Below, piece after piece: positions 1 to 64,000 of a stretch of DNA of 64,000 nucleotides; position 1 is the first letter of the stretch, and every line of letters begins with the position of its first letter. Both the position numbers and the translations under genes were made by a program. Below the pieces are notes generated by a model, which saw nothing but the letters and a program-made list of their open reading frames with translations, made no database searches and was not told where the DNA came from. Source of the stretch: Tetradesmus obliquus (lineage: Eukaryota > Chlorophyta > Chlorophyceae > Sphaeropleales > Scenedesmaceae); assembly GCA_030272155.1 (NCBI GenBank), contig CP126198.1, positions 2,418,001-2,482,000 on the forward strand, given 5' to 3'.

Positions 1-312
1 CGTGCAGCTAGTGTGGCTGCACAGAGTTTGTTGAGTACTAGTATTCTACACAGTTTCCTGCAAACATCCTTCTTGTGTGATCAAGGCGAATTCTGGAGCT
101 CAAAATTACTAGCAGTTTGGAGCTGCTGCTGCTGGCAGGTGAGGCCCTGCTGTGCAGTTGGGATGCAAGCAAACCAAAGCAGCAGCACTGGCAGCTGTGC
201 CTTACTGTGCCTGCCACATACAGCAGGTTGCTATGCCAGCATGGCTGTCTGCTTGCAAGCTGTGTTGATTTGTTGCAAAATGCAGATGCTGCGTTTGTAC
301 CATGCCCAGCTG
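1..312. mobile_element. B element, right part (cut by window start)
   Basis: This is the right-hand part of the 721-bp B element. Its right terminal inverted repeat is at 294-312 (TTTGTACCATGCCCAGCTG). There is no credible coding sequence in it. Confidence 0.8.
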
Positions 313-554
313 AGACTGTAATTGCATGCCAGCCTTTGCTGCAGCAGTTCTTAGCCTGCACTGCATCCCTTCTGTTGCTGTTCCTGGACTTGGTGCCTGA
401 AGTGCACACCTACCTTTTTATGCTATGGCTGATGTGCTCCTGCTGCTGCTGGGTATGCAGCTGATTTTACTGCGGCAGTAGCACTGTTTGCAATCTATGA
501 TATCTGCCTGGGCAGGAGCAGCAGCAGCAGCAGACGACAGGAAACGTTACAGCT

Positions 555-1085
555 ATGTGTGCTTTGAATCACGGTGGCATGTGCTTTTCAACTGCAGTTG
601 TTGGTGGGCGTGACAGCAGCAGCATGTGCCAGCAGGTGCCTCACTGCTGCTACCTAATTTTTTTGCGAAGGCTTTCAGTACAGCGCTGTGTTCAACGTCG
701 TTTAATGTTCATTCCAAATTGTTTACAGGTGCTGCAGCAACGCGATCGAGCTGCAGTGCTCTGGACATCCGTGTTGACCCGTCAGGCTCACCTGCAACGT
801 GGGCTTGCGAGGGCCCTTCAGGATTGGTTTTCTGCCTCAACCAAAGGTACGTTGCATAATGTGTCGACGATGATGAGTTGGCAGCGTGGCAGCTGTGTGG
901 CTCGGAGCAGGCTTGTTTCAGGGCACCTTTCCGTCTTGAAGTTCTTCACCATACCGCAGTTTATTTCGGCTCGAGCCATGCTTAAATCAATCATCAAATA
1001 TAAAAGTTAATTTACCGCAAGGTTTCTTGCAGGCTCCGTGCATAAAGCTTGGCAGGCCAACAGTCGTCACAACTCACGCGAGTGA
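555..1085 (+). CDS. Candidate small companion gene of the A unit, copy 1
   Basis: A frame runs from ATG 555 to a clean donor (AAAG|GTACGT) at 846. It can join an acceptor (CTTGCAG|GC) at 1033 and stop at 1083-1085, giving about 114 residues. An alternative is that the first exon begins at 729, after a good acceptor (TTGTTTACAG). I do not recognise the protein. The block 729-846 has a diverged relative near 22840-22970 that is also open in the same frame and ends at an equivalent donor; this is the main reason to regard it as coding. It is rich in Arg, Gln and Leu with no visible catalytic motif. It could be an accessory transposon protein or a captured exon. Confidence 0.35.
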
Positions 1086-1559
1086 CAGCAGCAGGAGCCA
1101 TGTTCAAGAGCTACGAGCGTAGTTGAATTATGCCAGGAATTTTTCCGTTACATTCGGCAATTCAGCATGACTGCAAATGCCTGTATGTGAAATGGCCACC
1201 AAGTGCCTTGCTGCCTTGCAGCAGTTGTTTGAAGCAGGAACCACTCCTGACAAGTCTGAGCACCAAAGCACAACATCCACATGTAGTTTACTCATACCAT
1301 AAGCTTCTGAACATGCCATTTCGTTCCCACACTCGCTCTCAGGTGAACACCAGGAAGTAACCACCCTACAGCAGCATGGTGCCAGCACCTCCCAAGCCCC
1401 GGGCGGTGCGAACATGCAGGACGGCGACAAGCGCAGGTGCCCTCAAACAGGTGAGCTCAAGGGCTCTCTGAGTGACACCCTGTGCACTGCTGGCTAGCCA
1501 TCTTGCATGCAGCTGACAGCCACAATCCCTACATGCCATGCAGCAGCACAACAGCAGAC

Positions 1560-3763
1560 TCAGCGCTGGTCTTTCCTGGGGTAGTCGCCAGCAGTGCCGC
1601 GGCGCTGCTTCCCGTCTCGGCACACACAAAGACTCCTCTTGCGGCTGCGCACCATGTTCCACAAATCTGGCAGCTTCAATACATCAGCCATGACAGATGC
1701 AGCTGTGATCTTCATAAAGGTGTTGTACAGGCCGTGCTGCAGGTCTCGCGGCTTCACATCAGCACCACCCAGCTGGCAGCTGTTATACAAGTAGTTGCGG
1801 AAGGCTGCTTTGAGGCTGCCAAATGCATGTTCAATGGGCTTGTTGAAATCTGGGGAGTAGGGTGCAAAGTGCAGCAGTTGATCTTCATTGATGCCACCTG
1901 CAACCAACATCTGTAGGCCATCCTTCCCCAGGTGAACACTTGGGTTGTCAAAGATGTACAGCGGCGTAGTGCCGCGCTGCGCCTGCTGTTGGTTGGCTAT
2001 GTCTTTGATCTCCATCATGCAGTGAACAAACTCCAGCTGAGTCATGCTCTTGGCCTGCTGGGTTGGTTTGTCCTTCAACTGCAGGTGCAAGAATTGCCGG
2101 ATTGGCAGCGCGCAGCCTTGTTAGCAGCGCAGGAGCGCAACGCAGCGGTGTGGATGGATGCGATGGGACGCTTCTACATCAGGCTCAGTGCAGACAAGGT
2201 CAGATACATCACCAAGTCTATGAGGGGGCAGAGATTGTTCTGGGGCTTGACTGGCTGCTTGCCAGGTGTGCAGCACTTCAAGTTCTGCGCGCCGCGTGCA
2301 GTCGCCACAGCAGCAGCGCTTCAGTGCAAGATGTGTGCATGTGTGCTGGCTGATATGGTTGGCACATGCATGGGCTACATGCACACAAGCGAGGAGCAGC
2401 TGGTGTGCATGCTGTACTGGTTAGGCACCAGCAGCAGTATGTGTGCTCAGGTAGCAGTGGACTGGTGGGATGGGCGGATTGATTTCCTCCATGCACAGCA
2501 CAACATGCTGATTCAAGCTGATGGCTCATGTCATGACAAGGGTTATTACAGCAGCAGCAGGCAGCTGGTGCTGGAGCGCGACTTTGAGTTCTGCGCTGCA
2601 GCATATGACAACTGGCTGCAGCCAGGGGGCAGTGTGCTGCGCGTGAGCATGCGCGGATGTGACATGCACCAATCCTTGCACATTGGTTTCCAGCTTGCTG
2701 CTGCAGGTGGTGTCATTGTACTGTCACCAAGTTACTCTGCTGTTATGTTCACAGCAGAGGACGGGCAGCGCTGCAGCTTCACTACAGCACTAAAAAAAGC
2801 ACTGCGGGACTGTTACTACACAGTACAGCAGGGCTGGCATGTCTTTCAATGGCAGGCGCCTGCGCAGTAGCAGCGCACACTCACCATGTACGGTACATTG
2901 AGGTTGCCAACATGGTCCTTGTTGTCTGTTGTGCCGGTGACAAACTTGCAGTAGACGGGCCCGTGCACAGCGTTGACGGCGCAGACAAAGTGCAACTTGA
3001 CCGGCTCTGCGTCCTTGCCCTTGCGCATCCATTTGCATGGCAGCACAGCATGCACGTTTTCATCGTGTGCATCACAATAGACCTTGACGGAGCCGCCTGC
3101 CAGGTCTGACATCCAGAATTTGCACTCATCAATGAAATATATGCGCTGCAGCATGTCGGGGTCACTTTGGTACTTCTGCCACAGCGCCGCAGCTGCTGCC
3201 TTTCGCCTTTGTTTCTGTATCTTTGTCAAGTCCAGCTTCACATCTATTCTCCTGCGCACCAGGTCGGGGTCAGCCCATTTCATGTACTTCAGCAGTCTCT
3301 TGGGTGTGATGTTGTAGTCAGTGCACAGCTGGCGCAGTGTGTCATTTTCCTGACATGCGACTTCGATTGAAGTCCACCACACGTGCACATCAACCTTTCT
3401 CTTTGATTCTGCAGATGGGTAGGCCTTTACCACCTTGCCAGCCTTGAATATTGTGCTGGCATGGAAGGCGACAGCATGTGGGACATTTGAGGGCCTGCCG
3501 CCATGCTTGGGTGTAGCCACTGTGCCGTTTGCTGTGAAGTTCTTGTGATGAAGTTTGCAGAACAGGTTCAGGTCCCCGTGTACCTCCTTGGCGTAGTCAG
3601 GGTACTGCTCTCTGTAATAATATGCGGGCGTAAACTTTTCGTCAGCTGTGGTCAAAGCCATTATCACACACACCACCGCCGCCACCCTCATGGCCGTGGT
3701 GCTGCGGTTGCTCTTCCATCCTGAAGGGTGCTTGCGCACCATGGACAGCCCCCCTGCAGGCAT
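1560..3763 (-). CDS. Tc1/mariner/IS630-superfamily DDE transposase, copy 1
   Basis: Exon 1 is 3763-2885 (293 residues) and exon 2 is 2078-1560, giving a 465-residue product. The intron 2884-2079 begins GTGAGT, ends CTGCAG, and has a CTAAC branch-point candidate 43 nt before exon 2; the join is in phase 0. The N-terminal ~200 residues are basic and probably bind DNA. Catalytic residues are Asp212 (FIDECKFW), Asp337 (IFDNPSVH) and Glu376 (KPIEHAFGSLK), with the typical YSPDFN before the Glu. By my count 38 residues separate the second Asp and the Glu (DD38E-like spacing). The product would cut and rejoin transposon ends in the nucleus. The frame is intact and looks functional. The closest subfamily is not determined. 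Confidence 0.88.
2079..2884 (-). other. Transposase intron hosting an antisense ORF
   Basis: This 806-nt intron has donor GTGAGT at 2884-2879, acceptor CTGCAG ending at 2079 and a CTAAC branch-point candidate with its A at 2121. Of its length, 717 nt are the opposite-strand nuclease-like frame. That leaves 75 nt on the acceptor side and 14 nt on the donor side. The same intron recurs in the other four A units. Confidence 0.75.
2154..2870 (+). CDS. Intron-nested antisense nuclease-like protein (PD-(D/E)xK, Vsr/DUF559/EDxHD type), copy 1
   Basis: The open frame extends back to 1932, but the first ATG is 2154, giving 238 residues. The ATG-to-stop frame lies wholly inside the transposase intron 2079-2884, on the other strand. 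Residues ~110-165 read as the core of small PD-(D/E)xK nucleases: RIDF (Asp110), a hydrophobic strand ending in ADGSCHD (Asp123, His127), an RD (Arg142-Asp143) in a helix, and a closing VLRVS strand. A Glu pair (80-81) in the preceding helix could supply the Glu of an EDxHD-type site. Cysteines at 45, 58, 61 and 63 may bind zinc. The fold assignment is by pattern only. It may act as a homing or transposition accessory endonuclease, or be an unrelated protein. Confidence 0.55.
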   Translation: MDAMGRFYIRLSADKVRYITKSMRGQRLFWGLTGCLPGVQHFKFCAPRAVATAAALQCKMCACVLADMVGTCMGYMHTSEEQLVCMLYWLGTSSSMCAQVAVDWWDGRIDFLHAQHNMLIQADGSCHDKGYYSSSRQLVLERDFEFCAAAYDNWLQPGGSVLRVSMRGCDMHQSLHIGFQLAAAGGVIVLSPSYSAVMFTAEDGQRCSFTTALKKALRDCYYTVQQGWHVFQWQAPAQ

Positions 3764-3871
3764 GAATCCAAAACATATGGATATGTTAGCTGTGCTTCTA
3801 GCAGCAGTGTGAACAGAAGTAACTGGTCAGGTCAAACAACAGCCTGCGGCATCATGGAGTTTGACCGGTCT

Positions 3872-4592
3872 CAGCTGGGCATGGTACAAATGTAGCGAAC
3901 AAGTGGCCTACATATAAATGTCAAGCTTTCAACGACGAATCTAAATCAATTTGAGCTGTTAGCAGTGGCACAGTGTGCTGCAAGAAAAGTGCTAAAACAC
4001 GTTGCCCTGAAGTGCCCCGACTCGACTGTTACATATGTTAACTTGCGCTGTAGAGTGTTGCTGTGGGTGCTGCTGCCTGCAACATGTTTTGATGTGTAAT
4101 GTAATACTTCTGGGCTTCCCTTGCTGGCTGATCAGGCACTGCAGTTCTGGTGTGCCAAGTGCCCTGCCGCTGCTGTTGCGCTCTGCTGCTTGGCGCTGTG
4201 CGCTGCACATACAGTTTCAACTGTCATATCTGTGACATACTGCGCAACACCGCTTCAGGCCCACCGGCAGCTGCTGCGCGCGTGCAGCTAGTGTGGCTGC
4301 ACAGAGTTTGTTGAGTACTAGTATTCTACACAGTTTCCTGCAAACATCCTTCTTGTGTGATCAAGGCGAATTCTGGAGCTCAAAATTACTAGCAGTTTGG
4401 AGCTGCTGCTGCTGGCAGGTGAGGCCCTGCTGTGCAGTTGGGATGCAAGCAAACCAAAGCAGCAGCACTGGCAGCTGTGCCTTACTGTGCCTGCCACATA
4501 CAGCAGGTTGCTATGCCAGCATGGCTGTCTGCTTGCAAGCTGTGTTGATTTGTTGCAAAATGCAGATGCTGCGTTTGTACCATGCCCAGCTG
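3872..4592. mobile_element. B element, copy 2 (721 bp, 19-bp TIRs)
   Basis: It is bounded by perfect 19-bp inverted repeats, CAGCTGGGCATGGTACAAA at 3872-3890 and its complement at 4574-4592. The flanking GTCT/AGAC extends the symmetry to 23 bp. It has no convincing coding frame, so it looks like a non-autonomous (MITE-like) element. It is inserted about 110 bp upstream of the transposase start codon of the A unit to its left. I see no direct target-site duplication. Confidence 0.75.
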
Positions 4593-4834
4593 AGACTGTA
4601 ATTGCATGCCAGCCTTTGCTGCAGCAGTTCTTAGCCTGCACTGCATCCCTTCTGTTGCTGTTCCTGGACTTGGTGCCTGAAGTGCACACCTACCTTTTTA
4701 TGCTATGGCTGATGTGCTCCTGCTGCTGCTGGGTATGCAGCTGATTTTACTGCGGCAGTAGCACTGTTTGCAATCTATGATATCTGCCTGGGCAGGAGCA
4801 GCAGCAGCAGCAGACGACAGGAAACGTTACAGCT

Positions 4835-5365
4835 ATGTGTGCTTTGAATCACGGTGGCATGTGCTTTTCAACTGCAGTTGTTGGTGGGCGTGACAGCAGC
4901 AGCATGTGCCAGCAGGTGCCTCACTGCTGCTACCTAATTTTTTTGCGAAGGCTTTCAGTACAGCGCTGTGTTCAACGTCGTTTAATGTTCATTCCAAATT
5001 GTTTACAGGTGCTGCAGCAACGCGATCGAGCTGCAGTGCTCTGGACATCCGTGTTGACCCGTCAGGCTCACCTGCAACGTGGGCTTGCGAGGGCCCTTCA
5101 GGATTGGTTTTCTGCCTCAACCAAAGGTACGTTGCATAATGTGTCGACGATGATGAGTTGGCAGCGTGGCAGCTGTGTGGCTCGGAGCAGGCTTGTTTCA
5201 GGGCACCTTTCCGTCTTGAAGTTCTTCACCATACCGCAGTTTATTTCGGCTCGAGCCATGCTTAAATCAATCATCAAATATAAAAGTTAATTTACCGCAA
5301 GGTTTCTTGCAGGCTCCGTGCATAAAGCTTGGCAGGCCAACAGTCGTCACAACTCACGCGAGTGA
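4835..5365 (+). CDS. Candidate small companion gene, copy 2
   Basis: Same as 555-1085; exons 4835-5126 and 5313-5365. Confidence 0.35.
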
Positions 5366-5839
5366 CAGCAGCAGGAGCCATGTTCAAGAGCTACGAGCGT
5401 AGTTGAATTATGCCAGGAATTTTTCCGTTACATTCGGCAATTCAGCATGACTGCAAATGCCTGTATGTGAAATGGCCACCAAGTGCCTTGCTGCCTTGCA
5501 GCAGTTGTTTGAAGCAGGAACCACTCCTGACAAGTCTGAGCACCAAAGCACAACATCCACATGTAGTTTACTCATACCATAAGCTTCTGAACATGCCATT
5601 TCGTTCCCACACTCGCTCTCAGGTGAACACCAGGAAGTAACCACCCTACAGCAGCATGGTGCCAGCACCTCCCAAGCCCCGGGCGGTGCGAACATGCAGG
5701 ACGGCGACAAGCGCAGGTGCCCTCAAACAGGTGAGCTCAAGGGCTCTCTGAGTGACACCCTGTGCACTGCTGGCTAGCCATCTTGCATGCAGCTGACAGC
5801 CACAATCCCTACATGCCATGCAGCAGCACAACAGCAGAC

Positions 5840-8043
5840 TCAGCGCTGGTCTTTCCTGGGGTAGTCGCCAGCAGTGCCGCGGCGCTGCTTCCCGTCTCGG
5901 CACACACAAAGACTCCTCTTGCGGCTGCGCACCATGTTCCACAAATCTGGCAGCTTCAATACATCAGCCATGACAGATGCAGCTGTGATCTTCATAAAGG
6001 TGTTGTACAGGCCGTGCTGCAGGTCTCGCGGCTTCACATCAGCACCACCCAGCTGGCAGCTGTTATACAAGTAGTTGCGGAAGGCTGCTTTGAGGCTGCC
6101 AAATGCATGTTCAATGGGCTTGTTGAAATCTGGGGAGTAGGGTGCAAAGTGCAGCAGTTGATCTTCATTGATGCCACCTGCAACCAACATCTGTAGGCCA
6201 TCCTTCCCCAGGTGAACACTTGGGTTGTCAAAGATGTACAGCGGCGTAGTGCCGCGCTGCGCCTGCTGTTGGTTGGCTATGTCTTTGATCTCCATCATGC
6301 AGTGAACAAACTCCAGCTGAGTCATGCTCTTGGCCTGCTGGGTTGGTTTGTCCTTCAACTGCAGGTGCAAGAATTGCCGGATTGGCAGCGCGCAGCCTTG
6401 TTAGCAGCGCAGGAGCGCAACGCAGCGGTGTGGATGGATGCGATGGGACGCTTCTACATCAGGCTCAGTGCAGACAAGGTCAGATACATCACCAAGTCTA
6501 TGAGGGGGCAGAGATTGTTCTGGGGCTTGACTGGCTGCTTGCCAGGTGTGCAGCACTTCAAGTTCTGCGCGCCGCGTGCAGTCGCCACAGCAGCAGCGCT
6601 TCAGTGCAAGATGTGTGCATGTGTGCTGGCTGATATGGTTGGCACATGCATGGGCTACATGCACACAAGCGAGGAGCAGCTGGTGTGCATGCTGTACTGG
6701 TTAGGCACCAGCAGCAGTATGTGTGCTCAGGTAGCAGTGGACTGGTGGGATGGGCGGATTGATTTCCTCCATGCACAGCACAACATGCTGATTCAAGCTG
6801 ATGGCTCATGTCATGACAAGGGTTATTACAGCAGCAGCAGGCAGCTGGTGCTGGAGCGCGACTTTGAGTTCTGCGCTGCAGCATATGACAACTGGCTGCA
6901 GCCAGGGGGCAGTGTGCTGCGCGTGAGCATGCGCGGATGTGACATGCACCAATCCTTGCACATTGGTTTCCAGCTTGCTGCTGCAGGTGGTGTCATTGTA
7001 CTGTCACCAAGTTACTCTGCTGTTATGTTCACAGCAGAGGACGGGCAGCGCTGCAGCTTCACTACAGCACTAAAAAAAGCACTGCGGGACTGTTACTACA
7101 CAGTACAGCAGGGCTGGCATGTCTTTCAATGGCAGGCGCCTGCGCAGTAGCAGCGCACACTCACCATGTACGGTACATTGAGGTTGCCAACATGGTCCTT
7201 GTTGTCTGTTGTGCCGGTGACAAACTTGCAGTAGACGGGCCCGTGCACAGCGTTGACGGCGCAGACAAAGTGCAACTTGACCGGCTCTGCGTCCTTGCCC
7301 TTGCGCATCCATTTGCATGGCAGCACAGCATGCACGTTTTCATCGTGTGCATCACAATAGACCTTGACGGAGCCGCCTGCCAGGTCTGACATCCAGAATT
7401 TGCACTCATCAATGAAATATATGCGCTGCAGCATGTCGGGGTCACTTTGGTACTTCTGCCACAGCGCCGCAGCTGCTGCCTTTCGCCTTTGTTTCTGTAT
7501 CTTTGTCAAGTCCAGCTTCACATCTATTCTCCTGCGCACCAGGTCGGGGTCAGCCCATTTCATGTACTTCAGCAGTCTCTTGGGTGTGATGTTGTAGTCA
7601 GTGCACAGCTGGCGCAGTGTGTCATTTTCCTGACATGCGACTTCGATTGAAGTCCACCACACGTGCACATCAACCTTTCTCTTTGATTCTGCAGATGGGT
7701 AGGCCTTTACCACCTTGCCAGCCTTGAATATTGTGCTGGCATGGAAGGCGACAGCATGTGGGACATTTGAGGGCCTGCCGCCATGCTTGGGTGTAGCCAC
7801 TGTGCCGTTTGCTGTGAAGTTCTTGTGATGAAGTTTGCAGAACAGGTTCAGGTCCCCGTGTACCTCCTTGGCGTAGTCAGGGTACTGCTCTCTGTAATAA
7901 TATGCGGGCGTAAACTTTTCGTCAGCTGTGGTCAAAGCCATTATCACACACACCACCGCCGCCACCCTCATGGCCGTGGTGCTGCGGTTGCTCTTCCATC
8001 CTGAAGGGTGCTTGCGCACCATGGACAGCCCCCCTGCAGGCAT
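5840..8043 (-). CDS. DDE transposase, copy 2
   Basis: Exons 8043-7165 and 6358-5840. Identical product to copy 1, with all three catalytic acidic residues present. Confidence 0.88.
6434..7150 (+). CDS. Intron-nested antisense nuclease-like protein, copy 2
   Basis: Identical to 2154-2870, nested in intron 6359-7164 of transposase copy 2. Confidence 0.55.
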   Translation: MDAMGRFYIRLSADKVRYITKSMRGQRLFWGLTGCLPGVQHFKFCAPRAVATAAALQCKMCACVLADMVGTCMGYMHTSEEQLVCMLYWLGTSSSMCAQVAVDWWDGRIDFLHAQHNMLIQADGSCHDKGYYSSSRQLVLERDFEFCAAAYDNWLQPGGSVLRVSMRGCDMHQSLHIGFQLAAAGGVIVLSPSYSAVMFTAEDGQRCSFTTALKKALRDCYYTVQQGWHVFQWQAPAQ

Positions 8044-8151
8044 GAATCCAAAACATATGGATATGTTAGCTGTGCTTCTAGCAGCAGTGTGAACAGAAGT
8101 AACTGGTCAGGTCAAACAACAGCCTGCGGCATCATGGAGTTTGACCGGTCT

Positions 8152-8872
8152 CAGCTGGGCATGGTACAAATGTAGCGAACAAGTGGCCTACATATAAATG
8201 TCAAGCTTTCAACGACGAATCTAAATCAATTTGAGCTGTTAGCAGTGGCACAGTGTGCTGCAAGAAAAGTGCTAAAACACGTTGCCCTGAAGTGCCCCGA
8301 CTCGGCTGTTACATATGTTAACTTGCGCTGTAGAGTGTTGCTGTGGGTGCTGCTGCCTGCAACATGTTTTGATGTGTATTGTAATTCTTCTGGGCTTCCC
8401 TTGCTGGCTGATCAGGCACTGCAGTTCTGGTGTGCCAAGTGCCCTGCCGCTGCTGTTGCGCTCTGCTGCTTGGCGCTGTGCGCTGCACATACAGTTTCAA
8501 CTGTCATATCTGTGACATACTGCGCAACACCGCTTCAGGCCCACCGGCAGCTGCTGCGCGCGTGCAGCTAGTGTGGCTGCACAGAGTTTGTTGAGTACTA
8601 GTATTCTACACAGTTTCCTGCAAACATCCTTCTTGTGTGATCAAGGCGAATTCTGGAGCTCAAAATTACTAGCAGTTTGGAGCTGCTGCTGCTGGCAGGT
8701 GAGGCCCTGCTGTGCAGTTGGGATGCAAGCAAACCAAAGCAGCAGCACTGGCAGCTGTGCCTTACTGTGCCTGCCACATACAGCAGGTTGCTATGCCAGC
8801 ATGGCTGTCTGCTTGCAAGCTGTGTTGATTTGTTGCAAAATGCAGATGCTGCGTTTGTACCATGCCCAGCTG
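8152..8872. mobile_element. B element, copy 3
   Basis: Terminal repeats at 8152-8170 and 8854-8872. It differs from copy 2 at a few bases, for example near 8305 and 8379-8387. Confidence 0.75.
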
Positions 8873-9114
8873 AGACTGTAATTGCATGCCAGCCTTTGCT
8901 GCAGCAGTTCTTAGCCTGCACTGCATCCCTTCTGTTGCTGTTCCTGGACTTGGTGCCTGAAGTGCACACCTACCTTTTTATGCTATGGCTGATGTGCTCC
9001 TGCTGCTGCTGGGTATGCAGCTGATTTTACTGCGGCAGTAGCACTGTTTGCAATCTATGATATCTGCCTGGGCAGGAGCAGCAGCAGCAGCAGACGACAG
9101 GAAACGTTACAGCT

Positions 9115-9645
9115 ATGTGTGCTTTGAATCACGGTGGCATGTGCTTTTCAACTGCAGTTGTTGGTGGGCGTGACAGCAGCAGCATGTGCCAGCAGGTGCC
9201 TCACTGCTGCTACCTAATTTTTTTGCGAAGGCTTTCAGTACAGCGCTGTGTTCAACGTCGTTTAATGTTCATTCCAAATTGTTTACAGGTGCTGCAGCAA
9301 CGCGATCGAGCTGCAGTGCTCTGGACATCCGTGTTGACCCGTCAGGCTCACCTGCAACGTGGGCTTGCGAGGGCCCTTCAGGATTGGTTTTCTGCCTCAA
9401 CCAAAGGTACGTTGCATAATGTGTCGACGATGATGAGTTGGCAGCGTGGCAGCTGTGTGGCTCGGAGCAGGCTTGTTTCAGGGCACCTTTCCGTCTTGAA
9501 GTTCTTCACCATACCGCAGTTTATTTCGGCTCGAGCCATGCTTAAATCAATCATCAAATATAAAAGTTAATTTACCGCAAGGTTTCTTGCAGGCTCCGTG
9601 CATAAAGCTTGGCAGGCCAACAGTCGTCACAACTCACGCGAGTGA
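9115..9645 (+). CDS. Candidate small companion gene, copy 3
   Basis: Same as 555-1085; exons 9115-9406 and 9593-9645. Confidence 0.35.
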
Positions 9646-10119
9646 CAGCAGCAGGAGCCATGTTCAAGAGCTACGAGCGTAGTTGAATTATGCCAGGAAT
9701 TTTTCCGTTACATTCGGCAATTCAGCATGACTGCAAATGCCTGTATGTGAAATGGCCACCAAGTGCCTTGCTGCCTTGCAGCAGTTGTTTGAAGCAGGAA
9801 CCACTCCTGACAAGTCTGAGCACCAAAGCACAACATCCACATGTAGTTTACTCATACCATAAGCTTCTGAACATGCCATTTCGTTCCCACACTCGCTCTC
9901 AGGTGAACACCAGGAAGTAACCACCCTACAGCAGCATGGTGCCAGCACCTCCCAAGCCCCGGGCGGTGCGAACATGCAGGACGGCGACAAGCGCAGGTGC
10001 CCTCAAACAGGTGAGCTCAAGGGCTCTCTGAGTGACACCCTGTGCACTGCTGGCTAGCCATCTTGCATGCAGCTGACAGCCACAATCCCTACATGCCATG
10101 CAGCAGCACAACAGCAGAC

Positions 10120-12323
10120 TCAGCGCTGGTCTTTCCTGGGGTAGTCGCCAGCAGTGCCGCGGCGCTGCTTCCCGTCTCGGCACACACAAAGACTCCTCTT
10201 GCGGCTGCGCACCATGTTCCACAAATCTGGCAGCTTCAATACATCAGCCATGACAGATGCAGCTGTGATCTTCATAAAGGTGTTGTACAGGCCGTGCTGC
10301 AGGTCTCGCGGCTTCACATCAGCACCACCCAGCTGGCAGCTGTTATACAAGTAGTTGCGGAAGGCTGCTTTGAGGCTGCCAAATGCATGTTCAATGGGCT
10401 TGTTGAAATCTGGGGAGTAGGGTGCAAAGTGCAGCAGTTGATCTTCATTGATGCCACCTGCAACCAACATCTGTAGGCCATCCTTCCCCAGGTGAACACT
10501 TGGGTTGTCAAAGATGTACAGCGGCGTAGTGCCGCGCTGCGCCTGCTGTTGGTTGGCTATGTCTTTGATCTCCATCATGCAGTGAACAAACTCCAGCTGA
10601 GTCATGCTCTTGGCCTGCTGGGTTGGTTTGTCCTTCAACTGCAGGTGCAAGAATTGCCGGATTGGCAGCGCGCAGCCTTGTTAGCAGCGCAGGAGCGCAA
10701 CGCAGCGGTGTGGATGGATGCGATGGGACGCTTCTACATCAGGCTCAGTGCAGACAAGGTCAGATACATCACCAAGTCTATGAGGGGGCAGAGATTGTTC
10801 TGGGGCTTGACTGGCTGCTTGCCAGGTGTGCAGCACTTCAAGTTCTGCGCGCCGCGTGCAGTCGCCACAGCAGCAGCGCTTCAGTGCAAGATGTGTGCAT
10901 GTGTGCTGGCTGATATGGTTGGCACATGCATGGGCTACATGCACACAAGCGAGGAGCAGCTGGTGTGCATGCTGTACTGGTTAGGCACCAGCAGCAGTAT
11001 GTGTGCTCAGGTAGCAGTGGACTGGTGGGATGGGCGGATTGATTTCCTCCATGCACAGCACAACATGCTGATTCAAGCTGATGGCTCATGTCATGACAAG
11101 GGTTATTACAGCAGCAGCAGGCAGCTGGTGCTGGAGCGCGACTTTGAGTTCTGCGCTGCAGCATATGACAACTGGCTGCAGCCAGGGGGCAGTGTGCTGC
11201 GCGTGAGCATGCGCGGATGTGACATGCACCAATCCTTGCACATTGGTTTCCAGCTTGCTGCTGCAGGTGGTGTCATTGTACTGTCACCAAGTTACTCTGC
11301 TGTTATGTTCACAGCAGAGGACGGGCAGCGCTGCAGCTTCACTACAGCACTAAAAAAAGCACTGCGGGACTGTTACTACACAGTACAGCAGGGCTGGCAT
11401 GTCTTTCAATGGCAGGCGCCTGCGCAGTAGCAGCGCACACTCACCATGTACGGTACATTGAGGTTGCCAACATGGTCCTTGTTGTCTGTTGTGCCGGTGA
11501 CAAACTTGCAGTAGACGGGCCCGTGCACAGCGTTGACGGCGCAGACAAAGTGCAACTTGACCGGCTCTGCGTCCTTGCCCTTGCGCATCCATTTGCATGG
11601 CAGCACAGCATGCACGTTTTCATCGTGTGCATCACAATAGACCTTGACGGAGCCGCCTGCCAGGTCTGACATCCAGAATTTGCACTCATCAATGAAATAT
11701 ATGCGCTGCAGCATGTCGGGGTCACTTTGGTACTTCTGCCACAGCGCCGCAGCTGCTGCCTTTCGCCTTTGTTTCTGTATCTTTGTCAAGTCCAGCTTCA
11801 CATCTATTCTCCTGCGCACCAGGTCGGGGTCAGCCCATTTCATGTACTTCAGCAGTCTCTTGGGTGTGATGTTGTAGTCAGTGCACAGCTGGCGCAGTGT
11901 GTCATTTTCCTGACATGCGACTTCGATTGAAGTCCACCACACGTGCACATCAACCTTTCTCTTTGATTCTGCAGATGGGTAGGCCTTTACCACCTTGCCA
12001 GCCTTGAATATTGTGCTGGCATGGAAGGCGACAGCATGTGGGACATTTGAGGGCCTGCCGCCATGCTTGGGTGTAGCCACTGTGCCGTTTGCTGTGAAGT
12101 TCTTGTGATGAAGTTTGCAGAACAGGTTCAGGTCCCCGTGTACCTCCTTGGCGTAGTCAGGGTACTGCTCTCTGTAATAATATGCGGGCGTAAACTTTTC
12201 GTCAGCTGTGGTCAAAGCCATTATCACACACACCACCGCCGCCACCCTCATGGCCGTGGTGCTGCGGTTGCTCTTCCATCCTGAAGGGTGCTTGCGCACC
12301 ATGGACAGCCCCCCTGCAGGCAT
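10120..12323 (-). CDS. DDE transposase, copy 3
   Basis: Exons 12323-11445 and 10638-10120. Intact and identical to copy 1. This is the only copy in the array whose upstream region is not interrupted by B. Confidence 0.88.
10714..11430 (+). CDS. Intron-nested antisense nuclease-like protein, copy 3
   Basis: Identical to 2154-2870, nested in intron 10639-11444. Confidence 0.55.
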   Translation: MDAMGRFYIRLSADKVRYITKSMRGQRLFWGLTGCLPGVQHFKFCAPRAVATAAALQCKMCACVLADMVGTCMGYMHTSEEQLVCMLYWLGTSSSMCAQVAVDWWDGRIDFLHAQHNMLIQADGSCHDKGYYSSSRQLVLERDFEFCAAAYDNWLQPGGSVLRVSMRGCDMHQSLHIGFQLAAAGGVIVLSPSYSAVMFTAEDGQRCSFTTALKKALRDCYYTVQQGWHVFQWQAPAQ

Positions 12324-12419
12324 GAATCCAAAACATATGGATATGTTAGCTGTGCTTCTAGCAGCAGTGTGAACAGAAGTAACTGGTCAGGTCAAACAAC
12401 AGCCTGCGGCATCATGGAG

Positions 12420-12450
12420 TTTGACCGGTCTCAGAGACTGTAATTGCATG
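12420..12450. other. A-A junction without B (empty-site-like)
   Basis: Here the sequence reads GGTCTCAG|AGACTG. At the filled sites the same flanks enclose B (GGTCT-CAGCTGGG...CCCAGCTG-AGACTG). Relative to a simple GGTCT/AGACTG join, three bases (CAG, the terminal bases of B) remain. That fits either an excision footprint or an original empty site. Confidence 0.8.
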
Positions 12451-12676
12451 CCAGCCTTTGCTGCAGCAGTTCTTAGCCTGCACTGCATCCCTTCTGTTGC
12501 TGTTCCTGGACTTGGTGCCTGAAGTGCACACCTACCTTTTTATGCTATGGCTGATGTGCTCCTGCTGCTGCTGGGTATGCAGCTGATTTTACTGCGGCAG
12601 TAGCACTGTTTGCAATCTATGATATCTGCCTGGGCAGGAGCAGCAGCAGCAGCAGACGACAGGAAACGTTACAGCT

Positions 12677-13207
12677 ATGTGTGCTTTGAATCACGGTGGC
12701 ATGTGCTTTTCAACTGCAGTTGTTGGTGGGCGTGACAGCAGCAGCATGTGCCAGCAGGTGCCTCACTGCTGCTACCTAATTTTTTTGCGAAGGCTTTCAG
12801 TACAGCGCTGTGTTCAACGTCGTTTAATGTTCATTCCAAATTGTTTACAGGTGCTGCAGCAACGCGATCGAGCTGCAGTGCTCTGGACATCCGTGTTGAC
12901 CCGTCAGGCTCACCTGCAACGTGGGCTTGCGAGGGCCCTTCAGGATTGGTTTTCTGCCTCAACCAAAGGTACGTTGCATAATGTGTCGACGATGATGAGT
13001 TGGCAGCGTGGCAGCTGTGTGGCTCGGAGCAGGCTTGTTTCAGGGCACCTTTCCGTCTTGAAGTTCTTCACCATACCGCAGTTTATTTCGGCTCGAGCCA
13101 TGCTTAAATCAATCATCAAATATAAAAGTTAATTTACCGCAAGGTTTCTTGCAGGCTCCGTGCATAAAGCTTGGCAGGCCAACAGTCGTCACAACTCACG
13201 CGAGTGA
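12677..13207 (+). CDS. Candidate small companion gene, copy 4
   Basis: Same as 555-1085; exons 12677-12968 and 13155-13207. Confidence 0.35.
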
Positions 13208-13681
13208 CAGCAGCAGGAGCCATGTTCAAGAGCTACGAGCGTAGTTGAATTATGCCAGGAATTTTTCCGTTACATTCGGCAATTCAGCATGACTGCAAAT
13301 GCCTGTATGTGAAATGGCCACCAAGTGCCTTGCTGCCTTGCAGCAGTTGTTTGAAGCAGGAACCACTCCTGACAAGTCTGAGCACCAAAGCACAACATCC
13401 ACATGTAGTTTACTCATACCATAAGCTTCTGAACATGCCATTTCGTTCCCACACTCGCTCTCAGGTGAACACCAGGAAGTAACCACCCTACAGCAGCATG
13501 GTGCCAGCACCTCCCAAGCCCCGGGCGGTGCGAACATGCAGGACGGCGACAAGCGCAGGTGCCCTCAAACAGGTGAGCTCAAGGGCTCTCTGAGTGACAC
13601 CCTGTGCACTGCTGGCTAGCCATCTTGCATGCAGCTGACAGCCACAATCCCTACATGCCATGCAGCAGCACAACAGCAGAC

Positions 13682-15885
13682 TCAGCGCTGGTCTTTCCTG
13701 GGGTAGTCGCCAGCAGTGCCGCGGCGCTGCTTCCCGTCTCGGCACACACAAAGACTCCTCTTGCGGCTGCGCACCATGTTCCACAAATCTGGCAGCTTCA
13801 ATACATCAGCCATGACAGATGCAGCTGTGATCTTCATAAAGGTGTTGTACAGGCCGTGCTGCAGGTCTCGCGGCTTCACATCAGCACCACCCAGCTGGCA
13901 GCTGTTATACAAGTAGTTGCGGAAGGCTGCTTTGAGGCTGCCAAATGCATGTTCAATGGGCTTGTTGAAATCTGGGGAGTAGGGTGCAAAGTGCAGCAGT
14001 TGATCTTCATTGATGCCACCTGCAACCAACATCTGTAGGCCATCCTTCCCCAGGTGAACACTTGGGTTGTCAAAGATGTACAGCGGCGTAGTGCCGCGCT
14101 GCGCCTGCTGTTGGTTGGCTATGTCTTTGATCTCCATCATGCAGTGAACAAACTCCAGCTGAGTCATGCTCTTGGCCTGCTGGGTTGGTTTGTCCTTCAA
14201 CTGCAGGTGCAAGAATTGCCGGATTGGCAGCGCGCAGCCTTGTTAGCAGCGCAGGAGCGCAACGCAGCGGTGTGGATGGATGCGATGGGACGCTTCTACA
14301 TCAGGCTCAGTGCAGACAAGGTCAGATACATCACCAAGTCTATGAGGGGGCAGAGATTGTTCTGGGGCTTGACTGGCTGCTTGCCAGGTGTGCAGCACTT
14401 CAAGTTCTGCGCGCCGCGTGCAGTCGCCACAGCAGCAGCGCTTCAGTGCAAGATGTGTGCATGTGTGCTGGCTGATATGGTTGGCACATGCATGGGCTAC
14501 ATGCACACAAGCGAGGAGCAGCTGGTGTGCATGCTGTACTGGTTAGGCACCAGCAGCAGTATGTGTGCTCAGGTAGCAGTGGACTGGTGGGATGGGCGGA
14601 TTGATTTCCTCCATGCACAGCACAACATGCTGATTCAAGCTGATGGCTCATGTCATGACAAGGGTTATTACAGCAGCAGCAGGCAGCTGGTGCTGGAGCG
14701 CGACTTTGAGTTCTGCGCTGCAGCATATGACAACTGGCTGCAGCCAGGGGGCAGTGTGCTGCGCGTGAGCATGCGCGGATGTGACATGCACCAATCCTTG
14801 CACATTGGTTTCCAGCTTGCTGCTGCAGGTGGTGTCATTGTACTGTCACCAAGTTACTCTGCTGTTATGTTCACAGCAGAGGACGGGCAGCGCTGCAGCT
14901 TCACTACAGCACTAAAAAAAGCACTGCGGGACTGTTACTACACAGTACAGCAGGGCTGGCATGTCTTTCAATGGCAGGCGCCTGCGCAGTAGCAGCGCAC
15001 ACTCACCATGTACGGTACATTGAGGTTGCCAACATGGTCCTTGTTGTCTGTTGTGCCGGTGACAAACTTGCAGTAGACGGGCCCGTGCACAGCGTTGACG
15101 GCGCAGACAAAGTGCAACTTGACCGGCTCTGCGTCCTTGCCCTTGCGCATCCATTTGCATGGCAGCACAGCATGCACGTTTTCATCGTGTGCATCACAAT
15201 AGACCTTGACGGAGCCGCCTGCCAGGTCTGACATCCAGAATTTGCACTCATCAATGAAATATATGCGCTGCAGCATGTCGGGGTCACTTTGGTACTTCTG
15301 CCACAGCGCCGCAGCTGCTGCCTTTCGCCTTTGTTTCTGTATCTTTGTCAAGTCCAGCTTCACATCTATTCTCCTGCGCACCAGGTCGGGGTCAGCCCAT
15401 TTCATGTACTTCAGCAGTCTCTTGGGTGTGATGTTGTAGTCAGTGCACAGCTGGCGCAGTGTGTCATTTTCCTGACATGCGACTTCGATTGAAGTCCACC
15501 ACACGTGCACATCAACCTTTCTCTTTGATTCTGCAGATGGGTAGGCCTTTACCACCTTGCCAGCCTTGAATATTGTGCTGGCATGGAAGGCGACAGCATG
15601 TGGGACATTTGAGGGCCTGCCGCCATGCTTGGGTGTAGCCACTGTGCCGTTTGCTGTGAAGTTCTTGTGATGAAGTTTGCAGAACAGGTTCAGGTCCCCG
15701 TGTACCTCCTTGGCGTAGTCAGGGTACTGCTCTCTGTAATAATATGCGGGCGTAAACTTTTCGTCAGCTGTGGTCAAAGCCATTATCACACACACCACCG
15801 CCGCCACCCTCATGGCCGTGGTGCTGCGGTTGCTCTTCCATCCTGAAGGGTGCTTGCGCACCATGGACAGCCCCCCTGCAGGCAT
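13682..15885 (-). CDS. DDE transposase, copy 4
   Basis: Exons 15885-15007 and 14200-13682. Intact and identical to copy 1. Confidence 0.88.
14276..14992 (+). CDS. Intron-nested antisense nuclease-like protein, copy 4
   Basis: Identical to 2154-2870, nested in intron 14201-15006. Confidence 0.55.
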   Translation: MDAMGRFYIRLSADKVRYITKSMRGQRLFWGLTGCLPGVQHFKFCAPRAVATAAALQCKMCACVLADMVGTCMGYMHTSEEQLVCMLYWLGTSSSMCAQVAVDWWDGRIDFLHAQHNMLIQADGSCHDKGYYSSSRQLVLERDFEFCAAAYDNWLQPGGSVLRVSMRGCDMHQSLHIGFQLAAAGGVIVLSPSYSAVMFTAEDGQRCSFTTALKKALRDCYYTVQQGWHVFQWQAPAQ

Positions 15886-15993
15886 GAATCCAAAACATAT
15901 GGATATGTTAGCTGTGCTTCTAGCAGCAGTGTGAACAGAAGTAACTGGTCAGGTCAAACAACAGCCTGCGGCATCATGGAGTTTGACCGGTCT

Positions 15994-16714
15994 CAGCTGG
16001 GCATGGTACAAATGTAGCGAACAAGTGGCCTACATATAAATGTCAAGCTTTCAACGACGAATCTAAATCAATTTGAGCTGTTAGCAGTGGCACAGTGTGC
16101 TGCAAGAAAAGTGCTAAAACACGTTGCCCTGAAGTGCCCCGACTCGGCTGTTACATATGTTAACTTGCGCTGTAGAGTGTTGCTGTGGGTGCTGCTGCCT
16201 GCAACATGTTTTGATGTGTATTGTAATTCTTCTGGGCTTCCCTTGCTGGCTGATCAGGCACTGCAGTTCTGGTGTGCCAAGTGCCCTGCCGCTGCTGTTG
16301 CGCTCTGCTGCTTGGCGCTGTGCGCTGCACATACAGTTTCAACTGTCATATCTGTGACATACTGCGCAACACCGCTTCAGGCCCACCGGCAGCTGCTGCG
16401 CGCGTGCAGCTAGTGTGGCTGCACAGAGTTTGTTGAGTACTAGTATTCTACACAGTTTCCTGCAAACATCCTTCTTGTGTGATCAAGGCGAATTCTGGAG
16501 CTCAAAATTACTAGCAGTTTGGAGCTGCTGCTGCTGGCAGGTGAGGCCCTGCTGTGCAGTTGGGATGCAAGCAAACCAAAGCAGCAGCACTGGCAGCTGT
16601 GCCTTACTGTGCCTGCCACATACAGCAGGTTGCTATGCCAGCATGGCTGTCTGCTTGCAAGCTGTGTTGATTTGTTGCAAAATGCAGATGCTGCGTTTGT
16701 ACCATGCCCAGCTG
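15994..16714. mobile_element. B element, copy 4
   Basis: Terminal repeats at 15994-16012 and 16696-16714. Same sequence as copy 3 by eye. Confidence 0.75.
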
Positions 16715-16956
16715 AGACTGTAATTGCATGCCAGCCTTTGCTGCAGCAGTTCTTAGCCTGCACTGCATCCCTTCTGTTGCTGTTCCTGGACTTGGTGCCT
16801 GAAGTGCACACCTACCTTTTTATGCTATGGCTGATGTGCTCCTGCTGCTGCTGGGTATGCAGCTGATTTTACTGCGGCAGTAGCACTGTTTGCAATCTAT
16901 GATATCTGCCTGGGCAGGAGCAGCAGCAGCAGCAGACGACAGGAAACGTTACAGCT

Positions 16957-17487
16957 ATGTGTGCTTTGAATCACGGTGGCATGTGCTTTTCAACTGCAGT
17001 TGTTGGTGGGCGTGACAGCAGCAGCATGTGCCAGCAGGTGCCTCACTGCTGCTACCTAATTTTTTTGCGAAGGCTTTCAGTACAGCGCTGTGTTCAACGT
17101 CGTTTAATGTTCATTCCAAATTGTTTACAGGTGCTGCAGCAACGCGATCGAGCTGCAGTGCTCTGGACATCCGTGTTGACCCGTCAGGCTCACCTGCAAC
17201 GTGGGCTTGCGAGGGCCCTTCAGGATTGGTTTTCTGCCTCAACCAAAGGTACGTTGCATAATGTGTCGACGATGATGAGTTGGCAGCGTGGCAGCTGTGT
17301 GGCTCGGAGCAGGCTTGTTTCAGGGCACCTTTCCGTCTTGAAGTTCTTCACCATACCGCAGTTTATTTCGGCTCGAGCCATGCTTAAATCAATCATCAAA
17401 TATAAAAGTTAATTTACCGCAAGGTTTCTTGCAGGCTCCGTGCATAAAGCTTGGCAGGCCAACAGTCGTCACAACTCACGCGAGTGA
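16957..17487 (+). CDS. Candidate small companion gene, copy 5
   Basis: Same as 555-1085; exons 16957-17248 and 17435-17487. Confidence 0.35.
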
Positions 17488-17961
17488 CAGCAGCAGGAGC
17501 CATGTTCAAGAGCTACGAGCGTAGTTGAATTATGCCAGGAATTTTTCCGTTACATTCGGCAATTCAGCATGACTGCAAATGCCTGTATGTGAAATGGCCA
17601 CCAAGTGCCTTGCTGCCTTGCAGCAGTTGTTTGAAGCAGGAACCACTCCTGACAAGTCTGAGCACCAAAGCACAACATCCACATGTAGTTTACTCATACC
17701 ATAAGCTTCTGAACATGCCATTTCGTTCCCACACTCGCTCTCAGGTGAACACCAGGAAGTAACCACCCTACAGCAGCATGGTGCCAGCACCTCCCAAGCC
17801 CCGGGCGGTGCGAACATGCAGGACGGCGACAAGCGCAGGTGCCCTCAAACAGGTGAGCTCAAGGGCTCTCTGAGTGACACCCTGTGCACTGCTGGCTAGC
17901 CATCTTGCATGCAGCTGACAGCCACAATCCCTACATGCCATGCAGCAGCACAACAGCAGAC

Positions 17962-20165
17962 TCAGCGCTGGTCTTTCCTGGGGTAGTCGCCAGCAGTGCC
18001 GCGGCGCTGCTTCCCGTCTCGGCACACACAAAGACTCCTCTTGCGGCTGCGCACCATGTTCCACAAATCTGGCAGCTTCAATACATCAGCCATGACAGAT
18101 GCAGCTGTGATCTTCATAAAGGTGTTGTACAGGCCGTGCTGCAGGTCTCGCGGCTTCACATCAGCACCACCCAGCTGGCAGCTGTTATACAAGTAGTTGC
18201 GGAAGGCTGCTTTGAGGCTGCCAAATGCATGTTCAATGGGCTTGTTGAAATCTGGGGAGTAGGGTGCAAAGTGCAGCAGTTGATCTTCATTGATGCCACC
18301 TGCAACCAACATCTGTAGGCCATCCTTCCCCAGGTGAACACTTGGGTTGTCAAAGATGTACAGCGGCGTAGTGCCGCGCTGCGCCTGCTGTTGGTTGGCT
18401 ATGTCTTTGATCTCCATCATGCAGTGAACAAACTCCAGCTGAGTCATGCTCTTGGCCTGCTGGGTTGGTTTGTCCTTCAACTGCAGGTGCAAGAATTGCC
18501 GGATTGGCAGCGCGCAGCCTTGTTAGCAGCGCAGGAGCGCAACGCAGCGGTGTGGATGGATGCGATGGGACGCTTCTACATCAGGCTCAGTGCAGACAAG
18601 GTCAGATACATCACCAAGTCTATGAGGGGGCAGAGATTGTTCTGGGGCTTGACTGGCTGCTTGCCAGGTGTGCAGCACTTCAAGTTCTGCGCGCCGCGTG
18701 CAGTCGCCACAGCAGCAGCGCTTCAGTGCAAGATGTGTGCATGTGTGCTGGCTGATATGGTTGGCACATGCATGGGCTACATGCACACAAGCGAGGAGCA
18801 GCTGGTGTGCATGCTGTACTGGTTAGGCACCAGCAGCAGTATGTGTGCTCAGGTAGCAGTGGACTGGTGGGATGGGCGGATTGATTTCCTCCATGCACAG
18901 CACAACATGCTGATTCAAGCTGATGGCTCATGTCATGACAAGGGTTATTACAGCAGCAGCAGGCAGCTGGTGCTGGAGCGCGACTTTGAGTTCTGCGCTG
19001 CAGCATATGACAACTGGCTGCAGCCAGGGGGCAGTGTGCTGCGCGTGAGCATGCGCGGATGTGACATGCACCAATCCTTGCACATTGGTTTCCAGCTTGC
19101 TGCTGCAGGTGGTGTCATTGTACTGTCACCAAGTTACTCTGCTGTTATGTTCACAGCAGAGGACGGGCAGCGCTGCAGCTTCACTACAGCACTAAAAAAA
19201 GCACTGCGGGACTGTTACTACACAGTACAGCAGGGCTGGCATGTCTTTCAATGGCAGGCGCCTGCGCAGTAGCAGCGCACACTCACCATGTACGGTACAT
19301 TGAGGTTGCCAACATGGTCCTTGTTGTCTGTTGTGCCGGTGACAAACTTGCAGTAGACGGGCCCGTGCACAGCGTTGACGGCGCAGACAAAGTGCAACTT
19401 GACCGGCTCTGCGTCCTTGCCCTTGCGCATCCATTTGCATGGCAGCACAGCATGCACGTTTTCATCGTGTGCATCACAATAGACCTTGACGGAGCCGCCT
19501 GCCAGGTCTGACATCCAGAATTTGCACTCATCAATGAAATATATGCGCTGCAGCATGTCGGGGTCACTTTGGTACTTCTGCCACAGCGCCGCAGCTGCTG
19601 CCTTTCGCCTTTGTTTCTGTATCTTTGTCAAGTCCAGCTTCACATCTATTCTCCTGCGCACCAGGTCGGGGTCAGCCCATTTCATGTACTTCAGCAGTCT
19701 CTTGGGTGTGATGTTGTAGTCAGTGCACAGCTGGCGCAGTGTGTCATTTTCCTGACATGCGACTTCGATTGAAGTCCACCACACGTGCACATCAACCTTT
19801 CTCTTTGATTCTGCAGATGGGTAGGCCTTTACCACCTTGCCAGCCTTGAATATTGTGCTGGCATGGAAGGCGACAGCATGTGGGACATTTGAGGGCCTGC
19901 CGCCATGCTTGGGTGTAGCCACTGTGCCGTTTGCTGTGAAGTTCTTGTGATGAAGTTTGCAGAACAGGTTCAGGTCCCCGTGTACCTCCTTGGCGTAGTC
20001 AGGGTACTGCTCTCTGTAATAATATGCGGGCGTAAACTTTTCGTCAGCTGTGGTCAAAGCCATTATCACACACACCACCGCCGCCACCCTCATGGCCGTG
20101 GTGCTGCGGTTGCTCTTCCATCCTGAAGGGTGCTTGCGCACCATGGACAGCCCCCCTGCAGGCAT
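17962..20165 (-). CDS. DDE transposase, copy 5
   Basis: Exons 20165-19287 and 18480-17962. Intact and identical to copy 1. Confidence 0.88.
18556..19272 (+). CDS. Intron-nested antisense nuclease-like protein, copy 5
   Basis: Identical to 2154-2870, nested in intron 18481-19286. Confidence 0.55.
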   Translation: MDAMGRFYIRLSADKVRYITKSMRGQRLFWGLTGCLPGVQHFKFCAPRAVATAAALQCKMCACVLADMVGTCMGYMHTSEEQLVCMLYWLGTSSSMCAQVAVDWWDGRIDFLHAQHNMLIQADGSCHDKGYYSSSRQLVLERDFEFCAAAYDNWLQPGGSVLRVSMRGCDMHQSLHIGFQLAAAGGVIVLSPSYSAVMFTAEDGQRCSFTTALKKALRDCYYTVQQGWHVFQWQAPAQ

Positions 20166-20273
20166 GAATCCAAAACATATGGATATGTTAGCTGTGCTTC
20201 TAGCAGCAGTGTGAACAGAAGTAACTGGTCAGGTCAAACAACAGCCTGCGGCATCATGGAGTTTGACCGGTCT

Positions 20274-20994
20274 CAGCTGGGCATGGTACAAATGTAGCGA
20301 ACAAGTGGCCTACATATAAATGTCAAGCTTTCAACGACGAATCTAAATCAATTTGAGCTGTTAGCAGTGGCACAGTGTGCTGCAAGAAAAGTGCTAAAAC
20401 ACGTTGCCCTGAAGTGCCCCGACTCGGCTGTTACATATGTTAACTTGCGCTGTAGAGTGTTGCTGTGGGTGCTGCTGCCTGCAACATGTTTTGATGTGTA
20501 TTGTAATTCTTCTGGGCTTCCCTTGCTGGCTGATCAGGCACTGCAGTTCTGGTGTGCCAAGTGCCCTGCCGCTGCTGTTGCGCTCTGCTGCTTGGCGCTG
20601 TGCGCTGCACATACAGTTTCAACTGTCATATCTGTGACATACTGCGCAACACCGCTTCAGGCCCACCGGCAGCTGCTGCGCGCGTGCAGCTAGTGTGGCT
20701 GCACAGAGTTTGTTGAGTACTAGTATTCTACACAGTTTCCTGCAAACATCCTTCTTGTGTGATCAAGGCGAATTCTGGAGCTCAAAATTACTAGCAGTTT
20801 GGAGCTGCTGCTGCTGGCAGGTGAGGCCCTGCTGTGCAGTTGGGATGCAAGCAAACCAAAGCAGCAGCACTGGCAGCTGTGCCTTACTGTGCCTGCCACA
20901 TACAGCAGGTTGCTATGCCAGCATGGCTGTCTGCTTGCAAGCTGTGTTGATTTGTTGCAAAATGCAGATGCTGCGTTTGTACCATGCCCAGCTG
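20274..20994. mobile_element. B element, copy 5 (array edge)
   Basis: Left repeat at 20274-20292 and right repeat at 20976-20994. After its last base (CAGCTG) the sequence changes to unrelated DNA (TACGCGAC...) instead of the start of another A unit. Confidence 0.75.
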
Positions 20995-21694
20995 TACGCG
21001 ACACCACGCATCTCCCTCCGGAAGAGTTGAAATCTTCCTACGGGTACTAGTACCACTCCGTTCAAGTGACATGCTTGTGCAATCACCTCTATCAATGACG
21101 ATCGGCCTTTCTGCACTGTGTTCACTGCCGAGTGCCTAGTCGGAGCAAGCACACGCGGGGCGCCCATCGTGATCATTACGCGCTACAACGTCATCACGCC
21201 GCCAAGAAACAACTTTACGTCAACACAAAAACTGCAAACAAATGCCGCCGGCTAACACAATACACGCAGTTCCTGCTTGCAGTTGCGCATGCTGCACACG
21301 CGTGCTGTCGTAGCTGTATAGCATTGACAAACGCACACACAACATCACGACAAGCAGAGCGCCATCAGAGAATCCCTTACAGCAAAGCAATGGACAAGAT
21401 AGACTAGATTTATACAAGCAACGCATGACCGGCATGTTACCAACACCCAAAGCTGTTTTTCAAGATCTGGAGGGAGAGCAAAACATTGATCAACTGAGTT
21501 GTGACCACGCGCTGTAACCAATCTGCAACCTGCAACCTGCTTTGTTCAGCCAGCTTTGCTTGTGCTCAGAACTGTTGTTCCAACGACATTCGGTCAGCCT
21601 TAACGTGACCTACATATGCTCAAACAACCAGCTTATACCTGTCAAGCTGAAATAGGCATGCCCTGTTGGCAGTCCCTGCTGGTCTAGCCTCCAC

Positions 21695-21695
<1 letters not shown>
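20995..21695. other. Flanking DNA, no gene recognised
   Basis: About 700 bp of unique sequence between the array edge and the LINE tail. There are only short open frames without recognisable motifs. Confidence 0.6.
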
Positions 21696-21761
<66 letters not shown>

Positions 21762-21762
21762 T
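21696..21762 (-). repeat. (ATC)n microsatellite, LINE 3' tail
   Basis: About 22 uninterrupted ATC units. On the minus strand they follow the stop codon of the retrotransposon fragment by only about ten bases. This fits the simple-repeat 3' end found on many non-LTR retrotransposons. Confidence 0.8.
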
Positions 21763-21769
21763 TACCCAT

Positions 21770-22201
21770 TCAAGCCATAGCATCAACGTCATCGGCCCCG
21801 CACCCCTCTTGAGCGGAAAGAGAAGGGAGCACTCCTCCATAGTGTGTGCAACTATTGCGTACATCCCAAGCTTGGACAAGATACTTAGCAATACTCCTAG
21901 ATATCACTCGACACACACCCCTTCTACCCCAAATATCATCAGAAACAAAACGCAACAACTTGGTGGATGCATCAGTCAACGACAACACATTGCGCAATTT
22001 TTTCAGCGCCACCAGCAACATCACGCAAAACAGACCAAATCTCATCAAGCATAGTATCCCTCTGAGCAGAGTAGCGGGACAATAAAACATCAGATGTGAC
22101 AAACACTCAACACCCTGACCACAAGCATGACATGCTGTGTAAGAATCAGCTCTGCTGCCGCCATAACGACTGGTACGCTCATGCACGCAAAGACAGCCCA
22201 T
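21770..22201 (-). pseudogene. Non-LTR retrotransposon (LINE) ORF2 C-terminal fragment
   Basis: The 143-residue frame carries a CX2CX8HX4C zinc-knuckle motif (Cys-His-Ala-Cys ... His ... Cys at residues ~24-42), typical of the C-terminus of LINE reverse-transcriptase polyproteins. The reverse transcriptase and endonuclease domains are missing, so this is a 5'-truncated insertion. A stop codon precedes the frame at its upstream edge. The insertion borders an old A-like transposon remnant near 22258. I did not find an obvious target-site duplication. Confidence 0.6.
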
Positions 22202-22257
22202 TCAAACACGCATCAGCAACTCAATACCACGTGTTGGCGCACCAGAGCACAAAAAGG

Positions 22258-23000
22258 GCCACCGGCGCATGTTGGACAGCACCCCTACAGGCATCAATGC
22301 AAAACCAGTGGAGGTGTTAGTTGTGCATGTCTCGGCAGCCCTGATAGATGTAGCATGTCAAGTCAGACACAAACAAGCAGCCGCCGGCATCACAAAGTTT
22401 GACCGGTTCCATGAAATGCAAAATGCATGGCCTACTTTGCAGCTGCAGAACTTTGCCAGCATTATAGCCCTGCTGCTGCTGTTTCTAGGTATTGTACATG
22501 AAGTGCATGCTCACCTTTTTATGTTGTAGTTGATCTGCTGCTGCTGCTGCAGGTTGTGCAGCTCAACGTATCACAGCAGTAGTGTTCTTTGCATGTTATC
22601 AATGCTTCCTGGACAGCAACACATGTACAGTTTGCAGCAGACAGCAGCATTTGATTAGTTACAGGGTGCTGCAAACTGCAGTGGCATTGAATTTCATTTG
22701 TTGTGTGCTGGTGTGCATTGCAGCAGCAGCATGCTCTTCCTGTACATCCTGGGCCTGCAATGCTGCTGCTCAAAATTCCGAAGCAATTGCACAGCGAGGC
22801 AACATATGTAAATGCAATTAAATATTGTTTGCAAACGTTTCAGGGTTGCTTGAAGCAGAATCGCGCCTGGGTTGTGTGCCTCAACGTTTTGGACACTTTG
22901 GCTCATCGGCTCACCTGGCGGACTCTCGCTCCCCAGTCGTGGCTAGCTGCTTCACAGAGAGGTACATTGCAACTGGTATTACGGTTGATAATTTAGCAGT
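22258..23000. mobile_element. Diverged A-like transposon remnant lacking B
   Basis: From 22258 the sequence aligns, with many substitutions, to the A-unit end (transposase N-terminal codons and leader, e.g. GTTTGACCGG at 22398). It continues straight into the A-unit start, then follows A as far as the donor of the small companion gene near 22972. No B lies between the two parts, matching junction 12434/12435. The companion exon (about 22844-22971) keeps an open frame of similar length and composition. The transposase body is absent. Confidence 0.65.
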
Positions 23001-24873
23001 GCTGCAGGTGTGTGAATCCGCGTTGGGTCATTTCTTGTCTATTAGAGCCTGGTCGTAGGTACCACCAGCTGCCAGTGGCTGAAACAGGGGGGGTCAGCTC
23101 ACAGTGGTGCACCACCTGTCAGTGTAAAACCGAGATGATATGTACGTGTACACTGTAGCAGGCCTGCGGGTGATGCAGGTACGCTGAGCTGCAGTAGAAA
23201 ATTGACCGTCTTGTGCCTTTTGGTTCAAATGCTGGGCACGGTGAACTTACGAAGTTAGTAGGCTTCCTCAGTCGTTCCGAGAAAACGCATGTTCCGCAAG
23301 GATCCAACAGAGCCTGCAGAGCGCTATAAAGTGTTGTTGAATGACACCAACTAAGTAAGTAAGTACTGAACATTGTTTGCTGGTGCTCAACACCGCTACT
23401 CACCAAGACCGCTAGGTGATCGAAGCGGCAAGACGGCGTCAACGCATGCTGAGTATCATTTGGTCTGAAATGAAAGCGTCAATCAACATTTGTGGACCGC
23501 ACATACCTCTGATCTAGCGGGGTGGGACTCCGATACGGAATCGGTAGAACTGCTGTGCAGGGCTCTTAGTGGGTGACTTGTGTAATTGCTGTAAGATAGT
23601 AGATGACGAGAACATTTCTGGGAGAGCAGCTAGCGTCGGATCATATGTTGTATGTCATTTGGCACTTGCCGTGTGCCTGATCATATCGTCACCACAGTTG
23701 CAACCTGCTAAGATTATAATTAACGAACAGCATACGGTTCGCTTGCTGATGCAGTCTATTTGCTCAGGTCTCGATGCAGTAGTAGCAGCAGTATGCCAGC
23801 CTTGCCAGAGGACTCACTCATGAGTGATACCTACATGTAGGTAACACTCAAATTGTATTAAAATGTACATTTTAGGTGTCCTGACAATCAAGAGTCAAAT
23901 ATATGGCAAGTACCGGTAGCAGAAGCAGAGTGCTGTGTACTACCCCAGCTGGGCTGGCAGCCCGAAGAACAGGTGCAGATAGTAGCAAAACAAACAAGGT
24001 CACTTCAACGGAGCACAGCTGTAACAGTGTGTAGTACAGTACTGCACATTGCGGTACGATGCAATGATAAATGTGTCCCTAGCCACTGCACTATCATGCA
24101 TTCCAAATGCTACATCTCAGCGCATGTGTGTGGCGCCCATAGGTCACAATCTTGACAAAGGCGTAGGCTGTCACAGTCACAGCCCGTGCGGCAGTGAGCT
24201 GAGGACCTTCCTGATGCAGCAGTACAGCTCATCCATCTCATCCAGCAGCTCAGTCATCAGAAACTGGAAACTGTACCAACGAGTCTGGTGGTCAGCAGCA
24301 GCAGCAGCAGCAGCAGCACACGGTAGAGCAGGACCAGCAGGCACATGAAGTGAAGCAGAAGCACCACTATCAGTGAAGGACAGTGGCAGTGATGAGCAAA
24401 TGCTACAAGGCAATGCGTGTTAGCCGAGGCAACAATAACTCCACAACTGAGATAGTCATGACTTGATGAAATACAACCACAAGCGGCCGCCAATAAGCAG
24501 CGTGCATTCCACAGCACGGCGCAACAAAGTGGCCTGTTAGTGTAGTTACAAACTGAACCAGCTGGTTGCTGTCTCCCTAGATCTTGGTGGTTGCTGCAAA
24601 CATAGCACAATGCTAGTGGAGTGTAGGGCAGTACCCTGCAGCACGCAGTTACCCCATCACCTGCACCACTGCAGACTCCTGCAAATGCACATGGCCAGCT
24701 TGCCGCAGCCATGCCTGATAATTTGCAAGCTGGCTGCCAGGACTTGCAGAGTTGCATTCTTTGGGACAGGTGGGTACTAACCGAACAGAGTGACAGGCTT
24801 CCTACGGGAGGCACCCAAGCCACACATGCACATCAGCAGGGCGTGCTGCAGTGCCTGCTGCTGCTGCTGTTGC

Positions 24874-24900
<27 letters not shown>
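23001..24900. other. No gene recognised
   Basis: Only short open frames without motifs. A CAG run occurs near 24295-24320. Nothing I can support as a gene or RNA. Confidence 0.5.

Positions 24901-24930
<30 letters not shown>
24843..24930. repeat. CTG/CAG microsatellite in the phosphatase 3' end
   Basis: A near-pure CTG run (CAG on the coding strand) begins right at the stop codon of the phosphatase gene and fills the start of its 3' UTR. Confidence 0.9.
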
Positions 24931-24931
<1 letters not shown>

Positions 24932-27900
24932 ACTTTTGCTGCTGCAGCGCCTGCTGTGCAACCCTCCGCAGGTCTCCAAAGCTGTCCATCACAAAGTGGG
25001 GCTTGACGCCGTTGCTGCTGCCGCGCTGCGCAACTAGTAGCTGCTCATCTGTCACACCTGCAACCATCAGCAGCAGCAGAGAGAAGGGCACGGTACAGGC
25101 ACAGGCTCAGGTTCAGACAAATAACCACAACTAATTCAAGCTACTGTGCCAATACTGGGCCTGGTTGGTGTGATAAGCCACTGTCTGACGCATCGCTGCT
25201 GCAAGCGCAATGCTGCATTGTTCATGCTACTCTGCAGCAGCATGGTATGTAGCGCTGCACAACCGCGGCCTGCTGCCATACACCCTCATACTTCACAAAC
25301 AACCAAATCACTTTCGTCCCAGCTGCAGGCTGTGCTGGCAAGCACAACGGCAGTGGCTGCTGCCAAGTTCCTGCAACTGCAGACAAACACACTCCTGTCA
25401 TCACCAGCAACGTAGCCATGCCTGTGTTCAGCCCCCACAGGATGTCTGTGGTCGCTGCTGCACATTCTGTCCCTGCAGGTGCCAAGTAACCCTAACCCAC
25501 CCCAACCCAAACCCCACCTGTCATCACCAGCAGTGTGGCCTGTGATTGCTACTGCACATTCTGGCCTGATCTGCACACTCTGACCATGCCGTTGCAGCCT
25601 CCCATACCTGTCATTGCCAGCAGCGTGGCCGTGCCTGTGTTGAGCCCCCACAGGATGTCAGTGTCCAACCACACATGCAAGCAACAAGAATGATGCTGTT
25701 CCTGCAACTGCTAAATACCTCAAAATAATCTCAACCCATACTCGCACCTGTCATCACCAGCAGTGTAGCCATGCCTGTGTTTAAACCCCACAGGATATCC
25801 GTGTCAAGCCTGTCGCCCACCATGATGGACTTGGCGGGCTGCACGTTGTGCTTCGCAGCGATGTCCTGCATCAGAAAGGGGCTGGGCTTGCCCGTAACGA
25901 TGGGGTCTCGCTCCACAACACCTGAAAAAGGCCAGACAAGTACAGCACATAAACAGAATGTCAGTGTCCGGCCTGTCTCCCACCATGATAGAACAAGACG
26001 GCTGCACCTTGTGCTTGGCTGCGATGTCCTGCATCAGAAAAGGGCTGGGCTTGCCCGTGACGATGGGCTCACGCTCCACAACACCTGCAGGTTCAGGCAG
26101 ATAAGGAGAGAAGCAGACAAGCAGCAAGGTGTGTTCAGGCTGCAAGCCGTGCTTGGCGGCAATGTCCATTGGGAAAGGACTGGGCTTGCCTGTGACGATG
26201 GGCTCGTGCTCCACAACACCTGTAAACATACAGACAGAGGAAGCACACAAACACGATGTCAGTGTCCAGCCTGTCTCCCACCATGATGGACTTGGAGGGC
26301 TGCACGCCATGCTTGGCTGCAATGTCCTGCATCAGGAAAGGACTGGGCTTGCCTGTGACGATGGGTTCACGCTCCACAACACCTGCAGAAGCAAGGCGAA
26401 GAGGAGAGAAGCATGTAGCAGTCAAGTGTTGGGTCAAACTGCTGCTGATGCCCGTGCGCAGCAGCAGAGGGCTGGGCTTGCCTGCCACAATCAGCCCCCA
26501 TTCCACGGCTCCTGCAGATAAACCACATGCAAGCACCCCGGTCTTTGGGCCGGCACAAGGGACTAATGTTGGCCCCAGCAGGACAATCACCGCCGCCATC
26601 ACCAGCAGCAGCTGCAGGACGGTCCCCAGCACAATGCTTGGAATGTAGCTCACCTTTGATGGCGCCGACAGTAGCACCAGCGCCCGCCCACTCCAGGTTG
26701 GGTGTGAAGTGCCCCCGCGCATCCGTGTTTGTGGCTATGAAAAGGCAGCCGGGGTTGAGCAGCAGGCACATGGAGGCGTACTGCACCTTGTAGTATGACA
26801 GGTTGGGGTCAACGCCACACACCACGGCACCGACCTGCAGAAAAGCAGCGGCACGAACAGGCAGCAGGCTGTGAGGCGGCTGCAGGCTGCAGGTGCAGCA
26901 GAGCAGGAAGGAGTTGCACCAATAGTAGCGCCGGCACCTGCCTGTTATAGAGTGGGTAGGGAGTGGAGTGGCTATGAAAAGGCAGCCGGGGTTGAGCAGC
27001 AGGCACATGGAGGCGTACTGCACCTTGTAGTATTGACAGGTTGGGGTCAACACCACACACAAAGCACCAACCTGCAGAAAAGCAGTGGAGGAGAGAGGAA
27101 AAAGAACAGGCAGAAGGTGGCATGCAGCCGGCTGTGAGGCAACCGCAAGTGCAGTAAACATACGGCCTGCTGTGTGATTAGACGCGGTGCAGCGCGACAC
27201 ACAACAGCACAAGTCGCAGTCACATACCAGCAATGTGCAACAGAGACACTGCCTGTAAAGCTCAACGGGCTCAGCAGCAAGGGTTGACTGCAGCCTGCAG
27301 GTCAACATCACTGTTCACCAAATCAATCCAAAGGCATCACAGGATTGTACAACCCCACCCAGCCGCACCTGCGTGTCGTGCAGCATCTCGCTGCTGAAGC
27401 TTGCACGCTTCTCATTGTCATCTGGGCCGCCAAACGACTCGATGCCCACAGCAGCAAGCTCCTGCATGATGCCCCGCTCACCCACAACATACGCCTGCAG
27501 CAAACAGCACAGGGCTCAATGACACACCGCTCCCGCCAGATGACAAGGCAGCAGCAAAGCAACAGCACGCACATGCGTTGCTGCAGCACGCACACGGTTA
27601 CCTGCGGAGCAGCCACTGCCTGGCCACATCAATGGCTGCTGGCCGGTGCCACAACGTGGCTCTTGCAGCATGTACATGTAAAGCTCACGTCAGTGCACCC
27701 AGGTTCAGCAAGCATGCTGCCATTGCTGCTGCCCCCTCAAAGATACACTCCCACTGTGTGAACCCTCTCAACATGATGCAGTTGGCCGCGCAAACCACCA
27801 ATGCTGCTGCCGCTGCACTGCATCATCTCCGCGCCATGCGCGCCCTTGCGCGCACCTTTTTGCTTCTGTCAAAGCCAATTGAGTTCAGGTAGGCTGCTGC

Positions 27901-28389
27901 AGAGTAGCTGCTGCAGTAGATGTCGTCCTGCAAGCAAGTACAGAAAAATCAACACACATTTCCACACATGCCAATTCAAAGGGCAGCCACTCGATCTGAC
28001 GGTTGATCAAACAGCATGGCATACCTACTGCTCCTAAAACACAAACAGTGCTGGATGGCGTTGCTGGGCTGTTCACTTTGCACAAATGTTGCAGTCGCAA
28101 AATAAAAATCAGCCCCAGCAACAGGGCTTGCAAGCTTGCTGCCCTGAAAGGTCACCACGTGTGCAGGCAGCCCCACTTGCAGGCACTTGTCCAGGTAACT
28201 GCCGCGGGACTTCATGCTGTTGTTCGTCATGAACAGCACCTTCTTGCCCTGCAGGAGGCACAATGCAACAGCAGGAGGGTGCGGCTTGCATCATCAACTT
28301 GGACTGAGCACTTGCGTTAAACGAGCCACGGGGCACAAGATGCTGTCAACTCCTGCTGCTGCCAACCGCTGCTGTTGCTGCTGCTACTG

Positions 28390-28429
<40 letters not shown>

Positions 28430-29208
28430 ACCTGCTGGTGTTGCAGACACAGGTTGCTTCATAGTGGCAAACTGCAACTTGAGTTCATCAAACACTTGCT
28501 ACACACAGGGCTGCAGCGCCAGCACAAAAGCTGTACTGTTGAGCCCCGCGGTCCTGCAGGCAACAAGCCAAGCCTATGGCAACTGTCTGACCCAAAACTA
28601 TAACAAATGATATGCACCAGCTTCCTTAACAGCTCCAGGGCTTCTAGCACACCCTCAATGACCTCGTTGCCACGCCAGATCGTGCCTGCAGGGCAGTTGA
28701 CCCAGCGACAATATGCCATGCCTGAACTACGTTATATGCTGCGCACAGTACGCTTGCTTGCTTGCTTGCGTGCTTGATTGCTCAAATTTGAAGCAGTTTA
28801 CAGCGAGTGCTATTCTTGCCAAGCACAGCTGTTTGCTGTGTTGTTGGCTGCATTTGAGCAGGCCAGCATACATCCGTGCGGTGTCCTCAGGTGCAGGGGA
28901 TACAGACACTGTCAAGGCAATACCATCATACGCAAAGCAAATGGCAAGAATTGCAAAGGTCAAATACGAGGTTTGTGCAAGTATTTCAGGACACAAGTCC
29001 ACACAAACTTGAAATGCGCGCAGCTGCTGCCTCATGCCTGCAGGGCAGCCGCCCACCCAGCTCACTCACCATCTAGGTCAAACACCCAGCAATCATAGTC
29101 CTGCAAGAGCTGCAGCATGTCCTCCGTGCTGCATCTGGGGCGGGTGGACGCGGCTGCAGCTGCTGCATCTACTTGAGACACAGCTGCGTCTGCTGCCACT
29201 ACTGTCAT
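24930..29208 (-). CDS. HAD-superfamily phosphatase, phosphoglycolate phosphatase/4-nitrophenylphosphatase type
   Basis: Exons: 29208-29070, 28685-28618, 28248-28156, 27927-27856, 27494-27369, 26834-26654, 25921-25748 and 25057-24930 (326 residues). All joins keep frame at GT/AG sites. Motifs in order: DLDG with nucleophile Asp44 and Asp46, MTNNS (77-80), the C2-cap region, GKPSP (Lys238), and GDRLDTDI (Asp263, Asp268). The family removes phosphate from 2-phosphoglycolate, the product of Rubisco's oxygenase reaction, at the head of photorespiration. A broader small-phosphatase role is possible. The start is uncertain: ATG 29208 gives no clear transit peptide, but the same frame is open upstream to 29439 without an ATG, with Arg-rich, transit-like sequence. 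A short upstream exon may be missing. Several exons have extra truncated copies in the introns. Confidence 0.9.
25380..25680 (-). repeat. Three partial copies of the 3' edge of phosphatase exon 7
   Basis: Around 25390-25450, 25515-25550 and 25600-25660, the minus strand repeats the last part of exon 7 (LWGLNTG...LL.MTG) with its donor. All three lie downstream of the complete exon 7. Using them would disrupt the reading frame or repeat the segment. Confidence 0.75.
25955..26511 (-). repeat. Four partial copies of the 5' part of phosphatase exon 7
   Basis: Copies begin at acceptors near 26511, 26382, 26222 and 26087 and read (G)xVExxPIVTGKPSP..., in the same phase as the complete exon 7 at 25921. 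Two retain the GDR.DTDI metal-binding motif; the 26511 copy ends early and the 26222 copy lacks a Gln. None carries the LWGLNTG end. They could be alternative exons or debris of tandem duplication. Confidence 0.8.
26970..27071 (-). repeat. Partial copy of phosphatase exon 6
   Basis: It repeats the acceptor and the first ~33 codons of exon 6 (YYKVQYASMCLLL...). A frameshift precedes that motif, and the sequence then diverges. Confidence 0.8.
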
Positions 29209-29439
29209 GATGCTGCTGTTGATGCTGCTGATGTCACCGTTGCCACCCGTGTTGCTAGCTCTACGCAGCACTTGTGATTTGCAACCAGCTGCTGTAACGA
29301 GCTTTTCGCGATGATGCAGGAATCGGCGCGAGCCCCTCGGGCCTGAAGCTAGGAGGTGAAGCGCTTTTCTAGCTCCAGGCTGCACCTGCTGGACAGCCAG
29401 CTTAACACGTTGCAAGCAGAAGTTGATTAACGTGTTCAA

Positions 29440-31217
29440 ACGGTCGTTTCAGACACGTTATCGACGGCGACTGTTGGCCAGCACCAGTGAGGAGCTGTAA
29501 CCTCTTGAGCAGGGTGATCACACGAAGCCCAGCACAACGTCACAGTAGCTGCACACAAGCAAACGCTGCATGCTGATGTCTTGAGCTCTTCGGACCAGCG
29601 TAGCGTTCTTGCTGCAACTGCACTAACACTTTGCTGGGGCAAAACCCTAATGCAAGGACAGGGTGCAAGGAAGAAGTGCTGCCAGGCTGGCAGTGATGGC
29701 TAAACAACGCTTGGCTCACAGCTGCAGAACAAGTACGAGCTCCCATGCAAATCCGTCGGTCAGAACTCTCGCACAATCACCCCAGGCAACCGCACAGACC
29801 CACATGCAGGATGCTGGCATTTTCCGGCTCTCATGCAAACCTCACATCGAAGACGCAACCACCGAACCTGACTCACAAATGATGACTGCTGGATTTCACT
29901 GAGTGTTCTGTAAGGAAGTGTAGATGCATGTTCGTCTATGTATATGCTGCACACCTTGTGGTGATGTGGTGTTGCCAACATCAACACTGTGCAGCCAGTC
30001 GGATGCGTGCATGGCTGCCTGTCAACTGCTGGCACCCTCAATACTCCTGCATCAGGTGCATGCAAACATATGCTAAACTGCCCCACACACATCCAACAGC
30101 CAGGTCAGGTTCTGCTATCTTCCAGCCAACAGGCTAGCACAACATGACAGACCAAGGAGAAGCGGAAGGAGTGGCGAAAGGATGCTGCAGAATGCTCACA
30201 ACATTCCCGAAGTGGCCGCACGTGATGAGAGCGTATCTGAGTAGCCTGCACCCTTTCCAGGGCATGCCATTCTCAACAATGCCTAGCAGCAACCTATCCA
30301 GGTCATACACAGACGGGCCTGTACAGAGACGGCATGTAATCCTAGACAATGACTGCTGTGGTCTGTGCTTCAAGAAACAAAGCACGCCAGTAGCTGTGTG
30401 CTGCAATTGCAATGAGTGTGCAGACATTTTCCGTATGCGGCCAGTCGCTGGACATGATGAGCAGCGCAAAACATGCGTGTGGTTCATACCCAACAAGGTC
30501 TGTGCTATGCACCACCGGCAGCGCATACTGCTGGCCACTGCCGCTCAAAAGTATCACGATGTTGTTGCTGCTGCTATTCAGGCTGCAAGTGCTTGTTGTG
30601 AATGCTGTCAGCGGCAACAATGCACTCAATGAAACCAATTACGAGTGCTGTGCGCAGTGTGCTGTATGTGCATGCAACGCTGTGCAAGCTGCAGTTCCAT
30701 GCATTCACGCCACATCATCACCACTGCAGCCCCCCTGCCAGGGTGAGAGTGGAGAGTGGCAGCTGGCAGCAGCAACAGCAGGTGTCCATGAAACCTGCCA
30801 AGGCACCGCCGTCACGCTCACAACCCTGCCCAGAGGCGCCCTCCTCTTCCGCGTCAGAGACAAGTGTTTATCGGCCAACTCACGAGCAACGTTTTGCCAG
30901 CTTTGCAGTACCAGAACAGCCAAACAGTGCCAAGACCTCCTCGCCTCCCCATACGCCCACCACCAATCCACAGTGCTCACACAATGTATGCCCGCCAGCA
31001 TCACACACGGTTTACAGCTGTTCAGAAATGCACTTGTCAAATCAACATCGCCCAGGCACCCAGCACACCTGACTACCCACGACAGCGCATCACATTGCAC
31101 CCCAACCCCCTCATAAACCCCAACAGCATATCTCCGCGACACACACGTCTCCGGCAATCCTGGATAGCTGGCTGCTTACTGTTCATCGTCAGTCCAGTAC
31201 CTGCAATGGCAGGTGAC

Positions 31218-31259
<42 letters not shown>

Positions 31260-31566
31260 GGGATGAAAACAGGTACGTCTGTGGTGGACAGCGCAAGCCA
31301 GTGCTGCACTACATCTAAAGCATGTGAGTTTGGATGCAGCCGCTGCTCCAAGGCGAAAGAACGCTCTCAACATGCATCAGAAGGCATGCAGGGTCTGCTG
31401 GCAGCCGCTTGCATCGCTTCTGTTTTGCAGTGCAGCAGGCAGGACTGCAGTTGCAGCTACACACACGCAGCGCAGCTGCTGCACGTACACCAGAGAAGGT
31501 ACACCTCACAAATGTATTACAGCCCACCATCCCACACTATAGCTACAGCGCAATCCAGACCCCTAC
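29440..31566. other. Region between phosphatase and ThDP-enzyme genes
   Basis: About 2.1 kb. It should contain the phosphatase promoter (right of 29208) and the terminal exon and 3' UTR of the ThDP enzyme, which I could not define. A CAG run at 31218-31250 is the only clear repeat. Confidence 0.5.
30144..30632 (+). CDS. Hypothetical Cys-rich protein (162 aa), doubtful
   Basis: An ATG-to-stop frame on the plus strand with Cys pairs (CCGLC, CCNCNEC, CCECC) that could bind metal. I do not recognise it and see no splice signals or conserved neighbour. The Cys content may simply reflect TGC-rich sequence, so it could be a chance frame. Confidence 0.15.
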   Translation: MTDQGEAEGVAKGCCRMLTTFPKWPHVMRAYLSSLHPFQGMPFSTMPSSNLSRSYTDGPVQRRHVILDNDCCGLCFKKQSTPVAVCCNCNECADIFRMRPVAGHDEQRKTCVWFIPNKVCAMHHRQRILLATAAQKYHDVVAAAIQAASACCECCQRQQCTQ

Positions 31567-34129
31567 CTGATGTGTGGCCGCTCTGCCAGTGCCACCACCT
31601 CAAGCAGGAAAGGCCCCGGGTGCGCAAACCTGCACCAAACCAAACGTCAAAATCAGCGCATTATACAAGCGCACAATATGTTCTGAGGAATGGTCGGCTT
31701 GGTGAGCTGCTTCCTAGCTGCACTGTTCTCAGTGGCTGGCGCTTGATGACGCACTGCGCTCCAACTAGCTGCTCCCAGAGTTCGCTTCCATTGCATGACC
31801 ACACATGCATGTGCTGGTGCCCTGACGTGTGCTGTGTGAGAGGCTTCGTACACATAGCACCTGCATGTTTAAACATTTTCACTGCACGTCTGTGTCCAGG
31901 CCACCCACAGGTATGCTGTGATTGGTTCGCAGCCACAGCACTCCACAAAACCTTTCACAAAACAAACTCACAGCCGCCTGCACACATTCCTCCTATGCGC
32001 CCGCACTGCACGCTGCACGCTCGCTTCTGACCGCTCACATGACGCTGAGGCTGTCCAGCAGCTCCGACTGGCCATAGTTGAACGAGCTGGACTGGCCATA
32101 GTCAGTGCTTCACATACGTTTGCACCCAACTGTAATACAACAGCAGGCTGTTCTTATGTTTTTCCGTTCCACGTTGCATCCACCGCTCACATGAGGCTGA
32201 GGCCGTCCAGCAGCTCCTGCCTGTTCCACGCAGTCACGCTGCGCACGCCATATGCCTCCGCCACCTTTGCAAAGTTGGGGTAGGGCCTGTGCGGGTGCTC
32301 CGGGTCCCCCAAGAATGTGAAAACGTCCAGTGAGTCGTACACCTCCTCCTCCAGCTGCTCCACCAGCTGCAGCCGGTTGTTGACGGTCACGATGACCTGC
32401 AAGTTTGACCAGGTTTGACCACAACGAGCAGATATGCGGTGAGTGAACATATAACATAGCGTATGATCTGTGCGGTCAAGGTCCCCCAGGAAAGTGAAAA
32501 CATTCAATGAATCATACACCTCCTCCTCCAGCTGCTCCACCAGCTGCAGCCGGTTGCTGACCGTCACGATGACCTGCATGTTTGACCAGGTTTGACCACA
32601 GCGGTCAGATATACAGTGGGTGAACACAAAACCGACGCATGATCTGTGCGGTCAAGGTTTCCGCCAGGAAGGTGAACACGTCCAGTGAATCATACACCTC
32701 CTCCTCCAGCTGCTCCACCAGCTGCAGCCGGTTGTTGACCGTCGCAATGACCTACAGCGTTTGACCAAGTTTGACCACAACGAGCAGATATACAGTGGTT
32801 GAACAAATGACAAAGGTATGATCTGTGTGAGTGCTCCGGGTCCCCCAGGAAAGTGAAGACATCCAGGGAGTCATACCCCTCCTCCTCCAGCTGCTCCACC
32901 ACTGGTGGTAGCTGAGCTGCAGCCGGTTGTTGACCATCACAATCACCTGCGCGTTTGACCGCGTTTGACCGGTGGTAGCGGGGGCCATCAGGGCAATGGG
33001 CAATCGTGGAGCAGGTTCAGTGTGTGGCATGTGTGGCCAGCCAACACACAACATGCTCAAAACCTGAGCTGCCCCAGATGGCTCAGAGCGCCAACATTTG
33101 AGATGCCCAAAATGGCAACTGTGCCAATTGGCAGTGAGTCATATGCCCACCTTGACATTGAGCTTGTAGACCTTGGCCATCATCAGCTCCTGGCTGGTCA
33201 TGGCAAAGCCACCACACAACGTCCCACACAACACCAACCCCACAGCCACCTGTCGGTTCAAATTAAATTGTAACACAGGACTACTTACATCCTTAAACTA
33301 CACAAAAATAACAATGCGCTGCAAAACCCACCTTGACGTTGAGCTTGTAGACCTTGGCCATCATCAGCTCCTGGCTGGTCATGGCAAAGCCTCCATCGCC
33401 GCAGATGGCCAGGCAGGTGGCCTGCGGGTTGGCCAGCGCGGCGCCGATGGCAGCAGGCAGCCCGCAGCCCATGCTGGCCAGCCCGCCCTGTGGCACAGAG
33501 GTGCAGGAAATGGCACAGCCAAAGGGTCGTAAGAGCGTCATAGTTGGGGTTGTGTCGAACCGCCTGATGCACGACACTTGCTTGCAGGACAAACATTAAA
33601 AAATACTTTTGTTTGTTGGCAGGGATGGCTGGCGGTGGCGACCTGTGCCTGCAACAACATCATGGTTAGCCAGGCAGGTGGCCTGAGGGTTGGCCAGCGC
33701 GGCGCCAATTGCAGCAGGCAGTCCACAGCCCATGCTGGCCAGTCCCCCTTGTATAAGGCAATTGTAACAGGGTCACAGGCAGGGTTGTGACAGAAGGTGT
33801 GATGCGGGCAGAGTGGTCTTCACACTTGCAGGACACGTGCCAGTGCTTGCAGAACACAGTATGGTGTGAAACATGGGGTGATTGGAGGTTTAGACAGCTC
33901 TGTATGGCCAGGCAGGTGACGGTTAGCCAGCGCAGCGCCGATGGCAGCCGGCAGCTCAAAGCCCAAGCTGGCCAGCCCGCCCTGTAGCCAAGATATGAGT
34001 TTTATATAGAAGCAGAACAAGAATCTAGTCGCAGCCAATATTGTGATCCGCATGCAGGTTGCCAAAAACAACAATGCCGCCGCCTCACCTCTACGAGCCA
34101 CTGGCGGGGCCTGTGCACGCGCATGCATG

Positions 34130-34165
<36 letters not shown>

Positions 34166-37100
34166 CAGTGTCTGAGGCCTTCTCATGCCCTAGGAAAACC
34201 CACAAGCCGCCTCCCCTCGATGAGCCACTGGCGGGGCCTGTGCACGCGCATGCACGCTGCTGCTGCTGCTGCCGCTGTAGTGTTTGAGGCCTTTTTTATA
34301 CCCCAAGGAAAGCCACAATCCTGCTTGCCCAAGGATATGTCGCAAGTCTGCTCACCTCAATGAGCCATCGGCGCGGCCTGTGCACGCGCATGTACGCTGC
34401 TGCTGCTGCCTCATCAACAAATCACCAATCAAACTATAGCCGCCTCACCTCAATGAGCCACTGGCGCGGCCTGTGCACACGCATGTACTGCGCCAGCAGG
34501 CACTGGTGGCTGCCCACGTCACTGCAGATGATGGGCTGCAGGCCGCGGAAGCTGAGGAAGCTGTCTGTCACATGCACCTGGCGGGGCAGGAGGGTTTCCG
34601 GAGGTGTGTAAGATGAGGCAACATCAATTAAGTTGGTGTCTGTTGAAGGGCTGGGTTAGAAGATCTATCGGCCCAAGCCATAGGGCAGCAGCAGCAGCTG
34701 TACAGTTTATGCAAGCAAATACACAACAACGCTTTGCCTGCTTTTGCGGATACAGAACTTTACAGATGATGCCCTGCAGGCCCCGGAAGCTGAGGAAGCT
34801 GTCGGTGACGTGCACCTGGTGAGGCGGCCGGTCAGGTTAGTTTTAGTGGTGTGGGCTCATGGGCATCATGCTGCACACGGGTGGCAACTGCGCAACATGA
34901 CACAAAACGCAGCACAATAGACCGGCCCGCACCGCCTTATGCGTCGTCAGCTCCGACTGAGCCCCGCTGATGGGCATCATGCTGCACAAGGGTGGCATGT
35001 GCCTATAACACAACAACATGACATAACAGCCAGGCTCGCACCATCTCGCGTGTGATCAGCTCTGACTGCGCGCCGCTGATGGGCATCATGCTGCGCAAGT
35101 GTAACAGTGATTTAAATATAACAACATGACATAACAGGGCGGCCTCCTACCATCTCGCGCGTGGTCAGCTCCGACTGCGCGCCGCTGATGGGCATCATGC
35201 TGCGCCAGCGCCGCTGCTTCATGTCGGCCATCTCACGGCTCCAGCCGCTGTACCTGCAGAAGCATGAGAGGGGTAACACGGTGTGACAGGCAGCTACTTT
35301 GGCAACAATTACTGGAAGTACTGAAGCTCTGCCTGCTTGCACACTATCCTACAACCTACACCCCATAACTTGCGCCCTTTTAGTGGCAGCATTGCTCAAG
35401 CCACTTGCTGCTCAACGGATGAAAGCAACATACAATCATACATCAGATGCACGTGCACTTGGTAACCAAACCAAATCAGAACTGGGAGCATGCCAGCAAA
35501 GAGCAGCAGAGAAAGCAGCCTACAAACGAGCACACAGCTGTAGAGCCCTCACAGCTTGCACACAGCAGCACCACGACTCTGAGAGTTTCCAACAACGAAA
35601 AACACTCCGCGACCTCAGCTGAAAACAATGCCACACGGCCTGACCAGCTCACATGTGCCAGTCGCTGCCTGACAGGTCATTGATAGTTGAGGCCAGCGAG
35701 GGCAACTCAGGCAGTGCACCGCTGCCCCCATCATCAGCCCCATCAGCCAACAAAAACCACTAAAAGCAACCCTACGAAAAAGAACAGATAGTCCTGCAGG
35801 AAGCAGCCAGGCAAGCCAGTTCACGCTGCACAATGCACCCACATGTGCCAGTCGCTGCCTGACAGGTCATTGATGGTGGAAGCCTGCGAGGGCAACTCAG
35901 GCAGTGCACCGCCGGCCACATCAGCCCCATGGTCGTCGCCAGCCCCATTTGCAGCATGTGCATGAGCCGCAGCAAAGGGGCCCTCAGCTGCTGCGGGGTC
36001 TGTGCTGTTTTGCGGCTCTCCATCTGCTGCAGCTGCGGCAGCTGCCTCCTGGCGTTTCTTGAAGCTGAAGCTAATGTCTCCTGACACGGCTCGCTCTGCA
36101 CCAGGCAGTGAAGCACAGCAGCAGTAGCAGCAGTTGTGGCGGCTTTGCCAGCATGAAGAGCTGTGTCAGCACTAGCGGCAGCATACCCTCCTCGCCCACC
36201 TTGGCTACCCAAAATGTTGTACTTGTGCAAGCTTCCAGCAGCACGCACAGGAGATCCCAGGTTTTAAGATGCTGCGCCTCACCTGATGCGCCATTTTCTG
36301 CTGGCCCTGCTGCGCCTTCCTCCTCCCTCTCGCTAGGGATGGGCGTGAGCCCCATTGCTTCCTCCTCGCCCTCCTCAACTGTACCCAAAATGCTATCCTC
36401 GTGCACGCTGCCAGCAGTATGCACAGGAGTTTGCAGCTGCTCACCTGCTGCGCCGTTCTCTGCTGTCCCTGCTGCGCCTTCCTCCTCCCTCTCGCTGGGG
36501 ATAGGGGTCAGCCCCATTGCTTCCTCCTCGCCCTCCTCCACCAAAAAGGGCGCCAGGTCATCAAGCTCCGTCACCTTGCAGGAGCCGCGCGATTCAAGGC
36601 GCTCCAGGCTGCGGCCTGTGCTCACTGCAGGCAACAGATTGGGCGGGAAACGTTTGCAGAGGTGAGGTGACTTGCAGAAAAGGGTCATCCAGCTCCGTCA
36701 CCTTGCAGGAGCCGCACGACTCGAGCCGCTCAAGGCTGCGGCCAGTGATCACTGCATTGACACGGTTTGCAGGACAAAGGTGCAGGACAGGTTGGGTGGT
36801 CTGCAGGAAAGGGTGGCTCAGCTCCGTCATCTTGCAGGAGCCGCGGGACTCGAGGCGCTCCAGGCTGCGGCCAGTGCTCACTGCAGTGACCCGTTTTGCA
36901 GGTTTGCAGAGGTTTAGGTGCTTGCAGGTGAGGGTGGTGCGGCTCCGTAACTTTGCAGGAGCCACGGGACTCGAGCCGCTCAAGGCAACGGCCAGTGATC
37001 ACTGCATTGACACGGTTTGCAGGACAAAGGTGCAGGACAGGTTGGGTGGTCTGCAGGAAAGGGTGGCTCAGCTCCATCATCTTGCAGGAGCCGCGGGACT

Positions 37101-40100
37101 CGAGGCGCTCCAGGCTGCGGCCAGTGCTCACTGCAGTGACCCGTTTTGCAGGTTTGCAGAGGTTTAGGTGCTTGCAGGTGAGGGTGGTGCGGCTCCGTAA
37201 CTTTGCAGGAGCCACGGGACTCGAGCCGCTCAAGGCTGCGGCCAGTGATCACTGCATTGAAACGGTGTGCAGGTGTGCAGAGATGAGGCGGCTTGCAGGA
37301 GACGGTGGTGCGGCTCCGTCACTTTGCAGGAGCCGCGGGACTCCAGCTGCTCCCCGCTGCGGCCGCTGCTCACTGCAGGCGCCAACTTAGACAACGGGTT
37401 TGCAGCTCAAGTTTGCAGGGATGCAGCAAGCGCAGTTTGGGCGAGATGGAGCAAGATCTAGCTGAACAGCTGCGCCAGCAGACAGCTTGCCTTGCCAGCA
37501 ATGTTGACACCTGCCCAACTTCTACGGTCTCCTCAACTTCCAGCGCTATAACTTCACGTTGTGAACTCACGTGTGTACTTGGCGCGCCGCTCCTCGATGA
37601 ACCCATACAGGTGCTGCAGCAGCACCCCAACAAAGTCCTCACAGTCCGCCTCCACGCCACACCCGATCACATTCTTCGGGCTCCCGCTCATCGCCTTCTG
37701 AGGTGCCAAATCCACATGCACCACATGCCTCGGGCTGTCCCACAATTCGAATGCTTTGCAGGCAGAGCGCTCGTCGAAGCGGCAGCCGAGGGCCAGCAGC
37801 AGGTCGCAGCGGGCCACTGCGGTGTTGGCGGTGTGCAGGCCGTGCACGCCGATGGGGCCCAGGCAGAGCTCGTGATCGTCACTGATGCAGCCCTGCGGCG
37901 TTAGAAGACATATGAATTAGGGCTGGGGTTGAGGTTTCAGGGGGTTGTGCAGGCCGTGTACGCCGATGGGGCCCAGGCAGCGCTTGTGGTCGTCGCTGAT
38001 GCAGCCCTGCGGCGTTAGAAGACATTTGAATCAGGGCTGGGGTGGAGGTTTTGAGGTTGAGCAGGCCATGCATGCCAATGGGGCCGAGGCAGAGCTCGTG
38101 ATCATCACTGATGCAGCCCTGCAACATGCAAAGGCGATTATGGGTGAGTTTTGGGGTTGAGGGCTGGGGTTGAGGTTTTGGGGTTGAATTGAGCAGGCCA
38201 TGCACACCAATGGGGCCCAGGCAGAGCTCGTGGTCATCACTGATGCAGCCCTGCAACATTCACAGGTGATCATGGGTGAGTTTTGGGGTTGAGGGCTGGG
38301 GTTGAGGTTTCAGGGTGGTACTGAGCAGGCTGTGCACGCCCGGCGAGCGGCCCATGGGGCCCAGGCAGAGCTTGTGGTAATCAGAGATGCAGCCCAAGGC
38401 CTGCGGCGTTTGAAACAGGTAGGGAGTAGGGTGAGGGTTTGAGGGCTGAGATTGAGGTTTGAGGTTTTGGGGTTGTGCAGGCCGTGCACGCGCCGATGGA
38501 ACCTAGGCGCAGATCGTGGTCTCGCTGATGCAGCCCTGCGGCGTTAGCGTCGACCAGCTCACACACCAGCAAAATTTTCACTGCGGATTTTCCAGGAACC
38601 CACCATTCCACTATAAATCCGCCACAAATCAACCAGGTTTCTATCAAAAGTCCACCAGGTATCCACCCAGCTATCCACCATGGCACATCAGAGATCCAAC
38701 AGGAACTCACCGACAAAAACACAGGCTTACCTTGCCCATCCAGGTGTACACCACAGGCATGTCCAGCACGTCAACCAGCTCACACATCAGCGAGCCATCC
38801 ACACGCACCGCGCCACCACCCAGCAGCAGCAGCGGCCGCTGCGAGCCCTTCAGCAGCTGCAGCACCTGTTACAAAGCAACACACAGCAGAGCACAGTTGA
38901 CACAGGGATGATGGGAGCGTCAGCAAGAAGCAGCAGCAGCAGCAGCAGCAGCGAGCCGTTCAGCAGGTGCAGCACCTGTGACATTGCAGTCAGACAGACA
39001 CATTTGGTTTAGAGTTGTGGGCTGCGGCAAGCAGCAAGCAGAAGCAGCAGATGCAGTGCTTGCTCCTGCTGCATTGTAGTGCAGCAGCAACATACCAGTC
39101 CAACCTTTGCAGTCAGCAAGTGACAGACACATGTACAACATCTTACAAGGCAGCTGATGCTTAAATGTGTGACGGCAACAGCTCACCTGCTTCAACAGCG
39201 ACTGGCTGATGGGTTATGCGATGTGCCAATGAAGCAAGGACTTTCACAAATTCATGCCTTCAAAATGATACACTGACAACCAACAGCAGCAGCTTACCCG
39301 CTTCATCAGCGACTGGCTGATGGGGCACGCGATGTGGCTGCGCAAGCTGTGCATGCTTGGGGCCAGCACTGAGCGGTTTGGCGCATGCAGCGGCACTGTG
39401 GCCCTGGCAGCGCCCTTGCCTGGACTGCTGCTGAAGCTGACGCCAGAGGGGCTGGGTGCCTGCACTGCTGCTGCCATGGGGTGCATGACTTCGCTGTCTG
39501 CGTCCTGCAGCCTGCGTGATAGGCATTAGCGGCAGCAAATTGCGCATGCAGACACGCAAACTTGGATTTATTAAATGCTGCGTGTGTGAGTGCCAGTTGT
39601 GGTTTGCTTGCTGTGATGGGCATGAGCAAACCCAAAAAGGCCAGCTGCGGCTACTTGGGCTGGCTGCCTGCACTGCTGCTGCCAAGGGGTGCATCACCTC
39701 GCCTTTCATGTCCTGCAGCCTGCATGATAGGCATTGGCGGCAGAAAGTTTTGCACTTGCAGACACACTTTACAACACGGTGTTGTTTGATCATATGCAAC
39801 TTGTGTGTGTGCCAGTTGTGGTTTCTTTTCTTGCTGTGATGGGCGTGAGCAAAACCAGAAAGGCCAGCTGCGGCTTCTTGGGCTGGCTGCCTACACTGCT
39901 GCTGCCTTGGGTGCATCACCTCGCCATCTGTGTCCTGCAGCCTGTGTGATAGGCAGTGGCAGCAGAAAGATGCACATGCAGACACACTTTTTGGGTTGTA
40001 GGTGTGCTGTTTGAGTATGTCAACGCTGTTTGCTTCCTGCCAAGGGGTGCATCGCCTCGCCATCCGTGTCCTGCAGCTTGCAGTTTGGGGCAGGATGGGG

Positions 40101-41690
40101 TAGTTTGCAGGAGACCGGACGATGCACGCAGCGGGCAGCAATACGAATATCGGCTTGACAAGCAGTGCACCTGTTGCAGTTTGCAATTTTGAATGAACAG
40201 AACTCAAGCAACAAATCCAGGTGCATCAGCAGCCAAAAGATTCAGGTAGCCTTGGTCACGTGGTCACATACAACCTAGAGCCGCACCTGCTGCGCTCAGG
40301 CAGTGTCACCGTCTCTGCCTGCAGGTCCTCAGGCAGGTCCACCACCACAGGCCCATTCACGCTTTGCACCCGAACATTCAAGCCACAGACCATGGGGCTA
40401 AACAGCCCACCTCTATGCTGCCTTCGGATAGTATGAGCAGAACGTTCCAGGTAACCAGAACTCCAGAACCAGCGATTCACAGTGCACCAGCTTCTTTGCT
40501 TTTCTGCTTTCAGTTCAAGATGCGCACCTGCTGCGCTCAGGCAGTGTCACCGTCTCTGCCTGCAGGTCCTCAGGCAGGTCCACCACCACAGGCCCGTTCA
40601 CGCCCGACACTGCCAGTCGGCACGCTGACACGACAGTGTCGTACAGCTGCGAGGAAACAGCATGCATGCACATGTCAGTGTATATGGGAAAGGGATGAGG
40701 ATGAATGACATCACCGGCCCATTCACACCCGCCACCGCCAGCCGGCACGCTGACACGCCTGTGTCGTACACCTGCAGGTTGGCACAGGCATGTGACATGA
40801 TCAAGGACGAGTTGGAGGCAACACACAGTGCAGTGTCCCATTCACGCCCGACACCGCCAGCCGGCACGCTGACACGACTGTGTCGTACACCTGCAAGGTG
40901 AGGGCATGCATGCAGCGTCACTGTATGTGAAAAAGGTGGAGATGAATGGTACCACAGGCCCATTCACGCCCGACACTGCCAGCCGGCACGCTGACACGAC
41001 CGTGTCATACACCTGCGGAAAAAGAGGATGCTTATAAGGCATACTCAAGGGCGGCTTACGGCTGGTTGGTACATCTGGCACACATCTTAGCACCATCACG
41101 GCTGAGTGTGGATTTCACGGGCCAAGCTCACCTGCGCTGCTGATGCCACGTAGAAGGCTCCCTTGCTGATGGGCGCAAACAGCTCCACCACTGGCACCTC
41201 CTGGAAGGCGGCAGTGCCCTGCTTGTAGGTGGGCACCTGAAGCAGCAGTGACAAGTGTGAAGAATAGGCATGGTGTGTCTGGAGAGCAGGCGCAGGAGGA
41301 CCCGAGCCAACAGCAGGTGTCAGCAGTGAGGTGTGCACTGCTGTCAACGCTCACAGCATGACAATGCTGCTCTGTTTTGGCATACCCTTGGAAACTGAAG
41401 ACAACATCCTTGCTGCATATGCTGGCACCGAGTGTACTGTCAAGGGAAGCCTGACACTAACGCTTCGTCAGACCCCTCTTGCAAGGTGCTGCGCCCTCAG
41501 CCACATCATCCTCATCACAACGTTATAACGTCATATAACACACCCACCTGGCTGGTGATGACGATCATGGGCACGCCGTCCCTCCAGGCGCTGGCAATGC
41601 CGGTGCACAGGTTGGTGGCTCCGGGCCCGCTGGTGGTCATTACTGCACACAGCCGCTCCCCCTGGCTCTTGTTGTAAGCCTCCGCTGTAG

Positions 41691-41754
<64 letters not shown>

Positions 41755-43728
41755 GAGTAAACGTTAACACAGTGGCAACACAAAGAACAACAGCAGCAGC
41801 CTGGCCGGCTGGTGATCATCAGCACGCACAGCCGCTCTCTCTAGCTCTTGTTGTACGCCTGCGCTGCAGCACAGCAGGGTTGAGTGATGAGTGACAGCGT
41901 CAAGCTAACAGCAGCAGCTGGGCCCGCTGGTGGTCATCGCAGCACAGAGCCACTCCCCCTGGCTCTCATTGTACGCCTCAGCTGCAGCACCCAGCACAAT
42001 CGCATGAACACCGCAGCAATACTAGGCCGCGTGTGTTTTGTCTTATGTTGCAACGCGCCATAACAAAAGAGCCGATTGCATCTTCTGTTATGGCGCAAAG
42101 CAAGCCAATGCAGACTCCTGTTTGGGTAATGCAAGTGTGCAACGCAGGCACTGCAAAAACTGCAGCAGTGCTTCTGGAGAATGCCACCCGCCTCACCCAT
42201 GAAAGCGCCCGCGTGCTCATTTCTGCACAGCCAGCCGCGCACGCCCCAGGGGTTGTTGTCCACCACTTTCAGCAGCTCCACGCACTTGGCCCCTGGGTAC
42301 AGGATGGCGTCACGCACACCACAGTCCGCCAGCGCCTTGACGGCCACCTGCACAGCAGCAGAAGCAGCAGCAGCAGCAGCAGCAGCAGCATGGCACTGTT
42401 GGCCATATGTTGTCCACCACTTTCAGCAGCTCCACGCACTTGGCCCCTGGGTACAGGATGGCGTCACGCACACCACAGTCCGCCAGCACCTTGACAGCCA
42501 CCTGATATAAAAGCACAGCAGCAACCCATGGCATATTTTGAGTTTATTGTTCATGCAGCAGCATAAACGGTGATGGCGTGGCGCACCCCGCAGTCCGCCA
42601 GCATTTTGACGGCCACCTGGAGGGTGGCAGCAGCAGCGGCAGCAGCAGCAGCACAGCAGGCCACACATTATCAGTTGTTGTGCATCACTTTCAGCAGCTT
42701 CACGCACTTGGAGTCTGGGTACAGGATGGCGTCACGCACCCCACAGTCCGCCAGCGCCTTCACAGTCAGCTGTGCATCAAAGAAGAGGGGACGTGCGTTG
42801 CTAGGGTGGGTGAGGTGATTAAGGCAGCAGCAGGTGTACAGCAGGCCCCTGTCGCTCTGTGCCAACCCATCTTTGGTACACACAACAGCACTGTGCAAAG
42901 TAGTGCTCCAACTTGTGCCACTGTCATCGCTGGGTGGCGCATTGAGCCGCTGCGCCGGTACTTGGCGTACAGCGGGTCACGCGACATGAAGCTGGCAGGG
43001 CAAACAACCACACCTGTCATTTGAAATCCAAAGTTGCTATGATACACCCACCCTTGCAGCTGCAAAAAAACTTGAAGGATTGCAGTCGCAACCTTCTCAC
43101 ATAACATAAAAAAGGCGCCATGCAAGTGGCAGCCCACACCTGCGCCACGGTCATCGCCGGGTGCCGCATTGAGCTGCTGCGCCGGTACTTGGCGTACAGC
43201 GGGCCTCAGGTCACGTGATATGAAGCTGGCAGGGCGCACAAGCGCAATTGCTTGTTTTAAACTCCAAGGTTGCTGTGATACACCCACCCTGGCAGCTACC
43301 AAAACCTAAGGCATTGCAGTCGCACTCTTCCCACGAAACATAAGAGAGCACCATGCAAGTGGCAGACCACACCTGTGCCACTGTCATCGCTGGGTGGCGC
43401 ATTGAGCCGCTGCGCCTGTGCTGGGCATACAGCGGGCCTCTGCCTCGCTCTGTGCCTACCTCTCTTTAGCACACAGCAAAGCCGCTGTGCAACGTGGTGC
43501 TCCTACGCGTGCCACGGTCAAACGCGCTCCATGCGGTTGACACAGCCGCTGCTGCCTCTCCTCTCAAAGAACAGACAAAACATGCTCACACGTCCCACAC
43601 GCACCTGTGCCACTGTCATCGCTGGGTGGCGCATTGAGCCGCTGCGCCGGTACTTGGCGTACAGCGGGTCACGTGACATGAAGCTGGCGGGGCTGCGCAC
43701 GGTGGGGGCCATGTGGTAGGTGGTGCCT

Positions 43729-43766
<38 letters not shown>

Positions 43767-44177
43767 TGGCAGCAGCAGCAGCAGCAGCGGTCAAGGGCAG
43801 GGACATGAGGCTGGCGGGGCTGCACACAGTGGGGGCCATGTGGTAGGTGGTGCCTGCAGCAGCAGCAGTTGGCAGCAGCAGCAGCAGCAACAGCAGAAGC
43901 AGCAGGTTGCAACAAGTGGGCACTCACATTTTGGGATAGGTGTTGCAAGGAGCAGTAGGATTTCACCTTGGAAGGCGGCGGAGCATGAAGTGCTGCAAAT
44001 ATTCACACGCTGTTTGCAAGCATGCCACATGATGCGCACATGCATTACTGGCCTGTACCGACTGTCTTACGTATAGAATGGACACGCACCCTTCTCTGCT
44101 GTTGAGGGCAGCAGCTGCCGTGAGATGACCGGGCTGGCAGCCCGGATGAAGGTGCAGTCCTGAGGGCAACATGTTGC

Positions 44178-44223
<46 letters not shown>

Positions 44224-46706
44224 TGAGGTGACTGATCTTGGGAACATCAAGATGCCCAATGCTGCAGCATGCATCCAAGAGGTCGGCAACGTCCACAGCC
44301 CATAATGCATCACCAGCAGCAATAACATACAAGCACTGTCATTGATGACAACATTGTCATTGTCATTTTTGGTGTTACTTTTGTTAGATTTTGCTGTTGT
44401 CGCAGCTCCCACCTTGCTGTACAGCATCAGCAGCATGCAGCCCTCGCTGCCCTTTGAGGTGTAGACCTGGTGCACGCTGCCAGGCAGGCCCAGCCAGCAG
44501 CGCCCGGCAGCAAAGGAGGCGTCAACCACCTTCGCTGACGCCGGCACATCAAGCCTGCGGCGCAGCAGCAATGCGCAGCTTCTAAAAAGCCAAAGCAGGT
44601 GGCATGTGGAAGCGATGATTTCTGTTGCTGGTTTTCTGGCTGCCAGGCAGGCCCAGCCAGCAGCGCCCCGCAGCAAAGGAGGCGTCCACAACCTTGGCTG
44701 AAGCCGGCACATCAAGCCTGGGCAGCAGCAAAACAGCAGCACGCAACATGGGCAAGCAAGGTCAACCAAAGCTGCAGATGTAGCCGAGTGGTGAGCGGAT
44801 GTGGGAAGAGCAGGCATGTCGTACGTTACACACACCAGCATAAGCCATGCTGCTGCATTATTGATGGCTTGCACGCTGCCAGGCAGGCCCAGCCAGCAGC
44901 ACCCCGCAGCAAAGGAGGCGTCCACAACCTTGGCTGAAGCCGGCACATCAAGCCTGTCCAGCAGCAGTAATGCACAACTTCAAAACGCAAAGCAGGTGGC
45001 ATGTGGAAGTGATATTTTCTGTTGATGGCTTGCACGCTGCCAGGCAGGCCCAGCCAGCAGCACCCGGCAGCCAGTACATCAAGCCTGCAGCGCAGCAGCA
45101 GCAATACAGCGTGCAGCATTGGAAGCGACACAGTTTCATGTTGGCTGGTTTGTTGGGTGCACGCTGCCAGGCAGGCCCAGCCAGCAGTGCCCGGCAGCAA
45201 AGGAGGCGTCAACCACCTTGGCTGAAGCCGGCACATCAAGCCTGGCAAGCAGCAGTAAAGCAGCAGGCAGCATGTGGAAGTGATACCGTCTTATGTTGGT
45301 AAATATATGTTGAGTGAGTTGAACAGCCAGCAGCGCCCGGCAGCAAAGGAGGCGTAAACCACCTCGGCTGAAGCCGGCACATCGAGCCTGGGCAGCAGCA
45401 GCAGCAATGCACAGCAGCAGAACAGCAGGCAGCATGTGGAAAGGATACCTTCTATTGTTGCTGGTTAGCTGGCTGGGTGGTTTGACAGCCTGCTTGCTTG
45501 AAGGCAGCAGCTTGCAGGACAGTGGCGGCCGCTGGGCTGTGGCTGCTGGTGACGTTACAGCGCCACGGCAGACCATGAAAGACAACCATACAATGCTGGT
45601 GATGCCATAGTGTGTTGGCACCTGCTGCAGCTGCCCGGTAGTGGCTGTGCCGCGCAGCTTGCATGTTTGCGCACGCTTGGACGCCTGTGCTGCCTATGTC
45701 CAGAGCTGCTGCAGTCCAGTGACCAGGGATCGAATCCCAGTGAGAGCACAATATCTGTTGGGTCGCTGGTCCAAGTTTGGCTTGGATTGCTTGAGTGACT
45801 ACAAGGATTGCAGCTGCAGCCCCGCTCACCAGTCTACCTCTGATGGCTTCAGCCGCTCCAAAGCAATGCGGCTGCTGACCGCCCGCTCCTTCATCACGCC
45901 TGATGCGAAGCAACAACACAAAGGTTTCAGCGGCAGTACAGTGGCGCAGCAATGGGTGCGTAGCGCACCAGAAGCCAGAAAGTGAAGACACAACAGTTGA
46001 CAGGTGATGGCTGCGTGCTGTATTACATGCAATCAGGACAAAGTGCATTCCTGTCAGCTGAGTTGAGTGGTGCTGACTGTGAGTGGATGCAAGCAGGTGC
46101 TGTCGTTCACTGGCATACTGCTGGCACATTGCAGCACTGCTACCTGTCAGTTGTACGGAATGCACAGCATAACTGAAGAATTGCAGAGGCAGCTGCTGCA
46201 GGAGTGGTTTACCCTTGAGCACATAAGCCACCTCCAGGTTCTTGTGTGCATGCAGCGGCAGCGTCAGCCCGGGCTCAATGTCCAGCAGGCACCTGCCAGC
46301 AGCACAGGCCGCAGCAGCAAGCAGGCAAACATCGTTTCTAGACCATGATGTACCTGCCTGCAGCATGATGCGGACTGTGGATTACGGAGGCAGTGAAATT
46401 GCGAGCGATGCAGGGCACTGGCTAGCCAGCTGCAGCTGGAAGCACTGGATTGTACAGCAGCACTGCTAGGTCCGTCGCTACCACCCACCAGCACAGCTGC
46501 AGGCCGCAGCTGACGCCATCCCTTGATACTTTGGCGAACTCTTCATCAAAAGCGCTGTGCCGGGCCTTGTTGAACGCCTCGAGGAACCGCTCTTTATCAA
46601 ATGCTTCCTGCAGCTCCGGGCAGTATGCTCTGATCAGGCTCTCAATATATTTTGTAGGTGGAAACGATGATGGCCGAAAGGCCTGACCGCCCAACACTCT
46701 TGGCAT
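31567..46706 (-). CDS. Cupin-fused acetolactate-synthase-like ThDP-dependent enzyme
   Basis: Exons: 46706-~46510, 46292-46213, 45899-45830, 44554-44413, 44159-44090, 43726-43605, 42347-42197, 41684-41548, 41236-41132, 40646-40528, 39511-39298, 38865-38731, 37892-37571, 36624-36445, 36378-36283, 36095-35843, 35253-35151, 34577-34449, 33487-33332, 32396-32191, 31629-31567, plus an unresolved last exon. The product has just over 1000 residues. The N-terminal ~220 form a cupin with a perfect G(X)5HXH(X)3E(X)6G motif in exon 2. Then come the ThDP N-terminal domain (catalytic Glu in [16 protein letters not shown]), the central domain ([33 protein letters not shown]), an acidic insert (exons 14-15), and the C-terminal domain with [11 protein letters not shown]...VNN binding diphosphate and Mg. 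The family condenses pyruvate for branched-chain amino acids, but the cupin and insert make the substrate uncertain. Confidence 0.82.
32431..32950 (-). repeat. Three partial copies of ThDP-enzyme exon 19 (5' edge)
   Basis: Copies near 32470-32578, 32655-32755 and 32840-32950 repeat the acceptor and the first ~30 codons of the exon at 32396 ([14 protein letters not shown]...). One has a short insertion that shifts the frame. Confidence 0.85.
33146..33985 (-). repeat. Partial copies of ThDP-enzyme exon 18
   Basis: A 3'-edge copy lies at ~33146-33205, just downstream of the real exon. Two 5'-part copies ([17 protein letters not shown]) lie at ~33665-33750 and ~33905-33985. The ThDP-binding GDG occurs only in the complete exon 33487-33332. 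Confidence 0.85.
34080..34820 (-). repeat. Partial copies of ThDP-enzyme exon 17
   Basis: Three 3'-edge copies with donors ([10 protein letters not shown]) lie near 34085-34130, 34205-34250 and 34355-34395. One 5'-edge copy ([12 protein letters not shown]) lies near 34755-34815. CTG runs separate several of them. Confidence 0.85.
34920..35100 (-). repeat. Two 3'-edge copies of ThDP-enzyme exon 16
   Basis: They repeat the end of the exon ([11 protein letters not shown]...) together with the donor side, downstream of the real exon at 35253-35151. Confidence 0.8.
35640..35730 (-). repeat. 3'-edge copy of ThDP-enzyme exon 15
   Basis: It repeats the last ~25 codons of the exon at 36095-35843 (LPEL...[13 protein letters not shown]). 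Confidence 0.85.
36670..37375 (-). repeat. Tandem copies of the 5' edge of ThDP-enzyme exon 14
   Basis: Six copies of the [17 protein letters not shown] segment with its acceptor lie upstream of the exon used (36624). Part of the cluster is an almost exact tandem repeat of about 250 bp (compare 36734-36983 with 36984-37233). Confidence 0.9.
37905..38545 (-). repeat. Five 5'-edge copies of ThDP-enzyme exon 13
   Basis: Each repeats the acceptor and the first ~18 codons ([18 protein letters not shown]). The spacing is about 110-160 bp, upstream of the complete exon at 37892. Confidence 0.9.
38930..39210 (-). repeat. Degenerate exon 12 and exon 11 edges
   Basis: A fragment of the exon 12 start with CAG expansion lies near 38935-38985. 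A short exon 11 end with donor lies near 39185-39215. Confidence 0.5.
39630..40085 (-). repeat. Three 5'-edge copies of ThDP-enzyme exon 11
   Basis: Each repeats the acceptor and LQD...EVMHP start of the exon at 39511-39298, with variants such as [11 protein letters not shown] and [11 protein letters not shown]. Confidence 0.85.
40287..41015 (-). repeat. Four partial copies of ThDP-enzyme exon 10
   Basis: A 3'-half copy ([14 protein letters not shown]...) lies at ~40287-40386. Three 5'-half copies ([14 protein letters not shown]) lie near 40715-40772, 40835-40892 and 40950-41014. The only full version is 40646-40528. Confidence 0.9.
41691..41755. repeat. CAG/CTG microsatellite in ThDP-enzyme intron
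   Basis: About 20 CAG units directly next to the exon 8 acceptor. Similar runs occur at 43735-43765, 44180-44222 and 42355-42390 in neighbouring introns. Confidence 0.9.
41800..41990 (-). repeat. Two partial copies of ThDP-enzyme exon 8
   Basis: Short copies around the SQGERLCAV segment and its acceptor lie near 41810-41865 and 41925-41985, upstream of the complete exon 41684-41548. Confidence 0.65.
42405..42770 (-). repeat. Three 5'-part copies of ThDP-enzyme exon 7
   Basis: Copies near 42410-42505, 42575-42625 and 42675-42772 repeat [16 protein letters not shown]... to varying lengths. None contains the catalytic-Glu segment, which is unique to 42347-42197. Confidence 0.9.
42905..43860 (-). 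repeat. Partial copies of ThDP-enzyme exon 6
   Basis: 3'-part copies ([20 protein letters not shown]) lie near 42905-42995, 43140-43225 and 43375-43440. One 5'-part copy ([12 protein letters not shown]) lies near 43800-43858. The full exon is 43726-43605. Confidence 0.9.
44637..45395 (-). repeat. Five partial copies of ThDP-enzyme exon 4
   Basis: Each repeats the acceptor and [25 protein letters not shown] start, near 44637-44720, 44875-44957, 45035-45085, 45165-45245 and 45325-45395. The full exon, with the second cupin motif, is 44554-44413. Confidence 0.9.
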
Positions 46707-47662
46707 GATGCCGGGTCACGTATGTGCAAAAGTTCCGACAGTCTGCCTGTGGCTACTCAAGGCGCTCACAGTGCGTAGGGCAGTCTATGATGTTTGAGAG
46801 GACGTAAAACATAAACTCAACGAAGCGTTTGATGTAAGAGGCAGCAGCAAAGGCGAACACACCAAAACGACCAGTCCTCTGTGATCAGTCAAACGCGGTG
46901 CGACGAGTTGCAAGATTGCGCTTCAAACATACTATGCACACGAGTCCTTGACGTTCATATAGCAGTGAACACTATCATCGCAGCGCGGCAGAACTACGGC
47001 TGGCTGACATGTGTCACCATGTGATGCGGGGCCCGTACCGGGGAGTGCTGAAAGGAAGCATGTCACGGCTATAAAACTGAACACTGCCTAATGCATTACA
47101 GAGAGTAGCCGCCATGGCGTCTGCATCAGCAGTGCTGCCAGACCACAGACCGTCAGGCTGACAGTACTGTCAGGATGCTTTTTCTGCTCTTTTTCTGCTC
47201 TGCTCAGTGCTGCTGTGTTGATGCTTCTGTGGCAAACTTACCAGACAATTCAAAGCATGCTCAAAAGGAATTTCACCGGCAGAAAGCAGCACTGGCTCAC
47301 TGTGTCAGCTGCTGGGCGTATTGGAACAGCATGGCTGGTCCAACACTGGCAGTACAATTTCATTGTGTGTGGGCGCCTGGTGCTTCTTATACTTCTCCTA
47401 GGCAGCAAAAATGTGATTTTCTATTGATGCTGATTTGCAGCGTTGTTGAGTGCATGTGTTGGGGTCCAGCAGCCTGGAGGTGAAACTCAAAGTGAGGGTT
47501 TGCCAGCTCAGCTGTGTCGATCCCACCGTCGGCACTGGCTCCACTTGTAAACAAATAAACACCTCAATCAGAATCTGTCTTTAAACTGTAGCGCTTACTT
47601 TCGCCACGTAAACACAACAGTAGTGCTTGCTTGCCGGCACCACGATCGTTCACGAAAGCTTG
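46707..47662. promoter_or_regulatory. Intergenic region between divergent ThDP-enzyme and ketoacyl-synthase genes
   Basis: About 950 bp separates the two start codons, so it should hold both promoters. A plus-strand TATA-like box (TATAAAAC) is at 47070-47077. It is followed at 47114 by an ATG in strong context (GCCGCCATGG) that opens only a 15-codon frame. A second short frame with a hydrophobic start begins at 47175. These may be a 5' leader with upstream ORFs of the ketoacyl-synthase gene or a tiny separate gene. Confidence 0.45.
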
Positions 47663-48575
47663 ATGCATTCGATAATATCACGGCTGAACGCATTACACGT
47701 AGCTGTCTCATCAGCGTGCATTCATGCTGTGCAGCCTGCGGCAAGACAACTGGCTAGAACATCAACAGCAGCAGCAGTAGCAGCAGTAGCAGCAAGGCAG
47801 GGCTTGCACAGCTGCAGCTGTAGCAGCAGCAGCATACGCTGGGAAAGCACGACTGCAGCATCACACGATGAAGGCACCTTTGGTGCCCCTCCTGCCCTGC
47901 CACAGCGACGAGTTGTTGTGACAGGCATTGGCATAGTTAGCCCACTGGGTGTGGGTGCCAGCAGCAGCTGGGAGCGCCTAGTGCATGGCCACACCGGAGT
48001 CAAACGGCTGCAGGAGGAAGACTTGCCTGAGGTGTGTGTGGCTTACTGCAAAGCCCCTGAGTTCGTTTTGTGCTTGCAGGATTGTGCTTGCAAGAACGCG
48101 AGGAGTGTGTATCTGTGTGGCAGCTGTGTTGAGAGTGGTGCTGCTAGATGGCGTGACTAGAGCAGGCGGCCAAACTGCACAGAGATGCCTGCACTGCAGC
48201 ATCAAGCAGAGATACCTCATACAGGCAAAAGTGCCATAAAGGCTGCAGAGCTGATACATTATTCAATCAGCAGGTGCATCAAGGCAGCAGTGCCATCAAC
48301 TTCACATGTCACTTTCACCTCGTCAAATATCCTAACCTTATCTGTTACGCCCTTGCTGCTGCCTGCAGAGCCACCGGCCGCATATGCAGCAGCTGCCTTG
48401 TCAGGTTGTGGCAACAGTTCCCAGGGCGGCAGCAGAAGCAGCAGCAGCGGCGGCAGGCTTGGATCCTCGGCGCAGCTCCCCTTTCATATCCTTTGCGCAG
48501 ATAGCTGCAGCAGAGGTGAGACAGCATAAGCTGCAGCAGCAGCAGCTGCTGCAACAGCATGCGGCTTGCGGGACT

Positions 48576-48620
<45 letters not shown>

Positions 48621-51601
48621 TGGTGTTTGCTGATTGCAACAGCTACAAGCATATCAATCCTGAACAGCAACAGCCTTATCAGCACAGCTGCAACCCAAGT
48701 TGCATCAATGCTCCTTAGATCGCTGGCCTTCACAGCAGCTCTGAGGCCAGCCCTGCATGTTCCACTCAATTTGATTTTCTTCAATGCAGCAGATGCAAGA
48801 GTACTCCTGTGAACCTGTTCTGCATCTGCCTGCTGTCCCACTGCTGCCGCTGCAGGCCTTGCAGGATGCAGGCTGGCAGCCGCAGACAGCAGCAGACCGA
48901 GCAGCCACAGGCGTCAGCATCGGCGCCGGCATGAGCTGCACCAGCGAGATATCAGATGCAGGAGCTCTCATAGCAGCCGGCAAGCTGCGGCGGCTCAGCC
49001 CCTACTTTGTTCCCCGCATCTTGGTCAACATGGCGGCCGGCGCTGTCAGTATAACGCATGGATTGAGAGGACCAAACCACGCTGTTTCTACGGCATGCGC
49101 GACCGGCGTGCACTGCATTGGGGACGCGTTCCGTATGGTGCAGCGAGGAGACGCGCAGCTGATGCTTGCAGGAGCGACGGAGGCGTGTATTGACGCAATA
49201 TCCCTGGGAGGGTTTTGCCGCCTAAAAGCGCTGTCCACGGGGTTCAATGATGAGCCTGGAAAGGCTTCGAGGCCGTTTGATGCCGCAAGGGATGGCTTTG
49301 TGATGGGTGAGGGCGCTGCTGTGCTGCTGCTGGAGGAGCTGCAACATGCCAGGGACCGCGGGGCGCGCATGTATGCGGAGGTGAGAGTGTGTGTATTAGC
49401 GTGCAAAAATGCAGGTTGCGGTATTAGTACATGAGAGATGCAGTGTGCAAGAGTGTGCATTTTGCTCTGTAAAGCTCACTCTCTTACTTTTTGATCGCAG
49501 ACCATGCACTCACCCTGTTGTGGCTCGCACCGTCAAGATAGTTGCCAGGCCCCAGGTGTCGTTGCCCTACCTCAAAGCGCAACTCACACCGTTGTGCTGT
49601 GCGCAGGTCAACGACTACCGCCTGTCGGTGATGGCAACCACATCACGGCGCCTCACCCAGTAGGCGCACCCTGGCATACCTGTTATCCCCTGACCTGCCT
49701 TGTTTCTTTCTCCTATGTCATGCGCAGGTGCTGGGCATGTGGTGTAGCGGCCACTACATCACAGCGCCACACCCTGCGGGCACCCTGCCCACTCGTCATG
49801 TCCTGTTCTAGACAGAAATACTGCAATCGGGATGTAAGCATGTGTTTGTTGTGATGTGCGCAGGTGCGGGGCTATGGCCTGTCCGGTGATGGCCACCACA
49901 TCACAGCGCCACACCCGGCAGGCGCAGGGGCAGCACTAGCCATGCGTAGGGCGCTTGAAGGCTCTGGCGTTCCTGCAAGCAGCATCTGCTACATCAATGC
50001 GCACGCGACGTCCACGCCGGTTGGGGACGAGATTGAGCAGGCAGCCATACTGGACGTGTTTGGGCCGGAGCAGGTGGGTGATTGTAAGCACGTGCAGCAT
50101 GTACTATGTTGTACTGTGGGTTTGTTATGGTTCAAGTTGCGTTAGTGCTTGATAGGGTGCTGTGCTACTTTGCTGGAGGGTTGGAGGCTGGTGCAGCGCT
50201 GGCCATGCGCAGGGCGCTTGAAGGCTCTGGCGTTCCTGCAGGCAGCATCTGCTACATCAACGCTCACACGACATCCACACCAGTCGGGGACGAGATTGAG
50301 CAGGCAGCCATACTGGACATGTTTGGGCCGGAGCAGGTGGGTGATTGTAAGCACGTGCAGCATGTAAAGCGTGAAGTTGTGTGTTTATTACGGTGCTGAT
50401 TGTGTCAGTGCTTGTTAGGGTGTCGTGCTGCATTGCTGGAGGGTTGGAGGCTGGTGCAGCGCTGGCCATGCGCAGGGCACTGCAAGGCTCTGGCGTTCCT
50501 GCAAGCAGCATTTGCTACATCAATGCGCATGCGACGTCCACACCGGTTGGGGATGAGATTGAACAGGCAGCCATACTGGATGTGTTTGGGCCGGAACAGG
50601 TGGGCGATTGTAAACCCGTGCAGCATGTAATGCGTGAAGTTGTGTGTCTGTCACGGTGTTGATTGTGTCAGTGCTTGTTAGGGTGCCGTGCTGCTTTGCT
50701 GGAGGGTTGGAGGCTGGTGCAGCGCTGGCCATGCGCAGGGCACTGCAAGGCTCTGTTATTCCTGCAAGCAGCATCTGCTACATAAATGCGCATGCAACGT
50801 CCACGCCAGTCGGAGACAAAATTGAACAGGCAGCCATACTGGACGTGTTTGGTCCGGAACAGGTGTGCGGTGGCAGGTGGTGCCAACAGCATGCCTGGTG
50901 CAGCTGGTGTTCTGGATGCATTGGTTGGGGTTGCGCTGTACCGGCTGCGGTAGCCATTGTGTTGTTTAGAGTGCTGCTTCAATGGCTTGGGCCGTGTGTT
51001 ACCTGTGTTTTCCAAGTGTGCGGCATGTTCGGGTGTGCGTGGTTGAGCATGCATGTTCTGTTCAAGAGGTCCTGTCACCCTTGCACCCTTTGCATCAATT
51101 CTGCCATCACATTAAGTTGGCTGTCATCCAACAACCTCTCTGTATTGCTCTTTTCAAACGCCCAGCATGCTGCTGCCAACGCCGCCGCTGCTGCTGCTGC
51201 TGCTGCTGCTGCTGCCCTGCCAGGTGAGCATCTACATCAGCCCCACCAAGGGCGCAACTATACCTCTCAATTGCTGTTGTTGATTGCACATTGTGCTGCC
51301 GCTGCTGCTGCTGTTTTTCCAGGTGAAGAGCATCTACATTAGCTCCACCAAGGGCGCAACAGGGCACCTGCTAGGCGCAGCTGGTGCTGTGGAGGCAGCC
51401 TTCTCCATCCTGGCCCTGCAGCACAGCCTAGCACCGCCAACGTGCAACCTAGAGAGCCCAGATCCTCAGCTGCTGCCGCTGCTGGTATCAGGCAGAGCTG
51501 CTGCGCTGCCGGAGGGTCCTAAGGCAGTGCTGTGCAACAGCTTTGGGTTTGGCGGCACGAATGCAAGCGTGCTGTTCTGCAGCCCTCCTGCAGCGGTTTG
51601 A
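47663..51601 (+). CDS. Beta-ketoacyl-ACP synthase (KAS II/FabF type, probably mitochondrial)
   Basis: Exons: 47663-48031, 48369-48515, 48856-49380, 49864-50073 and 51323-51601, all joined in phase 0 (509 residues). The enzyme extends acyl-ACP by decarboxylative condensation with malonyl-ACP in type II fatty-acid synthesis. The conserved core starts at RRVVVTGIG. The catalytic triad is Cys253 (TACATG), His394 (INAHATSTP) and His432 ([13 protein letters not shown]), with spacing like FabF. The C-terminal [10 protein letters not shown] is present. The first ~85 residues are Arg/Ser/Ala-rich without acidic residues, as in an organelle presequence; a mitochondrial target is an inference. The start is the first ATG of the frame. 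Exon 4 is followed by three near-perfect partial repeats and preceded by two decayed ones. Confidence 0.93.
49606..49800 (+). repeat. Two decayed 5'-edge copies of ketoacyl-synthase exon 4
   Basis: After GCGCAG acceptors at ~49606 and ~49727, the sequence resembles the exon 4 start (GDG.HITAPHP) but with frameshifts or a stop. The real exon begins at 49864. Confidence 0.75.
50074..50862 (+). repeat. 263-bp tandem repeat containing most of ketoacyl-synthase exon 4 (three extra copies)
   Basis: The exon 4 donors recur at 50073, 50336, 50599 and 50862, exactly 263 bp apart. Each extra copy runs from [12 protein letters not shown] to FGPEQ and includes the active-site INAH(A/T)TSTP. Each lacks the first ~20 codons of the exon and is preceded by a weak AG (TTGGAG). 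Substitutions are few. Confidence 0.93.
51221..51275 (+). repeat. 5'-edge copy of ketoacyl-synthase exon 5
   Basis: It repeats the acceptor and (V)[11 protein letters not shown] of the exon that begins at 51323. The copy reads on without the GHLLG active-site segment. Confidence 0.8.
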
Positions 51602-51749
51602 GGCTGTGCTGGTTGGTTGGCGGTTAGCGTTGGCAGTGCTGCGCCTGTGGGCGCTGTACATGTGTTACGCAGTATCATGAGGGGGCGCACACCCTGTGTT
51701 TAGTATGCGTGGCTCTGCCTTGTGCACGAGGGTGTACAGAAGACTGATG

Positions 51750-51754
51750 TGTAA
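51750..51754 (+). terminator. Possible polyadenylation signal of the ketoacyl-synthase gene
   Basis: TGTAA, the usual chlorophyte polyadenylation signal, lies about 150 bp after the stop codon. Confidence 0.4.
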
Positions 51755-51779
51755 CATACTGTCACAGAGCGGTTCTGTC

Positions 51780-52679
51780 CAGGGTTCAACAGCAGACGCG
51801 GACGGATTCCCAGTACATTCAGTATGGGTGTAGTATTAATTGTTTGGTTACCCAACATATACAGCTGTAGCTGCTGCGGAGCAACAGGGCAACATCTTTT
51901 GATGTGCCATGCGTTGATAGTATTGTAGTATGACTTGAAACTCTCACGTAGCAGCACAGCAAATGCACAGCATGACCACAAGACAACAGCGCAGTTCTGC
52001 CATGTGGCAGCGCACCATAACCAAACATGACGATACAACAACAGCGCATACCACTGTCGTTTCCAGTTATTCAGGCCTGACCACAGCATTGCTGCACTCA
52101 GTGCAGGCTGCTGTGTTCACGCTCCAAAGCCCAGCTATGTGAACACTGTATGTCTTGGCAAGACTCGCTGTGACAGCATGATGCAGCAGCCCACCATTGC
52201 CAGATCACTAACCAGATGCAGCATTGGAAACTGAATGCCTTTCACAGCGTCATACATATACTGCACAACAGGGAACAGTGCTTCTGCAGCATTGCGCAAT
52301 ACGCCACCATGGGCCTTATTCATCACCCCTTTTCCAACCATTCAACATCGCGCCGCAGCAGTTTCAGGTACGTCGCCACCAAGCCATCTTGCAACCCCAT
52401 GATGCGGAAAGCCACCACAATGCAGCAAGCAGCACTGGTATTTTTGTTTATTGTCGAATAACATTCATCAAAATTGTACACAAAGATTATTCATAAAAAA
52501 TTGTACGCAACACCAGTCAGGCTGTCACGTCAACAAGCTACAAGCCATGCATCACAAACAACTGCATCACGGCGGCGCACAATGGCTGAGCTGGTGACAC
52601 ACTGCTGTACTCTAGGTCACATGCACGACACACAACAAGCAGTATATGAATACGCTTCTGCACAAGCACCGCAGTTTGT
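51780..52679. other. Intergenic block duplicated at 56800-57240
   Basis: Non-coding stretch downstream of the convergent ketoacyl-synthase and Hint genes. Segments such as TACTGCACAACAGGGAACAG (52258-52277) recur with substitutions near 57150-57180, and the 51920-52030 segment recurs near 56840-56980. This shows the block was duplicated together with the Hint gene. Confidence 0.6.
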
Positions 52680-55600
52680 CTACAGGCTGACTGCTGAGGC
52701 CAGCTCCACGAGGTGCAGCTTGCTGTCAAGGAACTCCATGACCGGTGCACCCCCCAGGCGGTACGCCAGCCTGGCTGGAGCCATGGTGGCCTGATAGATG
52801 GCTGGCAGGCGGTGCACATGGGACTGAGGCATCACGCGGTCAAGGTACCAGTCGCTGTGTGCAGACACAAGCACACCATTCACAACCAGGTCACCTGTCA
52901 TCGTGAAAGGCGCATACAGGCCCTGCAGCAGCACAGTCTCCTTTGACAGCACACGCGATAGTGCAAAGGTGCCTGTGAAGTTGTTGAATGCACACAACAG
53001 GTCACTGCCAACATCAACATCACCAGCACGCTTCATTTTCATGGATGGGTGTGCAGGTGCTGATGCAGCACCATCAGCAGCAGCAGCAGGAGCAGCAACA
53101 TAGCCTGAGGGCACACAAGGCATGCCCTCATAGGCAGCACCAACCTGGCTCAGCATATGGTAGCTGTCAATGCTGCTGCTGGGGCAGCTGTCAGTTGTAG
53201 TGTTGCATGCAGCTGGCAGCTCATAGGATGCAGTAGCATATGCACCAGCAAAGGTTGGCAAGAAGTGTGCGCGTGTCAGCTGCACAGTCTGGCCACTCTG
53301 CAGCTGCAGCTGCACAAAGCTGCCGTATGTGGCTGCATCCTTATGCCCAAATAAGTACACAGGGGAGGCTGTGGCTGAGCCATGCAGTGCATGCATGGTC
53401 ATCAGGCTGTCGCCAAGCATCAGCTGATCCATGCGCTTGGTGCCAATGCCGCCAGTGACACCAGCAGACAGTGCAAGGTATGCAGTCGCAGCAGCTGGGA
53501 AGCAGGCCTTCTCAATAATAGGCAGTAGCACCGCATTTGCAACAGCATTGATAGCATTAGCTACCACAGCATCAATAACTACTACAAGGGGAGCTCCAGC
53601 AAGCACGAGACCGCCAAGAATGAGCGCTCCCGCTGCGATAGCAAACGCGACAACCACCACAGGTACGACGCTACTTCCAGTCATAAGCGCAGCGGTTGCC
53701 CCTATGGCAATTGGCGCCAAACTCCCAACATCTGGCGCTGACGCCGCTGCAATGCTCCTGCCAACAATGGAGACAGCTGCTGCTCCTCCAGCAGTTGCTG
53801 CTCCAACTTCTATAAGTGTCGTGAAGTCACATTCCTCACCGTCGGCCAGATCTGGGGCTGTGCCAGAGCCGGCCGGCAACATTGCTGACATCTCGGCCAC
53901 CGCTTCCTGTGTTACAGCCCTCTGGGCCTCGTCTGGTGTCTTGGGGGCGTCGCTGCTGTTGGTGGCGATGCCAAACCAGCACAAGCCGTCAGCCGACAGC
54001 TGCCTCACCAGCGTCGACACTCCATTGGGGCGCTGGATGAGCCGCGTTTGCTTGCTGATGATTTTGCGGGTGGACTGGCTGATGTCTTGCGTCCAGTTGA
54101 ACACAGTGACGTTGGTGAAATCAAACACCCGGGTGTCAAAGTACTCCATCACGATTTCCTGCAGAGGGCAAGGCAGGCACAGCATCAGTACTAATGTCCT
54201 TTTTGTCGCAAGAGTGTTTCAAGTTCAACATGACAAACCAAGCGGCATGCTGGCATGCTGAATGCCCACATGCACACGCACAGCACAGGCAAACAGCAAA
54301 CATGCTGCCAGTGTCTTTGATATGCGATTACAGGTTCAGTACTGCGCATGCAATGCACAAGCAAACATCTTACAGCAGCAGCCACCCACCTGCACTTCCT
54401 CTGATGCCACCACTGCATCAGCGTTCTTCACGGTGAAAAAGGTAGGCTTCACAGAAGGGTCGCTGCTGTCCCTCAGGGCAAATGTTGCCTGCGGGTTGGC
54501 GATCAGGGCGGCGCGCACCACGCCGTCCATGCTGCTGCAGGGCAGGGCTTTCTGCTTGTCTCCACTGCTGACGAGGCCGGGCACGTCAACATAGGCAGAT
54601 GTATCGGTGCCAGTGTATGGCGATGCACCTGTGCGGCGGGGTCGTAAAGCAAGGGCAGAGGTAAGAGGCGGTATGACACAAGAGCACCTACGCTTTTGGG
54701 GTGCAGCAGCTGCATGCAGCCATGCATGTCTTTGTCCCTGGAAGGCTGTCGACCGAGAGTTTGCATATGCTGTGTGCTGATGTATGGTGGAATAGTGCTA
54801 AGCACCCAATGCAATGTACAGTTGTGTTGATCGGATGCAATGCAAAGGTATGTAGTGCACTTGCATGCTCAGCACCCATCCCCTCGCCCACCTGGCATGC
54901 AGCTGCTCTTGCCGTCCCAAATTTTGCCCTGCTCGCATTCGTAGAAGGTTGTGGTGACCGAGATCAGCTGTGTGCCATAGTAGTTGCTCTGGAACTTTGG
55001 GGAGCCCACACACAGCTCTTGAGGGTAGCAGGCAGATGAGACCTTGTAGTACTGCACAGCACTGATCGGGAACTCTGGGGTGATGTTCATCCATTTAGAC
55101 ACGCGGTTCACGTCAAACGGCTCATACTTTGTCATCATGTACCAGTTGCTGGGGTCCAGGTAAGCAGGGGTAGCATTCTGTGCTGGCTGCATCAGCTTGC
55201 GGTTGCCGAGCTGTGGAGTGCTGCTGTTCTGGTTGATGTAGGCGGTTGCTTCACCCGCTGCTGCCACGGCGTCAGACATGCAGTATCCATTGGTTTTGGG
55301 TATGCAGTCCTGCTTGGGGATGCTGAATATCTGGCCGGGTGCGCAGCTCAGCACGGGGCCATCAGGGGTGCCCTGCTTGCAGGACACATACTGCAGGCAG
55401 CCTGGGGAGGGCACTGCATACAGCCCGTCCACGTTTTGATGCGCAGAGCCAGCAGCCCACTGGCTACAGGGGTTGGACATGGACAGTAGGTCATCGCCTG
55501 CAAGACAGCAGTGCAAGAAACGCGGTGAGTGTTGTGCACAGGGGATGCATGACTGCTACAGCACTGCCAGCACTGCTGCAAAGGACCGTTTGGGGGTTGA

Positions 55601-55793
55601 ACCTGAGCTGCTGCTGTGCTGCGAGCTTTGTCAACGACTGTAATATGTGATGAAGCAATCGTAAACAAGCTACGCGCGAACCAGCACCGGGGGCCTATGG
55701 CCTCAAGTACAGACGACTAGTCTCACCTGCGACACACACTGCGCACAAGCAGCTACACAGCAGAATCAGCCTAATATGATGTAGTTTAAGCAT
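52680..55793 (-). CDS. Secreted chitin-binding (CBM14)/Hint-domain protein 1
   Basis: Exons: 55793-55727, 55497-54892, 54628-54390 and 54158-52680 (796 residues, frame-consistent). A signal peptide (residues 1-~22, Leu/Cys-rich, CVCVAG end) precedes a peritrophin-A-type chitin-binding domain (~32-95, six-Cys pattern with GLYAVPSPGCLQYVSC). After a middle region and a very hydrophobic Ala/Val-rich stretch (~420-520), a Hint module starts at Cys523 (CFPAAATAYL). It contains MDQLMLGD, the TxxH block (LTRAHF, Thr599/His602) and GLYAPFT-TGDLVVNGVLVSAHS (His738) near the end. Hint modules self-cleave at the first Cys; here that would release the N-terminal chitin-binding part. Substrate and acceptor are unknown. 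The wall-binding role is inferred. Confidence 0.8.
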
Positions 55794-55954
55794 CACTTCG
55801 AACTAAGTTAGCCGAAGGTCGTGTAACAAGTGGGTCCTGGTGTTCAATACGGTAGGCTGGTTGAAGGTCAGCAAAGGTATCGCGAGTGAGGGTTATGTTG
55901 CTGCTTCGTAAAACGGTTGATGGTCTCAGAACACTTTGCCCACTTTTGAACAGA

Positions 55955-56105
55955 TCGGAGCTTATATAGCCGTGTGGTGTACTCGTACGTCACTCATCCG
56001 TATTTTGGGCCCTCGAGAGAGACAGTGTGAGCTCACACTGTCACTCGCCTTACATGGGCCGCCTAGCCTCATTTTGGGAAGCTCGAGTGCGTGACATCAC
56101 TCCTT
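55955..56105 (-). promoter_or_regulatory. Promoter region of Hint gene 1
   Basis: A minus-strand TATA box (TATATAAG) lies at 55962-55969, about 170 bp before the start codon. Upstream are blocks shared with the second Hint gene (CGTACGTCACTCATCCG at 55985; CTCGAGTGCGTGACATCAC at ~56081) and a perfect 22-bp palindrome at 56021-56042 (half-site GACAGTGTGAG). The shared blocks with CGTCA/TGACATCA cores are candidate transcription-factor sites. Confidence 0.6.
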
Positions 56106-56119
56106 AACCTTTCTTCAGC

Positions 56120-56300
56120 AGCAACAACGGGGCCATGCATGGCAGGGGTGCATCGGTTTGCAGGAGCTGCTGTTCCTGCAAGCAGCAGCAGCTGCACCCA
56201 GCCATCTGCCACATCAATTGCGTGTGCCGTTGCCATAAGCCAGGGGTCGGGTGACACTGCCATTACACCAGCACAGATGCTTGCACGCAGGACACGGCAT
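56120..56300 (+). pseudogene. Decayed ketoacyl-synthase exon 4 fragment
   Basis: The stretch GTTCCTGCAAGCAGCA followed by TGCCACATCAATTGCG matches the middle of ketoacyl-synthase exon 4 with substitutions and a ~20-bp insertion. The active-site His codon is lost. Confidence 0.5.
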
Positions 56301-57794
56301 GGCTATGCTGCTGTTTCAGCCCATGTTTCCTGGCATGTCTACGTCCCCAGGTCTTACCAAGACATTGCAGGCTGTACCGAGCTGTGCATGAATTCTGGGG
56401 GTTTGCAAACCCTCAGAAGCAGCACCTTCCAAGGGTCAGACTGCAGCATAGCTTGCCTCCTTCATGGGTGGGCCTGTGGTTCTTGGGCACAGTGGGCTGA
56501 CCGGGTGAATTTATGTTGGTATCGGCTGTTGTGCATCATTTTACACAGCCTGAGGTGGCTGCCATGCCAACAGCTGCCAACGCCGCGCTGCTACAGCACA
56601 GACGGCCATTCACTCATGAGCGCCCAGCACGGTTTGTAACACACTGTTACACACCGGTTTTGTTGATGGCTGTTTTCCCCTTGCTCAAGAGCAGACACAC
56701 CTGGCCAGCGGGTTCGTAGATATTGTTTGTTACCCATGTTCTTGTATCAATATCACTGGCTGTCACAGCTAGTAGCTGCTGCCAAGCACATGGCTACACT
56801 CACTAGATGTGCCATGCAGCAAGCTCGTTCAGACGCAATCGCACAGCAGATGGACAGCACCACCATTCCAGGCCAGTGTAGTTCTGCCACGCGGCAGGGT
56901 ACCATCACCAACAAGCAGCACAGCATGACAGCACAACAACAGCGCAGTTCTGCCAAACAGGGCACCATCACTAGGTTTGCATACCACGCTCATCATCCAC
57001 AATCAATCTGACTCCAGCAGCATTGCTGTGTGCAGACTACATAGGCCAGCTATGTGATCAAGGCAGTGAGATGCAACATCCCACCATCGCCAACCAGACA
57101 TAGCACTACTAGTATAAGTTTTAACGACTCTCATAGCAGCACATACATACTGCACAGCAGGGCACAGTGCTTCTGCAGCATTGCGCAACTTGCATATGAC
57201 ACCCCCTATGAGCCTCTCGTTGGCTCCTGACTGGGGTTCCCACTCCTCGTTGAGTGGAGCATGTAATGTAATGTAATGTAATGACACGCCAACACGAGCC
57301 CTAGCCACACTGCCTTGTATCATTGTTTATGCACAGGTCACGACTTCAAGCAGCCACTGCTGCTTCAGTTTAAAAAGAAACAGCCACCTTGGTAATGCAG
57401 CCACCATGACAACTTGCAGCGTTGTGAAGCAGAAAGATCCCACTGCTATGTTGCAGCAGCACTGGCCTGTTCGATTATCTCAAAAACTATTATTATGTAT
57501 GACAGTGCTGAGCACAGCAGTCAGGCTAGCGCACCAACTAGTCACAAGTCATGCTCCACAAGCACTGCATCACGGCAGCACACAATTGCTGTCGTGGCAA
57601 CACTGCCACAGCTGGCCAGGTGCGCACAAGACCACATGTGTGATATACGCCAAGCAGCACATTTATTTTCTGTCACCAGAGGGGTGAGATCATTCTGGTT
57701 GGCTACACCGCATATGTACATTTAACACATGATGCAAAAACCATCCGGTGTGTATAAACACATAACAGGCACGGCATTCATCGCCGCAGCCCGC
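56300..57794. other. Intergenic region between the two Hint genes
   Basis: About 1.5 kb containing the second copy of the 51.8-52.6 kb intergenic block (56800-57240). There is no recognised gene. A short (TAATG)n run occurs near 57261-57282. Confidence 0.5.
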
Positions 57795-60761
57795 CTACAG
57801 GCTGACTGCTGAGGCCAGCTCCACAAGGTGCAGCTTGCTGTCAAGGAACTCCATGAGCGGTGCACCCCCCAGGCGGTACGCCAGCCTGGCTGGAGCCATG
57901 GTGGCCTGATAGATGGCTGGCAGGCGGTGCACATGGGACTGAGGCATCACGCGGTCAAGGTACCAGTCGCTGTGCGCAGACACAAGCACACCATTCACAA
58001 CCAGGTCACCTGTCATTGTGAAGGGCGCATACAGGCCCTGCAGCAGCACAGTCTCCTTTGACAGCACACGGGACAGTGCAAAGGTGCCTGTGGAGTTGTC
58101 AAATGCACACAGCAGGTCACTGTCGACATCCACATCACCAGCACGCTTCATTTTCATGGATGGGGGTGCAGATGATGATGCAGCAACACCATCAGCAGCA
58201 GCAGCAGGAGCAGCAACATAGCCAGAGGGCACACAAGGCATGCCCTCATAGGCAGCACCAACCTGGCTCAGCATGCGGTAGCTGTCATTACTGCTGCTGG
58301 GGCAGCTGTCAGTTGTAGTGTTGCATGCAGCTGGCAGCTCATAGGATGCAGTAGCATATGCACCAGCAAATGTAGGCAAGAAGTGTGCGCGTGTCAGCTG
58401 CACAGTCTGCCCACTCTGCAGCTGCAGCTGCACAAAGCTGCCGTATGTGGCTGCATCCTTGTGCCCAAATAAGTACACAGGGGAGGCTGTGGCTGAGCCA
58501 TTCAGTGCATGCATGGTCATCAGGCTGTCGCCAAGCATCAGCTGATCCATGCGCTTGGTGCCAATGCCGCCAGTGACACCAGCAGACAGCGCAAGGTATG
58601 CAGTGGCAGCAGCTGGGAAGCAGGCGCCATCGATCAATGCAGTGATAGCAGCCGCAACACCAATGACCAAGACAGCGCCGAGGATGATCGCTCCGGCCGC
58701 GATAGCAAAGGCGACAACTGTCACGGCTGCCACGCTGCCCATGCCAACAAGCGCAGCGGCTGTGCCTATGGCAATCGGCACCAAGCTTCCAACAATGGGC
58801 GCTGCGGATCCTGCAACACACAGTGCAACGATGCCGACTGCTGCAAGACCTCCAGCAGTAGCTGCCCCTACTTCCAGGACCGTTGTGTAATCATACTCTT
58901 CACCATCTGCCAGGGCTAGAGCTGTGCCAGAGCCGGTCGGCAGCATTGCAGTCGCATTGGCTGCTGCGTCTATCGCTACTGCCTTTGCCGCCTCATCTGG
59001 TGTCTTGGGGGCATCGCTGCTGTTGGTGGCGATGCCAAACCAGCACAGGCCGTCAGCGCTGACCTGCCTCACCAGCGTCGACACTCCATTGGGGTGCTGA
59101 ATGAGCCGAGTCTGCTTGCTCATGGTCTTGCGGGTGGAGTGGGTTCTGTCTTGTGTCCAGTTGAACACAGTGGCGTTGGACAGCTCGTACACCCGGGTGT
59201 CAAAGTACTCCATCACGATTTCCTGCAGGACAGCAAGGCAGGCACAGCATCAGCACTACTGCCCTGATTTGCTCAAGTGTACTTCAAGTGCAACATGGCC
59301 AACCACGCTGTCGCCGTCTTTGGATGTGCAAGCAGAGGATGGGTGAAGCGCACACAATGCTCAAGTATCACACACAGCAGCCACCCACCTGCACTTCCTC
59401 TGATGCCACCACTGCATCAGCGTTCTTCACGGTGAAAAAGGTAGGCTTCACAGAAGAGTTGCCGCTGTCCCTCAGGGCAAATGTTGCCTGCGGGTTGGCG
59501 ATCAGGGCGGCGCGCACCACGCCGTCCATGCTGCTGCAGGGCAGGGCTTTCTGCTTGTCTCCGCTGCTGACGAGGCCGGGCGCGTCGACATAGGCGGAGG
59601 TGTCGGTGCCAGTGTATGGCGAAGCACCTGTGTGGCGGGGTCGAAACGCAAGGCAGGGGTTGGCGGCAGTGAAACAGAGCAGCACCACGCATTTGAGATG
59701 CAGCAGCTGCATGCATGTATAAGCACTTGCTTCCTGTTGTTTTGGTGAGTGCGCGTCATTGTCATGTGCTAAGCACCCAATGCAGTGTAGCACTACGCAC
59801 TAGTGTGATGTCATGTTTGGTGACGTACTGCAGTGCTCATCATCCACCCATCATCCACCCACCTGGAACGCAGCTGCTCTTGCCATCCCAGATTTTGCCC
59901 TGCTCGCACTCGTAGAAGGTTGTGGTGGCTGAGACCAGCTGTGTGCCATAGTAGCCACTCTTGTATTTGGGGGAGCCCAAACACAGCTCTTGAGGGTAGC
60001 AAGCAGATGAGACCTTGTAGTACTGCACAGCACTGAGCGGGAACTCTGGCGTGATGTTCATCCACTTGGACACGCGGTTCACGTCAAACGGCTCATACTT
60101 TGTCCACATGTACCAGTTGCTGGGGTCCAGGTAAGCAGGCGTGGCGTTCTGCGCTGGCTGCATCAGTTTGCGGTTGCCCAGCTGCGGGGTGCTGCTGTTC
60201 TGGTTGATGTAGCCGGACGCGCCAGATGCTGCTGCTACGGCATCATACATGCAGTATCCAGTAGTCTCAGACACGCAGGCCTGCTTTGCGAGGCTGAACA
60301 TCTGGCCGGGTGCGCAGCTCATCACCGGGCCATCAGGGGTGCCCTGCTTGCAGGACACATACTGCAGGCAGCCTGGGGAGGGCACTGCGTACAGCCCGTC
60401 CACGTTTTGGTGTGCAGAGCCAGCAGCCCACTGGCTGCAGGGGTTGGGCATGGACAGCAGGTCATCTCCTGCGAAACAGCAGTGCCGGGAACAGGGTGAG
60501 TGGATGGGCACAGTGGATGCACGACAAGTTCAGCAACTGCAGCACTGGACCGTTGCTGTGAATTTACTAGAAAGAGGCTGCTGCCGTGCTGCGAGTGGGT
60601 ATCATGGATGCAATAGCCGTTGACGCGATCATTAAAAAGCTACGTGGAGGCCAGCACCGTGTGCCGGGTGGAGACAACCAAAGACGACTAGCCTCACCTG
60701 CGACACACACTGCACAAAGGCAGCTACACAGCAGAATAAACCCAACCTGATCGAATTTCAT
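57795..60761 (-). CDS. Secreted chitin-binding (CBM14)/Hint-domain protein 2
   Basis: Exons: 60761-60698, 60468-59863, 59627-59389 and 59222-57795 (778 residues). It is a paralogue of the protein at 52680-55793. The signal peptide, chitin-binding domain, middle region and Hint module (first Cys in CFPAAATAYL, LTRAHF, GLYAPFT) are nearly the same, and exons 2 and 3 have identical lengths. The main difference is the hydrophobic Ala/Val-rich stretch before the Hint Cys, which is diverged and 18-20 residues shorter. The near-identical Hint half and diverged linker suggest a recent duplication with gene conversion, or relaxed constraint on the linker. The function is inferred as for copy 1. Confidence 0.8.
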
Positions 60762-60929
60762 CACTCTTACGAACCAAAGGTGGCCGATGGTTGTGTGACA
60801 AGTAGGTCCTGGTGTTCAACACCGAAGGCTGGTTGAAGGTCAGTAAAGTGATCGCTTGCGAGGGGAATGTTGCTTGGTTGTATGCAAGGTTCTGTATTCT
60901 GAAAATGATGCTGGTTTACTGAACAGATC

Positions 60930-61060
60930 GGAGCTTTTATAGCCTTGTGGTGCGCTCGTACGTCACTCATCCGTATTTTGGACCCTCACACTGTCACTCC
61001 CCTCACATGGGCCGGCCAACCTTATCCTGGGGAGCTCGAGTGCGTGACATCACTCTTCGA
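60930..61060 (-). promoter_or_regulatory. Promoter region of Hint gene 2
   Basis: A minus-strand TATA box (TATAAAAG) lies at 60934-60941. The CGTACGTCACTCATCCG block and the CTCGAGTGCGTGACATCAC block of the first Hint gene are both kept. Only one half of the palindrome remains (CTCACACTGTC near 60986-60996). Confidence 0.6.
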
Positions 61061-61184
61061 CCGTTACTCGGCACCCAACGCAAGCAGCCGCAGTGATCGT
61101 GACGTCGCCTTGCGTGTACTCACCTTGGTCTCAGGAGCCAGGCCAGATGATCGTCACAAGCCTTGAAGGGGTGCCTCTACAAAT

Positions 61185-61540
61185 GTGTGAGCTACCACCG
61201 GCATGTGTGCTTTCTGTAAATGCCCATGCTACCCCTTTGCATCCTCTTGTTCGTGTCCTGCAGCCCTCCTGCAGCAGCCTGAGGCTGTGCTGATAGGTTG
61301 GCTGCTTGCGTAGGCAGCGCTGCGGAGGTATGTTCTGTGAATCGCAGTATATAACTAAATTTGCCGATTGCATTCATCACAAGCATAATGCAGCATATGC
61401 ATACTCACATAGCTAGTAGACGGCTCCCCAAGCCATCATGGCTGCTGCAACTTCTTATGGGGCCCACACCTTGTGCCTGTACTGCATGGCTCTGCTGAAA
61501 CTGTGTACGAGGGTGTACAGAAAGCTTGTGGTCGGTGGCA
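61185..61540 (+). pseudogene. Decayed ketoacyl-synthase 3' fragment
   Basis: SVNAHATP near 61216-61240 matches the exon 4 active-site region. CTGCAGCCCTCCTGCAGCAG near 61258 matches the end of exon 5. Downstream, 61478-61530 matches the ketoacyl-synthase 3' flank at 51698-51750. Internal exon sequence is missing. Confidence 0.6.
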
Positions 61541-61967
61541 TCCTATACGAGTTTAGACTGCAGCTCTACTTCATTGAAGACATGTGGCGGCATGCGTGTA
61601 ATACCTGCAACTCTTTACATACGCCACAGCCGCCATTGCCATCAAGGCGACATACTACACTACAGCAGCATGTGAACCGTCTCACACGTGAACTAAACGC
61701 AGCCAACATGCATGTAGCCAACACGCATGTAACAAACATGCATCTAATGCACAATAACCATCACTGATGATCAGAGTGCCCACATCGTAGAACCATCAGC
61801 ACTGAGGGTGCTGTTTCACCTCGACGCCGTGGAACAGCACATATGCACCAACCCCTGACGCTGACATGTAACCATGAAGCTCATTGCTGAGCTGCACTGG
61901 TGCAAGCATTGCACCAGTTGCCATCATGCCCGTGACAATGCCTAACAACAAAGGAGCCTCGCTGCCT
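61541..61967. other. No gene recognised
   Basis: About 430 bp. It includes a short imperfect repeat of ACATGCAT(G/C)TA units at 61707-61745 and the 3' flank of the DMAC1-like gene. Confidence 0.5.
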
Positions 61968-62306
61968 TCAAAAGCCTATCGCCCTGCCAACACCTAGCGC
62001 AAACAGGCCGGCTGACACAGCTATGATGGTGTACCTATGTGAGCCAACTGGCTTGGGGTGCTCAAACAGGCGGGATGACACATATCCTCCGCCGCCCAGA
62101 CCCAACATAAGGCCAGTCACGCGGCAACCCAGGCAGTCGCCTGACACAGCCGGCTGCTCCTGTTGCTGCTGCTGCGAGACCACAGCTGATGCTGCTGTTG
62201 CTCCTGCTGCTGCCGGCGTTGCAGGAACGGGCGCCAGCTCATGCTGCGCTGAGCTGGGCTGCTGCTGCTGCTGCGGCACAGCTGCTTGCAGGATGCGCTG
62301 GAGCAT
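61968..62306 (-). CDS. DMAC1/TMEM261-like (DUF4536) membrane protein
   Basis: A single-exon frame of 112 residues from ATG 62306. The N-terminal half is low complexity with Gln runs. It is followed by GDCLGCRVTG (Cys58, Cys61), a Gly-rich membrane segment (~63-78) and a second hydrophobic segment (~91-108). The CxxCR-x-x-G motif before two membrane spans is the pattern of the DMAC1/TMEM261 family, whose human member helps assemble the distal membrane arm of mitochondrial complex I. The start lies 52 bp after the TMA7 stop on the same strand. The frame is open further upstream, overlapping TMA7, with another CxxC (CWGC), so the start is not certain. Confidence 0.6.
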   Translation of the reverse strand: MLQRILQAAVPQQQQQPSSAQHELAPVPATPAAAGATAASAVVSQQQQQEQPAVSGDCLGCRVTGLMLGLGGGGYVSSRLFEHPKPVGSHRYTIIAVSAGLFALGVGRAIGF

Positions 62307-62358
62307 GCTACAGCCCCAGCAGTCCTGCTGCTGCTGCTGCTGCTGCTGCTGGGGTGCC

Positions 62359-63252
62359 TCACTTCTTTCCGGACTTCTTGAGTCCTGCTCCACCAACGGA
62401 GCCAGCCTTGGCCTTTTCCTTGAGAGCCTTGAGGGCCTTCTCCTCCTGCAGCAGGACGTGATACAGTTTGTCCAGAGCAAACATTGTTATGACCACCGCA
62501 AGTGTTGCTGGCATCCGAAGAAGCTGCATGCACTGGCACTGCTGCATGGTTTTGTCCAGGTGGCCGGGTGCAGTGCAGCTGCTTGCAGGAGAGGCTGCTG
62601 CAAGCAGGCCAGGCGCACGATGCACTGGCAGCATCAGCAGCAGCGCTGGCTGCTGCGCATGTAGTGTACTGGCGTGACATGATAGCCAACCAGCACAGGT
62701 ACTGCTAGGGTAGCCTCCCTTGCAGGCCAGCAGGCCAGCAGGCACATCATGCAAAGATTGGAGCGTAGTGCCTGCAACCTGCTGCTGCGATATACAACAC
62801 TGGCTCACCTCCTTCTTCTTTGCCAGATGAGCAAGGTCCTCCTCGTCGTACTGCATTGCATGGAATGATAGAAATAATCAAGTGCATGTCCTGTAGAAGC
62901 CTGCTGTGTGGTTGCAGTCCAAGTGGTGCGGCTGGGAGCGGCTGACTGTTGCAACGTGTGCTGCCCTTGCAAACACTTGCCGGCTGGAAGCCCACTGCTG
63001 GTATGAGACAGCTGCAGCAGTTTAAAATACATCTAGTGCCTCCATGCATCAACCTGTCAATCATGGAGCAGCCAACAATGCTGCTGCTGCTGCTGCAAGT
63101 GTCAGCCCACCTCCTTGGGGCCCTTCTTTGGCGCCTTCAGGGGCTTAGCCTTGCCAGCCTGCGTACAAGATATAATGATCGTGTAAGTCAACCCCATTAA
63201 CTGCCGTGAGCTGCAAGACCTGCCGGAGAAAGCGGACCTCTTTGCCGACCAT
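62359..63252 (-). CDS. Translation machinery-associated protein 7 (TMA7/CCDC72)
   Basis: Exons: 63252-63238, 63158-63111, 62850-62809 and 62445-62359 (63 residues, all phase 0). The protein shows the whole family pattern: GKAKPLKAPKK, then (Y)DEEDLAHLAKKK, a Lys/Ala/Glu-rich helix (EEKALKALKEKAKA) and the invariant C-terminal GGAGLKKSGKK. TMA7 is a small ribosome-associated protein found across eukaryotes. The first exon is only 5 codons with an unusual donor (GAG|GTCCGC); it was chosen because it gives the normal family length and N-terminus. The gene lies head to head with the partial gene at 63582. Confidence 0.88.
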
Positions 63253-63581
63253 GGTTGCTGGACCTGCCTGCAAATAATCACAGAGTGCGAAAGCTTGAGT
63301 TGCAGCAAACAGGAGCTGCTCACTGAGCCGGGAGAAACAGTACACACGCAAGGTATGTCAAAACTGTTCAACTCAACTCGCATGACAACTCTGCTCGCAC
63401 TCTGTTTAAGGCGTCGATCCTTCCTTATGCATGTTGCTTTTGCACATCAGTTTGCACAGAAAGTGCCTACATCTCTTGCATGCTCGTTCTGCTCGCAACA
63501 ACCCCAGCCTGATGCTGCAGTGCTTTGTCCTGCTGCTCTGATCTCCCTGTCAACATCACTGGTGACCAGGACTCCCACAAC
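63253..63581. promoter_or_regulatory. Probable bidirectional promoter between TMA7 and the next gene
   Basis: Only about 330 bp separates the divergent start codons. I see no clear TATA box. Confidence 0.4.
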
Positions 63582-64000
63582 ATGGGACACAAGAAAGCAG
63601 ATGCAGAAACTGAAAACAGCAACGAGCAGCAGCTGGGCCGGTTTGGCTTCAGCAGCACGCCTCAAATACGTGCACTGCTGTCAGAGGCGGTGCAGCATCC
63701 ACAGGCCTCACAGGTAGGGCCACAGCCACTGCCATCCGCCTGTTATACTGCGTTGTCTACGTCATTTATTCACATGCATGCTTGCTTGATACCGGTCCTG
63801 CAAGCATGTGTGCCAGTGCTGGTCAACTGCTGTGTTGCACTTGCAGGAGCTGAGGGCCCTGTGCCAGCAACACCTGGATGCAGATGCTGTGCCTTGGAAG
63901 GTGGTCCAGCGTGTCTGCAGTGAGCTGAGGTGCGGGCATGCAGCAGCTGTCCTTCGAAAGCGTGTAGCCATGGCTGGACCTTGCGATGCCAACATGCGCA
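63582..64000 (+). CDS. Unrecognised protein, 5' part (runs off window)
   Basis: Exon 1 is 63582-63713 (44 codons from ATG) with donor CAG|GTAGGG. Exon 2 starts at 63847 after TTGCAG and stays open, or reaches a possible donor at ~63929 (CTGAG|GTGCGG). The joined start reads through QIRALLSEAVQHPQ...ELRALCQQHL...WKVVQRVCSEL, which looks helical and soluble. I do not recognise the family. Confidence 0.5.

Follow-up and report, generated by a model that had tools for sequence, protein, structure and literature searches.

Composite-like DNA transposons of the KolobokP type are described from seven animal phyla by Kojima and Bao (2022, PMC9587614). According to passages of that paper, these elements have terminal direct repeats of about 450 or 660 bp that carry short terminal inverted repeats (TIRs) of their own and also occur as solo repeats. 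They encode a Kolobok DDE transposase and, on the complementary strand, a His-Me (I-PpoI-like) nuclease described as lying downstream of the transposase. The element ends read 5'-RR..YY-3', and target site duplications (TSDs) are 3-5 bp long. Multimers of the forms (LTDR-INT)n-LTDR and LTDR-(INT)n-LTDR have outer TSDs, and 3-4 bp are lost at their INT-INT junctions. The process proposed there for KolobokP is 'induced unequal crossover'. Passages of other sources describe further components of interest here. Sleeping Beauty-type staggered cuts leave three nucleotides from the element ends (PMC7827188), and Drosophila antizyme and SmD3 are opposite-strand, intron-nested genes (according to a title cited in PMC4528330).

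We analyzed a stretch of 64,000 nucleotides (the window, C8:2418001-2482000) from the green alga Tetradesmus obliquus, with genome-wide searches covering the 104.7-Mb assembly of 17 contigs. Pieces of chlorophyll a/b-binding genes gave 52 matches in this assembly. The translation of one piece matches chlorophyll a/b-binding chains at E 4e-70 (6kac, of Chlamydomonas), with 9vfj LHCI-2 ranked first on a higher score over two stretches, which makes a green-algal host likely. An earlier note on this DNA had described a nuclease-like open reading frame (ORF) lying antisense within a transposase intron. The explanation that we prefer, with moderate confidence, is that the nuclease gene to which this ORF contributes the second exon belongs to a composite-like DNA transposon of the plan R-I-R, with a direct repeat (R) on either side of an internal region. 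Its transposase would move R-I-R or R alone, and its nuclease may drive array growth. No report of this element or arrangement was found in open-licence PMC text, which agrees with the novelty that the note had suspected.

Architecture and copy number of the element

A head-to-tail array fills positions 1-20994 of the window. Self-comparison gives a unit of 4280 bp and one step of 3562 bp, and the copies in the window are 99.9-100% identical to each other. The whole array extends from C8:2409032 to window position 20994, contains seven nuclease copies and has TAC at either side. Within the window, R measures 721 bp and the internal region (I) 3559 bp. R starts and finishes with CAGCTGGGCATGGTACAAA in inverted orientation, and its ends are CAG..CTG. 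I carries a DDE transposase gene on the minus strand and a nuclease frame on the plus strand. The parts of the array, none of which is assigned to a strand, are as follows.

1-312: R, right part, its left side cut by the window start
313-3871: internal region I, first complete copy, 3559 bp
3872-4592: R, direct repeat of 721 bp whose inverted ends are CAGCTGGGCATGGTACAAA
4593-8151: I, second copy, with all features shifted by +4280
8152-8872: R
8873-12431: I, third copy, offset +8560
12432-12434: CAG remnant at an I-I junction without R (TCT-CAG-AGA)
12435-15993: I, fourth copy, offset +12122
15994-16714: R
16715-20273: I, fifth copy, offset +16402
20274-20994: R closing the array at the right
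20995-20997: target site duplication TAC, its partner left of the array, beyond the window

Other repeats and genes lie to the right of the array. Positions 22265-22647 hold a relic of a related element, about 70% identical, in which two I regions meet with no R between them: a right end like unit positions 3734-3869 directly abuts a left end like 320-515. Two similar minus-strand ORFs at 52680-54218 and 57795-59249 have Hint modules, which are hedgehog/intein-like autoprocessing domains (Pfam PF01079, E 1e-20 and 2e-21). Tandem repeats with periods of 121-371 bp occur at 32303-32901, 36564-37378 and 49930-50865, and some of their units resemble repeated coding or exon-intron blocks.

The genome contains two large families, that of the window (W) and another (C4), with about 73% DNA identity between them. 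The C4 family comprises copies on C4 and C13, and those on C10 and C14 were placed in it by frame length and score. A third family is represented by one damaged copy, L071, on C6. Short motifs from the two transposase exons and from the nuclease exon, searched with up to 3 mismatches, each occur at 138 + 131 = 269 places, and reversed controls gave 0. These equal totals, compared as totals rather than by copy-by-copy pairing, do not point to any transposase that lacks a nuclease. All copies together are estimated from this count to occupy about 1 Mb, and arrays reach some 200 kb. At least 38 nuclease copies are found on C4, with many copies in arrays. At C13:1053225-1265737, at least 51 nuclease copies are spread over about 212 kb with mostly regular spacing, and this array could be satellite-like or heterochromatic.

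Apparent interlocking of the transposase and nuclease genes

The features of the first complete copy of I are given below in window coordinates.

1376-1450, plus strand: predicted nuclease exon 1 (N1), 25 codons, basic; W, C4 and L071 all keep its ATG, its open frame in phase 0 and its GTGAGC donor
1451-2084, plus strand: predicted nuclease intron, holding the whole of transposase exon 2; inferred from the N1 and N2 borders
1560-2078, minus strand: transposase exon 2 (T2), DDE part (D, 38 residues, E); Pfam DDE_3 and spacing
2079-2084, no strand: CTGCAG palindrome, proposed 3' splice site for both strands, inside a conserved 17-bp run
2079-2884, minus strand: transposase intron, holding the whole of nuclease exon 2; GT..AG borders, conserved position
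2085-2870, plus strand: nuclease exon 2 (N2), 261 codons and stop, with E103, D133 and D146-G-S-C-H150; 24 relatives, dN/dS, predicted fold and residues
2885-3763, minus strand: transposase exon 1 (T1), 293 codons from ATG; 17 relatives, 69% identical in the C4 family

The earlier note had proposed a GT/AG intron at 2079-2884 that joins the transposase halves in phase, and its coordinates are correct. On the minus strand, exon 1 meets GT at 2884/2883 (ATG|GTGAGTGTG), the acceptor AG lies at 2080/2079 (CACCTGCAG|TTGAAG), and the exons join in phase 0. In 18 transposase relatives compared as proteins (27-99% identity), the same residue is followed by V-S or V-R, as GTR AGN would encode, in 15 cases and by V-G in two; the remaining relative ends before the intron site. 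This comparison supports the intron, with its position kept down to about 30% transposase identity, and the antisense placement of the ORF in a conserved intron is borne out with it. Pfam DDE_3 matches T2 at E 2.2e-5 in one search and at E 2.9e-5 (24.4 bits) in another, below the curated cut-off of 28.6 bits. An IS630 model matches the transposase weakly (E 2.7e-4), and one relative matches HTH_32. The spacing from D to E is 38, and dN/dS for T2 is 0.36-0.40 (W versus C4, C13 and L071).

On the plus strand, the frame at 1917-2870 is open for 317 codons, with its first ATG at 2154 and its stop at 2868-2870, as the note had stated. The ORF has 24 protein relatives with 32-94% identity (sources jgi, lgn, ena and ncbi), and the same frame is open in the two divergent families C4 and L071. 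By these comparisons, the nuclease frame is more than chance. Searches for relatives in GTDB genomes and IMG/VR gave pattern matches, none of them confirmed.

The note's picture of a gene complete within the intron is not supported. Conservation of the ORF starts not at ATG 2154, which is not conserved, but at 2085, the base after CTGCAG, with V-Q-x-L-x-x-W. Several relatives start with V at the matching site, as gene finders starting at GTG would. The first ATG of the exon in C4 lies after the conserved N-terminal part, and C4 also has an unspliced in-frame ATG far upstream that is absent from W. N2 has no conserved ATG, and the nuclease frame most likely starts in an exon upstream of T2 on the plus strand.

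N1 is a likely, if not certain, candidate for this exon. It lies upstream of T2 and consists of ATG, 25 codons and GTGAGC, in phase 0 with CTGCAG|GTG. The sequence is MVPAPPKPRAVRTCRTATSAGALKQ in W, MAPAHRRRRAVRTHRSPTSRGAVRK in C4 and MAPSHRRRRTVRTHSSSTSRGAVRK in L071. A scan of 780 aligned bases (1291-2070) gave 15 conserved ATG..GT stretches, among which N1 alone has a GTRAG donor in each of the three families. L071 has a 4-bp indel just 5' of the N1 ATG and none after it. Identity across N1 is 0.60, little above the 0.54 of the intron's non-coding part, and its 25 codons give dN/dS values of 0.25-0.76, which are matched by some other frames. A longer plus-strand gene with an exon at 729-846 was dropped, as the C4 family does not conserve that stretch.

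Comparing W with C4, C13 and L071, N2 has a dN/dS of 0.59-0.61 and 0-1 stop-containing codons, versus 0.66-1.21 and 5-17 for the other five frames of the same three pairs. The closely related C4 and L071 give 0.599 for N2 and a lower value, 0.485, for one shifted frame, and C4 versus C13 gives 1.13 on very few changes. Indels in N2 are of 6 and 9 bp only, and stops are present in some nuclease copies. Selective constraint on N2, as read from these alignments, is real but modest.

The nuclease has a predicted fold like that of Vsr/EDxHD enzymes. Foldseek by itself gave nothing significant for the nuclease model, so the fold claim rests on a VIA-align re-examination of Foldseek's list, a comparison confined to the families on it. 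The closest solved domain in one fold comparison is that of the homing endonuclease I-Bth0305I. The catalytic E, D and DGxxH are kept in most relatives' rows, down to 31% identity, and the conserved N-terminal part of about 95 residues was modelled poorly. DUF559 matches 12 of 21 members weakly (best E 0.0074, below the curated cut-off); DUF6239 matches two of the 21 (best E 0.0049) and was taken for chance. No match to the ORF in Pfam, NCBIfam, PADLOC or PHROGs exceeded the cut-off, NCBIfam gave no nuclease match, and the PDB searched by sequence gave chance-level matches or none. The Vsr-type assignment that the note had made is thus supported, as a prediction, by the modelled fold and the catalytic residues, while all profile matches stay below curated cut-offs.

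We infer that both genes are spliced, with coding exons that switch from strand to strand in the order N1(+) 1376-1450, T2(-) 2078-1560, N2(+) 2085-2870 and T1(-) 3763-2885. The gaps between successive coding exons are then 109, 6 and 14 bp, with no coding overlap, and the same layout is seen in W, C4, C13 and L071. The 17-bp run at 2073-2089 is identical in W, C4 and L071, and only three such runs in the aligned region are longer; the single palindrome within the run may serve both 3' splice sites. If this organization is real, the two mature mRNAs have no complementary sequence in their coding parts, and when one gene is spliced, this may preclude or regulate the other. With exons interlocked in this way, the transposon would be an extreme example of packing genes on two strands.

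Insertion, array growth and the possible role of the nuclease

R flanks I on both sides in eight of the nine separate insertions whose ends were read. In the ninth, C16:4318780, the left end is rearranged, with a piece of the right end of I and no more than about 150 bp of R. Eight of the nine have a perfect target duplication of 3 bp, the exception being C8:1664600 (AGA versus ATA), and the duplicated sequence varies (for example, TAC, ACC, GAT and CGG). At C5:6499457 (L053 and L054), one of the eight R-I-R insertions, both R copies are reversed relative to I. Opposite-strand single copies are also seen within arrays on C3, C5, C13 and C16, so that I can apparently flip where it lies between inverted R ends.

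Three solo R copies, one of them internally deleted, have duplications of their own (GGC, AGA and TAT), and R itself is therefore transposable. They were chosen by eye among the first 100 of 175 R places as having no nuclease or other R listed nearby. Six further arrays have one perfect duplication per whole array; in the array at 4.32 Mb on C4, the left R end carries substitutions and the duplication was read by eye. One duplication for each (R-I)n-R array suggests that every array read probably grew after a single insertion.

Some arrays lack R between two I regions. The junction in the window reads TCT-CAG-AGA (12432-12434), and in one array on C4 three positions read CCTT-CTG-AAGG and a fourth reads CCTT-CAG-AAGG, two loci that show one position being counted once. 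CAG or CTG thus remains at all five I-I junctions read. The number of R-loss events is at least three, because positions within one array may copy one event. Microhomology repair could mimic such 3-bp remnants.

The transposase would move R-I-R, or R alone, through staggered Tc1-type cuts at the R ends. The nuclease, by analogy with KolobokP, may cut DNA within R or where R meets R or I. Repair of such a break, with another R of a sister copy as the template, might then add R-I units; these two steps are the least certain. The element could then multiply in place without transposition, as proposed for KolobokP (in passages of PMC9587614). Array sizes fit nuclease-induced growth, and ordinary unequal crossover would yield arrays too.

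A possible, though less probable, alternative takes up this last point. The nuclease may be a transposition helper or end-processing factor that opens or trims ends or resolves joint molecules, with arrays arising by ordinary unequal crossover between R copies. The equal motif totals for nuclease and transposase agree with this, and tandem direct repeats recombine anyway. However, it leaves unexplained why a nuclease and the R-I-R plan recur in KolobokP, an apparently unrelated superfamily.

It is improbable that the Vsr-fold domain binds nucleic acid without cutting and regulates the element's RNA, like the RAP domain of algal OPR proteins. The retention of E, D and DGxxH in most rows argues against mere binding, and Pfam RAP is absent among the families matched by the 21 members.

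Very unlikely is the suggestion of the earlier note that a nested element homes into intronless transposases and spreads its intron. The resemblance to I-Bth0305I would suit such a role. However, the W-type intronless exon junction occurs 0 times in the genome (a pattern search with 3 mismatches allowed, two of them used by letters off at one end, which C4-type copies would escape). A joined-transposase query found no intronless relative among 16 matches, each a frame of 256-352 residues, and T1, T2 and nuclease motifs number 269 each. The intron position is kept to about 30% transposase identity, and the gene probably reaches beyond the intron. Rfam gave no match in 1-4600 up to E 1, and hence no indication that the intron is of group I or II, and the borders are GT-AG. 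A fortuitous frame or decayed passenger is the least credible reading of all: the modest dN/dS and the stops in some copies fit it, but relatives keep the motifs, N2 indels are only 6 and 9 bp, and the fold comparison speaks against it.

The nuclease thus seems to belong to the transposon and not to have invaded it. If the KolobokP plan of transposable terminal direct repeats, a nuclease and tandem arrays has recurred with a transposase and a nuclease that are both apparently unrelated, this would speak for a functional tie between the nuclease and the repeats. With a second system, the 'induced unequal crossover' idea therefore becomes directly testable there. The arrays also suggest a route from DNA transposon to satellite-like DNA.

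Comparison with known elements

The algal element shares with KolobokP its long terminal direct repeats with their own TIRs, solo repeats, multimers with outer TSDs and a DDE transposase accompanied by a nuclease on the opposite strand. However, its ends are CAG..CTG rather than 5'-RR..YY-3', its nuclease has a Vsr-type predicted fold with E, D and DGxxH rather than a His-Me finger, and it keeps 3 bp at I-I junctions where KolobokP loses 3-4 bp. The KolobokP passages on introns (PMC9587614) do not place the nuclease in an intron, whereas N2 sits in the transposase intron. The algal transposase gave weak DDE_3 and IS630 matches only. Because end letters, nuclease fold and reported hosts (animals) differ, we file the element as a composite-like transposon and not as KolobokP. 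The shared plan probably arose by convergence.

The IS630-Tc1-mariner group (including Zator and DD38E/Intruder) offers a DDE_3-type catalytic part, matched below the curated cut-off, and the D-38-E spacing. Three bp are left at excision sites, as in Sleeping Beauty (a passage of PMC7827188). Unlike Tc1/mariner TSDs, those of the alga are 3 varied bp and not TA. The Zator target duplication is 3 bp long, and the algal length fits it. The conserved transposase intron and the terminal direct repeats set the algal element apart from this group. A tentative proposal, which we hold short of even confidence, is a second independent origin of the composite transposon and nuclease design. A Tc1/IS630-related green-algal lineage would have acquired an EDxHD nuclease with which it cleaves the terminal repeats of its own, giving an element that jumps and multiplies in place and whose genes are reciprocally interdigitated, with one palindrome as both 3' splice sites.

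The nuclease resembles EDxHD/Vsr enzymes (I-Bth0305I, 3r3p; Vsr, 1cw0 and 1vsr; DUF559) in predicted fold and in E, D and DGxxH, but it falls below curated profile cut-offs and is encoded in a eukaryotic DNA transposon. Homing endonuclease genes of group I and II introns reside in self-splicing introns, whereas the algal intron is GT-AG. As with opposite-strand genes nested in introns, such as Drosophila antizyme/SmD3, coding sequence lies in the intron of another gene. Here, however, the nesting would be reciprocal, with both 3' splice sites in one palindrome.
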